From Colwellia sp. 20A7 (lineage in GTDB: Bacteria; Pseudomonadota; Gammaproteobacteria; Enterobacterales; Alteromonadaceae): a DNA stretch of 64,000 nt. The first letter of the stretch is position 1. Every line of letters starts with the position of its first letter. Under the pieces are notes generated by a model. The model was not told where the DNA came from. It saw nothing but the letters and a program-made list of their open reading frames with translations, and ran no database searches. The stretch is from NCBI RefSeq assembly GCF_009832865.1, contig NZ_CP047130.1, positions 4,516,616 to 4,580,615 of the forward strand, in the 5' to 3' direction. Below, piece by piece: positions 1 to 64,000 of this stretch. A program made the translations under genes and the position numbers.

Positions 1-1784
1 ACTGCATTACCTAAACCACCATATTCATATGCCGCTAAATCAACACCGTCTAAAATAACCGTGCTAGATCCTGACGCATCATTGGCATCAGGCCAAACAA
101 ATGGGGCATTATTTAACTCGACGTTATTACTGTTGTAGCTAACGATCACGTCAAAATTATTGGCTTGATAACCAACAACTAACTCAAAGCCAGTCGACTC
201 TAAATCACCAATATTTTCATAAAAAACACCTTCGCCACCTTTAAATTTATCAAAAACAACATCGCTGATTTCGCTAATATACGCTGAAGCTTCAAAAATA
301 AACGTGCCATCATTGTATTGTAAACCAAGCTCTTTGTTAGCAACGTTTTCAGGCTCTAAATTATTGTTATGGGTCAATTCTCCCACCGTGAACGCATCAG
401 CAACTTGTCTGCCACGTAATGCTTCAGCATAGCTAGCCGATAGTTTTAAGTTGTCGGTTAAACTATAAACTACACCAAAGTTACTGCTAAAACCGTCTTG
501 TTTTTTAGTTGAGAAAGTTTCGCTTATCGTTACTGGATCTCCACTCGTATCAGTTTCAACAACCCAATTACCATCAACTTGTATCCAATTGGCTGACTGG
601 CCTACATGGTCTAGTTCATAGGAATCATGACGTATACCAAAGCTAACGAGTAAATCATCATTAAATTGCCAATGATCTTGCACATATAACCCGGTAACAG
701 TTCCTTCTTCATCATAAATACCACCAAAGTCCTCATAAGATTGCGCATGTACTTTGTCAACTTTACGTTCAACACCATAAGTTAATGAGTGATCGCCTAA
801 GTCACTGGTATTGCGGATGTCAAAACCTGTGGTTTCTATTGAGGCATCCCAGGTGTACAACTCACGTTTAAATGAGGAATCGGTTTGATATAGCGTGGTT
901 TCTAGATTAATTAAATCACTTAGATACCAAGTATGATTGAGGACTATCGTTTCACGCTCACCCCAAGATTCATATAATGGATCATCAGCTAGCGGTGCCC
1001 AGTTAGTTTGCTTGCCGAATTTACCTTCTTCTTTGCGACTTTCATAACTAACTGTAAGCTTTTGATTTTCGGTTAAGTCCGCATTTACTTTTACAAAGGC
1101 GAGTGTTTGATCTGCAGCAGAGCCAGGAATTTCTTTTCCGTCACCATCTTCCATATTATCTCGGCTAACATTAACAAAAGACGCTAAAACACCAACCTCT
1201 TCTGTCGCTTTACCGTATAAAGAAATACTTTCTTTATGGCCGCTATTTGAGAAATAGCTAGCCTTAGCAATACCACCAAACTGCTCACCTTCACTCAGTA
1301 AGTTATCAGCACTTTTGGTTTTAAAACGAATAGCACCGCCAACAGCTCCTGTGCCTGCTGTTGCTTCACCCGCGCCAGCTTGCACTTCAACACTTTGTAA
1401 TAATTCAGGTTCAATTGATACTCGACCAATATGATGAAATAACGTACTTGTTTGTGGGGCACCATCAACGGTTACATTTACCATTGAGTCTTCTAAACCA
1501 CGTACATAAACTTTTTGTGCGACACCTAAAGATCCACCCACAGTCACAGAAGGAGTTTGACGAAATATGTCTGCTAAATCATTTGCTTGATATTTCTCAA
1601 GCTGCTCTGGCGTTATTTTTGTGTTGGTAGTAGCACCAACAACAACAATTTTTTCAATAGCTTTTACTTCCGCTACATTCTCTTGTGTATTAGCATATAC
1701 GCTAGTATTCACGAAAGCTGCGGCAACACCTACACTTACAAGTGCCTTACGAAACACGTTTTTTTGCTTGGGTATAAATGACAT
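1..1784 (-). CDS. TonB-dependent outer-membrane receptor (3' part cut by window edge)
   Basis: Reading the minus strand from an ATG at 1784 gives an open frame of 594 codons that runs off the window. It begins with a basic, hydrophobic signal peptide ending near VYANTQ. A TonB-box-like segment (KIVVVGATT) and a plug domain follow, with DIFRQTPSVTVGG, KVYVRGLED, VTVDGAPQ and GAVGGAIRF motifs. The rest is beta-barrel with many aromatic strands. Such receptors import ferric siderophores, heme or similar ligands across the outer membrane using TonB energy. The phrase FHHIGRVSIEPELLQSVEVQ is typical of iron-type receptors in marine gammaproteobacteria. A Fur-like box just upstream, and a two-component pair before it, fit iron control. 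The ligand cannot be told from sequence. The C-terminus lies outside the window. Confidence 0.9.
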   Translation of the reverse strand, partial: MSFIPKQKNVFRKALVSVGVAAAFVNTSVYANTQENVAEVKAIEKIVVVGATTNTKITPEQLEKYQANDLADIFRQTPSVTVGGSLGVAQKVYVRGLEDSMVNVTVDGAPQTSTLFHHIGRVSIEPELLQSVEVQAGAGEATAGTGAVGGAIRFKTKSADNLLSEGEQFGGIAKASYFSNSGHKESISLYGKATEEVGVLASFVNVSRDNMEDGDGKEIPGSAADQTLAFVKVNADLTENQKLTVSYESRKEEGKFGKQTNWAPLADDPLYESWGERETIVLNHTWYLSDLINLETTLYQTDSSFKRELYTWDASIETTGFDIRNTSDLGDHSLTYGVERKVDKVHAQSYEDFGGIYDEEGTVTGLYVQDHWQFNDDLLVSFGIRHDSYELDHVGQSANWIQVDGNWVVETDTSGDPVTISETFSTKKQDGFSSNFGVVYSLTDNLKLSASYAEALRGRQVADAFTVGELTHNNNLEPENVANKELGLQYNDGTFIFEASAYISEISDVVFDKFKGGEGVFYENIGDLESTGFELVVGYQANNFDVIVSYNSNNVELNNAPFVWPDANDASGSSTVILDGVDLAAYEYGGLGNA

Positions 1785-1809
1785 GATAAATTCTCAGTTG
1801 CTTTATTAA

Positions 1810-1824
1810 TGAGAATTATTACTA
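1810..1824 (-). promoter_or_regulatory. Fur-like box upstream of the TonB receptor
   Basis: TGAGAAT-T-ATTACTA resembles the 7-1-7 Fur motif TGATAAT-N-ATTATCA (6/7 and 5/7). It lies 26-40 bases upstream of the receptor start. The same right half recurs upstream of the response regulator at 3911-3925, which strengthens the call. Fur binding is inferred from sequence only. Confidence 0.5.
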
Positions 1825-1864
1825 TTTAGCTTAGCTATTAATACAACTTTTACATTTGTTACAT

Positions 1865-3202
1865 TTACGTAATAGGAATCATTATCGTTACATTAAGGCC
1901 GCCTGCTTGATGATTTTCCGCAAATATATCTGCCCTAACACTATTTAAAAGACGTTTCGCTAGTGCTAAACCAAGGCCAAAACTGTCACTGCCATCTTCA
2001 CGTGAGTTATCTACTCGAAAAAAAGGCCTGAATATTTTATCTAAATATTGCATTGGCACTCCAGGTCCTTGATCAGTAACCTCAATGCAATAATGACTGT
2101 TTTGTTGGCTTAATTTCACTCGTACTTTTTTACCTATAGGTGTATAACGCAACGCATTACGAATAATATTCTCTAACGCAGGACAAAGTGCTTGGTGACT
2201 ACTATTACTAATAACCGCATTGTTAGGCGTTTCAAGTATTAATTCTCGGTCTGAAAATTCAAATTTAGCATCATCAATAACAACATCTAGTAAATCCACT
2301 AAATCTACCGCTTCACGCTGAATAATAGGCTTTTCATTATCTAGCCAAGCGAGTGTTAACGTGTCTTCTACTAATTTACGGATATAGGTAGACTCTCTCG
2401 ATATTCGTTCGAGATGTTGATGACTATTGTCAATTTCAAAGTTATTTACTGCAATATCTAAGCGAGTTAATGGTGTACGTAATTCATGTGACAAATCTGA
2501 GATAAGTTGTCGTTGATTAGCAATTAATTCGCCAATTCGGCTAGCCATTTGATCAAACGTAGACGCTAAATGAGCAAGTTCGTCATTTCTGCTACCAAGT
2601 AATTTTCTCACTCTAACGTCAAAGTTTCCTTTACTAAACGCCGAGGTCGCTTTGTCTAATTGATGTAAGGGCGTGATAATGTGTCGATATAGCCATGTTG
2701 AAAGTAAAACTAATACCGCCAATGGTAAAATTACTTGTAAAACGATTCGAGTAGTTAACCAGTAAGCGCCAGGCCTCATTCTCTCTGGCAATTCAATTAA
2801 AAAACTGGCGTTACTATCCGGAAACTGCAACTCCATTGTCGGATTACGCTCAAAATATAAATGTATTTTCCAGTCAACATTACGCCCAAAATGCTGACCC
2901 GTTATTAAATCCTCTTTAAGTTGCTCACCGGCAATATGCTCAATATCAAAGCTAGCTACAGCCATCCATGTATTTTCTTGTTTGTGCAAGATATCTAACC
3001 ATTGGTTTAGGCTCTTCTGGTCACCTAATGAATAAAGGCGTTCAGCTTCGGCTCCCCACGCCTTTAATTGAGTGCGATCTTTTTCAGCAATAAAGCTCAT
3101 TCCTTCTTCAGCTTTAGAGGTCAACACACTTAAAACATAAAAAAAAGCAACAAGTCCAGTAGCAATAATTAAACATGATTTCCAAAGATATTGCCTATTC
3201 AT
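1865..3202 (-). CDS. Sensor histidine kinase (EnvZ/PfeS-like)
   Basis: This 445-residue protein has an N-terminal membrane segment (about 10-28), a periplasmic sensor region of about 120 residues, and a second membrane segment (about 152-172). A HAMP linker, a HisKA domain with phospho-accepting His239 in DLSHELRTPL, and an HATPase_c domain with DQGPGVP and FGLGLALAKR follow. It should phosphorylate the response regulator encoded directly upstream, whose stop codon it overlaps by 4 bp. The TonB receptor follows 80 bp downstream on the same strand. With Fur-like boxes before the regulator and the receptor, the layout resembles PfeRS-type siderophore sensing; that link is inference. The stimulus is unknown. 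Confidence 0.9.
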   Translation of the reverse strand: MNRQYLWKSCLIIATGLVAFFYVLSVLTSKAEEGMSFIAEKDRTQLKAWGAEAERLYSLGDQKSLNQWLDILHKQENTWMAVASFDIEHIAGEQLKEDLITGQHFGRNVDWKIHLYFERNPTMELQFPDSNASFLIELPERMRPGAYWLTTRIVLQVILPLAVLVLLSTWLYRHIITPLHQLDKATSAFSKGNFDVRVRKLLGSRNDELAHLASTFDQMASRIGELIANQRQLISDLSHELRTPLTRLDIAVNNFEIDNSHQHLERISRESTYIRKLVEDTLTLAWLDNEKPIIQREAVDLVDLLDVVIDDAKFEFSDRELILETPNNAVISNSSHQALCPALENIIRNALRYTPIGKKVRVKLSQQNSHYCIEVTDQGPGVPMQYLDKIFRPFFRVDNSREDGSDSFGLGLALAKRLLNSVRADIFAENHQAGGLNVTIMIPIT

Positions 3203-3885
3203 TTAAAACAATATCCTTTGCCATGCACTGTTTGTAAGCGATCACCTAACCAATTAGCTTCATTAAGTTTTCTGCGTACTCGGCTTAAATGCATATCTAA
3301 ACTGCGGTCATATACTCCTAGCTTTTTATTTAATACCGCTTGATATAAATCAGCTTTACTAATAATTTCATTCTGCTGTGATATTAACTCCCACAGCAAC
3401 TTAAATTGTATGGTAGTGAACTCTACTTCTTCACCATTTACCTTGATGAACTGCTTAGCAGCATTGAGTGTTAAGCCATCAATAGTTATTTCAGTAGCTT
3501 TCTTTGGTGATATTTTTGGCTGACTTCGTCTAAGTAAACCTTCTATTCTTAATAGCAGCTCTTGGCTATTAAATGGTTTCGCGACATAGTCATCTGCACC
3601 GTGAATTAACCCCAAAATTCGCTCTTCTTCAGCGCCTTTCGCAGAAATCATAATCACCGGTTGTTGACTTGTTTCTCTTAACGTTTTTAATAAAGAAACA
3701 CCGTCTAATTGAGGTAACATTTTATCAAGTAAAATAAGCTGATGCTGTTGTGTTTGAGCTAGTTTCAACCCTGAAACACCATCAAAACATTGCTCGACGA
3801 TATAGCCTGTTTTAGTTAATAAGTCGGCGAGGTAATTATTTAGAATACTGTCGTCTTCAATTAACAAGACTTTTATTTTTGACAC
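3199..3885 (-). CDS. Response regulator, OmpR/PhoB family
   Basis: The protein has an N-terminal receiver domain with the acidic pair ED(D) at 10-12, phospho-acceptor Asp54 (LILLDKMLP) and a conserved Lys in VAKPF. A C-terminal winged helix carries the typical SRVRRKLNE and TVHGKGYCF motifs. I place the start at the GTG at 3885 (VSKIKVLLIEDD). The frame can open at a TTG at 3906, but those extra residues precede the conserved first strand and have no homologous role. It is paired with the kinase by a 4-bp overlap. A Fur-like box lies 26-40 bp upstream, suggesting that the pair itself is iron-regulated. Confidence 0.9.
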   Translation of the reverse strand: MSKIKVLLIEDDSILNNYLADLLTKTGYIVEQCFDGVSGLKLAQTQQHQLILLDKMLPQLDGVSLLKTLRETSQQPVIMISAKGAEEERILGLIHGADDYVAKPFNSQELLLRIEGLLRRSQPKISPKKATEITIDGLTLNAAKQFIKVNGEEVEFTTIQFKLLWELISQQNEIISKADLYQAVLNKKLGVYDRSLDMHLSRVRRKLNEANWLGDRLQTVHGKGYCFK

Positions 3886-3910
3886 AATATAGATCCGACA
3901 CAACAATGAA

Positions 3911-3925
3911 TGATAACTATTACTA
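3911..3925 (-). promoter_or_regulatory. Fur-like box upstream of the two-component operon
   Basis: TGATAAC-T-ATTACTA matches the 7-1-7 Fur consensus at 6/7 and 5/7 positions. It lies just before the response-regulator start, and its right half equals that of the box at 1810-1824. The role is inferred. Confidence 0.5.
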
Positions 3926-3940
3926 TTTGTAACACTAATA

Positions 3941-4090
3941 TTAATGTCTGTAAAAGTAAAAATAGATGAAATAACGGAAGTAAGCTTTTCTCCGCCGCTT
4001 AACTGTCACTTTCATATCCGCTTTACCCGGGTTTTCAATCACCACAACGTCGTTATTAGAGAAAGGACTTAAAGGGTTAACAGCAATCAC
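3941..4090 (-). other. Short open frame, possible gene remnant, in the gap before the MarR gene
   Basis: A 49-codon minus-strand frame starts at GTG (4088-4090) and stops at 3941. Its middle reads like protein (SNNDVVVIENPGKADMKVTV), but I recognise no family, and I see no clear ribosome-binding site. It may be a small gene, a relic or chance. Apart from this frame and the two regulatory sites, the 3886-4216 interval holds nothing I can identify. Confidence 0.2.
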
Positions 4091-4140
4091 TGTCAGTAAA
4101 ATACCTCAGACCACAATTAAACGTCTCTAATATTGATATT

Positions 4141-4195
4141 TACTTAGCTTGCTAAGTAAATTGATCGCTGTATAATACTTAGCAAGCTAAGTATT
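4141..4195 (+). promoter_or_regulatory. Promoter with two MarR-type operator palindromes
   Basis: Two near-identical palindromes of the form ACTTAGC-NN-GCTAAGT occupy 4141-4158 and 4174-4195. A promoter can be read between and across them: TTGCTA (4149-4154), a 16-bp spacer, and TATAAT (4171-4176). One palindrome covers the -35 and the other covers the -10 and start point. That is the classical layout for autorepression by a MarR-family dimer. The second palindrome ends right at the ATG at 4196, so translation most likely starts at the later ATG at 4217. Confidence 0.75.
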
Positions 4196-4216
4196 ATGAA
4201 AATTGTGAGAATTATT

Positions 4217-4699
4217 ATGTCAAAGCCACTACCTAATAAACAAAATGTCAATAATCCAAGCCTAGGTTGGTTGCTAAGTAGAGTAACTCGTCTATGGCGT
4301 GGCGTTATATCTCAAGCAGTGAACCCCATGGAAATGACAGAAGCGAGATGGTCAGCGATGATGAATCTTAAAATGTTAGGAGAAGGGACTTCACAACATA
4401 TGTTAGCTACCGAATTAGGTATAGAAATGCCTTCTTTAACCCGTACAGTTAACCAACTCGTTAATTTAAACTTAGTCGAACGACGTCCTCATCCAAGCGA
4501 TGGTAGATGTCATTGTTTATGGTTTACCCCTGCAGGAAGTGAATGCATAGAAATGTTAACCGGTAGTGTAAACATGGTTCGCGCAGAGCTTACTAAAGGA
4601 ATATCTAACGATGAACTCAACGCACTATTTAAGGTACTTCGCAAACTAGAACAAAACGCTTCTATTATGCTTAACAAATATCATGAAGGTGAGAAATAA
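4217..4699 (+). CDS. MarR/SlyA-family transcriptional regulator
   Basis: A 160-residue winged-helix dimer regulator: LGWLLSRVTRLWR helix, recognition region QHMLATELGIEMPSLTRTVNQL, and wing VERRPHPSDGRCHCLWFTPAG. Its length and motifs are SlyA-like. I chose the ATG at 4217, preceded by a GTGAGA ribosome site, over the ATG at 4196, which abuts the operator and would fall close to the transcript's 5' end. It starts an operon with an HlyD adaptor and a DUF2955 membrane protein, with 2-10 bp between genes. It probably represses its own operon through the palindromes at 4141-4195 and is released by a small aromatic or toxic ligand, as is usual in this family. Confidence 0.88.
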   Translation: MSKPLPNKQNVNNPSLGWLLSRVTRLWRGVISQAVNPMEMTEARWSAMMNLKMLGEGTSQHMLATELGIEMPSLTRTVNQLVNLNLVERRPHPSDGRCHCLWFTPAGSECIEMLTGSVNMVRAELTKGISNDELNALFKVLRKLEQNASIMLNKYHEGEK

Positions 4700-4701
4700 C
4701 C

Positions 4702-5766
4702 ATGGCTCCAGATCAAATCTTTAAACGTTGGGTGCATGTTGCACTTGTCGTCTTTGCTATTTCTTTTGTCTATTTTTTATATGCCGATTTATGGATGCCG
4801 ATTAGTACACAATCTAGAGTATTGCACCCTGTAGCAAATATTTCAGCCAAAGTGAATGGCCAAGTAAATAAGGTCTACATCAACAATAATCAAAGCATAC
4901 AACAAGGCCAGCTACTGTTTAGTTTAGATAAAGAACCTTATAAAATTGCTGTTGATAAAGCAAAATTAGCCTTAGAAAGTGTTGCCCAAACTAACCATCA
5001 ATTAGACGCTGCGATTACCGCTGCACAAGCGATGGTAAAAGTATCAAAAGCCAATATTGACGAACTAAAACTAGAGGTAGAGCGAGTAGAACGTTTAATT
5101 AAATTGGATACCGTTTCTCGTCAACTTTATGATAAAATCATGTCTAATTATCAGTCGGCACTAGCTCAAGTAGACGCATCTAAAGCCGATGTATTGAAGC
5201 TTCAAACTCAACGAGGATACGCTGGCGGTAACAACTTACTCTTACGTCAAGCCGAAAACACCTTACAAAACGCTGAACTGCAATTAAGCTATACAGACGT
5301 ACATTCAGCAGTCTCTGGCCGGGTAACCAATTTACAATTACAACCAGGAAAATATGCACAAGCCGGTAACCCTGTTGCTGCAATCGTGTTAAAAAAAGGT
5401 GACATTGTCGCTGATTTTCGGGAAAAATCATTAAGCAACGTGAAAATAGGCAATAAAGCCTCAATCGTATTTGACGCTTTGCCAGGTAAAGTATTCGCTG
5501 GCACAATAGTCGCCATTGATGCCGGAGTAAAAGACGGTCAACTAAATGCTGACGGCGTGCTTGCTGATCCTGTTAACTCAGACCGTTGGGTGCGCGATGC
5601 ACAGTATATGCGTACTCATATAGCCATCACTGATCAGCCTACATTACTCGAAACGATGCCCTCTGGCGCCAGAGCGACGGTACAATTACACCCAGGCGAA
5701 GGGCTGACGCATTGGTTAGGCAGCGCGCAAGCTTATATCATCAGTATCATTCATTACATCTACTAG
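4702..5766 (+). CDS. HlyD/EmrA-family periplasmic adaptor (membrane fusion protein)
   Basis: A 354-residue protein with one N-terminal transmembrane helix (about 12-31), a first lipoyl half (VNGQVNKVYINNNQSIQQGQ), a long alpha-helical hairpin (about 85-190), the second lipoyl half (DVHSAVSGRVTNLQLQPG) and a beta-barrel domain. It resembles AaeA/YibH/EmrA adaptors that bridge an inner-membrane pump to an outer-membrane channel. It lies 2 bp after the MarR-type regulator and 10 bp before the DUF2955 protein, so the three form one efflux operon. No outer-membrane factor is encoded here. The substrate is unknown. Confidence 0.88.
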   Translation: MAPDQIFKRWVHVALVVFAISFVYFLYADLWMPISTQSRVLHPVANISAKVNGQVNKVYINNNQSIQQGQLLFSLDKEPYKIAVDKAKLALESVAQTNHQLDAAITAAQAMVKVSKANIDELKLEVERVERLIKLDTVSRQLYDKIMSNYQSALAQVDASKADVLKLQTQRGYAGGNNLLLRQAENTLQNAELQLSYTDVHSAVSGRVTNLQLQPGKYAQAGNPVAAIVLKKGDIVADFREKSLSNVKIGNKASIVFDALPGKVFAGTIVAIDAGVKDGQLNADGVLADPVNSDRWVRDAQYMRTHIAITDQPTLLETMPSGARATVQLHPGEGLTHWLGSAQAYIISIIHYIY

Positions 5767-5776
5767 TCGCAATATA

Positions 5777-6859
5777 ATGAAACGTATCCTTAAAAAGCCC
5801 CTGTCTGGCGAAAGCAATATACTTAATCTTTCGCATAGAGCACTTACTGGCAACGAAATACAACAATGTTTACGGGTCGCTTTTGGTGCTACTTTAGGTT
5901 TCACTATTAGTAAATTAATGGACTGGAATTACGGCACCTTCTTTACTGTGTATCCGATGTTGTTATTGGGTTTAGTACCGGTACTCAATGCGCATATTAT
6001 TCGTCAGTTTTTAGCAAATATGGCGGTAGCGAGCGTATTTATACTGCTAGTACACGGCATGATTGGTGACCAACCCATTCCCATGACTATTGCTGTCTTT
6101 TTGATGTTCGCTTTTATGTTTCGATGCATGTCTCAAGGCCCTTATTTTTTATTTGGAGCCTTAGGCATCGTCAGTTTATCGGTGCAATTACATTTTGTTA
6201 GTTACAGTAACGTGTCAGCAAATGATCTCGTTATGTCAAACGCTACCGCCTGCATTTTAACGGTTTTTCTGGCCATTTTAATGCATATAATATTTCCTGA
6301 TGTGGAAGGCAGAGGCAAACCTCCTATTGTTAATAAACCGAAAAGTAACAGTCGTCACGAAGTTATTTTGGCCGCAACTGTCGCAACCTTATCTTTTGTT
6401 GTTTTTCAGGTACTCGATTTACAAGACTCGCTATCAGCACAAGTTTCTTCGGTATTAATTTTATTTCCTCTTAACTGGTACGGCGCTGGTCGTGCGGCAC
6501 TAAACCGAGCAATTGGTACACTAGTAGGATGTAATGTTGGATTAGCTTGGCAACTGATATTACTGCAACATTCCGGTATTTTATGGTTTGTTAGCATCGC
6601 TCTGTGGATTAGTATCATGCTATTTGCGCGTTACCATGCCCTCGAAGGCGGCGGCTCTGGTGCAGGGTTTGGCGCAATGACAACCATGGGGATTTTATTT
6701 GGTCAATATTTAACGCCACAGCAAGACTTAGTGTATAACAGCCTATACCGTTTTACTTCGGTGTCTGTTTCTGTGGGATTAACATTAATAGTTGTCTACT
6801 TAATGCACCGACTGCTAAATAAATTTGTCAGTACTCGATTTGTGCTAGATCAGCCATAA
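5777..6859 (+). CDS. DUF2955/FUSC-like inner-membrane efflux protein
   Basis: A 360-residue, strongly hydrophobic protein with about ten membrane segments in two similar halves. A charged cytoplasmic stretch near 175-190 (EGRGKPPIVNKPKSN) separates them. Motifs such as LRVAFGATLGFTIS and NRAIGTLVGCNVGL resemble the aromatic-acid exporter/FUSC fold. I assign it to DUF2955 because that family pairs with an HlyD adaptor and a SlyA-like regulator in Vibrio and Shewanella relatives, as here. It probably forms the transport unit with the adaptor just upstream. The ribosome site is weak (AATATA before the ATG), so translation may be coupled to the previous gene. Confidence 0.75.
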   Translation: MKRILKKPLSGESNILNLSHRALTGNEIQQCLRVAFGATLGFTISKLMDWNYGTFFTVYPMLLLGLVPVLNAHIIRQFLANMAVASVFILLVHGMIGDQPIPMTIAVFLMFAFMFRCMSQGPYFLFGALGIVSLSVQLHFVSYSNVSANDLVMSNATACILTVFLAILMHIIFPDVEGRGKPPIVNKPKSNSRHEVILAATVATLSFVVFQVLDLQDSLSAQVSSVLILFPLNWYGAGRAALNRAIGTLVGCNVGLAWQLILLQHSGILWFVSIALWISIMLFARYHALEGGGSGAGFGAMTTMGILFGQYLTPQQDLVYNSLYRFTSVSVSVGLTLIVVYLMHRLLNKFVSTRFVLDQP

Positions 6860-6897
6860 TTAAAAACTCACGTTTTCAGGAATCGTTTATTAAATTT

Positions 6898-7120
6898 CTA
6901 ATGACTCACTGTTTTTGAAAATACATTGATAACAACGGCTTACACCAAAATCAGCAGCATTCCTATTATTGCCGGTAAGTCTAGTATTTGTTTATACAAT
7001 TATTGAGGCAATTAAGACTATACCCATTCCCGCCCAGATAGCATACGCGATACCTATTGGAACCGTTTTAAGTACAAGCGAAAGGAAATAGAATACAACC
7101 ACATAACCCACTACTGCGTT
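6898..7120 (-). pseudogene. Remnant of a small multidrug resistance (SMR) transporter gene, EmrE/QacE type
   Basis: The minus strand encodes about two thirds of an SMR protein in broken frames. The first part reads [20 protein letters not shown], then [19 protein letters not shown]. After a frameshift with a small deletion near 7000 it continues LDLPAIIGMLLILV, an in-frame TAA, and AVVINVFSKTVSH with a normal stop at 6898. These match helices 2-4 of EmrE-like pumps, including the hallmark IAYAIWAG. The first 30 or so residues, with the essential membrane Glu, are missing. The copy therefore cannot be functional. It is the main content of the 6860-7342 gap. Confidence 0.75.
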
Positions 7121-7263
7121 CTTTATTTAATAATTAGAACAACTAGTTATTAAAATAAATGCTTTTATTTGGCCGTTTTTCCTGCGTATAAAGTAGATCA
7201 CTTAATTAATGAAACTGGTATAAACAATAACGTTAACGTTACCTAATGCACAGTTTGTTATAC

Positions 7264-7315
7264 AAAAAAACCTAACTTAATGTATCGAAACAAATTAAGT
7301 TAGGTTTAGTTTTTG
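7264..7315 (-). terminator. Rho-independent terminator of the cyo operon
   Basis: CCTAACTTAAT and ATTAAGTTAGG form a perfect 11-bp stem around a 12-base loop. An A-run at 7264-7270 gives a U-tract on the minus strand, and a T-rich run on the other side allows bidirectional use. It lies just downstream of cyoE. Confidence 0.8.
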
Positions 7316-7342
7316 CTCATCATTCAATTTATTTTATAGCAC

Positions 7343-8221
7343 TTAATAAGTTACATACGGCGTCATACCTTGATAATCAACTGCCATTGCAATGCTTAAT
7401 GCCGTAATATTAATAATTGAAAACGCAAATACCTGACGCGCCCAACCAACAATATCGATATCACGACGATATCCGCGCAAAGCCATAAGTAACCACCAAA
7501 AACTGGTTGTACAGGCAACTGCCATAAAGGCTGCCCCGGTAAAACCACCAATAGGTAATAACATAACAACAAGCGCATATATTGCAATGTACATAACAAT
7601 GTGATGTTTCGCTTTATCGATACCCTGTGACACTGGTAATACTGGAATATTAGCCGCTTGATAATCTTTAAAGCGGAAGATGGCAATTGCATACGAGTGC
7701 GGCATTTGCCATAAACAGAACATCACTAATAAAATTAAGGCTTGCATATCAAACGTTCCCGTTACCGCACAGTAGCCAACAACAGGCGGAACCGCACCTG
7801 AAAGACTACCGACAAAAGTACCGTAAACAGAATTACGCTTCATATATAGGCTGTAAACACCGACATAGATAAAGTAACCAAAAGCTGCAAAAAACACAGC
7901 CACAGGCGTTGTATAGGCGATTAATAAACCAAAGCCAATAATCCCTAATACAACTCCATGACTTAATGCTGTGATAGCAGACATTTCGCCAGTAACTGTC
8001 ACGCGTTTACGGGTTCGAGCCATGATGATATCTATATCTCTATCAATCACGTTATTAATGGCACAACCCGAAGCAATGACAAACGATAAACCACTCAGGG
8101 TTGCAGCCATTAACCAAGGGTCAACAACGCCCCGAGAAGCTAATAAAAAACCACCTGCTACGCTGATGAAATTCCCCATAATAATGCCCGGTTTAGTCAC
8201 ACTTAAATACCGACGAAACAT
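7343..8221 (-). CDS. cyoE: Protoheme IX farnesyltransferase (heme O synthase)
   Basis: A UbiA-family membrane prenyltransferase that adds a farnesyl group to heme B, making heme O for the cytochrome bo3 oxidase encoded upstream. The sequence shows the two Asp-rich substrate motifs ([18 protein letters not shown] near residue 60, and the loop near [11 protein letters not shown]) and about nine membrane helices. I place the start at the ATG at 8221 ([12 protein letters not shown]), which has an AGAGG ribosome site five bases upstream. An earlier ATG at 8242 would place that site inside the gene. It is the last gene of cyoABCDE and is followed by a strong terminator. Confidence 0.95.
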
Positions 8222-8255
8222 ATTAACCTCTCTTAACAACATTTATTAGCTGCAA

Positions 8256-8585
8256 TTAGTACATCATCATTGCGTTGGATGCGTAAATAATCCAAACAGA
8301 TAACCCAACCACCATAATGATAATGAGCGCACTGAACAGAAACGAGAAACTACTTGCTCGTCCATCTTCAGTGATAAAGTTAAGATGTAAAAAATACTTC
8401 AAATGCACGAAAATTTGGATGATAGCTAAACTGACAATACTCCACAGTGTCGTCACTTTTGAATAATCGCCACTCATCACTAGATAAAATGGAATCGCGG
8501 TTAAGATAATCGATAATACAAAACCTATTAGGTAACTTTTAACGTTACCGTGCGATGCATCATGATGTGTTTCATTATTGCTCAT
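8256..8585 (-). CDS. cyoD: Cytochrome o ubiquinol oxidase subunit IV
   Basis: A 109-residue protein with a His-rich N-terminus ([13 protein letters not shown]) and three membrane helices, including HLKYFLHL. This is the usual size and pattern for CyoD. The start at 8585 overlaps the cyoC stop codon (TAATG), so translation is coupled. The frame extends upstream to 8666, but that part lies inside cyoC. CyoD helps assemble the copper site of subunit I. Confidence 0.93.
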   Translation of the reverse strand: MSNNETHHDASHGNVKSYLIGFVLSIILTAIPFYLVMSGDYSKVTTLWSIVSLAIIQIFVHLKYFLHLNFITEDGRASSFSFLFSALIIIMVVGLSVWIIYASNAMMMY

Positions 8586-9202
8586 TACATTGCCCCCATT
8601 AAATAAACAACCGTAAATACGCAGATCCATACAATATCTAAAAAATGCCAAAATAAGCTTAAACAACTTAAACGGGTGACCGTCGCTTTACCTAAGCCAC
8701 GACGAGCAACTTCTATCATCATAATGGTCATCCAAATTAACCCAGCGGTTACGTGTAAACCATGTAAGCCAACTAAGGCGAAAAATGAACTCAGAAAAGC
8801 ACTTTGCTGTGGACCATTACCGTGTGCAATTAAATGCTGGAATTCATAAATTTCCATTCCAATAAATACCGCACCCAAACAAAAAGTAATCGCTAAGAAT
8901 ACTAATGTCAGGGCTTTCTTTTGGCTATGGGCTGCAATCATTGCAAAACCAAACGTAATACTACTTACCAATAAAGCAGCTGTTTCAATCGCGACAAAAT
9001 CTAATTCGAAAATATCTTTACCAGAAACGCCCCCCGCCGTGTTCATAAATAACACGGCATAAGTCGCAAAGAATGAGGCAAATAATAGGCAATCAGTCAT
9101 TAAATATAACCAAAAACCAAAGACAGTATCACCCGAAGTGTCATGATGTTCATGTACTGGGTGTGTTGATACCGCGTCTACGTTTACAGAAAGTGTACTC
9201 AT
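8585..9202 (-). CDS. cyoC: Cytochrome o ubiquinol oxidase subunit III
   Basis: A 205-residue heme-copper oxidase subunit III with five membrane helices. It shows [23 protein letters not shown] near the N-terminus, [11 protein letters not shown], and [19 protein letters not shown]. The length equals that of enterobacterial CyoC. It overlaps the end of cyoB by 4 bp and touches cyoD. Subunit III stabilises the catalytic subunit in the inner membrane. Confidence 0.95.
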
Positions 9203-11188
9203 GCTTTTACTCCTTCACGACCACTTAAATTATAAGCTTGTTCAGTTTTTGCTATTTCTTCAGGTTGTACATAATAGTCAACATCATTGCTATAGCAACG
9301 TTTAATAAATACGCTAATAGCGCCAACAAGCCCAACAATAGCCAACCACCAAATATGCCAAATCATTGCAAAACAGAACACAGATAAGGTTGCTCCCATG
9401 AATACACCCGCTGATGTATTTTTAGGCATATGTATTGGGCTATAACTTGTTTTACCTTGATAATGCAGACCTTTTTCTTTCATATCAGTCCATGCGTCAA
9501 TATCATCAACATGCGGAATTTCAGCAAAGTTATACGCTTGTGGTGGCGATGACGTTGCCCACTCAAGTGTGTGGCCGTTCCATGGATCACCCGTTTTGTC
9601 ATCTAACACTTCGCGATCTCTAAAGCTCACATACAATTGAATAACTTGCGCAATGATGCCAAACATAATAATCACGGCACCTACCGCTGCAATATATAAC
9701 CAAATATTCCAATCTGGATTATTAGTGTGGTTTAAACGACGTGTCATCCCTAAGAAACCCAATACATATAACGGCATGAAAGCAACAAAGAAACCAACGA
9801 TCCAGCACCAAAATGACACTTTTCCCCAGTATTCATTGAGCTTAAAGCCCATGGCTTTCGGGGAACCAAAATGCAAAACCAGCAAGGTAACCAAATACTG
9901 CACCACCAATAATAGTGTTATGAAAATGCGCAATGAGGAACAAACTGTTATGCAGCACATAATCGGCACCAGGAATAGCTAACAATACGCCTGTCATACC
10001 ACCAACAGTGAAGGTCACCATAAAGCCAATAGTCCACAATACAGGTACTGTGATACGTAAACGGCCACGATAAATGGTAAATAACCAGTTGAAGAGTTTA
10101 ACCCCCGTTGGAACAGCAATAATCATAGTCATTACACCAAAAAATGCATTAACGTTGGCGCTTGAACCCATAGTGAAGAAATGATGCAACCAAACAATAA
10201 AGCCTAAAATTGAAATAGCACCACTTGCATAAATCATTGATTTATAGCCGAATAAACGTTTACTAGTAAAGGTAGAGATAACTTCAGAGAAAACACCAAA
10301 AGCAGGTAATACTAAAATATAAACTTCAGGATGACCCCACGCCCAAAACAAATTAATGTACATCATGGCGTTACCGCCACCATCATTAGTGAAAAAATGA
10401 AAATCCATGTATCGATCAAGCGTTAACATCGCTAATACTGCGGTTAAAATTGGGAATGATGCGGCAATTAATATGTTTGCCCAAGTACAGGTCCAAGTGA
10501 AAATAGGCATTTTCATTAGTGTCATACCTGGTGCACGCATTTTAAACACGGTGACTAAAAAGTTAACCGCCGTTAATAGTGTTCCCAGCCCAGATATCTG
10601 CAAGGCCCAAATATAATAATCGACCCCCACCCCAGGGCTAAAACTCAACTCCGACAGTGGTGGATAAGCAACCCAACCTGTTTTAGCAAATTCACCAAAA
10701 ACTAGTGAAAGATTAATTAATATTGCACCACTAGCGGTTAACCAAAAGCTCAAATTATTAAGAAAGGGGAATGCCACATCACGCGCACCAATTTGTAATG
10801 GCAAAACGATATTCATTAAACCAACCATAAATGGCATTGCCATAAAGATGATCATAATGACACCATGCGCCGTGAAAATTTGGTCATAATGTTCAGGGGG
10901 CAGATAACCTGCAGCACCACTCGTTGCAAGTGCTAACTGCGCTCGCATCATAATGGCATCACTAAAACCACGAAACAGCATAATTAAAGCAAGTAAAATG
11001 TACATAACGCCTAAACGTTTATGGTCAACCGAGGTGATCCATTCTCGCCACAATATCCCCCATTTTTTATACTTTGTAATAAGCGCAAAAAGAACAAGCC
11101 CTACAAATACAATGACAGCCATAGTAACCATAATAATGGGTTCATGAAATGGAATGGCATCTAACGTTAAATTACCTAAAAATGGCAT
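9199..11188 (-). CDS. cyoB: Cytochrome o ubiquinol oxidase subunit I, interrupted by a one-base frameshift
   Basis: The catalytic subunit, carrying heme b, heme o3 and CuB, reduces oxygen with ubiquinol and pumps protons. The minus strand encodes it in two frames. The first (11188-9842) has [35 protein letters not shown] and [16 protein letters not shown], then leaves frame after FWFPE. The second frame continues with [12 protein letters not shown] to the normal C-terminus at 9199. The break sits at a run of four G (9860-9863 on the plus strand). Removing one base gives a continuous protein of 662 residues, the usual CyoB length. Everything else in the operon is intact, so a sequencing or assembly error is as likely as a real mutation. 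Confidence 0.9.
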
Positions 11189-11190
11189 AG

Positions 11191-12117
11191 TTATTCCTCG
11201 CCTTGGATGTGAGATGATTGCGCTGGATGTTTATCCATTTTATGTTCCATTTTTTTCATACCGGTCATGTCTTTCATACCTGACATGCCTGCCATATATT
11301 TCATAATAATGGTATGGAACAAGTCTTTTTCAACATCGCCATAGTAGCTTACAGGGTTGTTTTCACTGGCTTTGGCTAACTCATAATATTCAGCTTTGGT
11401 TAATGTGTTTTTCTGTGCCTTAACTTCACTTACCCATTTATCAAAGTCCGCTTGGGTAGGTGTGGCAATAGCATTAAACTTCATTCCTGAGAAACCAGCA
11501 CCACTGTAATTTGCAGAAAACCCTTTAAAAGTACCTGGTTCATTCGCAATTAAATGCAATTTGGTTTGCATCCCTGCCATGGAGTAAATTTGACTACCCA
11601 ATTGCGGAATAAAAAAAGAATTCATGGTGCTTTCTGACGTGATTTTGTATTCAACGGGTACGTTAGCCGGAAAGACCAATTCATTCACCGTAGCAATACC
11701 TTGCTCTGGGTAAATGAATAACCATTTCCAATTTAACGAAACAACTTCAACGGTAATATGTTTACCATCAAGCGGCTTATAAGGGTCTAACCGATGAGTA
11801 GATTCCCAGGTTATAATACCTAAGATAATAACGATAATAATCGGAACAGCCCAAACGACAGCTTCAATTTTATTAGAGTGCGCCCATTTTGGGGCATAAA
11901 TTTCATGAGTACGTGTATCTCTATATTTCCAAGAAAAATATAAAGTCATCACAATAACGGGGATAACAACAAGTAGCATAAGAACAGTGGCGATAATGAT
12001 TAAGTTTTTTTCATCAATACCTACCTGCCCTTTCGGATCAAGCACTCCGCCTTCACAGCCTGACAATATCAGTACAATGCTAGCTAAAGCTATATTACAA
12101 AGGTTTCGAATTAACAA
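11191..12117 (-). CDS. cyoA: Cytochrome o ubiquinol oxidase subunit II (lipoprotein)
   Basis: A 308-residue subunit II with a lipobox (LILSGC, Cys21), two membrane helices and a periplasmic cupredoxin-like domain without the CuA ligands, as usual for quinol oxidases ([21 protein letters not shown]). The first possible start is TTG at 12117. It has AGGA seven bases upstream and supplies the signal peptide, whereas the next Met would remove the lipobox. The C-terminal tail is rich in Met and His. It is the first gene of the cyo operon, 2 bp before cyoB. A 163-bp repeat occupies the space just upstream, so the promoter lies within or beyond it. Confidence 0.94.
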
Positions 12118-12132
12118 TGGAATATCCTACTA

Positions 12133-12295
12133 ACACCAATGCCATTAAATTATTGTCTACTTGTGCTGATTAAAATAAGTCAAAGTTGCGTTGTTTTTAA
12201 TTACAATAGCCAGCTATCGCTCAATCAAACGCCTTACCTTGATCTATTTTTTCTTCGCACAACAAGATCAAAAATTTAATGTAAATGGTATAACC
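12133..12295. repeat. 163-bp MITE-like repeat, copy A (upstream of cyoA)
   Basis: This stretch closely matches 60729-60890 over its whole length, with scattered substitutions. Shared blocks include AATAGCCAGCTAT, CGCCTTACCTTGATCTATTT and ACTTGTGCTG. The two ends form imperfect inverted repeats (ACCAATGCCATTAAATT at the left, ACCATTTACATTAAATT read inward from the right). It encodes no plausible protein. It ends 16 bp before the cyoA start codon. The rest of the gap, 12296-12473, shows no gene and presumably holds the cyo promoter. Confidence 0.8.
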
Positions 12296-12473
12296 TAAAT
12301 TCAAACAAATTATTTTATTAGATAAAACAACAATATAAGTTTTTCCCGACGAATTTTAAGCAGCAGAATGTCCACTATTAAAAGGTGAGAAAATATAATG
12401 AAGTAGTTGAAATACAGACGTACTGCTGCCACAAGAGAGAGCTAAACAGTTAAAAAATAAAAGTCGTAATCAA

Positions 12474-12884
12474 CTATTTATATAAGGGAGGTGCACGACA
12501 ACCGTGCGTATGTATGCCTATAAAAGACTGTAAAGATTCGCTAAACTCAAAAGCTGTTTTGCGTAAAACAATACCTGCCCTATGTGTAGGGAAGATAATA
12601 AAAAATAACCAATATAAACCGATGAGCAAACAACCGTTCATGGCTGGTTGCATAAAGAAATAAACAATATTCGTAAGAATTGACTCAGATAAAGCCCCTT
12701 CGTTGAATAAATAATTTAATTCAGAGAGATCTTCAATAAAGCCACTTAATAACATCATCGAACTGATGATTAATATACTAAGAGCGGTAAAGAGTCTTGC
12801 ACTAAAAAAAGTGACAGGCACACTCAATTTCAACTGACTTACTGTCGATTGAGTATTTGTATGCGGGCAGTTTTTACAGCTCAA
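12474..12884 (-). CDS. Small hypothetical membrane protein
   Basis: A 136-residue frame opening at TTG (12884), with AAGG about eight bases upstream. It starts with a Cys pair (SCKNCPHTN) and has three hydrophobic segments at about 30-50, 70-85 and 90-110. The C-terminal tail contains HTHGCRAPPL. I do not recognise a family. It sits between the cyo operon and an S9 peptidase, on the cyo strand. An FNR-like site lies about 73 bp upstream of its start, which hints at oxygen-responsive expression. The TTG start is uncertain. Confidence 0.5.
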   Translation of the reverse strand: MSCKNCPHTNTQSTVSQLKLSVPVTFFSARLFTALSILIISSMMLLSGFIEDLSELNYLFNEGALSESILTNIVYFFMQPAMNGCLLIGLYWLFFIIFPTHRAGIVLRKTAFEFSESLQSFIGIHTHGCRAPPLYK

Positions 12885-13289
12885 ACCTATAACCTTAATG
12901 ATGATCTAACCAGCTTACGATTAAATAAGCCTTACTATAGTTTGCACTTTTTATTGATGATGTAGATCAATAAAAGCGTAATAAACTAGAATTTCGCCAT
13001 TGTATCAAGGTTATTAAATAGTGACTAGTCTGTGGTAACGCTATTTTGAGGTAGTTGCATAAAAATGCGTTTGAGTGGTTTGATTGTTATTTATAGATCA
13101 ATTTAATAAAAATACCACAATAACGCGTTGAGGTATAAAGCCAAGGTTTCCTCCTTGCTCATAGAAAAGAGGAATTTAATCATGTTAAGTAATTAATCTT
13201 TTAAAAATGTGTATTCATCGCAACTAAGTATCTTTTTAATCATTGTTACTTGATAACATGGTAAGACTGTTTAACAACAAGGAACAAAA
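12885..13289. other. Intergenic region before the S9 peptidase gene
   Basis: I see no gene here. It holds the FNR-like site at 12957-12970 and the AAGGA ribosome site at about 13280 for the peptidase gene. The rest is AT-rich sequence without a convincing promoter match. Confidence 0.5.
12957..12970. promoter_or_regulatory. FNR/Anr-like site
   Basis: ATGAT-GTAG-ATCAA differs from the FNR consensus TTGAT-N4-ATCAA at one base. It lies upstream of the small membrane-protein gene (start 12884) and farther from the peptidase gene. The function is inferred from the match only. Confidence 0.35.
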
Positions 13290-15317
13290 ATGAAAATCTT
13301 TTCCCCTCTAACGCTTTTAGCTATGGTCAGTTTTTCTGGCTTTGCTAGCCAACCAGAGTCCACACTGCAACTTGAAAATGTCTTTGATCTTGAATATGCC
13401 AATCAACTTGAAATGACTAACAACGGTAAAACCGTTTATTTTGTCCGTAACCGTATGGATATTAAAAGTGACCGTAAAGTCAGTAATATCTGGTCAGTAG
13501 ATAGTGATTCGACATTATTACAGCCGTTAACATCTGGCGTTCATATGGATTATTCGCCAGTACTTTCACCTGATGAATCTCGCTTAGCATTTATTTCAAC
13601 ACGAGACGGTAGTAGCCAAATTTATATCAAATGGCTAAAAACTGGCGCTGTAGCCAAAATAAGTAACTTAATCGAAAGCCCTAGCAGCTTGCACTGGTCA
13701 CCAAACGGTAAACAATTAATATTTAGTAAATTTGTACCTGCTAAAGTTGCTTCGCCTGTTAACTTACCTGGTAAACCTGAAGGTGCAGATTGGGCCGATC
13801 CAGCCAAATATATCGATGAAGTGTATTACCGTGCTGATGGCGGAGGCTATACTAAACCAGGCTTTAGCCACTTATTTAGTATTGATGCAAATGGCGGTAA
13901 TGCTAGTCAACTAACATCAGGTAACTTTAATCACGGTGGTGCTATTAGCTTTGCTGAAGATGGCAATAGTCTTTATTTCTCATCAAATCGTTACGATGAA
14001 TATAAACTTAAGCCAACAAATTCTGAAATATACACGTTGGATTTAACAAGCTTAACCATTACAGCTGTAACAGATAGAGTTGGCCCAGATAGCCAACCGA
14101 GAGTATCTCCTAATGGTCGCTACCTTGCCTATACAGGTTATGACGACAAGCGAACTAACTATGAAAATACTCAACTTTATATTCGTGATTTAAAGTCAGG
14201 TAAAACAACAAGTTTAACTACTGATTTTGACCGTAGTGTTGGGCAAATTAAATGGGCTGACGATTCCAAGGGTGTTTACTTTAGCTACGCCAGCGAAGGA
14301 CAAACAGTACTTGCTTATCAACCACGTAATGGCAAACGCAAAGTGCTAACTGAGCGAATTGGCAGTGTTTCTTTTGGTCGTCCTTATTCAGGTGGTGATT
14401 TTGATGTAAGTGAAGATGGTGATGTGGCAATAACTTTTGCAGATACTCAACGCCCTGCTGATGTTGCTTTAGTTAAACGCGGTAAAACCCAACGTTTAAC
14501 GCATTTAAATGATGATGCGTTAGGCAATAAACAATTAGCAAAAGTCGAAGAAATTTGGCTTAAATCAAGTCATGACAGCCTGCCTATTCAAGGTTGGGTT
14601 GCGTATCCACCAGGGTTTGATAGCAAGAAAAAGTACCCGCTTATATTAGAGATTCATGGTGGACCGGTTGCTAATTATGGCCCGCACTTTAGTGCCGAAG
14701 TACAATTATTTGCAGCGAAAGGTAATGTTGTTTTATATATGAACCCACGTGGTAGTGATTCTTATGGTAAAGAATTTGCCCAAACCATTCATCATAATTA
14801 CCCAAGTAACGATTTTGATGACTTAATGACGGGTGTTGATGCTTTAATTGCCAAAGGGTTTATTGATGAGTCTAATTTGTTTGTTACTGGCGGCTCTGGT
14901 GGCGGCGTATTAACAGCATGGATTGTTGGTCATACAGACCGTTTTGCTGCTGCAGTAGTTGCCAAACCTGTTATCAATTGGATAAGCTTTGTCTTAACGG
15001 CTGATTTTTATCCTTTCTTTGCTGATTATTGGTTCCCTGGTAAACCATGGGATCACATTGAACATTATATGAAACGCTCACCTATTAGCTATGTAGGCAA
15101 TGTTAAAACTCCAACAATGCTATTGACTGGTGAAGCTGATTACCGCACCCCTATTTCAGAAACAGAGCAATTTTATCAAGCATTAAAATTACAAGACGTT
15201 GATACTGCCATGGTACGCATTCCTGATGCTTCACATGGCATAACAAAACGACCGTCTAACTTAATGGCAAAAGTGGCTTATATTCAATGGTGGTTTGATA
15301 AACACAGCAATAAATAG
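13290..15317 (+). CDS. S9-family serine peptidase (prolyl oligopeptidase/acylaminoacyl-peptidase type), exported
   Basis: A 675-residue protein with a Sec signal peptide (MKIFSPLTLLAMVSFSGFAS). A beta-propeller built from Tol-like repeats (SPDESRLAFIST, SPNGRYLAYTG) covers about residues 30-400. A C-terminal alpha/beta-hydrolase domain has the catalytic triad Ser536 (GGSGGG), Asp617 (GEADYRT) and His649 (DASHG). The motif LEIHGGPVANYG forms the oxyanion region. Such enzymes trim short peptides in the periplasm and allow growth on peptides. The ribosome site AAGGA precedes the ATG. It appears to be transcribed alone. Confidence 0.93.
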   Translation: MKIFSPLTLLAMVSFSGFASQPESTLQLENVFDLEYANQLEMTNNGKTVYFVRNRMDIKSDRKVSNIWSVDSDSTLLQPLTSGVHMDYSPVLSPDESRLAFISTRDGSSQIYIKWLKTGAVAKISNLIESPSSLHWSPNGKQLIFSKFVPAKVASPVNLPGKPEGADWADPAKYIDEVYYRADGGGYTKPGFSHLFSIDANGGNASQLTSGNFNHGGAISFAEDGNSLYFSSNRYDEYKLKPTNSEIYTLDLTSLTITAVTDRVGPDSQPRVSPNGRYLAYTGYDDKRTNYENTQLYIRDLKSGKTTSLTTDFDRSVGQIKWADDSKGVYFSYASEGQTVLAYQPRNGKRKVLTERIGSVSFGRPYSGGDFDVSEDGDVAITFADTQRPADVALVKRGKTQRLTHLNDDALGNKQLAKVEEIWLKSSHDSLPIQGWVAYPPGFDSKKKYPLILEIHGGPVANYGPHFSAEVQLFAAKGNVVLYMNPRGSDSYGKEFAQTIHHNYPSNDFDDLMTGVDALIAKGFIDESNLFVTGGSGGGVLTAWIVGHTDRFAAAVVAKPVINWISFVLTADFYPFFADYWFPGKPWDHIEHYMKRSPISYVGNVKTPTMLLTGEADYRTPISETEQFYQALKLQDVDTAMVRIPDASHGITKRPSNLMAKVAYIQWWFDKHSNK

Positions 15318-15370
15318 CACTAATGATTTTGACAAGGGAATAACCATTCTCTTCAATCAATAATGCCTTG

Positions 15371-15386
15371 CCGACATGGATGTCGG
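15371..15386. repeat. Short hairpin CCGACAT-GG-ATGTCGG
   Basis: A perfect 7-bp stem with a 2-base loop lies in the gap between two convergent genes. Downstream, on the minus strand, 15460-15475 reads ATACCAATTCCAATAA, like the ends of the 163-bp repeat. The stretch 15318-15470 may therefore be a different dispersed repeat element. No gene is seen. Confidence 0.4.
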
Positions 15387-15476
15387 TACTTAAGTTATGT
15401 TTGGAACGTATAACTTGTGCCTCTAAACCTTTTAACTCTCGTTGAGTGAGAAGAAACTTATTGGAATTGGTATAAG

Positions 15477-15504
15477 CCCCCTTATACAGTGTTGTGAAAG
15501 GGGG
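15477..15504. terminator. Possible bidirectional terminator
   Basis: CCCCCTT (15477-15483) pairs with AAGGGGG (15498-15504) across a 14-base loop. It lies between the convergent peptidase and LysR genes. The T-tracts are weak on both sides, so the call is moderate. Confidence 0.5.
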
Positions 15505-15565
15505 TCTTATAAAAAGATATTAACTATTTATTTTTCAAGTGGTTAACAAAATAATTAATCATTAA

Positions 15566-16477
15566 CTAAGCAGTTAACGCGCCAATTTTTCTTTTAAGTT
15601 TAGGTAGGGCAAAAGCTAAAAAGCTTTTCATTTTTTGCGGCATATACTTTTTAGATTTATGTATTAAATGTACTGGCACAGTCTCAGGTTCAAATTCCGG
15701 TAGGATAATACTCAGTTCGCCGGTATCTACCGCGTCTTTAACTTGATAATGCAATTGTTGTGTTATCCCTACGCCATTTATCGCAGCGGTAACCGCAGAT
15801 TCACTATCTGTAACGGTGAGTCTAGATGAAATGTTTATATTAATATTCATTTGAGCATCAGGAAGGTAATAGCGCCAATGTGGAGGAGTATTTTCTGTGT
15901 TTAGTAAGATACATGCAAAGTTAGATAAATCGTAAGGCGATGATAATTGACTATATTGCTCTAAAACTTGCTGATTTGCGCAGGTAACAATTCGAATCTT
16001 TCCCACTTGCGTTGCGATCATTGAGCTGTCAGGTAAAACCCCAATTCTAACGGCCATATCAACTTCATTTTCAAACAAGTTCATATTTCCATCTGATAAA
16101 ATGAGTTGCACATTTATATTTGAATATAAAGACAGAAATTCAGTAACAATAGGCAATACATACTTTTTTCCAAACATAACCGGCGCAGTAATAACCAACT
16201 CACCTCTTGGCTCCAAATATTCACCTTTGACTTCACGCTCGGCTTCTTCAACCTGTTCAATAATCCTTTTACAGGCTCGAATATAGTCAGTGCCAGCAAT
16301 AGTTAATGACAACTTTCGAGTTGTTCTATGTAGCACTCGCACACCAAGTTGATTTTCAAGTTCAGATACTTTCCGACTTAATGTAGGTAACGGCACATTC
16401 AATGCTTTGCTTGCAGCAGAGAAGCTACCAAGCTCGACTACCTTAATTAACATTGTCATTGCTTGTAATCTATCCAT
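15566..16477 (-). CDS. LysR-family transcriptional regulator
   Basis: About 303 residues: an N-terminal winged helix (MDRLQAMTMLIKVVELGSFS, then KALNVPLPTLSRKVSELENQLG and HRTTRKLSLT) and a substrate-binding domain beginning near GELVITAPVMFGK. I place the start at the ATG at 16477 (MDRLQ) behind GAGA. The frame is open to 16567, but that extension is not conserved-looking. It is divergent from the VOC/GST pair, with 116 bp between starts, which is the usual setup for a LysR regulator acting on its neighbour. The inducer is unknown. Confidence 0.9.
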   Translation of the reverse strand: MDRLQAMTMLIKVVELGSFSAASKALNVPLPTLSRKVSELENQLGVRVLHRTTRKLSLTIAGTDYIRACKRIIEQVEEAEREVKGEYLEPRGELVITAPVMFGKKYVLPIVTEFLSLYSNINVQLILSDGNMNLFENEVDMAVRIGVLPDSSMIATQVGKIRIVTCANQQVLEQYSQLSSPYDLSNFACILLNTENTPPHWRYYLPDAQMNININISSRLTVTDSESAVTAAINGVGITQQLHYQVKDAVDTGELSIILPEFEPETVPVHLIHKSKKYMPQKMKSFLAFALPKLKRKIGALTA

Positions 16478-16593
16478 CATTATCTCATTTATTGAAAATA
16501 TCATTGTCAAATTTACAGTATTATCTTTTAAATAACAAAGTGTCATAGTGGATCTATTAAAAATCAACCAAAAATCTTATAAACGGTTTACAT

Positions 16594-17025
16594 ATGATGA
16601 ATTCACAAATTGCGATTGCCTATGACCATGTCGGAATTAGAGTAAGCAACAGACAACAATCTATTAAGTTTTATGAATCGCTAGGATTCAAAGAGACTTA
16701 TCGTATTCCAGAGGCTGAAGCCAATGAAATGATGACCTCGGCTGGCGTTAGAATTAACCTTATTTTTAATGGCGCAACCACAAAAGATCGAAAAAATGTG
16801 CTGCTTGATGAGGCAATTAAACAACCAGGGATTACACATCCGGCATTCGTTATTAATGACATAAATCAGTTTGAAAGCTGGCTATTAAAAGAAGGAATAG
16901 AAATCACTGAGGGGCCTAAAAAATTGGGTCCGAGAAGAATGACTTTATTTATCCGTGATCCAGACGGCAATGTACTGGAATTTAACCAACTACTATCTGA
17001 GGAAAAAAACAATGAAATTATATGA
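16594..17025 (+). CDS. VOC-family (glyoxalase/bleomycin-resistance fold) protein
   Basis: A 143-residue protein with paired beta-alpha-beta-beta-beta units: YDHVGIRVSNRQQSIKFYESLGF at the start, THPAFVINDINQFESWLLKEGIEI in the middle, and FIRDPDGNVLEFNQL at the end. His in DHVG, His in THPAF and Glu in VLEF are at usual metal-ligand positions. The family includes glyoxalase I, dioxygenases and thiol transferases. Its 3' end overlaps the start of a glutathione S-transferase gene by 14 bp, so a glutathione-linked detoxification role is plausible. The exact reaction is unknown. Confidence 0.85.
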   Translation: MMNSQIAIAYDHVGIRVSNRQQSIKFYESLGFKETYRIPEAEANEMMTSAGVRINLIFNGATTKDRKNVLLDEAIKQPGITHPAFVINDINQFESWLLKEGIEITEGPKKLGPRRMTLFIRDPDGNVLEFNQLLSEEKNNEII

Positions 17026-17605
17026 CTTAGAACTATCAGGCAATTGTTATAAAGTAAGATTATTTGCATCACTTATTAATGCTCCATTAGATACTGTACC
17101 TGTTGATTATCTTCAAGGAGAACATAAAGGAGAAACGTTACTTAAACTAAACCCGTGGGGTGAAATTCCAATTCTAGAAGACGGTAACGTCGTATTAAGA
17201 GATGGCCAAGCTATATTAGTATATTTAGCGAATAAATATGGTGGTGAAGCATGGTGGCCTAGCGAAGCGCATTTACAAGCTGATGTTATGCAGTGGTTAT
17301 CGGTTGCAGCTAACGAAATACAACATGGGCCAAATACCTCTCGATTAATTGAAAAGTTTGGTGTTGAAAGCGACCTTGCTTTGTCGTTAGCACGTTCAAC
17401 TCAGATATTAACGTTAATCAACAACCATCTTGCTGACAAAGATTGGTTAGCGGTAAATCGTCCAACAATTGCAGACTGTGCCGTTTATCCTTATATTTCA
17501 ATTGCACACGAAGGTGGTGTTTCAGTTGATGAATATACTCATATTCAAGCATGGATGAAGCGTTTAGAGCAATTACCTGGTTATATATCGATGCCTGGTA
17601 ATTAG
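17012..17605 (+). CDS. Glutathione S-transferase family protein
   Basis: A 197-residue protein: N-terminal thioredoxin-like domain (MKLYDLELSGNCYKVRLFAS, then LKLNPWGEIPILEDG and LRDGQAILVYLANKYG) and a C-terminal helical domain (DWLAVNRPTIADCAVYPYISIAHEGG). Ser9 is at the catalytic-type position. I place the start at the ATG at 17012, which follows a GAGG ribosome site. The longer frame from 16955 lies inside the VOC gene. Co-transcription with the VOC protein, and the divergent LysR gene, suggest a small electrophile-detoxification unit. Confidence 0.9.
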   Translation: MKLYDLELSGNCYKVRLFASLINAPLDTVPVDYLQGEHKGETLLKLNPWGEIPILEDGNVVLRDGQAILVYLANKYGGEAWWPSEAHLQADVMQWLSVAANEIQHGPNTSRLIEKFGVESDLALSLARSTQILTLINNHLADKDWLAVNRPTIADCAVYPYISIAHEGGVSVDEYTHIQAWMKRLEQLPGYISMPGN

Positions 17606-17673
17606 CACAATAGGTGACAGGTTCAGTGTGAATTTTTGAAAGTATTAGGAAGGAATATTGAATTTCATAAATA

Positions 17674-17711
17674 AGCTTAAGCTATTCTACTTTATCAGAA
17701 TAGCTTAAGCT
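17674..17711. terminator. Bidirectional terminator between GST and glmS
   Basis: AGCTTAAGCTATTCT (17674-17688) pairs perfectly with 17697-17711 across an 8-base loop. It lies between two convergent genes. The flanking T-tracts are modest. Confidence 0.65.
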
Positions 17712-17761
17712 GTATGATACTTTATTGTTCACTTACAGGTTAAAATCACCCTAAATTCAAC

Positions 17762-19594
17762 TTATTCAACCGTAACCGATTTTGCTAAATTTCTTGGCTG
17801 ATCAACATCTGTACCTTTAATAATAGCAACATAATATGAAAGTAATTGCAGTGGTAAGGTGTAAACAATCGGTGCAATTATGTCATCACAATGCGGTACG
17901 TTAATAACCTTCATAGTGTCGTCACTGGCAAAATGTGCATCTATATCAGCAAATACATACATTAAACCACCACGAGCACGTACTTCTTCTACGTTTGATT
18001 TTAATTTTTCAATTAAATCATTTCTCGGTGCAACAACAATAACTGGCATTTCAGCATCAATAAGGGCTAGCGGGCCATGCTTAAGTTCACCAGCGGCATA
18101 AGCTTCTGCATGAATATAAGAAATCTCTTTGAGTTTAAGTGCACCTTCCATCGCAATTGGGTATTGATCACCACGACCTAAGAATAATGCATGTTGTTTG
18201 TCTGCAAAATCTTCCGCAAGATCTTCAATTGAAGGCGCTAATGCCAATACTTCTTCAAGTTTGTTAGGTAAGGTTAATAGCGATTTAGCAATGCTTTCTT
18301 GTTGTGCTACCGGCATACCGTGATGTTTACCTATCGCCAGCGTCATCATTAACAAACCAACAAGCTGAGTTGTAAATGCTTTCGTTGAAGCTACACCTAT
18401 TTCAGCGCCCGCTTTTGTCATAAATGATAAATCTGATTCTCGAACTAACGATGAACCCGGTACGTTACAAATACTTAAACTTGATGTGTAGCCAATTTCT
18501 TTTGCTAAACGTAAAGCCGCTAATGTATCAGCTGTTTCACCTGATTGTGACAAGGTTACAATCATTGAGTTTTTAGGCACAAATGATTTACGGTATCTAA
18601 ACTCACTCGCGATTTCGATATTACAAGAAATACCCGCAAGCTCTTCTAACCAATAACGTGCAACCATACCTGAATGGTAACTAGTACCGCAGGCAATTAT
18701 TTGTACGTGTTCAACATTTTTAAAAATGTCGTCAGCGCCATTACCAAAGGTTTCTATATTAAGTTCAGTTCCTAATAAACGCCCTTCTAGCGTGTTTCTA
18801 ATAGCTGAAGGTTGTTCATAAGTTTCTTTAAGCATGTAGTGACGGTATTCACCTTTATCACCACTATCATGGTTTACCGAAGCTTCTTTTGCTTCTCGCT
18901 CGATTGGGTCGCCATTAGCATCAAATATATTAACGTTAACACGAGTAACTTCAGCAACATCACCTTCTTCTAAAAAGGCAAATTTTCGAGTAACGGGTAA
19001 TAAGGCCATCATATCTGAAGCAATGAAGTTTTCGCCTAAGCCATAGCCTATAACTAATGGACTTCCTGAACGCGCAACAATAATACGATCTTTATCTGTA
19101 CTATCCATTACAACAGTACCGTAGGCACCTTCAAGTTGCTGAACAGCTTTTTGTACTGCTGCTAATAACGTGTCACTCGTTTTTAGTTCATGATGAACTA
19201 AATGGCCAATAACTTCGGTATCAGTTTGAGAAACAAACTCATATCCTAAACCTTGAAGCTGTTTACGTAATGCTTCATGATTTTCAATAATACCATTATG
19301 AACAACCGCGATATTGCCGCTAGAAAGATGAGGGTGAGCATTTACTTCGCTTGGAGAACCATGTGTTGCCCAACGAGTATGAGCAATACCTGTACCGCCA
19401 GATAACGGTGTTTCCTGTAATGCTTGATCTAATTCCTGTACTTTACCTAAACGCTTAACACTGGTTAATTTGTTATGCTGATCTATTGTTGCAATTCCTG
19501 CTGAATCATAACCTCTGTACTCTAAACGTTTTAGTCCTTCGACCAAAATATCAGCTACGTCACGTTGTGCTACTGCACCGACTATGCCACACAT
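17762..19594 (-). CDS. glmS: Glutamine-fructose-6-phosphate aminotransferase (isomerizing)
   Basis: A 610-residue protein. Cys2 (MCGIVGAV) is the nucleophile of the N-terminal glutaminase domain ([16 protein letters not shown]). Two SIS isomerase domains follow ([19 protein letters not shown], then [21 protein letters not shown]), and the C-terminus is [13 protein letters not shown]. It makes glucosamine-6-phosphate, the first step toward UDP-GlcNAc for peptidoglycan and LPS. A DeoR regulator lies 18 bp upstream on the same strand, and glmU lies nearby. All key residues are present. Confidence 0.97.
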
Positions 19595-19612
19595 AGTTTA
19601 TATCCTTTATTT

Positions 19613-20383
19613 TTAATTAGCTGACTTGGCGCATATTATGTTTACGCCTTGAGCTATTAGCTGCAATCTTACTGATTCAGATAAATCATCATCAGTGATG
19701 AGGGTGTGTATTTGTTGCCATCCTAATTCTAAGTTAGGTATTTTTTTTGCTATTTTATATGATTCAATCATAACAATAACTTCACGCGAAACTTCTGCCA
19801 TGACACGACTTAAGCCGGTTAACTCATTAAAAGTTGTTGTTCCGCGATCAATATCGATACCATCGGCACCAATAAATAGCTGATCAAAGTCATAAGAGCG
19901 AAGCACTTGCTCTGCAACTTGTCCTTGAAAAGCTTCTGAATTGGCGTCCCAGGTACCGCCGGTCATCAATAAGGTAGGCTCATTTTCTAAGGCATGAATT
20001 TCGTTAGCTATGCTAAGTGCATTAGTCATTACAACTAAACCTTGTTTGCTTTGAAGTTCACTTACTAAAGCCGAAGTAGTTTGGCCACTATCAATAATAA
20101 TTCGATTATGATCTCGAACGAGTGTTGCTGCATATTTAGCTATTGCTTTCTTTTGTAGAGAAAGCTTTTCACTTTTTGATTCAGTAATCTCTCTAGGTAA
20201 AGCTATGGCTCCACCATAACGCCTTAATAACAAACCACTATTTTCTAGTGAAGCTAAATCTTTTCTAATAGAAACTTCTGAAATATCAAACTGCTTAGCC
20301 AAACTATCAACGCTCACTTCTCCGTTGATATTAAGTTCGGTAATAATGCTATGACGACGCTGTTGAGTATTTCTTTTAGACAT
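19613..20383 (-). CDS. DeoR-family transcriptional regulator
   Basis: A 256-residue protein with an N-terminal DeoR helix-turn-helix (RRHSIITELNINGEVSVDSL, then FDISEVSIRKDLASLENSGLL) and a C-terminal sugar-phosphate sensor domain (IIDSGQTTSALV, FIGADGIDIDRGTTT). It sits 18 bp before glmS, so the two are probably co-transcribed and it likely controls amino-sugar metabolism. That role is inferred from position. The palindrome-like TTTCGAAA sequence near 20437-20444 could be an operator. Confidence 0.88.
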   Translation of the reverse strand: MSKRNTQQRRHSIITELNINGEVSVDSLAKQFDISEVSIRKDLASLENSGLLLRRYGGAIALPREITESKSEKLSLQKKAIAKYAATLVRDHNRIIIDSGQTTSALVSELQSKQGLVVMTNALSIANEIHALENEPTLLMTGGTWDANSEAFQGQVAEQVLRSYDFDQLFIGADGIDIDRGTTTFNELTGLSRVMAEVSREVIVMIESYKIAKKIPNLELGWQQIHTLITDDDLSESVRLQLIAQGVNIICAKSAN

Positions 20384-20756
20384 AATGTATTAGATAAATT
20401 ACCAGTTAACTTTCACTTTGAACGCTATTATCTTTCATTTCGAAACCTTTTGCAATTTATCCCCTAAAAAATAGACAACATATTATTTACATGACACGCA
20501 CTAAAAAACAAATGTTTTTTATAAATAATGAAGTGATGATCGGGTGATTAAATTAGCAGATAGTAATTATTTTAGAAGAGACAAGGTAGTAAATTATGCT
20601 TAAAAAAGTTTTCTGCATCCAAAATACATACATAACCGTTTAATAGAGTATGCTTATTCATAAGTTTTAAATGGCTGGAGTTACAATGGAACATGAAGAG
20701 CACTTAAATTGGCTAATATTTGTTACCAACAAACTCTATTATTCGACGATAAGAAA
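20384..20756. other. Intergenic region, no convincing gene
   Basis: Between the DeoR gene and a convergent solute-binding gene. It contains only very short frames. The best is 24 codons at 20686-20760, behind GGAG, and it runs into the end of the next gene. I would not annotate it. The promoter of DeoR-glmS should lie in the left part. Confidence 0.5.
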
Positions 20757-21509
20757 TTAATTAGCCAATAGGTAATCATACTCTGGTGTTTTTACGAATT
20801 TATCTGCCGCCTGTTGTAAGCGTTGAGCGATTGCCTTGTCCGTGCCTTTATTCAAAGCAATATAACTAACCCGCTGATTCTTCATAGTGATTTTTTTATA
20901 ATGAATTCCTATGTTGGGCCTATTCATAGCCTGTAGTTGCGCTCTTGCATTATTCGGATCGGTGTAAATCAAATCAACTCGACCATTGGCTAATAAGCTA
21001 ATCATTTGTTCACGTGAAGAAACAATGTATAAATTCTTTTTATCAGAAAAACCCGCAGCAACAAGCTCCTTGTGCTCAGCTGAATTTAAAATAACAGCAA
21101 TAAGCTTTTCTTTTGCTTGCTCTATCGTATCAACATAGTTTTCTGTCTTACTTTCTAATGAAATAAAGACACGTGCTGGACGGCTCACTTTAATTATCCA
21201 ATAAAAACTATCTTCCCGCTCAGGTGTTCTGATCATACTTAAAATTAACGTATTGGGATTTTTTTTAGCGATTGAAAATGCACGAGCCCAAGGCATAAAC
21301 GCAACACTAGCCGTAAGCTGTGCTTCAGCTAATATTGCGTTAAGAATGTCAATAGTCGGACCTTTGTTTTTGTCTTTTTCCGGGTATTGAAGTAAAGGGT
21401 GAGCATTAGCAACAACCTTCAACTCAACCGATATATCGTCTTTTGCAATAGAGTATAAAGGTTGAATAAAAAGTAAATAAGATAACCATATTAGAATTTT
21501 TCGTGACAT
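20757..21509 (-). CDS. Periplasmic solute-binding protein, family 3
   Basis: A 250-residue protein with a signal peptide (MSRKILIWLSYLLFIQPLYSIA) and a bilobed SBP_bac_3 fold: GPTIDILNAILAEAQLTASVAFMPWARAF, then LSMIRTPEREDSFYWI, and the second lobe SREQMISLLANGRVDLIYTD. Homologues like this often lack a partner ABC transporter, as here, and the ligand is unknown. It lies between glmU and the glmS region and is probably transcribed alone, because a terminator hairpin separates it from glmU. Confidence 0.82.
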   Translation of the reverse strand: MSRKILIWLSYLLFIQPLYSIAKDDISVELKVVANAHPLLQYPEKDKNKGPTIDILNAILAEAQLTASVAFMPWARAFSIAKKNPNTLILSMIRTPEREDSFYWIIKVSRPARVFISLESKTENYVDTIEQAKEKLIAVILNSAEHKELVAAGFSDKKNLYIVSSREQMISLLANGRVDLIYTDPNNARAQLQAMNRPNIGIHYKKITMKNQRVSYIALNKGTDKAIAQRLQQAADKFVKTPEYDYLLAN

Positions 21510-21538
21510 AAAACACGTTACTCAATTATTATATAAAT

Positions 21539-21566
21539 ATCGTTAGTTACATAAAATACTAACGAT
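21539..21566 (-). terminator. Terminator of glmU
   Basis: ATCGTTAGT (21539-21547) pairs perfectly with ACTAACGAT (21558-21566) over a 10-base loop. It lies just past the glmU stop and is followed on the minus strand by an AT-rich run. Confidence 0.65.
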
Positions 21567-21569
21567 AAA

Positions 21570-22940
21570 CTATTTTTTTACCGGTCGTGGCCAATTTTGT
21601 ATATTACGTTGTCTAGAACGGGCAACCGCTAAGTCATTATTATCAACTTCTTTCGCAATAACAGACCCTGCACCTACGGTGGCAGTTTCGCCAATAATAA
21701 CAGGCGCAACTAAAGAGCTATTTGAGCCAATGAAGGCATTATCCTTAATAATTGTTTGTGCTTTATTAACACCATCATAATTACAAGTAATAGTACCAGC
21801 GCCTATGTTCACTTTTTTCCCAATAAGTGTATCGCCAAGATAGGTTAAATGTCCGGCTTTACTGCCTTCGCCCAACGTAGTTTTCTTCATTTCAACAAAG
21901 TTACCCACATGTGAGTCTTTGTGCATCACTGTGCCAGGGCGAATTCTAGCAAAAGGACCTACTGAACAACTTTCACCAATAACCGCATCTTCAATAATAG
22001 TATTAGGTTTAATTTCAACATTATCATTAACGGTACAATTTTTAAGAATACAATTTGCACCAACTTTTACACCATTGGCTAAGACAACTTTACCTTCAAA
22101 GATACAATTAATATCGATACTTACTTCACTACCAACGGTTAAAGATCCGCGAATATCAATACGAGCAGGATCGCGCAAACTTGCTCCTTCAATCATCAAT
22201 GCTTCCGCTAAACGTGCTTGGTAAGCGCGCTCTAAAGTCGCTAATTGCACTCTATTATTTGCACCTTCCACTTCAACTTCAGTCTCAGGGTGAGCAGTCG
22301 CAATCAATTTACCTTCATTATGAGCTGCCGCTATGATATCTGTTAGGTAATATTCACCTTGTGCATTCTCGTTAGAAAGACCACTTAACCAGCGCTTTAA
22401 GTCTCCACCATTAGCTAACAAAATACCGGTATTCGCTTCTTTAATCGTAAGTTGCTCTGGCGATGCATCTTTTTGTTCTACAATCCCTACCACTTGATCG
22501 TCAACACGGACGATGCGGCCATAACCAGAGGGGTTAGTTAAGTGCACAGTTAAAAGCGCCATGCCATTACTAGGTTTAGCTTTTAGTAAGTTTTCTAAAG
22601 TAGAAACCTTGGTTAATGGTACATCACCATATAAAACCAATACATCTTCATCGTCAGTCAAAAATGGCGACGCTTGATCAACCGCATGACCTGTACCTAA
22701 CTGTTCGGTTTGCTCAACAAAAGTTAAATCCTTACCTGAATCATCACCTGTTAATGTAGCTTTAAGCACATCGCCACCGAAACCATAAACAACATAAATG
22801 TTTTCAGCGCCTAAGTAGCGTGCGCTATCAATAACATGTGAAACCATTGGTTTATCAGCAACAACATGAAGTACTTTAGGTAAAGAAGAGCGCATACGAG
22901 TACCTTTACCCGCGGCAAGAATAACGACAGAGAGAGACAT
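21570..22940 (-). CDS. glmU: Bifunctional GlcNAc-1-P uridyltransferase / GlcN-1-P acetyltransferase
   Basis: A protein of 456 residues. The N-terminal nucleotidyltransferase has [17 protein letters not shown], and the C-terminal left-handed beta-helix has hexapeptide repeats ([31 protein letters not shown]). It makes UDP-GlcNAc from glucosamine-1-phosphate. I place the start at the ATG at 22940 ([13 protein letters not shown]). The TTG at 22955 would add five residues before the conserved strand. In many relatives glmU directly follows atpC; here about 21 kb of other genes separate them. Confidence 0.96.
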
Positions 22941-23235
22941 GATAAATCCATTCAAATAAATATATTGTGTATGCTTATTATTGTACCTACCTTTGCACTC
23001 GCTTTGCTATTAATTTTATTTATTGTGCTCTATTAAAAATAAAATAAGTGCTCGCCCCTGCACAGCTTGTGTGCGACTTTTCTTTTTCTCGCCCTCTATT
23101 TAAGCATCATAGCAAGATAAATAATAACGCACGAAAACATTAACAATATAAAACAATAGGTTACTCTTTATTTGTAGCTTGGTATATTTTTTGCGATACC
23201 TCTATCAATATTGAATATAGAGTGATGAACAAGAT
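22941..23235. other. Intergenic region upstream of glmU and the PhzF-like gene
   Basis: No gene is seen. It is AT-rich and must carry divergent promoters for glmU (minus) and the PhzF-like gene (plus). A plausible plus-strand -10 lies near TATATT at about 23183, but the -35 is unclear. Confidence 0.4.
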
Positions 23236-23307
23236 ATGAATGTAAGAGTTAAATTAACGAAGATAAGAGATAAACCTGTAGGCCATGCTGTTCTGCTTGC
23301 CCCTTAA
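23236..23307 (+). other. Possible 23-codon leader ORF before the PhzF-like gene
   Basis: ATG at 23236, TAA at 23305-23307, encoding MNVRVKLTKIRDKPVGHAVL and three more residues. Its stop codon overlaps the AAGGA ribosome site of the next gene, so the two could be translationally coupled. The peptide has no recognisable family and may be chance. Confidence 0.25.
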
Positions 23308-23316
23308 GGAATGACG

Positions 23317-24252
23317 ATGAACACATTAAATAATTATAAATACTTCATGGTTGATGTATTTACTGAGCAACCTTTTCACGGTGTACCTTTACCTGTTTTT
23401 TCTGACGCCAGTGGTTTGTCCGATAGACAAATGCAACAAATTTCAACTGAACTAAATGCGAGTTGTACCATTTTTTTACAAAGGGCCGATAAAAATAATC
23501 GCCGAGATATTAGAGTTTTTTCAAAAGAATGTGAATTACCTTGCAGCGTTCATGCGATTCAAGCAGCAAGTTATGTTTTAGCGAGCACTGTTATCCCGTT
23601 AATAAACAACCATAACCTTATTTCTTTTTCATCAACAATGAAGGGGCATGAAAAAATTATAAACAGTCATGTTTCTAAAAATGATGATGGTGAAATAGGT
23701 ATTATCCAACAAACTTATGATACGCATGCTGCTATAGATTATTACACACCTACAACTGAAGAGTTGGCGGCAATGCTGTCCCTTAACCCTGCTGATATAG
23801 GCTTCGATAACTATCGCCCGTTAATTGTTTCCTGCGGTATCCCTTATTTGATTGTTCCGATTATGTCTTACACGGCAATACGTGAAGCTAAATTCAATGA
23901 AGCTGCTTGGAGTAATTCTTCAGCACCGAGTTCGTTAGCACAGGAAATACTGCTTTTCGCTAATAATACCGATGATAATTCTGCCGACTTTCATGCTCGT
24001 TTGTTAGGACCTACTTTTGCTCATAATGAAGATCCACCTATTGGTAGTGTAATTCCCGCTTTTGCTAGCCACATTTGTGATCACCCTCATATACAAAAAG
24101 GTACACATGTTTTCGGTATTCAAAGGGGTGACAATAATGGCCGTCAAAGTCACTTTTTCATTGAGATGGATAATCAACAAAGTAAAGATTTAACCATACG
24201 TGTTGGTGGTTATGCTGTATTGGTGGGAGAAGGACAAATCAGAGTTTACTAA
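23317..24252 (+). CDS. PhzF-family isomerase-like protein with altered active site
   Basis: A 311-residue protein of the PhzF/diaminopimelate epimerase fold, aligning over its full length: VDVFTEQPFHGVPLPVF and GLSDRQMQQISTELNASCTIF at the start, ELPCSVHA in the first half and NEDPPIGS in the second. By comparison with PhzF, His79 and Asp239 correspond to its His74 and Asp208. The position of the catalytic Glu45 is Cys50 (NASCTIF for NLSESTF), and GHP is VHA. It probably is not a dihydro-hydroxyanthranilate isomerase, and the substrate is unknown. I place the start at 23317, six bases after AAGGA; an in-frame ATG at 23311 is too close. A terminator follows. Confidence 0.85.
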   Translation: MNTLNNYKYFMVDVFTEQPFHGVPLPVFSDASGLSDRQMQQISTELNASCTIFLQRADKNNRRDIRVFSKECELPCSVHAIQAASYVLASTVIPLINNHNLISFSSTMKGHEKIINSHVSKNDDGEIGIIQQTYDTHAAIDYYTPTTEELAAMLSLNPADIGFDNYRPLIVSCGIPYLIVPIMSYTAIREAKFNEAAWSNSSAPSSLAQEILLFANNTDDNSADFHARLLGPTFAHNEDPPIGSVIPAFASHICDHPHIQKGTHVFGIQRGDNNGRQSHFFIEMDNQQSKDLTIRVGGYAVLVGEGQIRVY

Positions 24253-24285
24253 GACATTCATTTTATAATCGATAAAATAACCTAC

Positions 24286-24335
24286 CCATTCCATTTCACT
24301 CTCTGGATTTCACATGTGAAGCGGAATGGTTTTTT
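24286..24335 (+). terminator. Rho-independent terminator of the PhzF-like gene
   Basis: CCATTCCATTTCAC (24286-24299) pairs with GTGAAGCGGAATGG (24316-24329) with two mismatched positions, followed by six T. It lies 33 bp after the stop codon. Confidence 0.8.
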
Positions 24336-24407
24336 ACGATTGCAATTCAAAAAACCTAGTGCTATAACCAATAACTTTTCTAAAATTAACAGACTACATT
24401 AATCAAC

Positions 24408-25373
24408 ATGAAATATATTATTGGCGCTTATGCTACCGCTCCTTCGGGCAATGCTTGGGATAAAAATAAAGAATCAGATTACTATCAACAATTAAAGGAT
24501 ATTGAATCTATTCAAGGTTTGGAGCATCCATTTACCGGCGAATTACATACCCATGATGATGATTGGTTTCTAGAGAACATTGACCCACAATGGCAATTTG
24601 TATTTACGTCTATTCCTGGTGTTATGGGCAACCTTGGTAAAAACCCTCATTTTGGCATTGCCTCAAATAACGAAGAAGGTAGGTTAGCCGCTATCGCGTT
24701 TTATCAACAAGCCCTGCAAGCGATAGTAAAATTAAATACTCACTTGAACAGGCAAGCAGTACCTTTCATTAAAATTCATACTGCGCCAAGAATCACGGCT
24801 GAGGCTAAATCATCTGTCGCGGCTTTACAAAAATCCTTTGAAACCATGCAATCTTGGGATTGGCAAGGCGCAAAACTGGTGATTGAACATTGTGATGCGT
24901 ATGTTGAAGGTCAAGCAGCGCAAAAAGGCTTTATGTCGCTAGAAGATGAAATAACCGCTATTCAAAACGTTAACAGTAAACATGATGCCGACATTGGTAT
25001 TAGCATTAATTGGGGACGCTCTGCGATTGAAACACGTAGCGTTGAAGGCCCAATACAACATATAAAACAAGCTTATGACTGTGGTTTATTAAAAGGTATT
25101 ATTTTTTCAGGCGCATCAGGTGTTGAAGGACCTTACGGTCAATGGCGTGATACCCATATGCCGCATGCCCAAGCGCTTGATGTACCAAGTTTTGCAGAAG
25201 GTTCTTCTTTAACGCTTAATGAAATAGAACGATCTCTTGCACAATGCCAGTATGAAAAACTTGGTTTTCTTGGCGGAAAAATAGCAATACGCCCGAATGA
25301 TATAAGTGTCAACGAACGTGTTTCTTATATAAAAAGTTTACTTTCGTTACTTGATAAAGTGACCAGTAAATAA
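24408..25373 (+). CDS. DUF4862-like TIM-barrel protein
   Basis: A 321-residue soluble protein without a signal peptide or membrane segments. Its pattern (YIIGAYATAPSGNAWD at the start, FTGELHTHDDDWF, KLVIEHCDAYVEG, IGISINWGRSAIETR, GIIFSGASG) resembles xylose-isomerase-like TIM barrels, and I recall it as DUF4862. Conserved His, Glu and Asp residues could bind a metal, but no reaction is established. It stands alone between the PhzF-like gene and the cobalamin locus. No strong ribosome site precedes the ATG (AATCAAC). Confidence in the fold is moderate and in function low. Confidence 0.65.
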   Translation: MKYIIGAYATAPSGNAWDKNKESDYYQQLKDIESIQGLEHPFTGELHTHDDDWFLENIDPQWQFVFTSIPGVMGNLGKNPHFGIASNNEEGRLAAIAFYQQALQAIVKLNTHLNRQAVPFIKIHTAPRITAEAKSSVAALQKSFETMQSWDWQGAKLVIEHCDAYVEGQAAQKGFMSLEDEITAIQNVNSKHDADIGISINWGRSAIETRSVEGPIQHIKQAYDCGLLKGIIFSGASGVEGPYGQWRDTHMPHAQALDVPSFAEGSSLTLNEIERSLAQCQYEKLGFLGGKIAIRPNDISVNERVSYIKSLLSLLDKVTSK

Positions 25374-25408
25374 GTTTTTACCCACGAGCAGTAATGGGGA
25401 ATAACTCA

Positions 25409-25435
25409 AAACGTGTTAAGTAAATTAACACGTTT
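25409..25435. terminator. Bidirectional terminator after the cobalamin operon
   Basis: AAACGTGTTAA (25409-25419) pairs perfectly with TTAACACGTTT (25425-25435) over a 5-base loop. It lies between the convergent DUF4862-like gene and cobO. Confidence 0.75.
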
Positions 25436-25449
25436 CTATTAAACGAATC

Positions 25450-26064
25450 TTACCAATCAAGCCCTTTTTGCGCCTTTACGCCAGCCTTAAAAGCATGTTT
25501 GATCGGTTGTACTTCTGACACGGTATCAGCCAACTCAATTAAACGACGATGGCAAGCCCGACCAGTAATAATGACGTGTTGCATTTTAGGGCGGTTATTT
25601 AACGCTTCAATAATTTCATCTAACTCAATATAACCATACTTCACCATGTAGGTCATTTCATCAAGTAAAACAATGCTAAGAGTTTCGTCGCTCAGCATTT
25701 CTTTGCTTATTTGCCAAGCCACTTTCGCTGCGGCTATATCAGTTTCTGTGCTTTGTGTTTCCCATGTAAACCCGGTACCCATTACATGATGTTGAACAGG
25801 AAATTGTTTTAGAATGTTCATTTCACCACATTCCCACTTACTGCCTTTAATAAATTGCACCACACCGGCTTTTTGACCATGACCAATAGCGCGCAATACC
25901 GTACCAAAACCTGAGGTACTCTTACCTTTGCCATTACCTGTGATTACCACGAAAACACCACGTTCTTCGGTCGCTTTAGCGACACGTTCGTCGACTTTGG
26001 CTTTAATTTTTTTTTGGCGTTCAATGTGTTTTTGTTCTTTGTCGTTATTAATGATGTCTGTCAT
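25450..26064 (-). CDS. cobO: Cob(I)yrinic acid a,c-diamide adenosyltransferase
   Basis: A 204-residue CobA/BtuR-type ATP:corrinoid adenosyltransferase. The P-loop is GNGKGKST, followed by GVVQFIKGSKWECGEM, and the second signature is LDEMTYMVKYGYI. It adds the 5'-deoxyadenosyl group to reduced corrinoids, either new precursors or salvaged cobinamide and cobalamin. A charged N-terminal extension (about 35 residues) is usual for this type. It is the last gene of the riboswitch-led operon running from 33559 and follows the DUF2149 gene by 49 bp. An AGGAAAC ribosome site precedes the ATG. Confidence 0.95.
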   Translation of the reverse strand: MTDIINNDKEQKHIERQKKIKAKVDERVAKATEERGVFVVITGNGKGKSTSGFGTVLRAIGHGQKAGVVQFIKGSKWECGEMNILKQFPVQHHVMGTGFTWETQSTETDIAAAKVAWQISKEMLSDETLSIVLLDEMTYMVKYGYIELDEIIEALNNRPKMQHVIITGRACHRRLIELADTVSEVQPIKHAFKAGVKAQKGLDW

Positions 26065-26113
26065 TAGTTTCCTCTTTTACTATTTTTCAATTCGCATCGT
26101 TATTTTAAGATGA

Positions 26114-26443
26114 TTAATCATTACTTATTAGTATTAGCTTTCCAGTTTCTGGATCTTTATATACTTGTCCCATCGACTGGTAACCGGCTTGGCTTTGTAA
26201 CTTATTTTTTAATGCTTCAGGGGTGGATGTCAGTTCTTTACCGACAGAGTCAACGGGTTGAACTTTCTCAACATTTTCTTGTTGATTCACGTCAAAGTGT
26301 TGTGCAATCTCAGGACTTAAAGCCACCAGTGCGGCAATTAGCCCACAAGAAAAAACCAGCATAATATCAATCAAGTTGGCTAAGGGGCCTAAAGGCTCTT
26401 GTTCTTGACTGTCAAATTGGCTACTGCGCCATGAATTACTCAT
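26114..26443 (-). CDS. DUF2149 protein (ExbD-like, single membrane helix)
   Basis: A 109-residue protein with a short cytoplasmic N-terminus and one membrane helix (about 20-43). The helix begins with NLIDIMLVF, where Asp26 is placed like the proton-channel Asp of ExbD/TolR. A periplasmic tail ends in GKLILISND. The start overlaps the stop of the ExbB-like gene by 4 bp (ATGA). With that channel protein and the CobN-like chelatase it forms a conserved triad. The family is uncharacterised biochemically, and the ExbD analogy rests on topology and the Asp. Confidence 0.8.
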   Translation of the reverse strand: MSNSWRSSQFDSQEQEPLGPLANLIDIMLVFSCGLIAALVALSPEIAQHFDVNQQENVEKVQPVDSVGKELTSTPEALKNKLQSQAGYQSMGQVYKDPETGKLILISND

Positions 26444-26889
26444 ACGTTCAGCTCATCGTCTAACTGTTGCATGGCATTGTCATACCAACGTCTACGCATA
26501 CGTCCTAAAACGAAACCCATAACACCGGCAAGTAAACCGATAATGGTGGTATCAAACGCTACTGTCATCGCAGTAGTTAAAATACTAATATCACCCGTTC
26601 CTAATGCAGATAACCCTGGCCCTAACGGAATTAATGTCCCCATTAAGCCCAACATAGGGGCAATACGGGTAATAAAGTCAGCGCGCTCTATCCGTTTTTT
26701 GCCTTGTTTAATTAGCTCTGTTCTTTGCTTGGCCGCCATCAGCGCAGGAATCACTGAAAAACGTTCGCCAATGGCTAAACCAAATTCGTACACGGCTAAT
26801 GCGGTGAAAAATAATAAGCCCCACACTACCGGTTGCAATAACCATGACGTGATTAAATGCATTAACTCTAACGAAAAACCATACAACAT
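26440..26889 (-). CDS. MotA/TolQ/ExbB-family proton channel protein
   Basis: A 149-residue protein with three membrane helices (about 8-30, 70-95, 105-130). The family signature is in the second and third helices: RIAPMLGLMGTLIPLGPGLSALG and AFDTTIIGLLAGVMGFVLGRMRRRW. TolQ/ExbB proteins couple proton flow to motion of partner proteins. It starts 1 bp after the CobN-like gene and overlaps the DUF2149 gene, so all three are made together. It differs from a TonB-type ExbB by its place in a B12 operon and by the absence of a TonB gene here. The target is probably the CobN-like protein; this is inference. Confidence 0.85.
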   Translation of the reverse strand: MLYGFSLELMHLITSWLLQPVVWGLLFFTALAVYEFGLAIGERFSVIPALMAAKQRTELIKQGKKRIERADFITRIAPMLGLMGTLIPLGPGLSALGTGDISILTTAMTVAFDTTIIGLLAGVMGFVLGRMRRRWYDNAMQQLDDELNV

Positions 26890-26890
26890 A

Positions 26891-29800
26891 TTAAGACTCT
26901 ACTTTCGGTAATTGACGACGAGAACGCAGATAACCAGTAAGCACTAACAGTAATAGCACAGCGATCACACCCAACAATAAATAGCGCTGCTCAGATGATT
27001 GTTCGGTATTTGCTTCATCTGAAGCTTTATCAGCTGCTGAGCTTGAACTAGCTTTAGCGTCATCTGTATTTTTTACTTTTAATTCAGTACTAATTTCTTG
27101 AATATGTTGAACCCCAGAAGCAGCATCACCTACTGGCGTATGATTAGCCGCAGCTAATACCTCAGCTAATTGACGATTAACCTCTGCTGACAACATCGGT
27201 TTAATAAAGTCATAAATAGGGTGGTTTGCGTGCGTGTGACCGCTACCTGGAATACCATTTTCTATAATGTTTTTAGCAAATTTTTCGGCCAGTGCTTGTT
27301 GCGTTGATTGATCCGCTTGCCAAAAACCTTTTTCAATCGCCACTAACATCACTGCTAAGATATTACTTTGCACATGCACGTTATGTGCTTGTTGTAAGAA
27401 TTCATCTAAACCAATGTCTAAACTATCATCAATATAGATCGCTTTTAAATCTTCCCATACCCACGAACGAATAATTTCTGGACTTGTTGCTTGCCAACCC
27501 CAAAGGTTCTCAATAAATTCACTGCCCATAGTTCGTGCGCCAGCGTAACCTTGTTTCATTAAGGGCTGGATCCATTGTCGATTAAGAAAGCGTCCGCGCA
27601 GCTCTGACAACAAAGCTGTTTGCAGTGGCTCTATTGACATATTTTTACTGTTTGCATGCGAGATAACAAAACTGTTTGGTTGTTTACCTGCAATCGTTTC
27701 AATGGCTAAATTTAAGCCGCCAAGATAATCATAAGCATCGTTATTATCAATTAAGCCATAAAGGTTACTTGCGCGCCCTAAATACGTATTATTAACATGA
27801 GCTAATTGTTCGCGAAATAAGGATTGAACATTACTGCCCATTTCAACATTCTCATTAGGCACACCATAAGCATGGCTCATACGTTTAATATAAGCGTCGC
27901 CTAATTCTTTTCGCTCTTGCCAAGCACCTGAACGTTCAGCTAAACGGTTAATACCTGCGCCATAAGCGCCGGGCGCCGTTCCAAAAATACGATAACTGGC
28001 TTGACGACCTAACAACTCAGGGCTTATATCGCTATTTGAACGTAATAAGGCTTGCGCTTCACGTAGCCAATTACTGGCAACCATATTACTGGTTAACGGT
28101 TCATCAAAGGCATGCTTTTCATTTTCAATAATATGGTCAACAGGCTTTAACGCGGCGTGCAAAGCCATGATAAGCGCAGGGTGATCGCGTTCAATAGTAT
28201 TTTTACTTGCTGCTAGCGCCAATAAAACCGATCGATCTAGCCATGCTAATTGCTGAGCATATAAATCGCGGAACAATCCTGAGGTTGTAAAAACAATATC
28301 TCTACGTTGAGTACGCTCTTTATCAAGCGGTATCAAGGTTAAAGACTTTAATATGCCTCGACGATTCCATACTGGTTTTACCCCAAGCATGTCCATACCA
28401 AAGGCAATCATAGCGCCTTCGTCACGAACAGCATCAGACGCCCATAAAATAACGGCCTCTTTATGGGTTTTATCGACAATAGGATTTTCAGATCGCGCTT
28501 TACTTGCTAACTGTTGACCGGTAGCAAAACCCAGTTGTGATGGAATTAAGCTACCATCTAAGGCATAAAAGTTACGACCTGTTGGCAGCGCATCAGGTGT
28601 TCTTATCGGGTCATTGCCTTTACCTGGCGCAACAAAACCGCCATTTAAGGCGTTTAAAAAGGCTGACATTTCACTTTTTGGTGATTTAATCAGGTTTTCT
28701 CTAATTTGATTACGCTGAGTATCATTAAAATCTAACTCGCCTTTTTCAATAGATGTCATCATGGTTTCAATGGCATTTTCTTGCCAATCTTTGCCATAAA
28801 TGTGTAAGCCTAATGGCATAAAATCTTCTTGTAACTTAGTTAGGTAATGCCCGACTTCATGCAATAAAAAGTCATCATCAACCTCGCCAAAACCAATACC
28901 ACGTACTTGTAGTTCTTCATCCATACTTGCCACAAGTTCGTCAGTTAAATTTAAGACCTTAATTTTATGACGCAGGGCTTTAATGGCTTTTTTCTTGGTG
29001 TCGATATTCGATGCCGCTTCGGCACTTTCAATTAACTGTCGCAATTGTAATAGACCATCGTACAGCTCTGTGGTTGCTAAAGGCGGAGTTAAGTGATCTA
29101 ACATCACCGCAACACCTCGACGCTTGGCTTGAATACCCTCACCTACGCCATCTACAATATAAGGATAAACACTGGGAATGTTGGCAATGATTAATGACGG
29201 ATAATCACTTGCCGATAAACCTACCGCTCGTTTAGGCAAAAACTCATACGTAGAATGTCGACCTAAATGCACAATAGCATTCGCCTTAAACACATCACGT
29301 AAGTGATAGTAAAATGCTAAATATTGGTGTGGCGGTGGAAATGTCATATTGGCATGCAATAACTCTTCATTAAGCTCCCAACCTCTTGGTGGTTGTGGGC
29401 CTAAAAAGATATTACCAAACTGCACACCGGGTAACAAAATCTCATCATTCCAAACCATGGTTTTACCCGGCACACTACCCCAGCCACGTATGCCTTCAAT
29501 TTGCATATTAAGCAACGCATTTTTAAGTTCTTCGGCTTGGTTAAATTGTTTTGCCAACACAGTGTTGTTTTCAAGTTTCAGCGAAATAATACGCTTATAT
29601 TCTTGTGTAAGCTGCGCCAATAAGTTTAACGCACGGTCACGACCTTTATGTCTTATGCCGTCTAATGCGTGATGTAGATCAATTGAGGTACTTTCTACAT
29701 TGTTGAGTAATGCCGTTAACACTGAACCTTGCTCAATGATGGGGAGCTGCGCTAGTTGCTGTGCGCCTTGTTGAAAAAGGTAAAATTCAATTCTGGCATG

Positions 29801-31393
29801 TAAATAACCCAGTGGCCCATCAACCATTTCAGCTTTAACAATATCAGGTAAGGTATCAAAGTAAGTTTGATACTCTCTGGCCGACATTTTATTGATTAAC
29901 GGTGCCATTTGGTTAAGCGCGCCAGCGTCTTGCGGTAAATTTACCGCTTTTAATTGTAAAAGATCTAACAGTTCATCAGCAGACTTAGGAAAGTCAGCCT
30001 CTGGACCAAGATCATAACCTTGCGCTTTTAATGTTTGTAATATGTGCCATAACGATTGTTGTACATCTAAGTTATCGGCACCAATATTATGACGACCGGG
30101 CGGGTGATTATAATAAACAATAGCGACTTTTTTAGCCGCGTTATCAAGTCTGCTTAAGGCTAACCAAGCATCAACTCGTGCCTGTAAACGTATAACTTCC
30201 TCTGTTAGCACTTCGCTCATTGAAATACTTGCACCCGTTGCTTTATCGAGTTTCTCACTTGACGCTAAGGCGAGAATATGAGGCTGAGAAACACCTTGTA
30301 ACTCAGGCATGGCAACGCGGTAATGTACGGTATCGCTCGGTAACCCGGTGGGTGAAAGCTTATATTCAAGTGCGCTTAATTCGGTCATTCTTATCCCTTT
30401 AAATACAGGGATATTCAATTCATTAAATTTTTGAGTGACAGATTCGCGGCCTTCACCACCGCCAATAACAAAATCTTGCAATGCAATAAGTGCTAACGGT
30501 TGTGTTGATTTAATTTGACGAATAATGTCAATGGCTTGCTCGCTCGATTTACCCCAGCCAGCCAGTACTGATATACACTGCCACTGAGGTTGACATAATT
30601 GTTGATGTAACTGCCATTGCCCAGGTTGATCGCCCGTATCATGATCAACAATGAATACGATGGGTGCACTTTGATTTTCAGCGATTTTTTTGTTTAATTG
30701 CGTCTCGTTAATGAGCTGCTCTTGCCAATAGAAACGAATAGGTTGCAGAGGTAAAACACGCTTTGCCTGATCTATTAATGTTTTGCTACTTGGTGTTACG
30801 TTTGTAAGCGTATTTACTTTCAGCCACTTAAATAATTCTCCTAGGTTTTCTTTACCTTTATTTTGCCAATAAGCTCGCGCTTGTAGCCAAGCAGCAAACT
30901 GTGGCCACTGTGTTTGCTTTAGAGTAAGTGCTTGCAAGTAATTATCTTTATCAATTGAAGCCATTAAATCTTGTACTTGTTTACTGGCCAGCGCCGCAAC
31001 ATTACCACCTTGTGCATCGTTATGTAGCACCATTAAACGTCTATCGGTATTCAATACCCACCGCGTTTGCTTGTTTTCATAAGTTAATGCTAATAACCGC
31101 TCTACGGATTCACCAAATACGCCAGCAATAATTAACCCTTGATGTTGATTAATTAACTGCTGTATTTCTGTGTTTGTTAGTTGATTCAATTGACTAACAC
31201 TGCGAATGCTAACACCAGTAGTGAACGCTTGATTTTCCAATGCTTGATTATCTAAAAACTGGTGAGCGCCCGCAACAATGGTTGCTGCGGATCGATCTGA
31301 AACAAACGCCAATAATTTAGTTTCTTTGGCATTTGACATAAAACTGCTAAGCAAGGCAATGAATAAGAAGCTAATAAGGCAATAATATTTCAT
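26891..31393 (-). CDS. cobN: CobN-like cobalto/magnesium chelatase subunit, secreted and membrane-anchored
   Basis: A 1500-residue protein of the CobN/BchH family. Family motifs are clear: GRHSTYEFLPKRAVGLSASDY, EGIQAKRRGVAVMLDHLTPP, and FGTAPGAYGAGINRLAERSG. Unlike cytosolic CobN it begins with a signal peptide (MKYYCLISFLFIALLSSFMSNA). It ends with a Ser/Ala-rich linker, one membrane helix (YLLLGVIAVLLLLVLTGYL) and a basic tail. The large domain should therefore face the periplasm, tethered to the inner membrane. I place the start at the ATG at 31393, six bases after GAGA. No CobS/CobT-chelatase ATPase subunits are present. The next two genes encode ExbB-like and DUF2149 proteins, as next to HmuS-type CobN homologues in heme-uptake operons of Bacteroidota. 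A role in periplasmic corrinoid or cobalt handling is inferred. Confidence 0.85.
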   Translation of the reverse strand: MKYYCLISFLFIALLSSFMSNAKETKLLAFVSDRSAATIVAGAHQFLDNQALENQAFTTGVSIRSVSQLNQLTNTEIQQLINQHQGLIIAGVFGESVERLLALTYENKQTRWVLNTDRRLMVLHNDAQGGNVAALASKQVQDLMASIDKDNYLQALTLKQTQWPQFAAWLQARAYWQNKGKENLGELFKWLKVNTLTNVTPSSKTLIDQAKRVLPLQPIRFYWQEQLINETQLNKKIAENQSAPIVFIVDHDTGDQPGQWQLHQQLCQPQWQCISVLAGWGKSSEQAIDIIRQIKSTQPLALIALQDFVIGGGEGRESVTQKFNELNIPVFKGIRMTELSALEYKLSPTGLPSDTVHYRVAMPELQGVSQPHILALASSEKLDKATGASISMSEVLTEEVIRLQARVDAWLALSRLDNAAKKVAIVYYNHPPGRHNIGADNLDVQQSLWHILQTLKAQGYDLGPEADFPKSADELLDLLQLKAVNLPQDAGALNQMAPLINKMSAREYQTYFDTLPDIVKAEMVDGPLGYLHARIEFYLFQQGAQQLAQLPIIEQGSVLTALLNNVESTSIDLHHALDGIRHKGRDRALNLLAQLTQEYKRIISLKLENNTVLAKQFNQAEELKNALLNMQIEGIRGWGSVPGKTMVWNDEILLPGVQFGNIFLGPQPPRGWELNEELLHANMTFPPPHQYLAFYYHLRDVFKANAIVHLGRHSTYEFLPKRAVGLSASDYPSLIIANIPSVYPYIVDGVGEGIQAKRRGVAVMLDHLTPPLATTELYDGLLQLRQLIESAEAASNIDTKKKAIKALRHKIKVLNLTDELVASMDEELQVRGIGFGEVDDDFLLHEVGHYLTKLQEDFMPLGLHIYGKDWQENAIETMMTSIEKGELDFNDTQRNQIRENLIKSPKSEMSAFLNALNGGFVAPGKGNDPIRTPDALPTGRNFYALDGSLIPSQLGFATGQQLASKARSENPIVDKTHKEAVILWASDAVRDEGAMIAFGMDMLGVKPVWNRRGILKSLTLIPLDKERTQRRDIVFTTSGLFRDLYAQQLAWLDRSVLLALAASKNTIERDHPALIMALHAALKPVDHIIENEKHAFDEPLTSNMVASNWLREAQALLRSNSDISPELLGRQASYRIFGTAPGAYGAGINRLAERSGAWQERKELGDAYIKRMSHAYGVPNENVEMGSNVQSLFREQLAHVNNTYLGRASNLYGLIDNNDAYDYLGGLNLAIETIAGKQPNSFVISHANSKNMSIEPLQTALLSELRGRFLNRQWIQPLMKQGYAGARTMGSEFIENLWGWQATSPEIIRSWVWEDLKAIYIDDSLDIGLDEFLQQAHNVHVQSNILAVMLVAIEKGFWQADQSTQQALAEKFAKNIIENGIPGSGHTHANHPIYDFIKPMLSAEVNRQLAEVLAAANHTPVGDAASGVQHIQEISTELKVKNTDDAKASSSSAADKASDEANTEQSSEQRYLLLGVIAVLLLLVLTGYLRSRRQLPKVES

Positions 31394-31498
31394 AAAAAAT
31401 CTCATAAAAAAAACGTTACTTACATAACGCTTTATCAATAGAACAAAGTGAACAATAAGGTGAATGCTAAATAGATGAACTAGGTAGCAATAATCGCC

Positions 31499-32917
31499 CT
31501 ATAAATAACGGGTTTTATCAAAAATACGTAATGATAACGTTGGATTACTCGGTAAATACCAATGCATATATGACGCAAGAATATTGTTATGTTGATAAAC
31601 AAACTCACCTGCTCGTTCACTGGGGTGATGCGTTGTTTGATAACTAGGTACTAATTCAACATCAGCACTGGAGTAATGAAAGCTATGACCTCGCATTCTA
31701 TTGTTAATCGATATATCTTCAGAAACGTTGCTTTTATCTTGCGCAAAAGAGGGTAAATCAACCCATTGAGAGCCTATTGCAGCAAGCTTTTTCTGCATTA
31801 CCGCTTTGCCTGGTACAAGCCCAAGCATAGAGAACTCTTGCCCTGACATATCCGTTAGTTGATCAAGCAAATACAACATCCCCCCACATTCAGCAACAAT
31901 AGGTTTATTACTTGCGGCAAAGTCTCTTACATCACTAATAAAAGATATATTATTCATTAGCTGTTCAGCATAAAGCTCTGGATAGCCACCCGGAATATAT
32001 AAAATATCGCCTTCAGGCAAGTGAGCATCCGCAATGGCTGAACAATAAACCAGCTCGGCTCCAGCTTGTTCTAAAAATGAAATGTTGGCCGCATAAATAA
32101 AACTAAAAGCATTATCTTTTATAATAATAATGCGTGTGCCTGCGAGCGCCTGTTTAGTTATAACGTCTTTATCACTCTGGCTTGCAACGCTAAAGAACTC
32201 TACTTCGGCTGGTAAATCAGCTAAGCCGGTATTGCCGATATGGCTTGCCGCTTTATCTAACTGAGCATCAATATCACTGAGCTCTTGTGCGAGCACTAAA
32301 CCTAAGTGACGCGCTGGCAGGGTAATAACATCATCTTTAGGGATACGGCCAAAAAATCGAAACTCTTCTGGTAAACAGGTGCTTATCAGCTCAACATGAC
32401 GATCGGTATTAACGCGATTGGCAATAACGCCGGCAAAAGGGAGATTTTTTCTAAATGTTGCCAAACCGTAAGTAACAGCCGCGAATGTTTGTGCCATTGC
32501 TTTCGCGTCAATCACGCCAAGTACTGGTATATTAAAATATTCGGCTAAGTCGGCACTACTCGGTGTGCCATCAAACAGTCCCATAACGCCTTCAATTAAA
32601 ATAAGATCAGATTCCATCGCAGCACGATGCAATAGCGCTTGGCAGCCTTCCTCACCTACTAACCATAGATCTAATTGATACACCAATTCACCACTGGCTT
32701 GTCGTAAAATCATTGGATCAATAAAATCAGGGCCTACTTTAAACACCGTTACCTTACGACCTTGATCTCTATGGTAACGGGCAATAGCCGCTGTAACCGT
32801 GGTTTTACCTGAGCCAGAATGAGGTGCAGCAACAATCAATGCTGGGCACATAACGCCACTGCCTGCTTTATGCTCTACCTGCTTTTGAAAAGGAAGTGTT
32901 TTATTGTCTACTGCCAT
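31499..32917 (-). CDS. cobB: Cobyrinic acid a,c-diamide synthase
   Basis: A 472-residue glutamine-dependent amidotransferase. The N-terminal dethiobiotin-synthetase-like domain has P-loop PHSGSGKTTV, then KVGPDFIDP and LIEGVMGLFDG. The C-terminal class I glutaminase domain has the nucleophile Cys in VAECGGMLYLLD. The His near the C-terminus in SYMHWYLPSNP completes the site. It amidates the a and c side chains of the corrin ring with ATP and glutamine. It is the second gene of the riboswitch-led operon. The N-terminal 22 residues before CPALIVAAPHSG are not conserved, but the ATG at 32917 is the best start. Confidence 0.94.
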   Translation of the reverse strand: MAVDNKTLPFQKQVEHKAGSGVMCPALIVAAPHSGSGKTTVTAAIARYHRDQGRKVTVFKVGPDFIDPMILRQASGELVYQLDLWLVGEEGCQALLHRAAMESDLILIEGVMGLFDGTPSSADLAEYFNIPVLGVIDAKAMAQTFAAVTYGLATFRKNLPFAGVIANRVNTDRHVELISTCLPEEFRFFGRIPKDDVITLPARHLGLVLAQELSDIDAQLDKAASHIGNTGLADLPAEVEFFSVASQSDKDVITKQALAGTRIIIIKDNAFSFIYAANISFLEQAGAELVYCSAIADAHLPEGDILYIPGGYPELYAEQLMNNISFISDVRDFAASNKPIVAECGGMLYLLDQLTDMSGQEFSMLGLVPGKAVMQKKLAAIGSQWVDLPSFAQDKSNVSEDISINNRMRGHSFHYSSADVELVPSYQTTHHPSERAGEFVYQHNNILASYMHWYLPSNPTLSLRIFDKTRYL

Positions 32918-32944
32918 GAGATGCTTCTTTTATATTAATTACGG

Positions 32945-33559
32945 TTAGTGGTTATTATTACGAGTAATAGCATTAGTATTTATCGCTTTATCGGTAAAGA
33001 AGTGACTGATTGTAAAATCAATTACGATAGCCGAGATAACATAGAAGATAGGATTAGAAATCGATTTAAAATAATATTTCTCAACACGAGTTGCGTATTC
33101 TACCCATGATAAATTAGGGAAATTACCTGAGAATGCATAATAACTACCATTTGAGATAAAGAAAGCAACCGAGCTAGCAATAAATAGGCTTAACGCAACT
33201 TTAATAACATTATTTTGCCAAGCACTCGTTTGCCAATTAGGTTTAGTATAAAAACCGGCAGTAAACATAACAGCATAACTAAACACTAATGCTGGATAAG
33301 AGGTCGTGATGCAATCACCAAATTGTCCTCGATAATAAGAGGAAGCAAGATCGATAGTGACCGACAGAATATAGAAAACCCAGAACATTTTAATGTTACG
33401 TAAATACATTCCTGCTAAGAAGAAGATAGCAATTGAGGCACTAGGCAAATGATTAAAACTAGAAAAATGATGTGTTCGTGTAGCAAGCATTAACAATACT
33501 AATACTGAAAATACGGCAATAAGTATATTCAAAGGGGCTTTTTGATCAGTTGATTTCAT
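32945..33559 (-). CDS. DUF6580-like membrane protein, predicted corrinoid-linked transporter
   Basis: A 204-residue protein with about five membrane helices (about 10-27, 40-57, 60-77, 90-105, 115-135) and a final helix near 165-185. The motif FNHLPSASIAIFFLAGMYLRN resembles DUF6580 and the S-components of ECF vitamin transporters. It is the first gene behind a cobalamin riboswitch and precedes cobB, which strongly links it to corrinoid or precursor uptake. The substrate cannot be told from sequence. A GAGAACG ribosome site precedes the ATG. Confidence 0.65.
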   Translation of the reverse strand: MKSTDQKAPLNILIAVFSVLVLLMLATRTHHFSSFNHLPSASIAIFFLAGMYLRNIKMFWVFYILSVTIDLASSYYRGQFGDCITTSYPALVFSYAVMFTAGFYTKPNWQTSAWQNNVIKVALSLFIASSVAFFISNGSYYAFSGNFPNLSWVEYATRVEKYYFKSISNPIFYVISAIVIDFTISHFFTDKAINTNAITRNNNH

Positions 33560-33849
33560 AACGTTCTCATTAAATAAATAGTTATTTAACGGTGTAGGAA
33601 ATCAAAGGCAGTAGATGATAAAAAGACTATTTAACTCTGTAAGCGTAATCGATTTAGCCTATTTTCATAGATAATCGGCACGAATGAGAGGTAATCAAGA
33701 CTTCACGCTGCCATTTAGGAAATGTTAACTAAATTCAGCACATATACTTATCTCTGAATCACCGCCCACCGCAGTTGTCGAGTATGCCTATTTATAGTAG
33801 AAAACATCTATAAAACGCTATAAACACTTAATAAATGAAAATAAATAGG
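33560..33849 (-). other. Long leader between the cobalamin riboswitch and the first gene
   Basis: No gene is seen. A 9-bp inverted repeat, CCTATTTAT (33787-33795) and ATAAATAGG (33841-33849), directly follows the B12 box on the minus strand and may be part of the expression platform. No clear U-tract terminator is visible, so control may be at translation or by Rho. Confidence 0.4.
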
Positions 33850-34034
33850 GTTGATTAGGCCGGTCTCCGGACTTCTGATCATTGCATTTGCAACACCTTC
33901 CCATACAGCACTAACGTAATATTCTACTTAGCGACTCAATACAGTGGTTTTGTTGCTGCTCACAGTTACCGTTGCGGGGGCAGTACTGGTATTTCACCAG
34001 TTTCACGTTTCACCTTCATGGCATTATTGTGTGA
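33850..34034 (-). ncRNA. Cobalamin riboswitch 1 (leader of the DUF6580-cobB-cobN operon)
   Basis: On the minus strand the conserved parts occur in order: GAAGGTGAAACGTGAAACTGG, then GTACTGCCCCCGCAACGGTAA (about 33966-33990), then TATGGGAAGGTG, and finally the B12 box AGTCCGGAGACCGGCC (33858-33877). This matches the AdoCbl aptamer core. B12 binding normally reduces expression of the downstream operon. Confidence 0.92.
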
Positions 34035-34294
34035 TAAATCACCAGAGACGATAAATCAATCGAATAATGTTTGAAGACACCTAAATCTGCGCAAATAATA
34101 CGTGATGGCCTCAAGTTATTCAACAACTAACACAGCTAAATGGCAAGCAGTGCTACCCACATTTACAGTTGAGAATATTTGCATTGAACCTGAGCATTGA
34201 TTTAGTTACGCTACGCGCCCTTTAAAATTATGATAAAACGTTAAGGTCTGTTGACCTTTCGCGGTTAAATTTTGTTATTTAGTATTAAAAATCA
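34035..34294. other. Intergenic region between the riboswitch and the cobC-like gene
   Basis: No gene is seen. It contains the promoter for riboswitch 1 (minus) and that of the plus-strand cobC-like/cbiB/cobD genes. A hairpin AAGGTC-TGTT-GACCTT sits at 34243-34258, 37 bp before the ATG. No second aptamer is visible on the plus strand. Confidence 0.4.
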
Positions 34295-34888
34295 ATGAAC
34301 ACACACTTATATTTAGCCCGCCATGGTCAAACACAATGGAATGCAGTGCATCGCTATCAAGGTCAATTAGATAGCGAATTAACACCGTTGGGTAAAGCGC
34401 AATCGAAACAGCTTGCACAATTGGTTGCTAATAAAAAAATAGACACTATTATTTCGTCTTCTCTTGGGCGCGCGATGAGCACCGCCATGATTTGCCAACA
34501 GAAGTTGAACGTTCCTGTTATTAACTTAGAAGCGATTACCGAGCGAAATTTAGGCCGCTGGCAAGGGCAATATGTCAATGATATTAAAACTGAAAAACAT
34601 TTTGACGAAATATTACATCAATATACGGCATTGCAACCCACCGATGGCGAAAGTGCGATAGATTGCGGAACACGTATTGATAATGCCCTGCAACGATTAG
34701 CAAAAAAACATATCAATAAAAACTTATTAGTGATCTTTCATGGTGAAGCGTTACGTTGTTTTTTAGCAAAGCTAGGTCAACAGTCAACGCGCAATGCTTA
34801 TGAATTATTCGACAATGGCTCTACCTTTCATTTAACGTATAATCATGACAATAAAAACTTTCAATGTGAAACGTTAACAACGAAGTAA
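34295..34888 (+). CDS. Histidine phosphatase family protein (alpha-ribazole phosphatase-like)
   Basis: A 197-residue branch-1 histidine phosphatase. The catalytic motif is LARHGQTQWN with His10. GRAMSTAMIC and TERNLGRWQGQ follow, and the second His is in VIFHGEALRCFL. Related enzymes remove phosphate from alpha-ribazole-5'-phosphate or from adenosylcobalamin-5'-phosphate (CobC). It begins a plus-strand unit with cbiB and cobD, 7 bp before cbiB, which supports a cobalamin role. A second histidine phosphatase closes the cobQUST cluster at 43422, so one of the two may have another substrate. Confidence 0.85.
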   Translation: MNTHLYLARHGQTQWNAVHRYQGQLDSELTPLGKAQSKQLAQLVANKKIDTIISSSLGRAMSTAMICQQKLNVPVINLEAITERNLGRWQGQYVNDIKTEKHFDEILHQYTALQPTDGESAIDCGTRIDNALQRLAKKHINKNLLVIFHGEALRCFLAKLGQQSTRNAYELFDNGSTFHLTYNHDNKNFQCETLTTK

Positions 34889-34895
34889 ATTAACC

Positions 34896-35942
34896 ATGTT
34901 GTGGATAGAAAATATAATCGGCCAAGCCATGTTATTAGCGCCTTATTTCGCTACAACTCTTACAATTTTATTGGCTTTACTGCTTGATAAAACATTAGGC
35001 GAAGCTAAACATTATCATTACCTTGTGGGCTTTGGTTGGCTTGCAGACAAAATAGAATTGGCGCTTAATGCAAACTCCTCTCCTGATAAGTTAAAAAATT
35101 ATTTTCAAAGTATGGCTCAGGCTAATCAGCAACAATCTACTCTAAGAATTAAACTATTAGGCACCTTTGCTTGGTGCTTACTTGTACTACCTCTGCCGAC
35201 CTTTTATTTTTTGTTTATGAATGATTTAGTCTGGTATTGGCAGATATTACTCGATGCCTGTGTACTTTATTTAGCGATTGGCCTCAATAGCTTACATCAG
35301 CATGCTATGCAGATTTACCTCCCATTAAAAGCAGGTAAAATAGAGCAAGCACGACATTTTACCGGTTATATTGTGAGTAGAGAAACTAGCGCACTTTCAC
35401 CACAAGCAATGTCGAGGGCAACGGTTGAGTCTATGCTCGAAAATGGCCATGATTCGGTTATCGCCTCTATGGTTTATTATATTATCGGCGGCGCGCCATT
35501 GGTTATTTTACATCGCTTCGCTAACACGCTCGATGCTATGTGGGGCTACAAAAATACTCGTTTCAATGACTTTGGTTATGCCAGCGCCAAGCTTGATGAC
35601 TTATTAGGTTTTTTTTCAGGAAAGGTTTGTACGCTACTGTATGCAATACAAGGTAATATTAAACAATCGGTTATCAATGCTTATCAGCAAGGTAATCAAT
35701 ATAAAAGCCACAATGGTGGTTGGGTGATGGCGGCTGGCGCTACCGTGATGAAAATAACACTCGGCGGCAATGCCTTGTATCATGGTAAAACCGTTACTTC
35801 ACCAACCTTAGGTTTAGGAAGATCGGTCAGCATAGACGACATGCCACGCAGTATCACATTAGTAAAACGGGCTGCGATCCTGTTAGTTTTTTTTGTGCTT
35901 ATCTTGCAATTGAGCTGTTATTTTAGTTACCACGATAGCTAA
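34896..35942 (+). CDS. cbiB: Adenosylcobinamide-phosphate synthase
   Basis: A 348-residue membrane protein of the CbiB/CobD family. It condenses adenosylcobyric acid with aminopropanol phosphate. Family motifs are LDKTLGEAKHYHYLVGFGWL at the N-terminus, then GYIVSRETSALSPQAMSRAT and VESMLENGHDSVIASMVYYIIGG; NTLDAMWGYKN and GRSVSIDDMPRSI follow. It has four or five membrane segments. It is followed after 36 bp by the decarboxylase gene that supplies its substrate. Confidence 0.92.
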   Translation: MLWIENIIGQAMLLAPYFATTLTILLALLLDKTLGEAKHYHYLVGFGWLADKIELALNANSSPDKLKNYFQSMAQANQQQSTLRIKLLGTFAWCLLVLPLPTFYFLFMNDLVWYWQILLDACVLYLAIGLNSLHQHAMQIYLPLKAGKIEQARHFTGYIVSRETSALSPQAMSRATVESMLENGHDSVIASMVYYIIGGAPLVILHRFANTLDAMWGYKNTRFNDFGYASAKLDDLLGFFSGKVCTLLYAIQGNIKQSVINAYQQGNQYKSHNGGWVMAAGATVMKITLGGNALYHGKTVTSPTLGLGRSVSIDDMPRSITLVKRAAILLVFFVLILQLSCYFSYHDS

Positions 35943-35978
35943 CGCTATATTTAAATTTATTACTTTTAGGGAAAACTT

Positions 35979-37055
35979 TTGGCTCTTATTCACGGTGGAC
36001 AATTACAGCGAGTGGCGAAACAATTTAACATTGCCCCTGAAAACTGGTTAGATTTATCTACCGGTATAGCCCCACTTAGCTATCCTATTCCATCAATACC
36101 TGAACAGTTGTACCAAGTATTACCTCAACCCAATAGTGCGTTAGAAACTGCCGCCAAAGGTTATTACAACACTAACAGCTTACTAATCACTAACGGTAGC
36201 CAAGCGATAATAAAGCTCTTACCGACGTTATGGCATGAAGAAAATAAACATTCAACAACGGTTTATTTACCTGAGCAAGGCTATAAAGAACATGCCTTAG
36301 CGTGGCAAACAGCCGGTTTTATAGTGTGTTGGTATCAAGACACTTTACCTGAAATTACCGAGATTAAAGAAAATTCGGTGTTGGTGGTGATTAATCCAAA
36401 TAATCCAACCGGACAGCTCTATCAAAAAGCAACGTTGCTCAGCTATCAACAAAAATTAGCGCAAAGTAATGGTTTATTCGTTATTGATGAAGCCTTTATT
36501 GACGTAATTGAGCCGGCGCAATCAATGGCTAATATAAGCATTAGCAACAGCGACAAAAACACCTTGATATTACGCTCATTTGGCAAGTTTTTTGGTTTAG
36601 CTGGAATTCGTATTGGTTTTTTAATCGGTAACGACGATTGGTTAGCAAGGTTTAGTGATCACCTTGGTCCTTGGCAAGTTAATGGCCCGGCACAGTTTAT
36701 TGCGCAAAAAGCCCTAGAAGATAAACACTGGCAAAGGCAGCAACAACAAACCCTAAAAACGTTAAGCAGCCAGTTACAGACATTACTCACTGAAAATTTA
36801 CCCATGCAACAAATAACGACAATATCTGGCACTGCTCTATTTCAAACGGTTTATTTTAAAGCAGGTAGAGACGATACAAGCCTTGAGAATAAAAACATTG
36901 ATGGCAAAAAAAGTGCTGAAAATTACTATATTGCGTTATGCAAACAAGGGGTTTATGTAAGACTGACGGATGATAAGTGTGCATTGCGGTTTGGTATACC
37001 AAAAGCAGAAGATTTTGAACGACTCGCTAACGCTTTAGCGAATATAAAAAATTAA
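35979..37055 (+). CDS. cobD: Threonine-phosphate decarboxylase, PLP-dependent
   Basis: A 358-residue class I/II aminotransferase-fold enzyme that makes aminopropanol phosphate for the CbiB step. Motifs: HGGQLQRVAKQF near the start, WLDLSTGIAPLSYP, INPNNPTGQLY, DEAFIDV, and the PLP Lys in LRSFGKFFGLAGIRIGF, with the phosphate-binding Arg in CALRFGIP. The start is TTG at 35979, with AGGGA seven bases upstream. Two nomenclatures exist: this enzyme is CobD in Salmonella and CobC in Pseudomonas. A strong shared terminator follows. Confidence 0.93.
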   Translation: MALIHGGQLQRVAKQFNIAPENWLDLSTGIAPLSYPIPSIPEQLYQVLPQPNSALETAAKGYYNTNSLLITNGSQAIIKLLPTLWHEENKHSTTVYLPEQGYKEHALAWQTAGFIVCWYQDTLPEITEIKENSVLVVINPNNPTGQLYQKATLLSYQQKLAQSNGLFVIDEAFIDVIEPAQSMANISISNSDKNTLILRSFGKFFGLAGIRIGFLIGNDDWLARFSDHLGPWQVNGPAQFIAQKALEDKHWQRQQQQTLKTLSSQLQTLLTENLPMQQITTISGTALFQTVYFKAGRDDTSLENKNIDGKKSAENYYIALCKQGVYVRLTDDKCALRFGIPKAEDFERLANALANIKN

Positions 37056-37103
37056 ATTGACTTTAAAAGGCAAAAAACTAAAACCTAAAAATTAAGAACT
37101 AAG

Positions 37104-37142
37104 AACGTAAAAAGGTAAATGACTGCTCTACCTTTTTACGTT
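37104..37142. terminator. Bidirectional terminator between cobD and btuB
   Basis: AACGTAAAAAGGTA (37104-37117) pairs perfectly with TACCTTTTTACGTT (37129-37142). It lies between convergent genes and serves both. Confidence 0.85.
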
Positions 37143-37172
37143 ATATATTTTTGTGTGATATCAACGAATCAA

Positions 37173-39062
37173 TTAAAAAGTATAAGTACCTGTTAATTGA
37201 AAGTTAACACCGTCAGTCAGGTAATCTTCAGCAACCCTATATTCTTCGTCAAAAAGGTTATTGACTTTACCGACAATAGAAAAGTCCTCTGACACTTGGT
37301 AACCTACTGAAATATTAGTTAAAAGTTCTGATTGCAAGGTAACGGTGTTTTTATTATCTTCACTTCTACCTCTAAAATCAAAGACAATATTCGTAGTAAA
37401 ATCACCAATTTGATAACCCAAAGTATAGGTTACGGTAACTTTTGGACGACGCAATAATGCTTTACCTGTTAACTTGTTTTCTGCTTCTACATAAGCCGCC
37501 GCGACTAAATGAGAAAGCTCTCCCGTTTGTAATGAAACCGTTAAATCAACACCTTTAGCGGTAGCAAGATCGACATTAGCTGGCTGCCAATCACCGTCAG
37601 CATTGGGTGCCCATGCAATTAGGTTTTCTATTTCAGTATCATAGAAACTTAACTCAACACTGCCATTATTAAATTGATTACGCACAAGTATTTCTGAGCT
37701 CTCTACTTTTTCAGGCTTTAACAATGGATTACCCGAACCAGGCCAATATAAGTCATTAAATGTTGGCGCTTTAAAGCCCGTACCTTTACTTAAACTTAAT
37801 AACCAGTCGTCATTGAATTGATAACCTGCTGAAAGGTTGTAAGTAACTTCTTTGTCTAAGCCATCAATATCGTCTTGACGCACCGCGCCTTCAAATAAAA
37901 ATTGACCTTCGTGATGACGAGCTTGAACAAATACAGCTGATGCTTTTCGCGCATTTACCTCATAGTCAGAGCTAGTATTTGAAACACGCTCTTTATACCA
38001 ATCGAAACCACCTGTAAGGTTTGTTTTATCATTTAATTGATACTGGGCAAACAAACCAAATTGGTCTCGTTTCGTGGTGATTTCACTAACTACTTTTGGT
38101 GTAGTATTACTTTTGAATGAACCACCTTGGTCTTGCGACTTAGCAAATGAGGTTTCAATTGCAAGTTTATCCGCGTTATAAGCGCCACCTAGTTTAACTG
38201 AATAATTTTCATATTCATTTTCATCTGAGCCAGCCGATTTACTGTCGTAATCTGAACCGCCTTTTTCATAATGAGAAACTAAATCAAGGGTATATTCTTT
38301 GGATAATTTACTTTGACCATTAACACTAAAAGATTGACGATCATAACCATCATCATCTTCTTGGCCAGCATGTTCTGTTGCGTTAAAGCCATCACTTTCT
38401 TCTAAAGCGGCAGCAATAGTCAATGAATTATCTTCATCACCAAGACCGATAGCCGCTTCTGTTTTCCAGTAACCATTACTACCGATACCAGCAGTAACAA
38501 ACCCTTCTTTGGAATTAAGCTTTTTAGTAAAAATTTGAATCACACCGCCAATAGCATCAGATCCCCAAAGCGCACCTCGAGGGCCTTTTACCACTTCAAT
38601 ACGTTCAATTAAAGCAACAGACATTGAAGAGAAACTCGTGCTACCTGTTGTTGCAGAGCCAATACGAACGCCATCAACTAATACCAGAGTATGATTACTA
38701 TTAGTACCACGCATAAATACAGAAGAAGATTGACCTGCCCCGCCTAAATTAGCAACAGTAACCCCTGCCACGGTATTAAGTAGTTCAGTAACATTTTGCG
38801 GTTGGATCGCTTCAATTTCAGCGCGACCGATAACCACAGTTGCTGAAAGTGATAAAAACTGTTCTTGTTGAGTTCGATTTGCCGTAACAACAATGTTTTC
38901 TATGTCAGCACTTTTTTCAGTAACGGTATTAGCGACTGAACTTGATGCTGCAGAAAATAATACTGACGTTACAGCAATTTGAGTAAGTGTTTTCTTGAAC
39001 TGTGCTTTCTTAAGCTGTGTTTTCTTAAACTGTATTTTCTTAAATAATGTTTTTGCTTTCAT
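37173..39062 (-). CDS. btuB: TonB-dependent vitamin B12 receptor
   Basis: A 629-residue outer-membrane receptor. A long basic N-terminal stretch made of a repeated KKxQxKK unit leads into a signal peptide (LTQIAVTSVLFSAASSSVAN). The TonB box IENIVVTANRT, the plug (LLNTVAGVTVANLGG, VFMRGTNSNHTLVLVDGVRIG, VVKGPRGALWGSDAIGGVI) and a barrel ending in aromatic Phe follow. It imports corrinoids across the outer membrane. A riboswitch precedes it, and cobQ lies upstream on the same strand. BtuCDF is not in the window, so the inner-membrane importer is elsewhere or is supplied by the DUF6580-like protein. Confidence 0.93.
   Translation of the reverse strand: MKAKTLFKKIQFKKTQLKKAQFKKTLTQIAVTSVLFSAASSSVANTVTEKSADIENIVVTANRTQQEQFLSLSATVVIGRAEIEAIQPQNVTELLNTVAGVTVANLGGAGQSSSVFMRGTNSNHTLVLVDGVRIGSATTGSTSFSSMSVALIERIEVVKGPRGALWGSDAIGGVIQIFTKKLNSKEGFVTAGIGSNGYWKTEAAIGLGDEDNSLTIAAALEESDGFNATEHAGQEDDDGYDRQSFSVNGQSKLSKEYTLDLVSHYEKGGSDYDSKSAGSDENEYENYSVKLGGAYNADKLAIETSFAKSQDQGGSFKSNTTPKVVSEITTKRDQFGLFAQYQLNDKTNLTGGFDWYKERVSNTSSDYEVNARKASAVFVQARHHEGQFLFEGAVRQDDIDGLDKEVTYNLSAGYQFNDDWLLSLSKGTGFKAPTFNDLYWPGSGNPLLKPEKVESSEILVRNQFNNGSVELSFYDTEIENLIAWAPNADGDWQPANVDLATAKGVDLTVSLQTGELSHLVAAAYVEAENKLTGKALLRRPKVTVTYTLGYQIGDFTTNIVFDFRGRSEDNKNTVTLQSELLTNISVGYQVSEDFSIVGKVNNLFDEEYRVAEDYLTDGVNFQLTGTYTF
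38993..39052 (-). repeat. Four tandem 15-bp repeats inside btuB
   Basis: Units at 38993-39007, 39008-39022, 39023-39037 and 39038-39052 follow the pattern TCTTAAACTGTATTT with a few changes. They are in frame and encode KK-x-Q-x residues in the region just before the signal peptide. Loss or gain of a unit would keep the frame. Confidence 0.75.
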
Positions 39063-39094
39063 ATTACCTCGCTCTATGACGCCCGCCGCATCAT

Positions 39095-39262
39095 GTTGAT
39101 CATTGAGCTATGTATTTTTAGCTCAATGATAATTAAGTAAGTACAAGGTATCGGACTTAAACTTATCGTAACTGCGATAAGTTATTACCGTTGCGGGGGC
39201 AGTACTTAATTCTCATAAGTTTCCCTCGTTTCTTACTATAATAAAGTGGAAGTATTTCCACC
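39095..39262 (-). ncRNA. Cobalamin riboswitch 2 (btuB leader), with expression-platform hairpin
   Basis: On the minus strand, GAGGGAAACTTATGAGAATT is followed by GTACTGCCCCCGCAACGGTAA (about 39182-39204) and a B12 box that has drifted to AGTCCGATACCTTG (about 39142-39156). The core equals that of riboswitch 1. A 12-bp hairpin (39099-39110 with 39119-39130) lies after the aptamer. No U-tract follows it, which suggests control of the btuB ribosome site (GAGGTAATATG) rather than termination. Confidence 0.85.
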
Positions 39263-39274
39263 CTTGAATCTATT

Positions 39275-39300
39275 TATACCAAATCAATTAAATTGGTATA
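39275..39300. repeat. Palindrome TATACCAA-N10-TTGGTATA, like one end of the 163-bp repeat
   Basis: A perfect 8-bp stem around ATCAATTAAA. ATACCAAATCAATTAAATT matches the left end of repeat copy B (ATACCAATTCTATTAAATT) with few differences. It could be a solo repeat end or a terminator-like hairpin between cobQ and btuB. Confidence 0.45.
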
Positions 39301-39356
39301 ATACACTTAACGAAGCGTATTAATTCTTATAAATTTCATGTTGATAGTGAAGGCAG

Positions 39357-40865
39357 TTATAGGGTGTTGCCAGTGGTAACACCCGCTTTTAAAATTTGTT
39401 CAATATCGTCCATATGCAAGTATTGCTCGCATATCCCAGCTAAACGTTCTAATTGAGTTTCTCTATGTTGATTAATATCAATAACAGACTGTACGCCATG
39501 ATCTTGTTTAACCCACTGCAATATCGCGCTGGTTACTGCTCCGTGATCAAAAATGCCATGTAAATAGGTTGCTACAATTTGATTATCTGTTGAGATAAAG
39601 CCATCTGTACTTAGCGCACCTACAGACAAATCACTTATTAAAGGTTTTTTAAGTGCTTCACCTTGTGAATGACCACAATGAATTTCATAGCCCAAAACCT
39701 CACAAGAAGCGCCAGCTAGGGTGAATGTGCCAGAAACCTGTGTTAAGGTTTTTTCTGCGGTTAGCGTCGTGGTAAAGTCAGCTAATCCTAAGCCTGAAAT
39801 AGCTCTTTCGCCATTTTCTTCAGCTGTTGATTCAATCGCAAGTGGATCCAATATTTTATTACCTAGCATTTGAAATCCACCACAAATACCGAGCACTTTA
39901 CCGCCATATCTTAAATGACGATTAATATCCTCTTGCCAGCCTTGAGCTTTTAAAAAGGCTAAGTCTGAAATCACATTTTTACTGCCCGGTAAAATAACTA
40001 AATCGCAATTGTCTATCCGTTCACCCATTTTGACATAACGTAAATCTATTTCAGGGTTTAACCTTAATGGGTCAAAATCAGTATGATTACTAATATGTGG
40101 CAATAGAGGTACCGCAATAGAAATTTTACTTTGAGTCACTTTATTATCAAGAGCAATAGCATCTTCAGCATCAAGCGCTAAATCATGCAAATAAGGTAAA
40201 ACACCTAAAACAGGCTTACCAGTACGTTCTTCAAGCCAAGTTAAACCTGATTCTAGTAACTTAATATCACCGCGAAAACGATTAATAATAAAGCCTTTTA
40301 CCCGTGCTTGTTCTGACGCTGACAATAACGCTAGCGTCCCTACTAAATGAGCAAAAACACCACCACGATCAATATCAGCGACCAAAATAACAGGACAATC
40401 TACTTTTTCAGCGTAGCCCATATTGGCAATATCATGTTCACGTAAATTAATTTCAGCCGGACTACCTGCACCTTCCACCATTAACACATCAAACTCTTGT
40501 GCAAGCCGGTAATGTGATTCAACCACTGCATTCATCGCCACTTTTTTATAATCGTGATAACTGGTCGCTTCCATATTTGAAAGCGCCTTACCGTGTACAA
40601 TAACTTGCGCACCAGTATCACTATTTGGCTTTAATAAAATAGGGTTAAAATCAACACGCGGTGCAATATTAGCAGCAATAGCTTGTAATGCTTGTGCTCG
40701 TCCAATTTCGCCGCCATCTTCTGTTACAGCACTATTTAGCGCCATATTTTGAGGTTTAAAAGGCGCAACACTAAAACCTCTATTAACAAAAACACGACAA
40801 AGCCCTGCCACTACCGTACTTTTTCCCGCATCAGAAGTAGTGCCTTGTATCATTAAAGTTTTCAT
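39357..40865 (-). CDS. cobQ: Cobyric acid synthase (glutamine-hydrolysing)
   Basis: A 502-residue amidotransferase that amidates the b, d, e and g side chains of adenosylcobyrinic acid a,c-diamide. The N-terminal P-loop domain has [19 protein letters not shown], followed by KPQNMALNS and [11 protein letters not shown]. The C-terminal glutaminase domain has the nucleophile Cys in [12 protein letters not shown] and the His in YLHGIFDH. It is the last gene of cobC-cobT-cobS-cobU-cobQ and overlaps cobU by 4 bp. The length is normal for the family. Confidence 0.95.
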
Positions 40866-41434
40866 TTGTGCTCCTTTGGCTTAAGCGATAGAGGAATACC
40901 TGCCATAATAAAATCGACTCGTTCAGCTATTACGGCGATTTCTTGATGTAACCAACCCGCTTGATCAACAAAATTTCGTGAAAGCTCTCCTATAGGTACA
41001 ATGCCATGACCAACTTCATTACTAACAAGCAGTAAATGCACCTCACTTGATTGTGCATAATGAGATAAAGTTTTAAGTAACGCTTGTTTTTCTTGTTGAA
41101 AACAATCTTTTTCAGATGAACATAAGCAATTTGTTAACCATAAAGTAAGGCAATCAACTAATATTGTTATCCCATGTTTGTGTTCGCTGTTATGTTTTTT
41201 TACTAACTGCTCAATCGCTTTGGCTAGTTCAATAGATGATTCAATTAACAACCAATGAGCAGGTCTTTGTTGTTGGTGTTGCTTGATACGCGCTAACATT
41301 TCACCATCTAACGGCTGAGCTGTTGCTAGATAATAAACCTGTGACTGAGTGTTACTTTCAAGGAGCTTAGCTTGCTTTTCGGCAAATGAACTTTTACCAG
41401 AGCGAGCACCGCCTAAAATCAAATGAACAGACAT
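40862..41434 (-). CDS. cobU: Adenosylcobinamide kinase / GTP:adenosylcobinamide-phosphate guanylyltransferase
   Basis: A 190-residue bifunctional enzyme with Walker [16 protein letters not shown] at the start. [13 protein letters not shown] and the conserved [19 protein letters not shown] complete the signature, including the Glu-Val-Gly-His motif. It phosphorylates adenosylcobinamide and then attaches GMP. It overlaps cobQ by 4 bp and cobS by 1 bp, so the genes are translationally coupled. Confidence 0.95.
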
Positions 41435-42249
41435 TAACTAATAACTCCTGAACTTGTACTTAACATGACATCACCATAGCCAAACACCAATAACGTTAAA
41501 TAAATAACAATTTCGCTACTTTGCTGAGCTGCGCCTAAACAATCACCGGTATAACCACTAAGTTGCTTATTAAACCAAAATGCTAATAAAGCTCTAAAAA
41601 TAAATAAAATAACGAACAATAAAATACATTCACCCAAAGGAAGAAACCATAAACTCACTATCAATCCAGTGGCAAACAACGCCATTAAACTTGTGTTCGA
41701 TAAATGCTGAGCTAGCGGTTTGACTTTTGAGGTAGCATCAAGGGAGACATAAGACATATCGTAAATTAAACTGGTGGCAACTACACGACTCAAGGTGTTT
41801 GCTAAAATGAGCGCAATAAGAGGCGATGCAAACGCCATTAAACTTTGATATTTTAGAAATAAAATAATAAATAACGCTGCTGCACCATAAGTTCCTAAGC
41901 GACTATCTTTCATAATATTCAGTTTTTGCTCAATGCTCCAACCACCACCAAAGCCATCCCAAACATCTGCCCAGCCATCTTCATGAAAAGCGCCGGTTAC
42001 TAATAAACTAGCAGCCATAGCAATAAGCACAGCAATTTCTTTTGGTAAATATTCCACGGAAGCAGCATAAATTAAAGAACAAAGGATACCAACCATAAGA
42101 CCAACTACAGCAAAGTAGCGACTAGATTGATTAAGTTGCTCTGCACTAATTTCAGCAGGTAATCGAACAGGTATGCGCGTGAAAAAACTAACGGCCAATA
42201 ACAATAGTGTTAATTGAGGTTTTATTTTCTGTTGTAAATTTTGAGTCAT
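41434..42249 (-). CDS. cobS: Adenosylcobinamide-GDP ribazoletransferase (cobalamin synthase)
   Basis: A 271-residue inner-membrane enzyme with about seven helices. It joins alpha-ribazole to adenosylcobinamide-GDP. The family motifs are SFFTRIPVRLP at the start, AFHEDGWADVWDGFGGG with the acidic metal site, KDSRLGTYGAAALFI, and SGYTGDCLGAAQQSSEI near the end. It sits between cobT and cobU. Confidence 0.95.
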   Translation of the reverse strand: MTQNLQQKIKPQLTLLLLAVSFFTRIPVRLPAEISAEQLNQSSRYFAVVGLMVGILCSLIYAASVEYLPKEIAVLIAMAASLLVTGAFHEDGWADVWDGFGGGWSIEQKLNIMKDSRLGTYGAAALFIILFLKYQSLMAFASPLIALILANTLSRVVATSLIYDMSYVSLDATSKVKPLAQHLSNTSLMALFATGLIVSLWFLPLGECILLFVILFIFRALLAFWFNKQLSGYTGDCLGAAQQSSEIVIYLTLLVFGYGDVMLSTSSGVIS

Positions 42250-42276
42250 TTTATGCTCGAGCTTATGCGATAAACG

Positions 42277-43329
42277 CTAAACTACCTTTGTTACTGAGGC
42301 TTGTTCAAAACTAGCCATATCATTGTAAAAAGCCACAGAAGCTTGAATAAGCGGTAAAGCTAACGCTGCTCCTGTACCTTCACCTAAACGTAATTCAAGG
42401 CTTAATAAAGGCTCTACAGTAAGCCAAGTGAGCATTTTCTGATGTCCTTGCTCACCTGAGCAATGAGCAAATATCATATAGTCTTTTACTGCAGGGTTTA
42501 TTTGTATGGCAACCATTGCTGCGGCAGTACAAGTGAACCCATCAACGACTACATGCATATTATCTTCTGCTGCAGCTAACATTGCTCCTGTAATTTGCAC
42601 TATTTCGAAGCCACCTAAACACGCTAATAATTGTATAGGATCTGATAATTTATCCGCATGTAATTTAAGCGCTTGTTCAACTACTTGCTGTTTCTTTTTA
42701 ACAACGTCGTCAGATACGCCAGTGCCCTTTCCGACCGTTTCTACTGCAGAGATATTCATAACAGCTGCCATGATTGCAGATGACGATGTCGTATTGCCAA
42801 TACCCATCTCACCAAAAGCAATTAAATTGCAGCCATTTTTCTTGGTTTTACTGATCAGCGATTTAGCTTTACTAAAGCCTTCTTTCACAGTTTCTACTGT
42901 CATAGCGGCTTGCAAATGCAAAGGCTGTGTAATATTGCCTAGATGTTGATCAATAACATTTAATTCTGGGGACGGTTTATGCAAGATACCTGCATCAACG
43001 ACACTCAAATCCCAACCTAATTGACGGCAAAAAACACTTATCGCTGCACCACCGGTTGCAAAGTTAGCAACCATTTGACCGGTAACTTCACTTGGCGCTA
43101 TAGAAACCCCTTCCGCAGCCACCCCATGGTCACCCGCGAAAATAATAAGAGCAGGTTTTTTAATGACTAATCGCGCAAGCTGTTCAGACTGTGTTACTTG
43201 TACTCGTGCTATTGCTTTCGCAGTTGTTTCGAGCTGGCCAAGTGCACCTAATGGCTTAGTTTTACCATCAATGATTGCTTGAATTTCATTATCAAATTTG
43301 TGAGTAATAGGTTCAATTGTAAATGTCAT
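42277..43329 (-). CDS. cobT: Nicotinate-nucleotide-dimethylbenzimidazole phosphoribosyltransferase
   Basis: A 350-residue enzyme that activates the lower-ligand base to alpha-ribazole phosphate. Motifs: [12 protein letters not shown] near the N-terminus, [41 protein letters not shown], and the catalytic Glu near the C-terminus in [13 protein letters not shown]. All agree with CobT. It lies 27 bp before cobS and 92 bp after the phosphatase gene. Confidence 0.96.
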
Positions 43330-43421
43330 AATAGTCTCAATGGGGATATTTATAGTTTTAACGGTAAACCATTATCGTGAATATAAATTTAGTAAAAAAT
43401 AAAAGAAGGTGGTTTTATTAT

Positions 43422-44063
43422 TTATAACACGAGTTTTGACCAAACCTTTCCACTCTCATCTCGATATAAAGATATTTTTATCAAGCAAGCATAAGGTACC
43501 TCAATTGAGTCCATATGCGAGGTTCCTGGAATAGGTAAATTTAAAACTCTGGCAAGTAAATGCTTGATCACACCTGCATGTGTAAAAACGAGTGTATTTT
43601 TCGATTCATTTTCATCACAAAAGCTTTTCCACCAATGATCAATACGACCTGTAAAACTTGTCATAGATTCACCATTTGGCGGTTGATTCTGCCAAGGGTT
43701 TTGCCAAAAATCACCTATTGCACTAGTTGTTGACCGATCATCTATTTTCCATAATGACTGATAAGTTCTACCATCCCAATCACCAAAGTCCATTTCTTGT
43801 AATTTATTTTCAATTTCTAATGATAAGTTTTGTTGCTGACAGAATAAGTTAGCATATTGGCAACAACGTACTAAGGGAGAGCTAATACAACGGTCGATAG
43901 ACTTTAGTGAACTTGTAGCAAGTAATAATTGATTACGGCCAAGCGCAGATAATGCCACATCCGTTTTTCCTGCCAGAATACCCGGCGTATCAATTTCACC
44001 GTGACGTAATAAATAAAGTGTACTTTCTGTAGGAAGTAACTGATTTGATATTTTATTTAGCAC
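43422..44063 (-). CDS. cobC: Histidine phosphatase, probable alpha-ribazole phosphatase
   Basis: A 213-residue branch-1 phosphatase. The catalytic RHGE sits in YLLRHGEIDTPGILAGKTD, followed by CISSPLVRCCQYA, LQEMDFGDWDGR, and the second His in VFTHAGVIKHLLAR. The position upstream of cobT-cobS-cobU-cobQ and the RHGE-type motif make this the better CobC candidate in the window, more so than the gene at 34295. It probably begins the operon. The 44064-44354 gap upstream holds no aptamer. Confidence 0.88.
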   Translation of the reverse strand: MLNKISNQLLPTESTLYLLRHGEIDTPGILAGKTDVALSALGRNQLLLATSSLKSIDRCISSPLVRCCQYANLFCQQQNLSLEIENKLQEMDFGDWDGRTYQSLWKIDDRSTTSAIGDFWQNPWQNQPPNGESMTSFTGRIDHWWKSFCDENESKNTLVFTHAGVIKHLLARVLNLPIPGTSHMDSIEVPYACLIKISLYRDESGKVWSKLVL

Positions 44064-44203
44064 TGTTTAATCAACCATAGTTTTAAAGAAGACGTAGTTG
44101 GCTAAAAATTTAAATAAATTAATTAGCTTATGGGAACTTTTTATAATTTCACTACTCTTAATAGTTGTAAGTTTTATTTCCCTTAGTGTTTCATGTTTTT
44201 ATT
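44064..44203. other. Gap before cobC, possible small-RNA region
   Basis: No protein gene is seen. A plus-strand TATAAT at 44142-44147, with a weak TTAATT 17 bp upstream, precedes an orphan plus-strand terminator at 44204-44231. This would produce an RNA of about 75-80 bases. The promoter of cobC (minus) should also lie here. Confidence 0.3.
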
Positions 44204-44231
44204 GCGTCTATCTTAATAGACGCTTTTTTTT
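44204..44231 (+). terminator. Orphan Rho-independent terminator, plus strand
   Basis: GCGTCTAT-CTTA-ATAGACGC is a perfect 8-bp stem, followed by eight T at 44224-44231. No plus-strand gene ends here: the nearest genes on both sides run on the minus strand. It may end a small RNA. Confidence 0.75.
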
Positions 44232-44270
44232 GTCAAAAATTTAGTGTTTTAAATAGTAACAAACATAAAA

Positions 44271-44302
44271 AATGCCCTGTTACTTTACAATAACAGAGCA
44301 TT
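44271..44302 (-). terminator. Terminator of the ATP synthase operon
   Basis: AATGCCCTGTTA pairs with TAACAGAGCATT with one bulge. An A-run before it (44266-44272) gives a U-tract on the minus strand. It lies 53 bp after the atpC stop. Confidence 0.85.
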
Positions 44303-44354
44303 TATAATTTAATTCACTAAACCTTAGCTGACGACTTAAATCAGGAAGTTAATA

Positions 44355-44777
44355 TTAACTTCTTTTATTAGTCACCTGAATAACACGTAGTTGCGCTACT
44401 GCGCGTGCTAATTCAGCAGCTACTGCAGCATAATCAACATCAATACCACTGGCATTCATATTTTCTTCTGCACGCTTTTTAGCTTCTATAGCAGCTTGTT
44501 CATCTAAATCACCAGCACGTGTTGCTACATCAGCAAGCACAGTAACATGATTTGGTTGAACTTCTAACATACCACCTGAAAGATAAATAACTTCTTCGCT
44601 ACCATCTTTTTTAGTGATAAGTGCCATTCCAGGTTTTAGTGAGGTCAGTAAAGGTGCGTGACCAGGTAAAATACCCAACTCACCTTCACTACCTGTGATC
44701 TGTAATGATTTAATATTGCCAGAAAATAAACTTTCCTGAGCGCTTACTACATCCAGATTAACAGTTAATAATGCCAT
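44355..44777 (-). CDS. atpC: ATP synthase F1 subunit epsilon
   Basis: A 140-residue subunit with an N-terminal beta-sandwich ([39 protein letters not shown]) and a C-terminal helical hairpin ([13 protein letters not shown], then [20 protein letters not shown]). It links the rotor to the catalytic head and can inhibit ATP hydrolysis. It is the last gene of the atp operon, 61 bp after atpD. Confidence 0.97.
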
Positions 44778-44838
44778 TTGACTCGACCTCTATATTAATA
44801 AGCACTTAAGAGATAAACCCTAAGCGCTTATCAGATGA

Positions 44839-46281
<1,443 letters not shown>

Positions 46282-46310
46282 TTACGAAAACGTTATATGT
46301 TAATTACTCT

Positions 46311-47174
46311 TTAACCAACCGCAGCTGCACCTGCAACGATTTCACCCAATTCTTGAGTAATCGATGCTTGACGCGCTTTGTTGTATACCAGTTGTAAATC
46401 ATCAATCAAGTCACCAGCGTTATCTGTAGCGGCTTTCATGGCTACCATACGGGCAGCTTGTTCACAGGCTAAGTTTTCAACTACGCCTTGGTATACTTGC
46501 GACTCTACATAACGAACTAATAGTTGATCTAACAATACGTTAGCATCAGGTTCGTATATGTAATCCCAACGATGCTTCATATCTACATCGTCAGACTTAG
46601 GTAAAGGTAATAACTGATCAACTGTTGGTGCTTGTGTCATAGTGTTAACAAACTTGTTATACACTACGAATAGCTTATCAATTTCGCCGTTATTATAAGC
46701 ATTTAGCATAACCTGAACACTACCAACTAAGTCAGTAAGTGACGGGTTATCGCCTAAGCCAGATATTTGTGCAGTTACTTTAGAGCCCATGTTGTTAAAA
46801 AACGATGTAGCTTTTGAGCCTACAACCGCAAATTCAACTTCAGCTCCTTGACCCTGCCATTTGGCAGCGTCAGCTAGTACTTGTTTAAATAAGTTAATAT
46901 TTAAACCACCACACAAACCACGGTCTGTTGATACAACAATATAGCCAACACGCTTAACTTCACGCTCTTCCATATAAGGATGGCGATATTCTAAGTTACC
47001 AAGCGCAATATGACCGATCACGTTACGTATATTTGTCGCATATGGACGAGAAGCTGCCATGCTTTCTTGCGCTTTACGCATTTTAGAAGCGGCAACCATT
47101 TCCATAGCGTTTGTGATCTTTTGAGTATTTTTCACACTCGCAATTTTGGTTTTTATTTCTTTACCAACGGCCAT
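46311..47174 (-). CDS. atpG: ATP synthase F1 subunit gamma
   Basis: A 287-residue central stalk subunit with N-terminal helix [21 protein letters not shown], the motif [11 protein letters not shown], and C-terminal helix ([24 protein letters not shown] split around 255-278). It turns within the alpha3beta3 head. The gene order and length match the standard operon. Confidence 0.98.
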
Positions 47175-47212
47175 GACTCTCTCTCCGAAAAGATTACTTA
47201 ATTAAAAACGTC

Positions 47213-48754
47213 TTACCAAGTTTGGGTAGACTTGAAATTTTCAAGTGCTTTAGTCAAACCTGCTTCAATGTCTTTATCGTAGTTACCTGAATCGTTGATC
47301 GTAGCCATAAGCTCAGATGCTTCACTGTTCATGTAGCTTTGTAACGCGTCTTCAAAATCATTGATTTTGTTAATAGCAACGTCGTTCAAAAAGCCTTTTT
47401 CTGCAGCAAATAAAGAAACAGCTGTTTCAGCAACAGATAATGGGCTGTATTGCTTTTGCTTCATTAATTCAGTTACACGTTGTCCATGCTCTAATTGAGC
47501 ACGAGTCGCGTCATCTAAATCTGATGCAAATTGAGCAAATGCTGCTAATTCACGATATTGAGCTAATGCTAAACGAATACCACCACCAAGTTTCTTGATG
47601 ATTTTCGTTTGCGCTGCACCACCAACACGAGATACTGATAAACCAGCATTTACCGCAGGACGAATACCTGAGTTGAATAAATCAGACTCTAAGAATATTT
47701 GACCATCCGTAATAGAAATTACGTTAGTTGGTACGAAAGCAGATACATCACCAGCTTGTGTTTCAATAATAGGTAGGGCAGTTAAAGAACCTGTTTTACC
47801 TTTTACTTCACCGTTAGTGAATTTTTCAACATAAGCTTCATTCACTCTTGAAGCACGTTCTAATAAGCGGCTATGAAGATAGAAAACATCACCTGGGTAT
47901 GCTTCACGGCCTGGCGGACGACGAAGTAGTAATGAAATTTGACGGTAAGCAACTGCTTGCTTAGACAAATCATCATATACGATCAACGCATCTTCACCGC
48001 GGTCACGGAAGTATTCACCCATTGAACAACCAGCATAAGGAGCTAAATATTGTAGTGCAGCAGCTTCAGAAGCTGAGGCAACAACAACAATAGTATTAGC
48101 AAGAGCGCCATGCTCTTCTAAACTACGTACTACGTTAGCAACAGTAGAGGCTTTTTGGCCAATTGCTACGTAAATACATTTAATACCTGTATTTTTTTGG
48201 TTAATAATCGCGTCTAGTGCAATCGCTGATTTACCGATTTGACGGTCACCAATGATTAATTCACGTTGACCACGACCAATTGGAATCATAGCATCAATTG
48301 ACTTGATACCAGTTTGAACTGGTTGGTCAACTGATTTACGTTCAATAACACCAGGAGCAACAACTTCTACTGGAGAGAAGCCATCATTATCAATTGGGCC
48401 TTTGCCATCAATTGGTTCACCAAGTGTATTTACTACGCGGCCTAAAAGACCACGACCTACCGGTACTTCCAATATACGGCCAGTACCTTTAACTTTCTGT
48501 CCTTCTGCTAAATCAGCATAAGGTCCCATTACTACCGCACCGACCGAATCACGGTCAAGGTTTAAGGCGATAGCGTAACGGCTACCAGGAAGTTCGATCA
48601 TTTCACCTTGCATTACATCAGCAAGGCCATGGATACGAATGATACCGTCTGTTACAGAAACGATAGTACCTTCGTTACGAGCTTCGCTGACAACGTTGAA
48701 CTGTTCAATACGATTTTTGATCAGTTCAGCGATTTCAGTGGAATTCAGTTGCAT
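47213..48754 (-). CDS. atpA: ATP synthase F1 subunit alpha
   Basis: A 513-residue regulatory nucleotide-binding subunit, the exact length of the E. coli protein. The P-loop is [10 protein letters not shown], and the family signature includes [17 protein letters not shown]. The N-terminal segment [19 protein letters not shown] binds the delta subunit. Confidence 0.99.
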
Positions 48755-48769
48755 GCTCTGTTCCCTTAT

Positions 48770-49303
48770 CTAAGATTGTAATGTTGTTGATAAACGGCTC
48801 AGTTTACCTTGGATAGAGCCATCAATAACCGTGTCGCCCGCTTTAATAATTAAGCCAGAAACTATGTTCACATCAATATTACAATTAAGCTTTACTTTAC
48901 GTGCCAAGCGCTTTTCAAGCGCGGCGCTAAGTGTTGTTTTTTGCTCTGCAGTAATTTCTACTGCCGAGGTTACATCTACTGTGATTTCTTGTTCAAATTC
49001 AGCTTTTAATGCTAAAAAGTGTTCAAGGACCAGCGGTAGCACCAACAAACGTTTGTTTTCAGCCATAACTTTTATAAAGTTTTGACCTTCACTGTTTACT
49101 TGCTCACCACAAACATTTAAAAATAAAGTTTGTGCTTGCTCAACAGAAGCACCACCAGATAAATAACTTTCAATAGTTTTATCTTTAGCAACTTCAGCAG
49201 CAAAAGCTAGCTGGGTAACCCAGCTATCAATTGCTTTAGCTTCAACAGCAAAATCAAACGCTGCTTTAGCGTAAGGACGAGCAATGGTTGTCAATTCAGA
49301 CAT
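48770..49303 (-). CDS. atpH: ATP synthase F1 subunit delta
   Basis: A 177-residue peripheral-stalk subunit: N-terminal helical bundle (TIARPYAKAAFDFAVEAKAI) and C-terminal part (RKVKLNCNIDVNIVSGLIIK, then GDTVIDGSIQGKLSRLSTTL). It joins the alpha subunits to the b dimer. It lies between atpF and atpA. Confidence 0.97.
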   Translation of the reverse strand: MSELTTIARPYAKAAFDFAVEAKAIDSWVTQLAFAAEVAKDKTIESYLSGGASVEQAQTLFLNVCGEQVNSEGQNFIKVMAENKRLLVLPLVLEHFLALKAEFEQEITVDVTSAVEITAEQKTTLSAALEKRLARKVKLNCNIDVNIVSGLIIKAGDTVIDGSIQGKLSRLSTTLQS

Positions 49304-49315
49304 AGCTCTATCCTC

Positions 49316-49786
49316 TTAAAGTTCAGCGACGAATTTATCTAAGATGTCGCTATGTGCAGCGGCATCGATAGAACGTTCAAGAATTTTCTCGGCACCAGCA
49401 ATAGCAAGAATAGCGACTTGTTTACGCAGTTCTTCTTTTGCACGGTTACGTTCAGTTTCAATTTCTGTGTGACCAGCAGCTAAGATTTTTACTTTCTCAG
49501 CTTCTGCTTTCACAGCAGCTTCTTCAACTATCTGCGTTTCACGCTTTTTTGCTACTTCAATAATTTCAGCAGCTTGCGCTTTCGCTTCTTTTAGTTGGGC
49601 CGTTGCTTGTTCTTGGGCTAATTCCAAGTCTTTTTCAGCACGGTCTGAAGCAGCTAAACCATCTATGATTATTTTCTGGCGAGCTTCAATAGCATTGTTT
49701 AGTGGTGGCCATACATATTTCATGCAGAACCAAACAAAAACGATAAATGCTATTAATTCACCAATTAGAGTGGCGTTTAAATTCAC
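49316..49786 (-). CDS. atpF: ATP synthase Fo subunit b
   Basis: A 156-residue protein with one N-terminal membrane helix ([20 protein letters not shown]) and a long charged coiled coil rich in Ala, Glu and Lys. It forms the stator stalk. Length and position are exactly as in E. coli. Confidence 0.98.
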
Positions 49787-49826
49787 AACCGCTCCTCCTT
49801 AATAGTAAGCTGTTCAAAGAATGGAA

Positions 49827-50102
<276 letters not shown>

Positions 50103-50138
50103 TTAATTATAAATTAAAGTTAAAGTTAAAGTTAAAAA

Positions 50139-51041
<903 letters not shown>

Positions 51042-51425
51042 TTAACGTTTTGTTAAAAACAAAGGCTGTAGCAGTGGAAAAAACACTACCACACAATATG
51101 TGCTTAAAAATGCTGAAGGTATTATTACCATAAATTTAAAAACCAACGCAAATAATAGCGCTGTATATAGCATTTTTAATTTTACGCCGCTATAGAAAGA
51201 CTCTACTACTTTCTTAGACGACTGTGCCCCTGCATATCTAAATGCTTTATAGGCAAAAATCATATTGGGTATTATTGCTACTGCACCACCAAGTAACGCT
51301 GACTTGGCATGGGCAATACCCCATATAAAATAAATTATTACTGTTGTTATTAACATTAAAGTAATAGTGAATAATATTTGTGTTCGGGCTACTTTTCGCC
51401 CTGCTTTTGTTAAGCTATTACTCAT
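51042..51425 (-). CDS. atpI: ATP synthase subunit I
   Basis: A 127-residue protein with four membrane helices (TLMLITTVIIYFIWG, SALLGGAVAIIPNMIFAYKA, LYTALLFALVFKFMVI, LSTYCVVVFFPLLQPLF). The motif GGAVAIIPN is typical of AtpI, which assists c-ring assembly. It is the first gene of the operon, whose promoter should lie upstream of 51425. Confidence 0.9.
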   Translation of the reverse strand: MSNSLTKAGRKVARTQILFTITLMLITTVIIYFIWGIAHAKSALLGGAVAIIPNMIFAYKAFRYAGAQSSKKVVESFYSGVKLKMLYTALLFALVFKFMVIIPSAFLSTYCVVVFFPLLQPLFLTKR

Positions 51426-51987
51426 ATATACTAATAAAACTCATTTAAAAAATCATCAATAATTATCACCGTTATATTACGAATACAATCGTAGTCAAAC
51501 AAGTTTTTTAAAGTAAAAACTTTAATGTTAAAAAGTTTGCGCAAGTATACTTAAATTGTCTTTTATTGCAAGAAAATAGGGCAATGAACGCCCCTTATTT
51601 GTGCTAATAATTAATATAGATTTGAGAAATACAACTAAAGTACTAAATTATAGTTAACTAAAGGATTCTAAAGGATGAAATCATTGATTTTATACTCTAA
51701 CTGCTCGGATGAGTTTTATTAAATATTAAGAGGCTATATTTATGTTTATTGTACTGAATATTACGATACTATTTGAGGAGCAAACTATTACCCTAAATTT
51801 ACTTTAGAAGAATAGTTTGTGGTAATTTATCGTACTAACTTTTTTAGTAATATAGTCTGTAGCGACTATTATTAGTTGAAGAGGAATATAATCACTCAAG
51901 AAAAGCTTATTAAACTAAGCTCAAGTTATTTAAATAGCATAAATTTTATCCATTAAGCTTTATGCTAATAATAAGTGGGGATTACCT
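51426..51987. other. Intergenic region between parB and the atp operon
   Basis: A stretch of 560 bases with no convincing gene on either strand. It carries the atp promoter. An inverted repeat CAAACTATT ... AATAGTTTG lies near 51781-51823, and only trivially short frames are present (for example 15 codons after AAGG at about 51675). The parB stop is at its right edge, and I see no T-tailed terminator. Confidence 0.5.
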
Positions 51988-52902
51988 TTATTTTATTTTA
52001 GAAATAAAGTCATTCAGTTCTGCTAAATTAGCATATGAAATGACTAATTTACCTTTCCCTTTTTTATTGTGGCTAACGGCAACATTCAAACCTATTTTCT
52101 CAGCTAAGTTTTGCTCTATATTAGTGCTACTTTGATCTTTTTCTTTCGCTGGCTTCTCTTCACTTGGGTTTTGAATTTTTTTAATTAGTGCTTCAGTTTC
52201 TCTAACGGTTAACTCTTTTGTTGCTACCGTTCTTGCCGCTTCAGCTTGTAATGTGTCATCAAGTGCTAATAATGCACGAGCGTGACCCATTTCTATATCA
52301 CCATTTTCTAAGAAAGTTTTTACTGCATCATTTAAATTATTTAAGCGTAAAAGGTTTGTTACCGCCGTTCTAGATTTACCTACAGCTAAAGCAACTTCTT
52401 GATGAGTTAGATCAAATTCACTTAATAAACGATCAAGTGCAACAGCTTCTTCCATTGCATTTAAATCTTCTCGTTGAATGTTTTCTATTAAAGCAATTGC
52501 AACAGCTGATTCATCAGGTACATCTTTTATTAAACAAGGTACTTCTGTCAATTTTGCTAACTTAGCTGCACGCCAACGACGCTCACCTGCAATTATTTCG
52601 TAAAACCGGTCACCATTATTATCTACGTTGATAAGTCTAACAACAATAGGTTGAATAATACCTTGCGATTGAATTGATAAAGAAAGCTCTTCAAGCGCAG
52701 AGTCAGACATATCTTTACGTGGTTGATACTTACCAGGTGATAACCTATTTATAGCTATTTTACTTAAATCACCATCTTTAAGCACAGTGTCATCATTACT
52801 TTCATTTTTTTTACTGCTATCTTCTTGTTCCGAAGCTCTTACTTGTGGCGTAAGTAATGCGTCAAGGCCTCTGCCTAAACCTCTTTTCTTTGTTGGGCTC
52901 AT
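51988..52902 (-). CDS. parB: Chromosome-partitioning protein ParB
   Basis: A 304-residue protein with the N-terminal signature KKRGLGRGLDALL, the CTP-binding/ParB box (GKYQPRKDM, GERRWRAAKLA, IENIQREDLNAMEEA), a central helix-turn-helix (LTHQEVALAVGKSRTAVTNLLRL) and a C-terminal dimer domain. It loads on parS sites near the origin and works with ParA. It lies 34 bp after parA. I did not find an exact parS match in the window. Confidence 0.97.
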   Translation of the reverse strand: MSPTKKRGLGRGLDALLTPQVRASEQEDSSKKNESNDDTVLKDGDLSKIAINRLSPGKYQPRKDMSDSALEELSLSIQSQGIIQPIVVRLINVDNNGDRFYEIIAGERRWRAAKLAKLTEVPCLIKDVPDESAVAIALIENIQREDLNAMEEAVALDRLLSEFDLTHQEVALAVGKSRTAVTNLLRLNNLNDAVKTFLENGDIEMGHARALLALDDTLQAEAARTVATKELTVRETEALIKKIQNPSEEKPAKEKDQSSTNIEQNLAEKIGLNVAVSHNKKGKGKLVISYANLAELNDFISKIK

Positions 52903-52936
52903 AATATTCCTTGAATTACTCTGCAGTATCCTGACT

Positions 52937-53752
52937 CTAGCTAGCTACTTGTTCACTGTTAGGTGCTTTTGCTGAATTATTTTTTTCAGCACTATTTTTA
53001 CGAAGTACTTCACCGGCTAATGCCAAATAAGCTTTTGCACCTGTTGATGATTTATCATAATACATTACAGGTGAGCCAAAACTAGGTGCTTCAGCTAAAC
53101 GTACATTACGTGGAATAACACTACGATATACTTTATCACCAAAGTGGCGCTTCAATTGTTCAGACACATCATTAGCTAATCGATTACGAGGGTCATACAT
53201 GGTACGTAAAATACCTTCAATATGAAGTTTGTCATTAACAACTGACGTTAATTTTGAAATGGTATCCATCAGCGCTGTTAAACCTTCTAAAGCATAGTAT
53301 TCACATTGCATTGGCACTAAAACAGAGTCTGCTGCTGTCATTGCATTTACCGTCAACATATTTAGTGATGGTGGGCAGTCAATGATAATAAAATCATAAT
53401 AATCTTTTACTGGTTCAAGTGCTCTTTTTAGTCGATGTTCACGAGAGTAAACTTCCATCAACTTAATTTCCGCAGCAGTAACATCGGTGTTAGCTGCAAT
53501 GAGATCATATAAACCAGTTGTCTCTTTTTGAACAACTTCATCAACAGATTTTTCTTCGATGAGCAATTCGTAACAAGTGGCGGGTACTTCATATTTATTA
53601 ATACCACTAGCCATTGTCGCATTGCCTTGAGGATCAAGGTCTATTAATAATATTTTTCGCTTAGTAGCAGCTAAAGAAGCAGCCAAATTAACAGCGGTCG
53701 TTGTTTTACCAACACCACCTTTTTGATTTGCAACAGCTATTATTTTTCCCAC
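52937..53752 (-). CDS. parA: Chromosome-partitioning ATPase ParA (Soj)
   Basis: A 271-residue deviant Walker ATPase: ANQKGGVGKTTTAVNLAASL at the N-terminus, then LLIDLDPQGNATM and IIIDCPPSLNMLTVNAM. It moves ParB-bound origins. The start codon is GTG (53752) with AGAGG five bases upstream. A C-terminal tail with Asn/Ser/Lys (about 255-271) is longer than minimal Soj proteins. Confidence 0.97.
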   Translation of the reverse strand: MGKIIAVANQKGGVGKTTTAVNLAASLAATKRKILLIDLDPQGNATMASGINKYEVPATCYELLIEEKSVDEVVQKETTGLYDLIAANTDVTAAEIKLMEVYSREHRLKRALEPVKDYYDFIIIDCPPSLNMLTVNAMTAADSVLVPMQCEYYALEGLTALMDTISKLTSVVNDKLHIEGILRTMYDPRNRLANDVSEQLKRHFGDKVYRSVIPRNVRLAEAPSFGSPVMYYDKSSTGAKAYLALAGEVLRKNSAEKNNSAKAPNSEQVAS

Positions 53753-53803
53753 AAGCGCCTCTATTATTTTTAACTTATTATTTAAACAATGTTTTGAACA
53801 CTT

Positions 53804-54430
53804 TTAGTTCTTTTTTAGAATAAGCACATGACGTTCGCCTACAAGCTCAGGTACCTTTATTTCATGACTAGAAACTAAACTAATATTTTCTGGTAAATTA
53901 GTTAGTTCATCAACGGGATATTGACCTTTTAATGCAAAAAATTGTCCTTGTTCATTACTCACTAAATGTGAACACCAAGTCACCATATCATTAAGTGATG
54001 AAAAGGCTCTACTTAATACACCATCAAAAGGTGTTTCACCAGAATAATCTTCAACACGTGACTTAACCGGCTGAACATTAGTCAATTTTAGTTGAAATAC
54101 AACTTGTCTAAGAAAAGTGATCCTTTTTCCTAAGCTATCTAACAAAACAAAATTTTTCTCAGGGAACAATATAGCTAAAGGAATACCTGGAAGGCCAGGG
54201 CCTGTGCCAACGTCAATAAAGTTTTTACCTTGCAACACTTCACCGACCATTAAACTATCCATAATATGCTTAACAAGCATCTCTTGTGGATCTCTCACTG
54301 ATGTTAAGTTGTAAGCTTTATTCCATTTATGTAAAAGCTCTACATATTGAATAAGTAAGTCTACTTGTTGCGCAGAAACTTGCAAAGTTGTTTGGCTAAG
54401 CAAGTTTTCGAGTTTTGAAGTTAATGTCAT
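53804..54430 (-). CDS. rsmG: 16S rRNA (guanine527-N7)-methyltransferase
   Basis: A 208-residue SAM-dependent methyltransferase (GidB). Motifs: [20 protein letters not shown], the SAM site [17 protein letters not shown], and [13 protein letters not shown]. It modifies 16S rRNA, and its loss gives low-level streptomycin resistance in other bacteria. It lies between mnmG and parA in the conserved origin cluster. Confidence 0.96.
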
Positions 54431-54457
54431 ATTTTTTTAATGATACTTTTAGTTGGA

Positions 54458-56350
54458 TTACGCTATTTTTTTGCTAAGTAAACCATGTTTTTTTAAGTAA
54501 ACTAATAATAACGAAATAGCCGCTGGAGTAATACCAGAAATTCTAGATGCTTTACCAATGGTTTCTGGACGAGCGTCTTTTAATTTAGCGACAACTTCGT
54601 TTGAAAGTCCTGATAATTGACTATAGTCAAATTCAATAGGAATAGCAGTATCTTCATTACGTTGCTTTTTCGCTATTTCATCAAGTTGTCTATCAATATA
54701 ACCGGCATATTTAGTTTGAATTTCTATTTGCTCCGCGGCTTGAGTATCAGCAATCGCAGGACCTAAACCTTCAATTTTCATTAAATCGCTATAACGTACT
54801 TCAGGACGACGAATAAGATCTTCAAGACTCGCTTCTTTACTCATTGGTGATTTAAGTAATTCATTTACTTGATCAACGTTACTTTGATCCTTTTGTACCC
54901 AAGTATCTTTTAAACGCTGACGTTCTAATTCAATATTTTCCATTTTATCATTAAAACGTTTCCAACGAAGATCATCAACCAAACCAACTTCACGACCTTT
55001 TTCTGTTAAACGAATATCAGCATTGTCTTCACGTAACAATAAACGATATTCAGCACGTGAAGTAAACATACGATACGGTTCTTTAGTACCTAGGGTTGCT
55101 AGATCATCTATCAACACGCCCACATAGGCTTGATCTCTACCTAAAGTAAATTCATCACGACCTTTCACTCTATTAGCAGCATTGGTTGCTGCAATTAAGC
55201 CTTGCGCACCCGCTTCTTCATAGCCTGTAGTACCATTTATTTGTCCTGCAAAATATAAATTTTCAACAAACTTACTTTCTAGTGATTGTTTTAAGTCACG
55301 AGGATCAAAATAATCATATTCAATTGCGTAACCAGGACGTGTAATAAAAGCATTTTCAAAACCTTTAATTGAACGTACTAAATTCATTTGTACATCAAAA
55401 GGTAAGCTTGTTGAAATACCATTTGGATAAATTTCATTAGTCGTTAAACCTTCAGGTTCAACAAATATTTGATGTGAATTTTTATCAGCAAAACGAGTGA
55501 TCTTATCTTCAATAGAAGGGCAGTAGCGTGGACCTATTCCTTCAATTACACCGGTATACATTGGTGATCGATCTAAACCATCACGAATAATTTGGTGTGT
55601 TTTTTCGTTAGTGTGCGTGATAAAACAAGAAACTTGTTCAGGATGATCCTTTTCAGATCCCATAAATGAAAATACAGGACGAGGTGAATCTCCTGGCTGT
55701 TCTTCCATCACAGAAAAATCTAATGATCTTGCGTCTAAACGGGGTGGGGTGCCTGTTTTTAAACGATCCATTCTAAAAGGCATATCACGCATTTTTGCAG
55801 CTAAGTTTACACTTGCTGGATCTCCTGCACGTCCGCCCTGATAGTTGTTTAGACCAATATGAATCTGTCCTGCAAGGAAAGTACCTACGGTTAGTACAAC
55901 CGTTTTACCTTTAAATTTCAATCCCATTTGAGTTGAAACACCAGTTACACGATCATTTTCTAAGATCAGATCGTCACAAGGCTGTTGAAAAATAGTTAAA
56001 TTTTCTTGGTTTTCTAAGAATTGACGGACGAAAGTTCGGTATAACGCACGATCCGCTTGAGCTCTGGTTGCTCTTACAGCTGGGCCTTTACTGGCATTTA
56101 AGGTTCTAAATTGAATAGCGCTATGATCAATGGCTGTTGCCATTAAACCGCCTAAGGCATCAATTTCTTTTACTAAATGTCCCTTTCCAATCCCACCAAT
56201 GGCTGGATTACACGACATTTGTCCTAAAGTATCGATGTTATGGGTTAACAAAAGCGTTTTACACCCCATTCGGGCAGATGCAAGCGCAGCCTCAGTGCCT
56301 GCGTGGCCACCACCAACAACGATTACATCATACGATTCTTGATACCACAT
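54458..56350 (-). CDS. mnmG: tRNA uridine-5-carboxymethylaminomethyl modification protein MnmG (GidA)
   Basis: A 630-residue FAD protein with the N-terminal dinucleotide motif [19 protein letters not shown]. Further motifs are [33 protein letters not shown] and [20 protein letters not shown]. The length is as in E. coli. It acts with MnmE to modify U34 of certain tRNAs. It is the first gene left of oriC, and its transcription runs away from the origin. Confidence 0.98.
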
Positions 56351-56409
56351 AAATTTGAACCTTAAAAAACTGTTGTTAAAGAAAATTTCTTTAACTGAAA
56401 TTAGGAGAC

Positions 56410-56740
56410 GTATTTTACAGTTTTTTTTTCAATAGTGAAACGATCAAATGCGTAAAAAGATCGTAACTCGATCTCACTAATATATATAAGATCTTTATAG
56501 AGATCTTATTATTATTACTTATTAGGGATCGTTTTTTCTGTGGGTAAGTGTTTTTTTATCAATTATTCTATGAAGTTAAAGGAATGATAAGCTTGTGATC
56601 AAACATTGATCAAGTCCAATATAAGCGGTGATCAAAAGGGCTACTTATCCACAGCGCAATTAAAACATAAAGATATACACGGAATAATAATAAGAAATTA
56701 ACCGCTTATCCATTGAATTATCCACAATAGGTATTTTTTA
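56410..56740. other. Probable chromosomal replication origin (oriC)
   Basis: The mnmG-mioC gap matches the E. coli oriC layout. An AT-rich part with GATC-starting 13-mer-like repeats (about 56440-56530, including AGATCTTTATAGAGATCT) is followed by DnaA boxes: TGTGGGTAA (56539-56547, R1-like), TTATCCACA (56645-56653), TTATCCATT (56706-56714, weak) and TTATCCACA (56718-56726, R4-like). At least ten GATC sites lie in this stretch, as expected for Dam/SeqA control. The gene context mioC-oriC-mnmG is the same as in enterobacteria and Vibrio chromosome 1. Confidence 0.92.
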
Positions 56741-56775
56741 TACATACTTTTGTTGATAACTTATGTGTAAGTAGC

Positions 56776-57243
56776 TTATAAAAGATCCTTATTTTCACTT
56801 AACCACAGCTGTGCAAGATCTTCTGGATCAATATCTTCACTCATATCAAGAGTTTTAATATCTAATAAACTACTACAACCCTTTGATATTAGTAGTTTAT
56901 TTAATTCAAAACCTGCTTTGCAAAAAGTATCATAATTTGAATCACCAATAGCGATAACAATTAAATTTATTGAGGATAGATCTTGTACACAATTTTTAAG
57001 ATCTTCAACAAATGCTTGGATATTGTCAGGAAAGTCACCAGCTCCATGAGTGGAGGTACAAACGAGCCAAGTTGTTTTTTTAGCAGGATCTTGTGAAAAA
57101 GTTGATCCAAGGATCGAATTAAAATTAGGATTTAAGTGTAAATTTACGTCATGGTTAAGTTTATTTAGCTGTTCTTCACATGCTTCTGCAACATATTCTG
57201 TCCCGCCAAGCATACTACCAACAATTATTTGAAATGAGCTCAT
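56776..57243 (-). CDS. mioC: Flavodoxin-like protein MioC
   Basis: A 155-residue flavodoxin: FMN phosphate loop VGSMLGGTEYVAEACEEQL at the start, then STHGAGDFPDN and IAIGDSNYDTFCKAG. MioC contributes electrons in biotin synthase assays in E. coli. Its transcription runs into oriC, which is typical. The start codon at 57243 is an ATG. Confidence 0.93.
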   Translation of the reverse strand: MSSFQIIVGSMLGGTEYVAEACEEQLNKLNHDVNLHLNPNFNSILGSTFSQDPAKKTTWLVCTSTHGAGDFPDNIQAFVEDLKNCVQDLSSINLIVIAIGDSNYDTFCKAGFELNKLLISKGCSSLLDIKTLDMSEDIDPEDLAQLWLSENKDLL

Positions 57244-57568
57244 ATTAAGGTGATCTAATGATTAAGAATGAAATTATTGTATTCTTATACGTAAACCACC
57301 TCAAGGTGAACTACCCAGCTTGAATAATAAACTTATTTAGGCCGGCTTTTATTTTATGTGAACTCGATAAACAGTATTTCTAATTGAAAGTATTAGACAT
57401 TTAAATGGCTTTTTCTTTTCTTGTATAAGTATTATAAGGCAATAAACCTTAATCAGTGGTTTACTTATGGTTTTAACAGGTACTTATATCATTGGCTAAA
57501 ATATCAAGATAACAAACATGGTCTTTGGTATGGTGAATACTAATTAATATGCTAACTAAGGAAGTACA
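57244..57568. other. Intergenic region upstream of mioC and the coiled-coil protein gene
   Basis: No gene is seen. A 9-bp inverted pair, GTAAACCAC (57291-57299) and GTGGTTTAC (57456-57464), brackets about 155 bases, and a small hairpin CACCT-CA-AGGTG lies inside its left end. This could be a small non-coding mobile relic or chance. Confidence 0.35.
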
Positions 57569-58315
57569 TTGACAGAATCAAATATTATTGAGGTATTGGA
57601 TCGGTTCTTTGAAAATGGAATCGAATTGTCACTTTTAACCTATGTTATTGCCGCATTGATTTCATTTGTTTTTGCGTATTTTGGCGCATACCTTTTTTCT
57701 TATATGAAAAAGTCGGGAGAATTGAAGGCTGTTAAAGTAAGATTAGATGACACTATTTTCCAGTTGCAAAAGCAAACAGAGGCAGTTGAAGATGTAAAGA
57801 ATCGTTTATCTAATAAAATTTGGATTGAACAGCAAAAATGGGAATTTCGAAAAACTATATTTATTGAGTTAATTAACTTGCTGCTAAAAATTAAATATTC
57901 CTGTGAAGAAGCGGAGAAATACCTTAACCGAGTGTCAAAATTAAGCTATATGGAAGATGAGGATGAGTATGAAAAATCCAAGTCCTTTTTGATATTTGAG
58001 GCAGAAAAGATATATAACGGAAAGGTAAGCGAATTAACTGTTGAAGTTAAAAAGTTATTAAATGAAAAAGGGTTGCTTTTTCTAAGTAAAGAGGTAATTG
58101 ATGTACTAAGATATTACTTTAAAGCAGAGGAGATACGACAAACTCAAATTAAAAAAGAATTTGAAAATGATTTGGTTGCGGGAGAAGTTTCAATATATGA
58201 CGTAAGTTGTATTGATAGCTATGAACACTCATTATATCACAAGTTAGAAGCAGTAGAAAAAGCGTATAATATGGTTATTATAACGGCAAAGGATGATCTT
58301 AAAATCAATATATAA
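57569..58315 (+). CDS. Hypothetical membrane-anchored coiled-coil protein
   Basis: A 248-residue protein not recognised as a known family. One membrane helix (about 20-46, LLTYVIAALISFVFAYFGAYLF) is followed by a coiled coil (about 50-85, rich in Leu, Lys, Glu, Gln) and a helical, charged C-terminal domain. The start is TTG at 57569, with AAGGA a few bases upstream. It interrupts the otherwise conserved mioC-mnmE pair on the opposite strand, so it looks like an accessory insertion. It may be cell-envelope or defence related, but the sequence gives no direct clue. Confidence 0.65.
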   Translation: MTESNIIEVLDRFFENGIELSLLTYVIAALISFVFAYFGAYLFSYMKKSGELKAVKVRLDDTIFQLQKQTEAVEDVKNRLSNKIWIEQQKWEFRKTIFIELINLLLKIKYSCEEAEKYLNRVSKLSYMEDEDEYEKSKSFLIFEAEKIYNGKVSELTVEVKKLLNEKGLLFLSKEVIDVLRYYFKAEEIRQTQIKKEFENDLVAGEVSIYDVSCIDSYEHSLYHKLEAVEKAYNMVIITAKDDLKINI

Positions 58316-58575
58316 TATAATTTATACAGTAAGTGAGTATTCACTATTGAATTTTTATACATATTTTCATAGATATCGAAAATATACCTATTCTAGATGA
58401 AATAACGATTGGTAGCATTAGGTTTAAAACTAGTAACAGCGAGTGGTGAAGTTAGCGTTAATAGGTGCTGAGTATAATAATATGCCGTTTAATATTTTTA
58501 TTTATCATTACTTACTACGGGCAATATGTGCGACAATTACTTACGCAATATTTTAATCAAGTCATAAGGTTCATT

Positions 58576-58812
58576 ATGAAACTTTTAGTTCGTAACCTTT
58601 CACGTTCAACCACAGAGCAAGAACTTCGTATATTATTTTCTGCTCATGGCTCTGTTACTGAATGTAGTTTAGTTTTAGATCAAGAAACAGGTAATTCAAA
58701 AGGCTTTGCTTTTGTGGTAATGCCAGATGAGAAAGAAGCAAAATCAGCACTTTCTGCTCTTCATGAAACAAGAGTTGCTAAAAACAGAATACGTGTGAAA
58801 GTTGCACAATAG
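58576..58812 (+). CDS. RNA-binding protein with one RRM domain
   Basis: A 78-residue single RRM: RNP2 LLVRNLS at the N-terminus, RNP1 KGFAFVVM in the middle, and a final KNRIRVKVAQ strand. I place the start at the ATG at 58576, with AAGG seven bases upstream. The frame opens earlier at 58465, but that leader is not RRM-like. Such small RRM proteins are common in cyanobacteria and marine gammaproteobacteria and are often cold-induced. Its place next to the accessory gene suggests the same inserted segment. Confidence 0.88.
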   Translation: MKLLVRNLSRSTTEQELRILFSAHGSVTECSLVLDQETGNSKGFAFVVMPDEKEAKSALSALHETRVAKNRIRVKVAQ

Positions 58813-58893
58813 TTCGTTTTAGCAGAGATTTACCCCAGAAAAATTAGTTATATTGCCGCGATAAAGTATAGATAAACATCTAAAACAACTTAA

Positions 58894-59226
58894 GCGGCTT
58901 TAATCTCACAAAATAAACCTGACCGATCTTCTTATCTGTGTTTATTACCTATCAAAATATATTTCTTACTGTTCTTAAAACTCAATTCTGGTTTATCAAT
59001 CATTACTGCTAGTTCTCTAGTTTCAGAAAAAACAAAAGTTGAAAATGCATTAAGAACAACGGCAGATTTTCGTGATGAAATGTCTACCGCAAGAACTCAG
59101 GCCGATAGAGATAGAATAATTGAAAAATATAGTTACTTATTCGATGATAATCGCCCCGTAAGCAAATTGTTTAACCTTCTTAGAAGATGGCAATATGCTT
59201 GTAGGGGAGAGAAAAGATTAATATAG
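58894..59226 (+). pseudogene. Possible gene remnant: 111-codon open frame without a start codon
   Basis: The frame runs from a stop codon at 58891 to TAG at 59224. Its second half reads as ordinary protein (SEKTKVENALRTTADFRDEM, then RTQADRDRIIEKYSYLFDD, then NRPVSKLFNLLRRWQYA). The only ATG is 40 codons from the end. I cannot name a family. It may be the C-terminal part of a lost gene; chance cannot be excluded. The rest of the 58813-59275 gap shows nothing else. Confidence 0.35.
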
Positions 59227-59275
59227 GGGCGATTTTTAAGTTATATCGATGGCGTATAAACGTTTATTTATATAA

Positions 59276-60694
59276 CTATTTTCCAATACAAAAAGAGCTA
59301 AATATTTTAGTTAATAGGTCATCACTGGTGAATTCACCAGTGATTTGATCAAGCTCTAACTGACAAATTCTTAATTCTTCAGCTAAAATCTCTCCAGCTA
59401 CATAAGATTCTAATTGGTCTAAACCAGTAATTAAATGCTGATGAGTGTTATCTAAAGCGGTTAAATGACGTCTTCTAGCCATAAAGCCACCTTCGGTACT
59501 ACCTTGGTAGCCCATAATAGATTTTAAGTGCTCTTTTAAGCTGTCAACGCCTGCGCCAGTTTTTGCTGATAAGGTTACCGAGGTATGGTTTTTATCATTT
59601 TTATCTGTAAATTCAGCTAAACCAATATTATCTTCAATAATTGCGTGGTTTAAATCGGCTTTGTTTCTTACTAAGGTTAGGCCGATGTTATCCGGCAATT
59701 TTTCGAAAAACTCAGGATAGTAATCTTTAATATCTTGTTCACTTTCTAACAAGTTATGATTAGTACTTGCGTCAACCATTAGCAATACGCGATCAGCTTG
59801 TTTTATTTCTTGCCAAGCGCGCTCAATACCTATTTGTTCAACCTTGTCATCACTGTCACGTAAACCAGCGGTATCTATAATATGTAATGGCATACCATCG
59901 ATGTGAATTTGTTCTGTTAATACATCACGTGTGGTACCTGCAATATCAGTAACAATGGCACTTTCTTTACCGCTCAATGCATTAAGTAAGCTCGATTTAC
60001 CGGCATTAGGTCTACCTGCTATAACCACACGCATACCTTCTCGAATAATACTGCCTTGTTGTGCCTGTTTTCGTACACTTTCAACTTTGTTGATGATGGC
60101 TTTTAGATCGTTAACTATTTTTTTATCAGCAAGGAAGTCAATTTCTTCTTCTGGAAAATCAATAGAGGCTTCAACATACATACGTAGATGAATAATGCTT
60201 TCTACCATTTCGTTAACTAATTTAGAGAAGTTACCTTGAAGTGAGTGCAGGGCAGAACGTGCTGCTTGTTCGGAGCTTGAATTGATTAAATCTGCAATCG
60301 CTTCTGCTTGAGTTAAATCGAGTTTGTCGTTTAAAAAAGCTTGTTCACTAAATTCACCAGGTTTAGCCATAATAACATTAGGTAAGGCTAGAATAGCTTT
60401 AAGTAGCATATCTAAAATAACAGGGCCGCCGTGACCTTGAAATTCAATAACATCTTCACCCGTAAATGAATTAGGGGCTTTAAAGTATAAGGCGATACCT
60501 TGATCTAATATTTCATTTTGTGCATTTGAAAAAGGTAAGTACTCAGCTTTTCTAATCTCGGGCAATTTACCCAAAATAGCTTGAGCAACATTTTTTGCTT
60601 CAGGCCCAGATACACGAATAATACCAACACCACCACGACCCGGTGCGGTAGCTTGTGCTGCAATAGTTGATTTACCACTAGGTAATAATGACAT
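59276..60694 (-). CDS. mnmE: tRNA modification GTPase MnmE (TrmE)
   Basis: A 472-residue protein. The N-terminal folate-binding domain starts [20 protein letters not shown], the GTPase domain has P-loop [21 protein letters not shown] and NKAD motifs, and the C-terminal end is FCIGK with the catalytic Cys. It works with MnmG. Copy B of the 163-bp repeat lies 35 bp upstream of its start. The yidC terminator precedes that. Confidence 0.98.
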
Positions 60695-60728
60695 TGATTT
60701 AAACCTATAAAAACAGAGAGTTTGAATA

Positions 60729-60890
60729 ATACCAATTCTATTAAATTATTGCCCACTTGTGCTGGTTAAAATAAGCCAAGGTTGCGTTGCTTTCAATCAC
60801 AATAGCCAGCTATTGCTCAATCAAGCGCCTTACCTTGATCTATTTTTCCTTCGTACAATAAGATCACAAACTTAATAGAAGTGATATAAC
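60729..60890. repeat. 163-bp MITE-like repeat, copy B (upstream of mnmE)
   Basis: It matches 12133-12295 in the same orientation, base for base through most of its length. Ends: ATACCAATTCTATTAAATT at the left; TATCACTTCTATTAAGT read inward from the right. Inverted-repeat ends without any ORF fit a miniature transposable element or a large intergenic repeat. Both copies lie directly before minus-strand start codons. Confidence 0.8.
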
Positions 60891-60921
60891 AGTTATTTTA
60901 CGTTATTTATCTTTAACTAAC

Positions 60922-60954
60922 AAAAAAGCGATTTCTTTATCAGAAACCGCTTTT
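60922..60954 (-). terminator. Terminator downstream of yidC
   Basis: AAAAGCG-A-TTTCT pairs with AGAAA-C-CGCTTTT over a 5-base loop. The A-run at 60922-60927 gives a U-tract on the minus strand. It lies 45 bp after the yidC stop. Confidence 0.85.
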
Positions 60955-60998
60955 ATATTGTTAATCATTGGTAAGCTAAAAATTAGAACGAATAAGCG

Positions 60999-62633
60999 TT
61001 AACTTGCTTTTTCTAATTTTTTCTTCTCAATGCCACTGAAAATTACTTTCATTTGGGCAATTGAAATCATGTTACTTACGAACCAGTAAAGTACTAATCC
61101 TGATGGGAACCAAGCCATAAAGATTGAGAAAACAACTGGCATGTATTGCATTATTTTCTGTTGCATTGGATCTTGAATAGTCATTGGCTGCATTTTTTGC
61201 ATTACAAACATACTAATACCCATTAATACTGGTAATACATAGTATGGGTCCATTGCTGATAAATCTTGAATCCAGAAAACAAACGGTGCATGTCGTAATT
61301 CAACACTTTCTAAAAATACCCAGTAAAGCGCAAGGAAAATAGGCATTTGTAATATTAATGGTAAACAACCACCAGCAGGGTTTACTTTCTCTTTACGGTA
61401 CATTTCCATTGTAGCTTGAGACATTTTTTGTCTATCATCACCAAAACGTTCTTTAAGCTGTGCCATTTTAGGTGCTAATTCACGCATTCTAGCCATTGAG
61501 GTATATTGCGCTTTCGTTAATGGGTACATACCACCTTTAACAATTAAAGTGATGATAATGATTGCTACACCCCAGTTTGTTACAAAGCTTTGAATTGTTA
61601 GTAGTAACCAGAATAATGGTTGACTAATCATCCATAAAAAACCGTAATCAATGGTTAAATCTAAGTTAGGTGCTATTTTCTCTAGTACCGCTTGATCTTT
61701 AGGACCAACATAAAAAATAGCAGAAGTATTGCCTTGTTGGCCTGCGTCTATTGTTACTGCAGGTGCTTTAAAGCCAATAACAGCTTCTTGGTTGTTACTG
61801 TAGTTAGTATAAAGTTGGTTGTTATCTTCAGCACCAGGTACCCAAGCTGAAACAAAGTAATGCTCTAGCATTGCAACCCAACCACCAGGTGTTGTTTTGT
61901 TTAAGTTTGTTTCTGCAATATCATCAAAATCATATTTTTCATAACGATCTTCATTGGTAGAGAAAGCTGCACCACGATAAGTAGGTAACATGCCTGATGA
62001 AGTATCTGTTAGGGTAGATTGCTTAAGTTGACCATACATTTGAACTGAAACACTGTTAGCTGTGTTGTTATTAATTATGTATTCAACATCAACACTGTAA
62101 CTGCCAGCAGCAAATGAAAAGCGTTTTGTTACGTTAAGGCCGTTGTTATCTTGAAAAGTTAAATCTACGGTAAGGTTTTCGCCAACTAATTCATAACTAC
62201 TTTGAACCGTACTATAAATTGGTCGACCTTTAATTACTCTATCTACACCGTTAGCACCAGTTAAGCCTGATTGTGCAACATATTTTTGATTACCATTTTG
62301 CATAACAGTGTATGGAATACCATTACCCTGTTCGGTATTAAAATCGACTAACTTAGCATCGACTATATCACCACCTTGCGTATTAATTTTAATTATTAAT
62401 GTATCAGTAGTAATACTAATTAATTTTGCATTTGAAATGGCATCTTTAGCAATGGGTGCTGATGAGTCCGTTGATTCAGGAACAAATTCTGCACCTGCAG
62501 CAAGTTCATTATTCGCATTTTGACTAATAGTTGGTTGTTCAACTGCTGGTGAATTTTCTGCTTGCCACTGACTAAAAAGTAAGTAAGTAACAACCATAAG
62601 CGCAATAAAAAGCAGACTGCGTTGAGATTCCAT
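60999..62633 (-). CDS. yidC: Membrane protein insertase YidC
   Basis: A 544-residue insertase. One N-terminal membrane helix (SLLFIALMVVTYLLFSQW), a large periplasmic beta-sandwich (about 60-320), then five core helices with WGVAIIIITLIVKGGMYPLT, and the conserved GGCLPLILQMPIFLALYWVF. It inserts inner-membrane proteins such as Fo subunit c. The length is as in E. coli. Confidence 0.98.
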   Translation of the reverse strand: MESQRSLLFIALMVVTYLLFSQWQAENSPAVEQPTISQNANNELAAGAEFVPESTDSSAPIAKDAISNAKLISITTDTLIIKINTQGGDIVDAKLVDFNTEQGNGIPYTVMQNGNQKYVAQSGLTGANGVDRVIKGRPIYSTVQSSYELVGENLTVDLTFQDNNGLNVTKRFSFAAGSYSVDVEYIINNNTANSVSVQMYGQLKQSTLTDTSSGMLPTYRGAAFSTNEDRYEKYDFDDIAETNLNKTTPGGWVAMLEHYFVSAWVPGAEDNNQLYTNYSNNQEAVIGFKAPAVTIDAGQQGNTSAIFYVGPKDQAVLEKIAPNLDLTIDYGFLWMISQPLFWLLLTIQSFVTNWGVAIIIITLIVKGGMYPLTKAQYTSMARMRELAPKMAQLKERFGDDRQKMSQATMEMYRKEKVNPAGGCLPLILQMPIFLALYWVFLESVELRHAPFVFWIQDLSAMDPYYVLPVLMGISMFVMQKMQPMTIQDPMQQKIMQYMPVVFSIFMAWFPSGLVLYWFVSNMISIAQMKVIFSGIEKKKLEKAS

Positions 62634-62784
62634 AAGATTTAATTCTCTTGTTTTTGGGTTGGCACGAGGTTATATCCTCCCGCATGTAATTTATAGCAAG
62701 GCATTTTAGACTAGGTTTAACTGCAAACCAACACTCTTTTAGTATTAGAGTATATAATTTGTTCTGCTTTTTAAGGCAGGAATA

Positions 62785-63033
62785 TTATTTTTCTTTTTTT
62801 AAGGGTGGAACTGGGTCATCACCGCTTTCATTCAACGGATGACATTTTAATATTCGTTTGCTTGCTAACCAGCACCCTTTTATTACACCAAAGCGTTCTA
62901 TAGCTTGGTTTGCATAAGTAGAGCAGGTTGGTTGAAATCGACAATTAGATCCTAATAAAGGACTAATAAAACGCTGATAGCCTTTTATACAAGCTATTGC
63001 TAGTTTTTGTGGCGCTGAATTATTTTTCGCCAT
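62785..63033 (-). CDS. yidD: Membrane protein insertion efficiency factor YidD
   Basis: An 82-residue protein with the family motif [20 protein letters not shown] and the pattern [13 protein letters not shown]. It assists YidC. It overlaps rnpA by 34 bp, which is usual for this pair. Confidence 0.95.
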
Positions 63034-63383
63034 ATTTTTTCTAATTCTTGGTTGATTTCGTTATTGTCGAGCTGATCAATACCAGACTTTACCATAACCA
63101 CCATATCGATAGCAGGTAAATCATGTTGATTTAAACGAAAGCTTTCTCTAATAATTCTTTTCATGCGATTTCGTTGTACGGCAAGTTTTACACGTTTTTT
63201 AGCAATAGCTAAGCCGAGACGATTATTTTTACATGAATCATCAGATAAATTAGTAGGGGTAATAAGTATTGTAAAGTGGCGAGAGCCAAATCTGATAGGT
63301 TTTTTAAACACAGATTGAAAGTGACCGGGAGTCAACAGACGTGACTCCCGATTAAATTCATAAGTAACCTTGTTGGTTACCAT
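63000..63383 (-). CDS. rnpA: Ribonuclease P protein component
   Basis: A 127-residue basic protein: [17 protein letters not shown] at the N-terminus, [22 protein letters not shown] as the RNA-binding core. It supports the RNase P RNA in 5' tRNA processing. Its start follows rpmH by 36 bp. Confidence 0.96.
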
Positions 63384-63419
63384 CTTAATTCGGTTTCTAA
63401 GCTAGAAATAAAATTAAGA

Positions 63420-63554
63420 TTAAGCACTAAGGCTTGCACGGCCTTTGGCACGGCGACGAGCTATAACAGCACGGCCATTTTTAGTTGCCATACGAGCACG
63501 GAATCCGTGGTTACGCTTACGCTTTAATACGCTAGGTTGAAATGTTCTTTTCAT
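63420..63554 (-). CDS. rpmH: 50S ribosomal protein L34
   Basis: A 44-residue very basic protein starting [20 protein letters not shown] and ending [12 protein letters not shown], the full L34. I place the start at the ATG at 63554; the frame is open upstream to 63605 only by chance. It is the first gene of rpmH-rnpA-yidD-yidC. Confidence 0.98.
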
Positions 63555-64000
63555 TACGCTAATCCGTCGGTTGTTGTTGCCCTGACAAAAAAGCCAAATG
63601 AGCACACAGGTCTAAAAAAAGAGGCCGAATTCTAAATCTAATTGAGCCCGCTGTCAATGTTTTATCTTGAATATTTATTAAAAGATCCTTTGATGATCGT
63701 TAGGATCTTAAGTTCCACGTCACATACATTTTAATGTTATTCACCGAATAGACGGAAAATATCCACAGGTTTGTTATTTAATATTGTTATTTTACTGATT
63801 AATTGCGTTTTTATTCTAATAAGTAATAAAAGTAAGTAATCCATTTTTGATGTGTTTTAATCTAAAAAATCACTAATAAGTCAATTAAACTAGCCTTTAG
63901 CCGTTTATTGTAAAAATAATTACGAATAGTTGTCTGTCAATATTGCACTTGTGGATAAGTATAGAGATAATGGTGCTACATAATAAAAACTTTCGTTTGT
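63555..64000. promoter_or_regulatory. Divergent rpmH / presumed dnaA upstream region with DnaA boxes
   Basis: There is no gene in this stretch. DnaA boxes: TGTGGATAA at 63950-63958 (perfect) and ATATCCACA at 63759-63767 (8 of 9). In relatives dnaA is transcribed away from rpmH and represses itself through such boxes. dnaA would start just beyond the window, so its identity is inferred from context. Confidence 0.6.

Follow-up and report, generated by a model that had tools for sequence, protein, structure and literature searches.

Large subunits of the CobN/ChlH family belong to the cobaltochelatase CobNST and the magnesium chelatase ChlHID, which are both cytosolic and driven by ATP via AAA+ partners. 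HmuS (BtuS), a relative whose heme ligands are Met79 and His254, is encoded in the hmuYRSTUV operon of Bacteroidota as an anchored periplasmic protein, beside the ExbB-like HmuU and the DUF2149 protein HmuV. The HmuS protein of B. thetaiotaomicron is presented as an NADH-dependent dechelatase, with no mention of the ExbB-like/DUF2149 pair in the abstract (PMC12583661), so that an anchored protein acting on heme, at least, does not depend on ion flow. HmuU and HmuV are assigned to powering the TonB receptor in the accessible text of a second report (PMC10100974). Published excerpts on Pseudomonas aeruginosa describe a further gene set, PA1922–PA1925, which encodes a TonB receptor, a CobN-like protein, a proton channel protein annotated as ExbD, and a DUF2149 protein (PMC9431628, PMC4542158).

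The locus studied here lies in a 64,000-nucleotide stretch of the Colwellia sp. 20A7 genome (the window). Like hmuYRSTUV, it combines an anchored CobN relative with an ExbB-like and a DUF2149 protein, but in place of HmuY and HmuR it has corrinoid genes and a cobalamin riboswitch. Its gene content also resembles PA1922–PA1925 (a likeness of description, not of sequence), which differ in being Zur-regulated. It shares with CobNST and ChlHID the large-subunit family, the invariant histidine, and the order CbiA, CobN, CobO, and with the ExbB–ExbD and TolQ–TolR motors a PF01618 channel protein and a one-helix partner bearing an aspartate, except that DUF2149 stands in the place of ExbD and the motor would act on an enzyme rather than on TonB or TolA. 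We favor the reading that the trio works as an ion-driven chelatase in the periplasm, for which we infer the energy coupling, substrate, and direction, and to which we assign a probability of roughly 0.45.

The trio belongs to a minus-strand gene set that follows a cobalamin riboswitch (33841..34059; Rfam RF00174, 76.7 bits, cut-off 31.5). This set contains a CbiA/CobB cobyrinic/hydrogenobyrinic acid a,c-diamide synthase (31499..32917; NF002204, 423 bits, cut-off 254), the CobN-superfamily protein (26891..31393), a 149-residue protein of the ExbB/TolQ-like proton-channel family (26440..26889; PF01618, 38.8 bits, cut-off 22.9), a 109-residue DUF2149 protein (26114..26443; PF09919, 46.1 bits, cut-off 27.1), and, 49 bp farther downstream, a CobO/BtuR corrinoid adenosyltransferase (25450..26064; NF004637, 281.6 bits, cut-off 185). 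The B12 setting proposed in the original prediction is borne out by the riboswitch, CbiA, and CobO, and the tight spacing that it described was confirmed: The TAA stop of CobN is separated by one base from the ATG of the ExbB-like gene (26889), which in turn overlaps the DUF2149 gene by four bases (ATGA). CobN is taken to start at ATG 31393, with a TTG at 31438 also in frame. Co-transcription with the riboswitch at 34059–33841 is graded as likely at most, because the CobN ATG has a 7-bp hairpin with a U8 run (z −2.35) directly 5′ of it. Genes for a CobC-like phosphatase, a CbiB-like protein, and CobD are located on the plus strand (34295..37055), CobD scoring above its cut-off and the CobC and CbiB models matching below theirs. 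Late corrinoid pathway genes continue on the minus strand (37173..43329) with a BtuB-like TonB receptor, preceded by its own riboswitch (39267–39130, minus), and, farther upstream, CobQ, CobU, CobS, and CobT (DBI_PRT).

The window CobN is a clear member of the CobN/ChlH class I chelatase large subunits (PF02514, 777 bits against a cut-off of 24.5), but stays below the cut-offs of the NCBIfam CobN equivalogs (best 624.9 vs 1619; TIGR02257, 505 vs 822), and its best PDB match is HmuS (9d26). It begins with the signal-like N-terminus MKYYCLISFLFIALLSSFMSNA and its hydropathy peaks at 2.58 close to the C-terminus, with a tail rich in K/R behind the peak. K/R exceed D/E in this tail in all 45 anchored CobN proteins. 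The topology, derived from hydropathy and positive-inside tails, agrees with the predicted export: CobN appears to be anchored C-terminally outside the inner membrane. A crude N-terminal hydropathy score did not separate the CobN classes, and the C-terminal score alone did. Residues H728 and E732 (numbering from the TTG) correspond to the invariant active-site histidine, at the position of HmuS His538, and a nearby glutamate, both present in 11 of 11 aligned proteins of the class to which the window CobN belongs (class C).

An ordinary cytosolic subunit, or an ATP-driven chelatase whose AAA+ partners are encoded at other loci, would fit the placement of CobN between CbiA and CobO, which is the canonical step order. 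The export and anchor signals argue against it, as do the missing partners. The original prediction had reported no CobS/CobT in the window, and we could widen this to the complete genome for CobT (PF06213) and for strong ChlI/ChlD-type matches, the best TIGR02442 score being 36.7 bits against a cut-off of 779. In a set of 41 gammaproteobacterial genomes that encode CobN-superfamily proteins, TIGR02442 matches of at least 277 bits were found in 20 of the 21 with only soluble CobN/BchH, but in none of the 20 with anchored CobN (Fisher P = 8e-11); the 277-bit line was chosen by us, and the curated cut-off is passed by one genome of the 41. DUF2149 shows the opposite distribution. One class C genome (G143) encodes a CobS–CobT-like pair (TIGR01650, 492 bits, cut-off 558.6; TIGR01651, 335 bits, cut-off 759) that the TIGR02442 search missed, and ATP drive is therefore possible in that relative unless topology forbids it. 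Another genome with anchored CobN (G089) contains a CobT-domain/VWA protein next to DUF3150 (49.5 bits), with no TIGR01651 match. A CobW motif scan gave a weak signal, with hits in 4 of 22 stretches of the soluble set (including L047, in fact a class B locus) and a spurious one among 15 class C stretches. For the window protein, we regard a cytosolic or ATP-driven enzyme as very improbable.

Phylogenetic comparison with HmuS, proposed as a check in the original prediction, placed the window CobN elsewhere. In the CobN tree, soluble and anchored proteins are split with an SH-aLRT support of 98, and the window protein falls into a separate, mostly B12-linked clade, class C (support 100), apart from HmuS; five "class A" proteins are BchH-like and group with ChlH. 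The position of HmuS His1209 is occupied by aspartate in the window CobN and all other aligned class C proteins (11 of 11), as in most soluble CobN proteins, and by histidine in three of four Bacteroidota proteins. The tree and this substitution together reject an HmuS orthologue. The substitution also bears on the idea that the protein is a demetallase that harvests metal from corrinoids or another chelate. HmuS itself is a precedent for such an enzyme, and relatives occur in heme, Zur-regulated, and hydrogenase-gene contexts. The aspartate in place of the HmuS histidine speaks against it, cobalt removal from corrin is chemically very hard, and free cobalt is of no use for B12 to an organism that does not synthesize the ring; we hold demetallation to be quite improbable.

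The assignment of the ExbB-like protein rests on PF01618 and on an hhalign match to E. coli ExbB/TolQ and one further ExbB (probability 91.9). DUF2149 gave a weak hhalign match to ExbD (probability 9.8, 18 helix columns), in which the aspartates are aligned. The ExbD-like acidic residue noted earlier in the NLIDIMLVF motif of DUF2149 (codon 26368–26366) is conserved in all 34 aligned sequences, as Asp in 33 and Glu in one. An AlphaFold2 model of DUF2149 contains one confident helix around this residue (residues 19–42, pLDDT about 91–93) and is uncertain outside it (overall pLDDT 67.7, pTM 0.32). A PDB search with the ExbB-like and DUF2149 sequences returned nothing useful.

That the pair is dedicated to CobN is borne out by its distribution. 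Of 369 genomes, 20 have a DUF2149 match above the cut-off, and each of these also contains CobN; the order CobN, ExbB, DUF2149 is kept in 12 of 12 class C genomes, with one extra frame between ExbB and DUF2149 in one of them (G140). Pairwise distances over 45 loci correlate between CobN and ExbB (r = 0.80) and between CobN and DUF2149 (r = 0.66), for which shared descent alone could suffice. A cobalamin riboswitch lies near 10 of the 12 class C loci, the two exceptions belonging to one genus, but near none of the eight class B loci opened (out of nine); CobO is present in nine and CbiA in seven of the class C loci. Plasmid records contained DUF2149 in 11 cases, with a CobN match nearby in 10 and Paracoccus alcaliphilus as the exception; 10 of the 11 records were opened, and no class C DUF2149 was found on plasmids.

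The pair might instead energize TonB together with BtuB, the role published for HmuU/HmuV toward HmuR, with CobN acting alone. This agrees with the literature assignment, as far as the accessible text of the two reports goes (PMC10100974, PMC12583661), and with species patterns in the available part of the former in which HmuU/HmuV occur and HmuS was undetected (981 and 337 species). TonB receptors are encoded near many bacterial loci, and in two class C loci BtuB has a TonB gene as its neighbor, which in one of them lies between BtuB and CobN. Against it, BtuB in the window belongs to a riboswitch unit of its own, Trichlorobacter has its own exbB-exbD-tonB in addition to the trio, and the gene table of a Comamonadaceae locus, although incomplete, shows no TonB receptor over 17 kb. 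Archaea, which have no outer membrane, also hold the trio: ExbB, DUF2149, and anchored CobN occur together in 18 of 20 opened DUF2149 loci (picked mostly from the top of a list of 101 DUF2149-positive genomes), the two without visible CobN being L216 and, at a contig end, L220. The pair therefore cannot serve TonB receptors alone, and membership in another receptor system, the outcome that the original prediction had set against itself, is weakened; we consider a pair that energizes TonB and BtuB unlikely. No archaeal names were among the 120 matches listed for the DUF2149 protein search.

The corrin-ring genes bear on the reaction that the complex would catalyze. The Colwellia genome has no CbiC/CobH precorrin-8X mutase (PF02570), a marker of de novo B12 producers, which disfavors a cobalt-supply enzyme for its own synthesis, and CbiC is likewise absent from 9 of 12 class C genomes. 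The missing CbiC would also suit a corrinoid-binding or membrane-transfer machine without metal chemistry, as would the likeness of the CobN head and neck domains to periplasmic binding proteins, stated in the available portion of the HmuS report (PMC12583661). However, BtuC-like (FecCD) permeases are encoded near the trio in five of the 12 class C genomes, which likewise disfavors a replacement for BtuFCD, and the catalytic His and Glu are invariant; such a machine seems quite unlikely. Three class C genomes contain a late-insertion corrin operon with CobG, in which the exported CobN is the only CobN, and CbiX, CbiK, and a ChlI/ChlD-type partner were not found in them (CobG was looked at in a narrow class C sample, the last two genome searches covering three genomes, of the order of G121). 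One of these relatives (G236) matches Thiohalorhabdus denitrificans. Because of these operons and the CobN-type aspartate, cobalt insertion into metal-free corrin is the most likely reaction, and the remodeling proposed originally is less likely.

In the favored reading of an ion-driven periplasmic chelatase, the three proteins would form one inner-membrane complex. The C-terminal helix would tether CobN on the periplasmic side, and next to this helix the ExbB-like protein and DUF2149 would assemble into an ion channel of the ExbB/ExbD type. Ions passing the DUF2149 aspartate would take over the mechanical work of the AAA+ ring (CobST, ChlID) of soluble chelatases, distorting the corrin to let metal in. 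In a Colwellia-like salvager without CbiC, the complex would most likely supply cobalt to corrinoids that the cell has scavenged in a metal-free or incomplete state, leaving CbiA, CobO, and the late genes to complete them. CobN normally acts on a diamide that is produced in the cytosol; producers would therefore need an export step, which counts against this explanation. The corrin-operon relatives encode an ABC-2 transporter between CbiD and CobG. We regard as doubtful the broader scheme in which this transporter exports metal-free corrin, the ion-driven periplasmic CobN adds cobalt, and a BtuFCD-like importer returns the product, the CobN superfamily then dividing into two halves, one cytosolic and driven by ATP, the other extracytoplasmic, driven by an ion gradient, and spanning bacteria and archaea.

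Taken together, the locus suggests that part of B12 metabolism may take place outside the cell interior, on membrane energy. If so, an enzyme would draw the energy for metal insertion from an ion-gradient motor rather than from ATP, and one step of B12 synthesis or salvage would occur in the periplasm. DUF2149 would gain a function, and the published role of HmuU/HmuV would change. It would also suggest a common feature of unexplained archaeal CobN homologues and explain B12 synthesis in bacteria with CobG but without a soluble chelatase.

The gene set further contains a 204-residue membrane-protein-like frame that matched no Pfam family (32945..33559, minus strand). Among the matches listed, its named relatives come from Colwellia and its kin, and a distant relative (29%) is located between BtuB and CobN in G140.

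The anchored CobN gene of the window (31393–26891) belongs to a minus-strand gene set that begins with a cobalamin riboswitch (34059–33841) and continues with a 204-aa membrane-protein-like frame, CbiA, CobN, an ExbB-like gene (26889–26440), DUF2149 (26443–26114), and CobO. Remeasurement gave the same spacings as the original prediction, namely a gap of one base between CobN and ExbB and an overlap of four bases between ExbB and DUF2149. The late corrinoid pathway is completed in the window by BtuB (with a second riboswitch), CobQ, CobU, and the late-pathway CobS and CobT, together with CobC-like, CbiB-like, and CobD genes on the plus strand. Among the best 120 of 170 matches to the 204-aa protein, the close relatives that bear a name come from Colwellia and its kin. 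A hairpin followed by U8 lies immediately 5′ of the CobN ATG (31390–31430, minus strand) and may attenuate transcription from CbiA into CobN.

Among 369 gammaproteobacterial genomes, 41 contain CobN-superfamily genes, and all 20 genomes with DUF2149 above cut-off fall within these 41. We distinguish class A, the soluble kind (CobN and BchH), which occurs alone in 21 genomes; class B, an anchored kind that groups with archaeal proteins and with HmuS, the anchored heme dechelatase of Bacteroidota; and class C, the window kind, present in 12 genomes. A hydrophobic C-terminal helix is found in all 12 class C and all seven examined class B proteins, and in none of 19 class A proteins whose C-terminus is intact. 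In a tree of 69 proteins (quick search, LG+G4, many rows of odd composition, root drawn at the midpoint), soluble and anchored proteins lie on opposite sides of one branch (SH-aLRT 98). The comparison with HmuS advised in the original prediction placed class C as one clade (100) beside the remaining anchored proteins (92). Histidine occupies the position of HmuS His538 in every aligned protein of classes A, B, and C and in 16 of the 18 from archaea. The His1209 position is histidine in three of four Bacteroidota proteins, whereas all 11 aligned class C proteins carry aspartate, as do 12/18 of class A and 6/8 of class B. Elsewhere in the window, a decayed C-terminal half of a class B-type DUF2149 gene (3944–4105, minus strand; 35.6 bits) adjoins, as read by eye, two-component-system-like genes and a TonB receptor crossing the left edge, and is probably the remnant of a lost locus.

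The soluble and anchored kinds also differ in their AAA+ partners. TIGR02442, the model for ChlI/ChlD-type partners, scores at least 277 bits in 20 of 21 class A-only genomes versus none of 20 with anchored CobN; this line is our own choice, and one genome passes the curated cut-off. The single class A genome below it (G195) is 58% complete. Scores in anchored genomes reach 48 bits, which we take for MoxR/VWA-type background. TIGR02442 does not detect the chelatase subunits CobS/CobT, for which PF06213 (CobT) matches seven of the 41 genomes, including three of class C: G143, G089, and G140 (below cut-off). G143 is an exception to partner absence, with an adjacent CobS-CobT-like pair (TIGR01650, 492 bits, cut-off 558.6; TIGR01651, 335 bits, cut-off 759) that is distant from its CobN in the contigs as they stand. 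Next to DUF3150, G089 encodes a protein with CobT (49.5 bits) and VWA domains that gave no TIGR01651 match. Neither partner type was found in the other 17 anchored genomes.

In the source genome of the window, one complete contig, the lack of a chelatase partner that the original prediction had noted locally held genome-wide for CobT (no match) and for the ChlI/ChlD type (no strong match). The window CobN is one of two in this genome. Since CbiC is absent, corrin rings are probably not made there. The second CobN locus (L056, C1:1512000–1531900) contains a TonB receptor, an HmuY-family protein, ExbB, DUF2149, and anchored CobN, and is an hmu-like locus in a gammaproteobacterium.

Gene neighbourhoods suggest that the ExbB/DUF2149 pair belongs to the chelatase. 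The order CobN, ExbB, DUF2149 is kept in all 12 class C genomes, with one extra frame between ExbB and DUF2149 in G140. DUF2149 occurs in 101 of 344 genomes from the archaeal phylum to which a Halococcus genome belongs; 18 of 20 opened loci combine ExbB, DUF2149, and anchored CobN, mostly adjacent, and four haloarchaeal genomes holding soluble CobN lack DUF2149. Alternatively, the pair could energise TonB. A TonB gene lies near BtuB in two class C loci, and HmuU/HmuV, the ExbB-like and DUF2149 neighbours of HmuS, occur without detected HmuS in many species according to the available part of an hmu survey (PMC10100974). The archaea described above have no outer membrane, and the pair therefore cannot be solely a TonB energiser there. 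The Trichlorobacter trio adjoins a complete exbB-exbD-tonB set, and a Comamonadaceae plasmid locus has 17 kb free of any annotated TonB receptor. Pairwise distances over 45 loci correlate for CobN-ExbB (r 0.80), CobN-DUF2149 (0.66), and ExbB-DUF2149 (0.78), with 0 of 999 permutations as high, values that shared descent by itself could produce. Three archaeal loci (L202, L206, L208) contain very long anchored CobN frames (1861–2487 aa, stop to stop), and the first two a second CobN-like frame in tandem.

The acidic residue of the DUF2149 helix is aspartate in 33 of 34 aligned proteins and glutamate in one. The AlphaFold2 model comprises one confident helix (19–42) and little besides; because the resemblance to ExbD spans this helix only, "ExbD-like" is an analogy. 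Class I chelatases of the soluble kind consume ATP, possibly for corrin distortion and promoted proton abstraction (2021 review, PMC7689651, in part), a role that ion flow would take over in the anchored system. As HmuS is reported to be NADH-dependent (PMC12583661, available text), the motor may improve efficiency or determine direction without being strictly needed. The available text of PMC13227078 allows for an influence of HmuT/U/V on HmuS activity. In the mostly non-subscription literature, as far as accessible, we found no published proposal of ion-driven metal chemistry or periplasmic cobalt insertion for CobN, HmuS, BtuS, or DUF2149. The name BtuS goes back to a 2003 source, as cited in the accessible part of PMC6460266, and a Trichlorobacter plasmid CobN without CobS/CobT was already remarked in PMC3403914, whose available portion leaves its role open.

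Three class C genomes, G089, G121, and G236, contain CbiC. G236, whose ExbB-like protein is identical to one assigned to Thiohalorhabdus denitrificans, has a nearly full corrin operon downstream of a riboswitch: CobN, ExbB, DUF2149, CobO, CbiA, CobA, CbiD, ABC ATPase, ABC-2 permease, CobG (323 bits, cut-off 234.8), CobH, CobI, CobJ, CobL, CobM, a BtuB-like receptor, BtuF-, BtuC-, and BtuD-like genes, and CobU. We call it only nearly full because no gene for the reductase CobK was recognised; the frame at its possible site has no family match. In the parts compared, G121 follows this order; in G089 the core is present, with no BtuF/BtuC match in the stretch examined. Searches of the three genomes gave no CbiX, CbiK, second CobN, or strong TIGR02442 match, and no CobT in G121 and G236, so that the exported CobN is the sole cobaltochelatase large subunit found by sequence. 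Cobalt may instead be inserted early by a CysG-type chelatase; CobG acts as precorrin-3B synthase in the pathway that inserts cobalt late. Among the stretches of the 12 class C genomes, the ABC-2 permease occurs only in these three. As the usual CobN substrate is made in the cytosol, we propose, as the boldest reading, that the ABC-2 pair would export metal-free corrin, the exported CobN would insert cobalt outside, and the BtuFCD-like importer would return the product.

In three further loci the trio has other neighbours. On a Runella slithyformis plasmid (L085), a TonB receptor, "urease accessory protein", ExbB, DUF2149, and CobN lie within hydrogenase maturation (hyp) genes, which suggests a nickel-related version. 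In L061 of G143, CbiZ and a carbon-nitrogen hydrolase (4847–6064 and 3960–4856) come after the class C trio, with no cobalamin riboswitch nearby, suggesting a variant for corrinoid side-chain recycling; the CobS-CobT-like pair of this genome is on another contig. Downstream of the class C trio in L065 (13126–15676) lie a TPP riboswitch and a frame resembling a receptor, which falls among TonB receptors in clustering.
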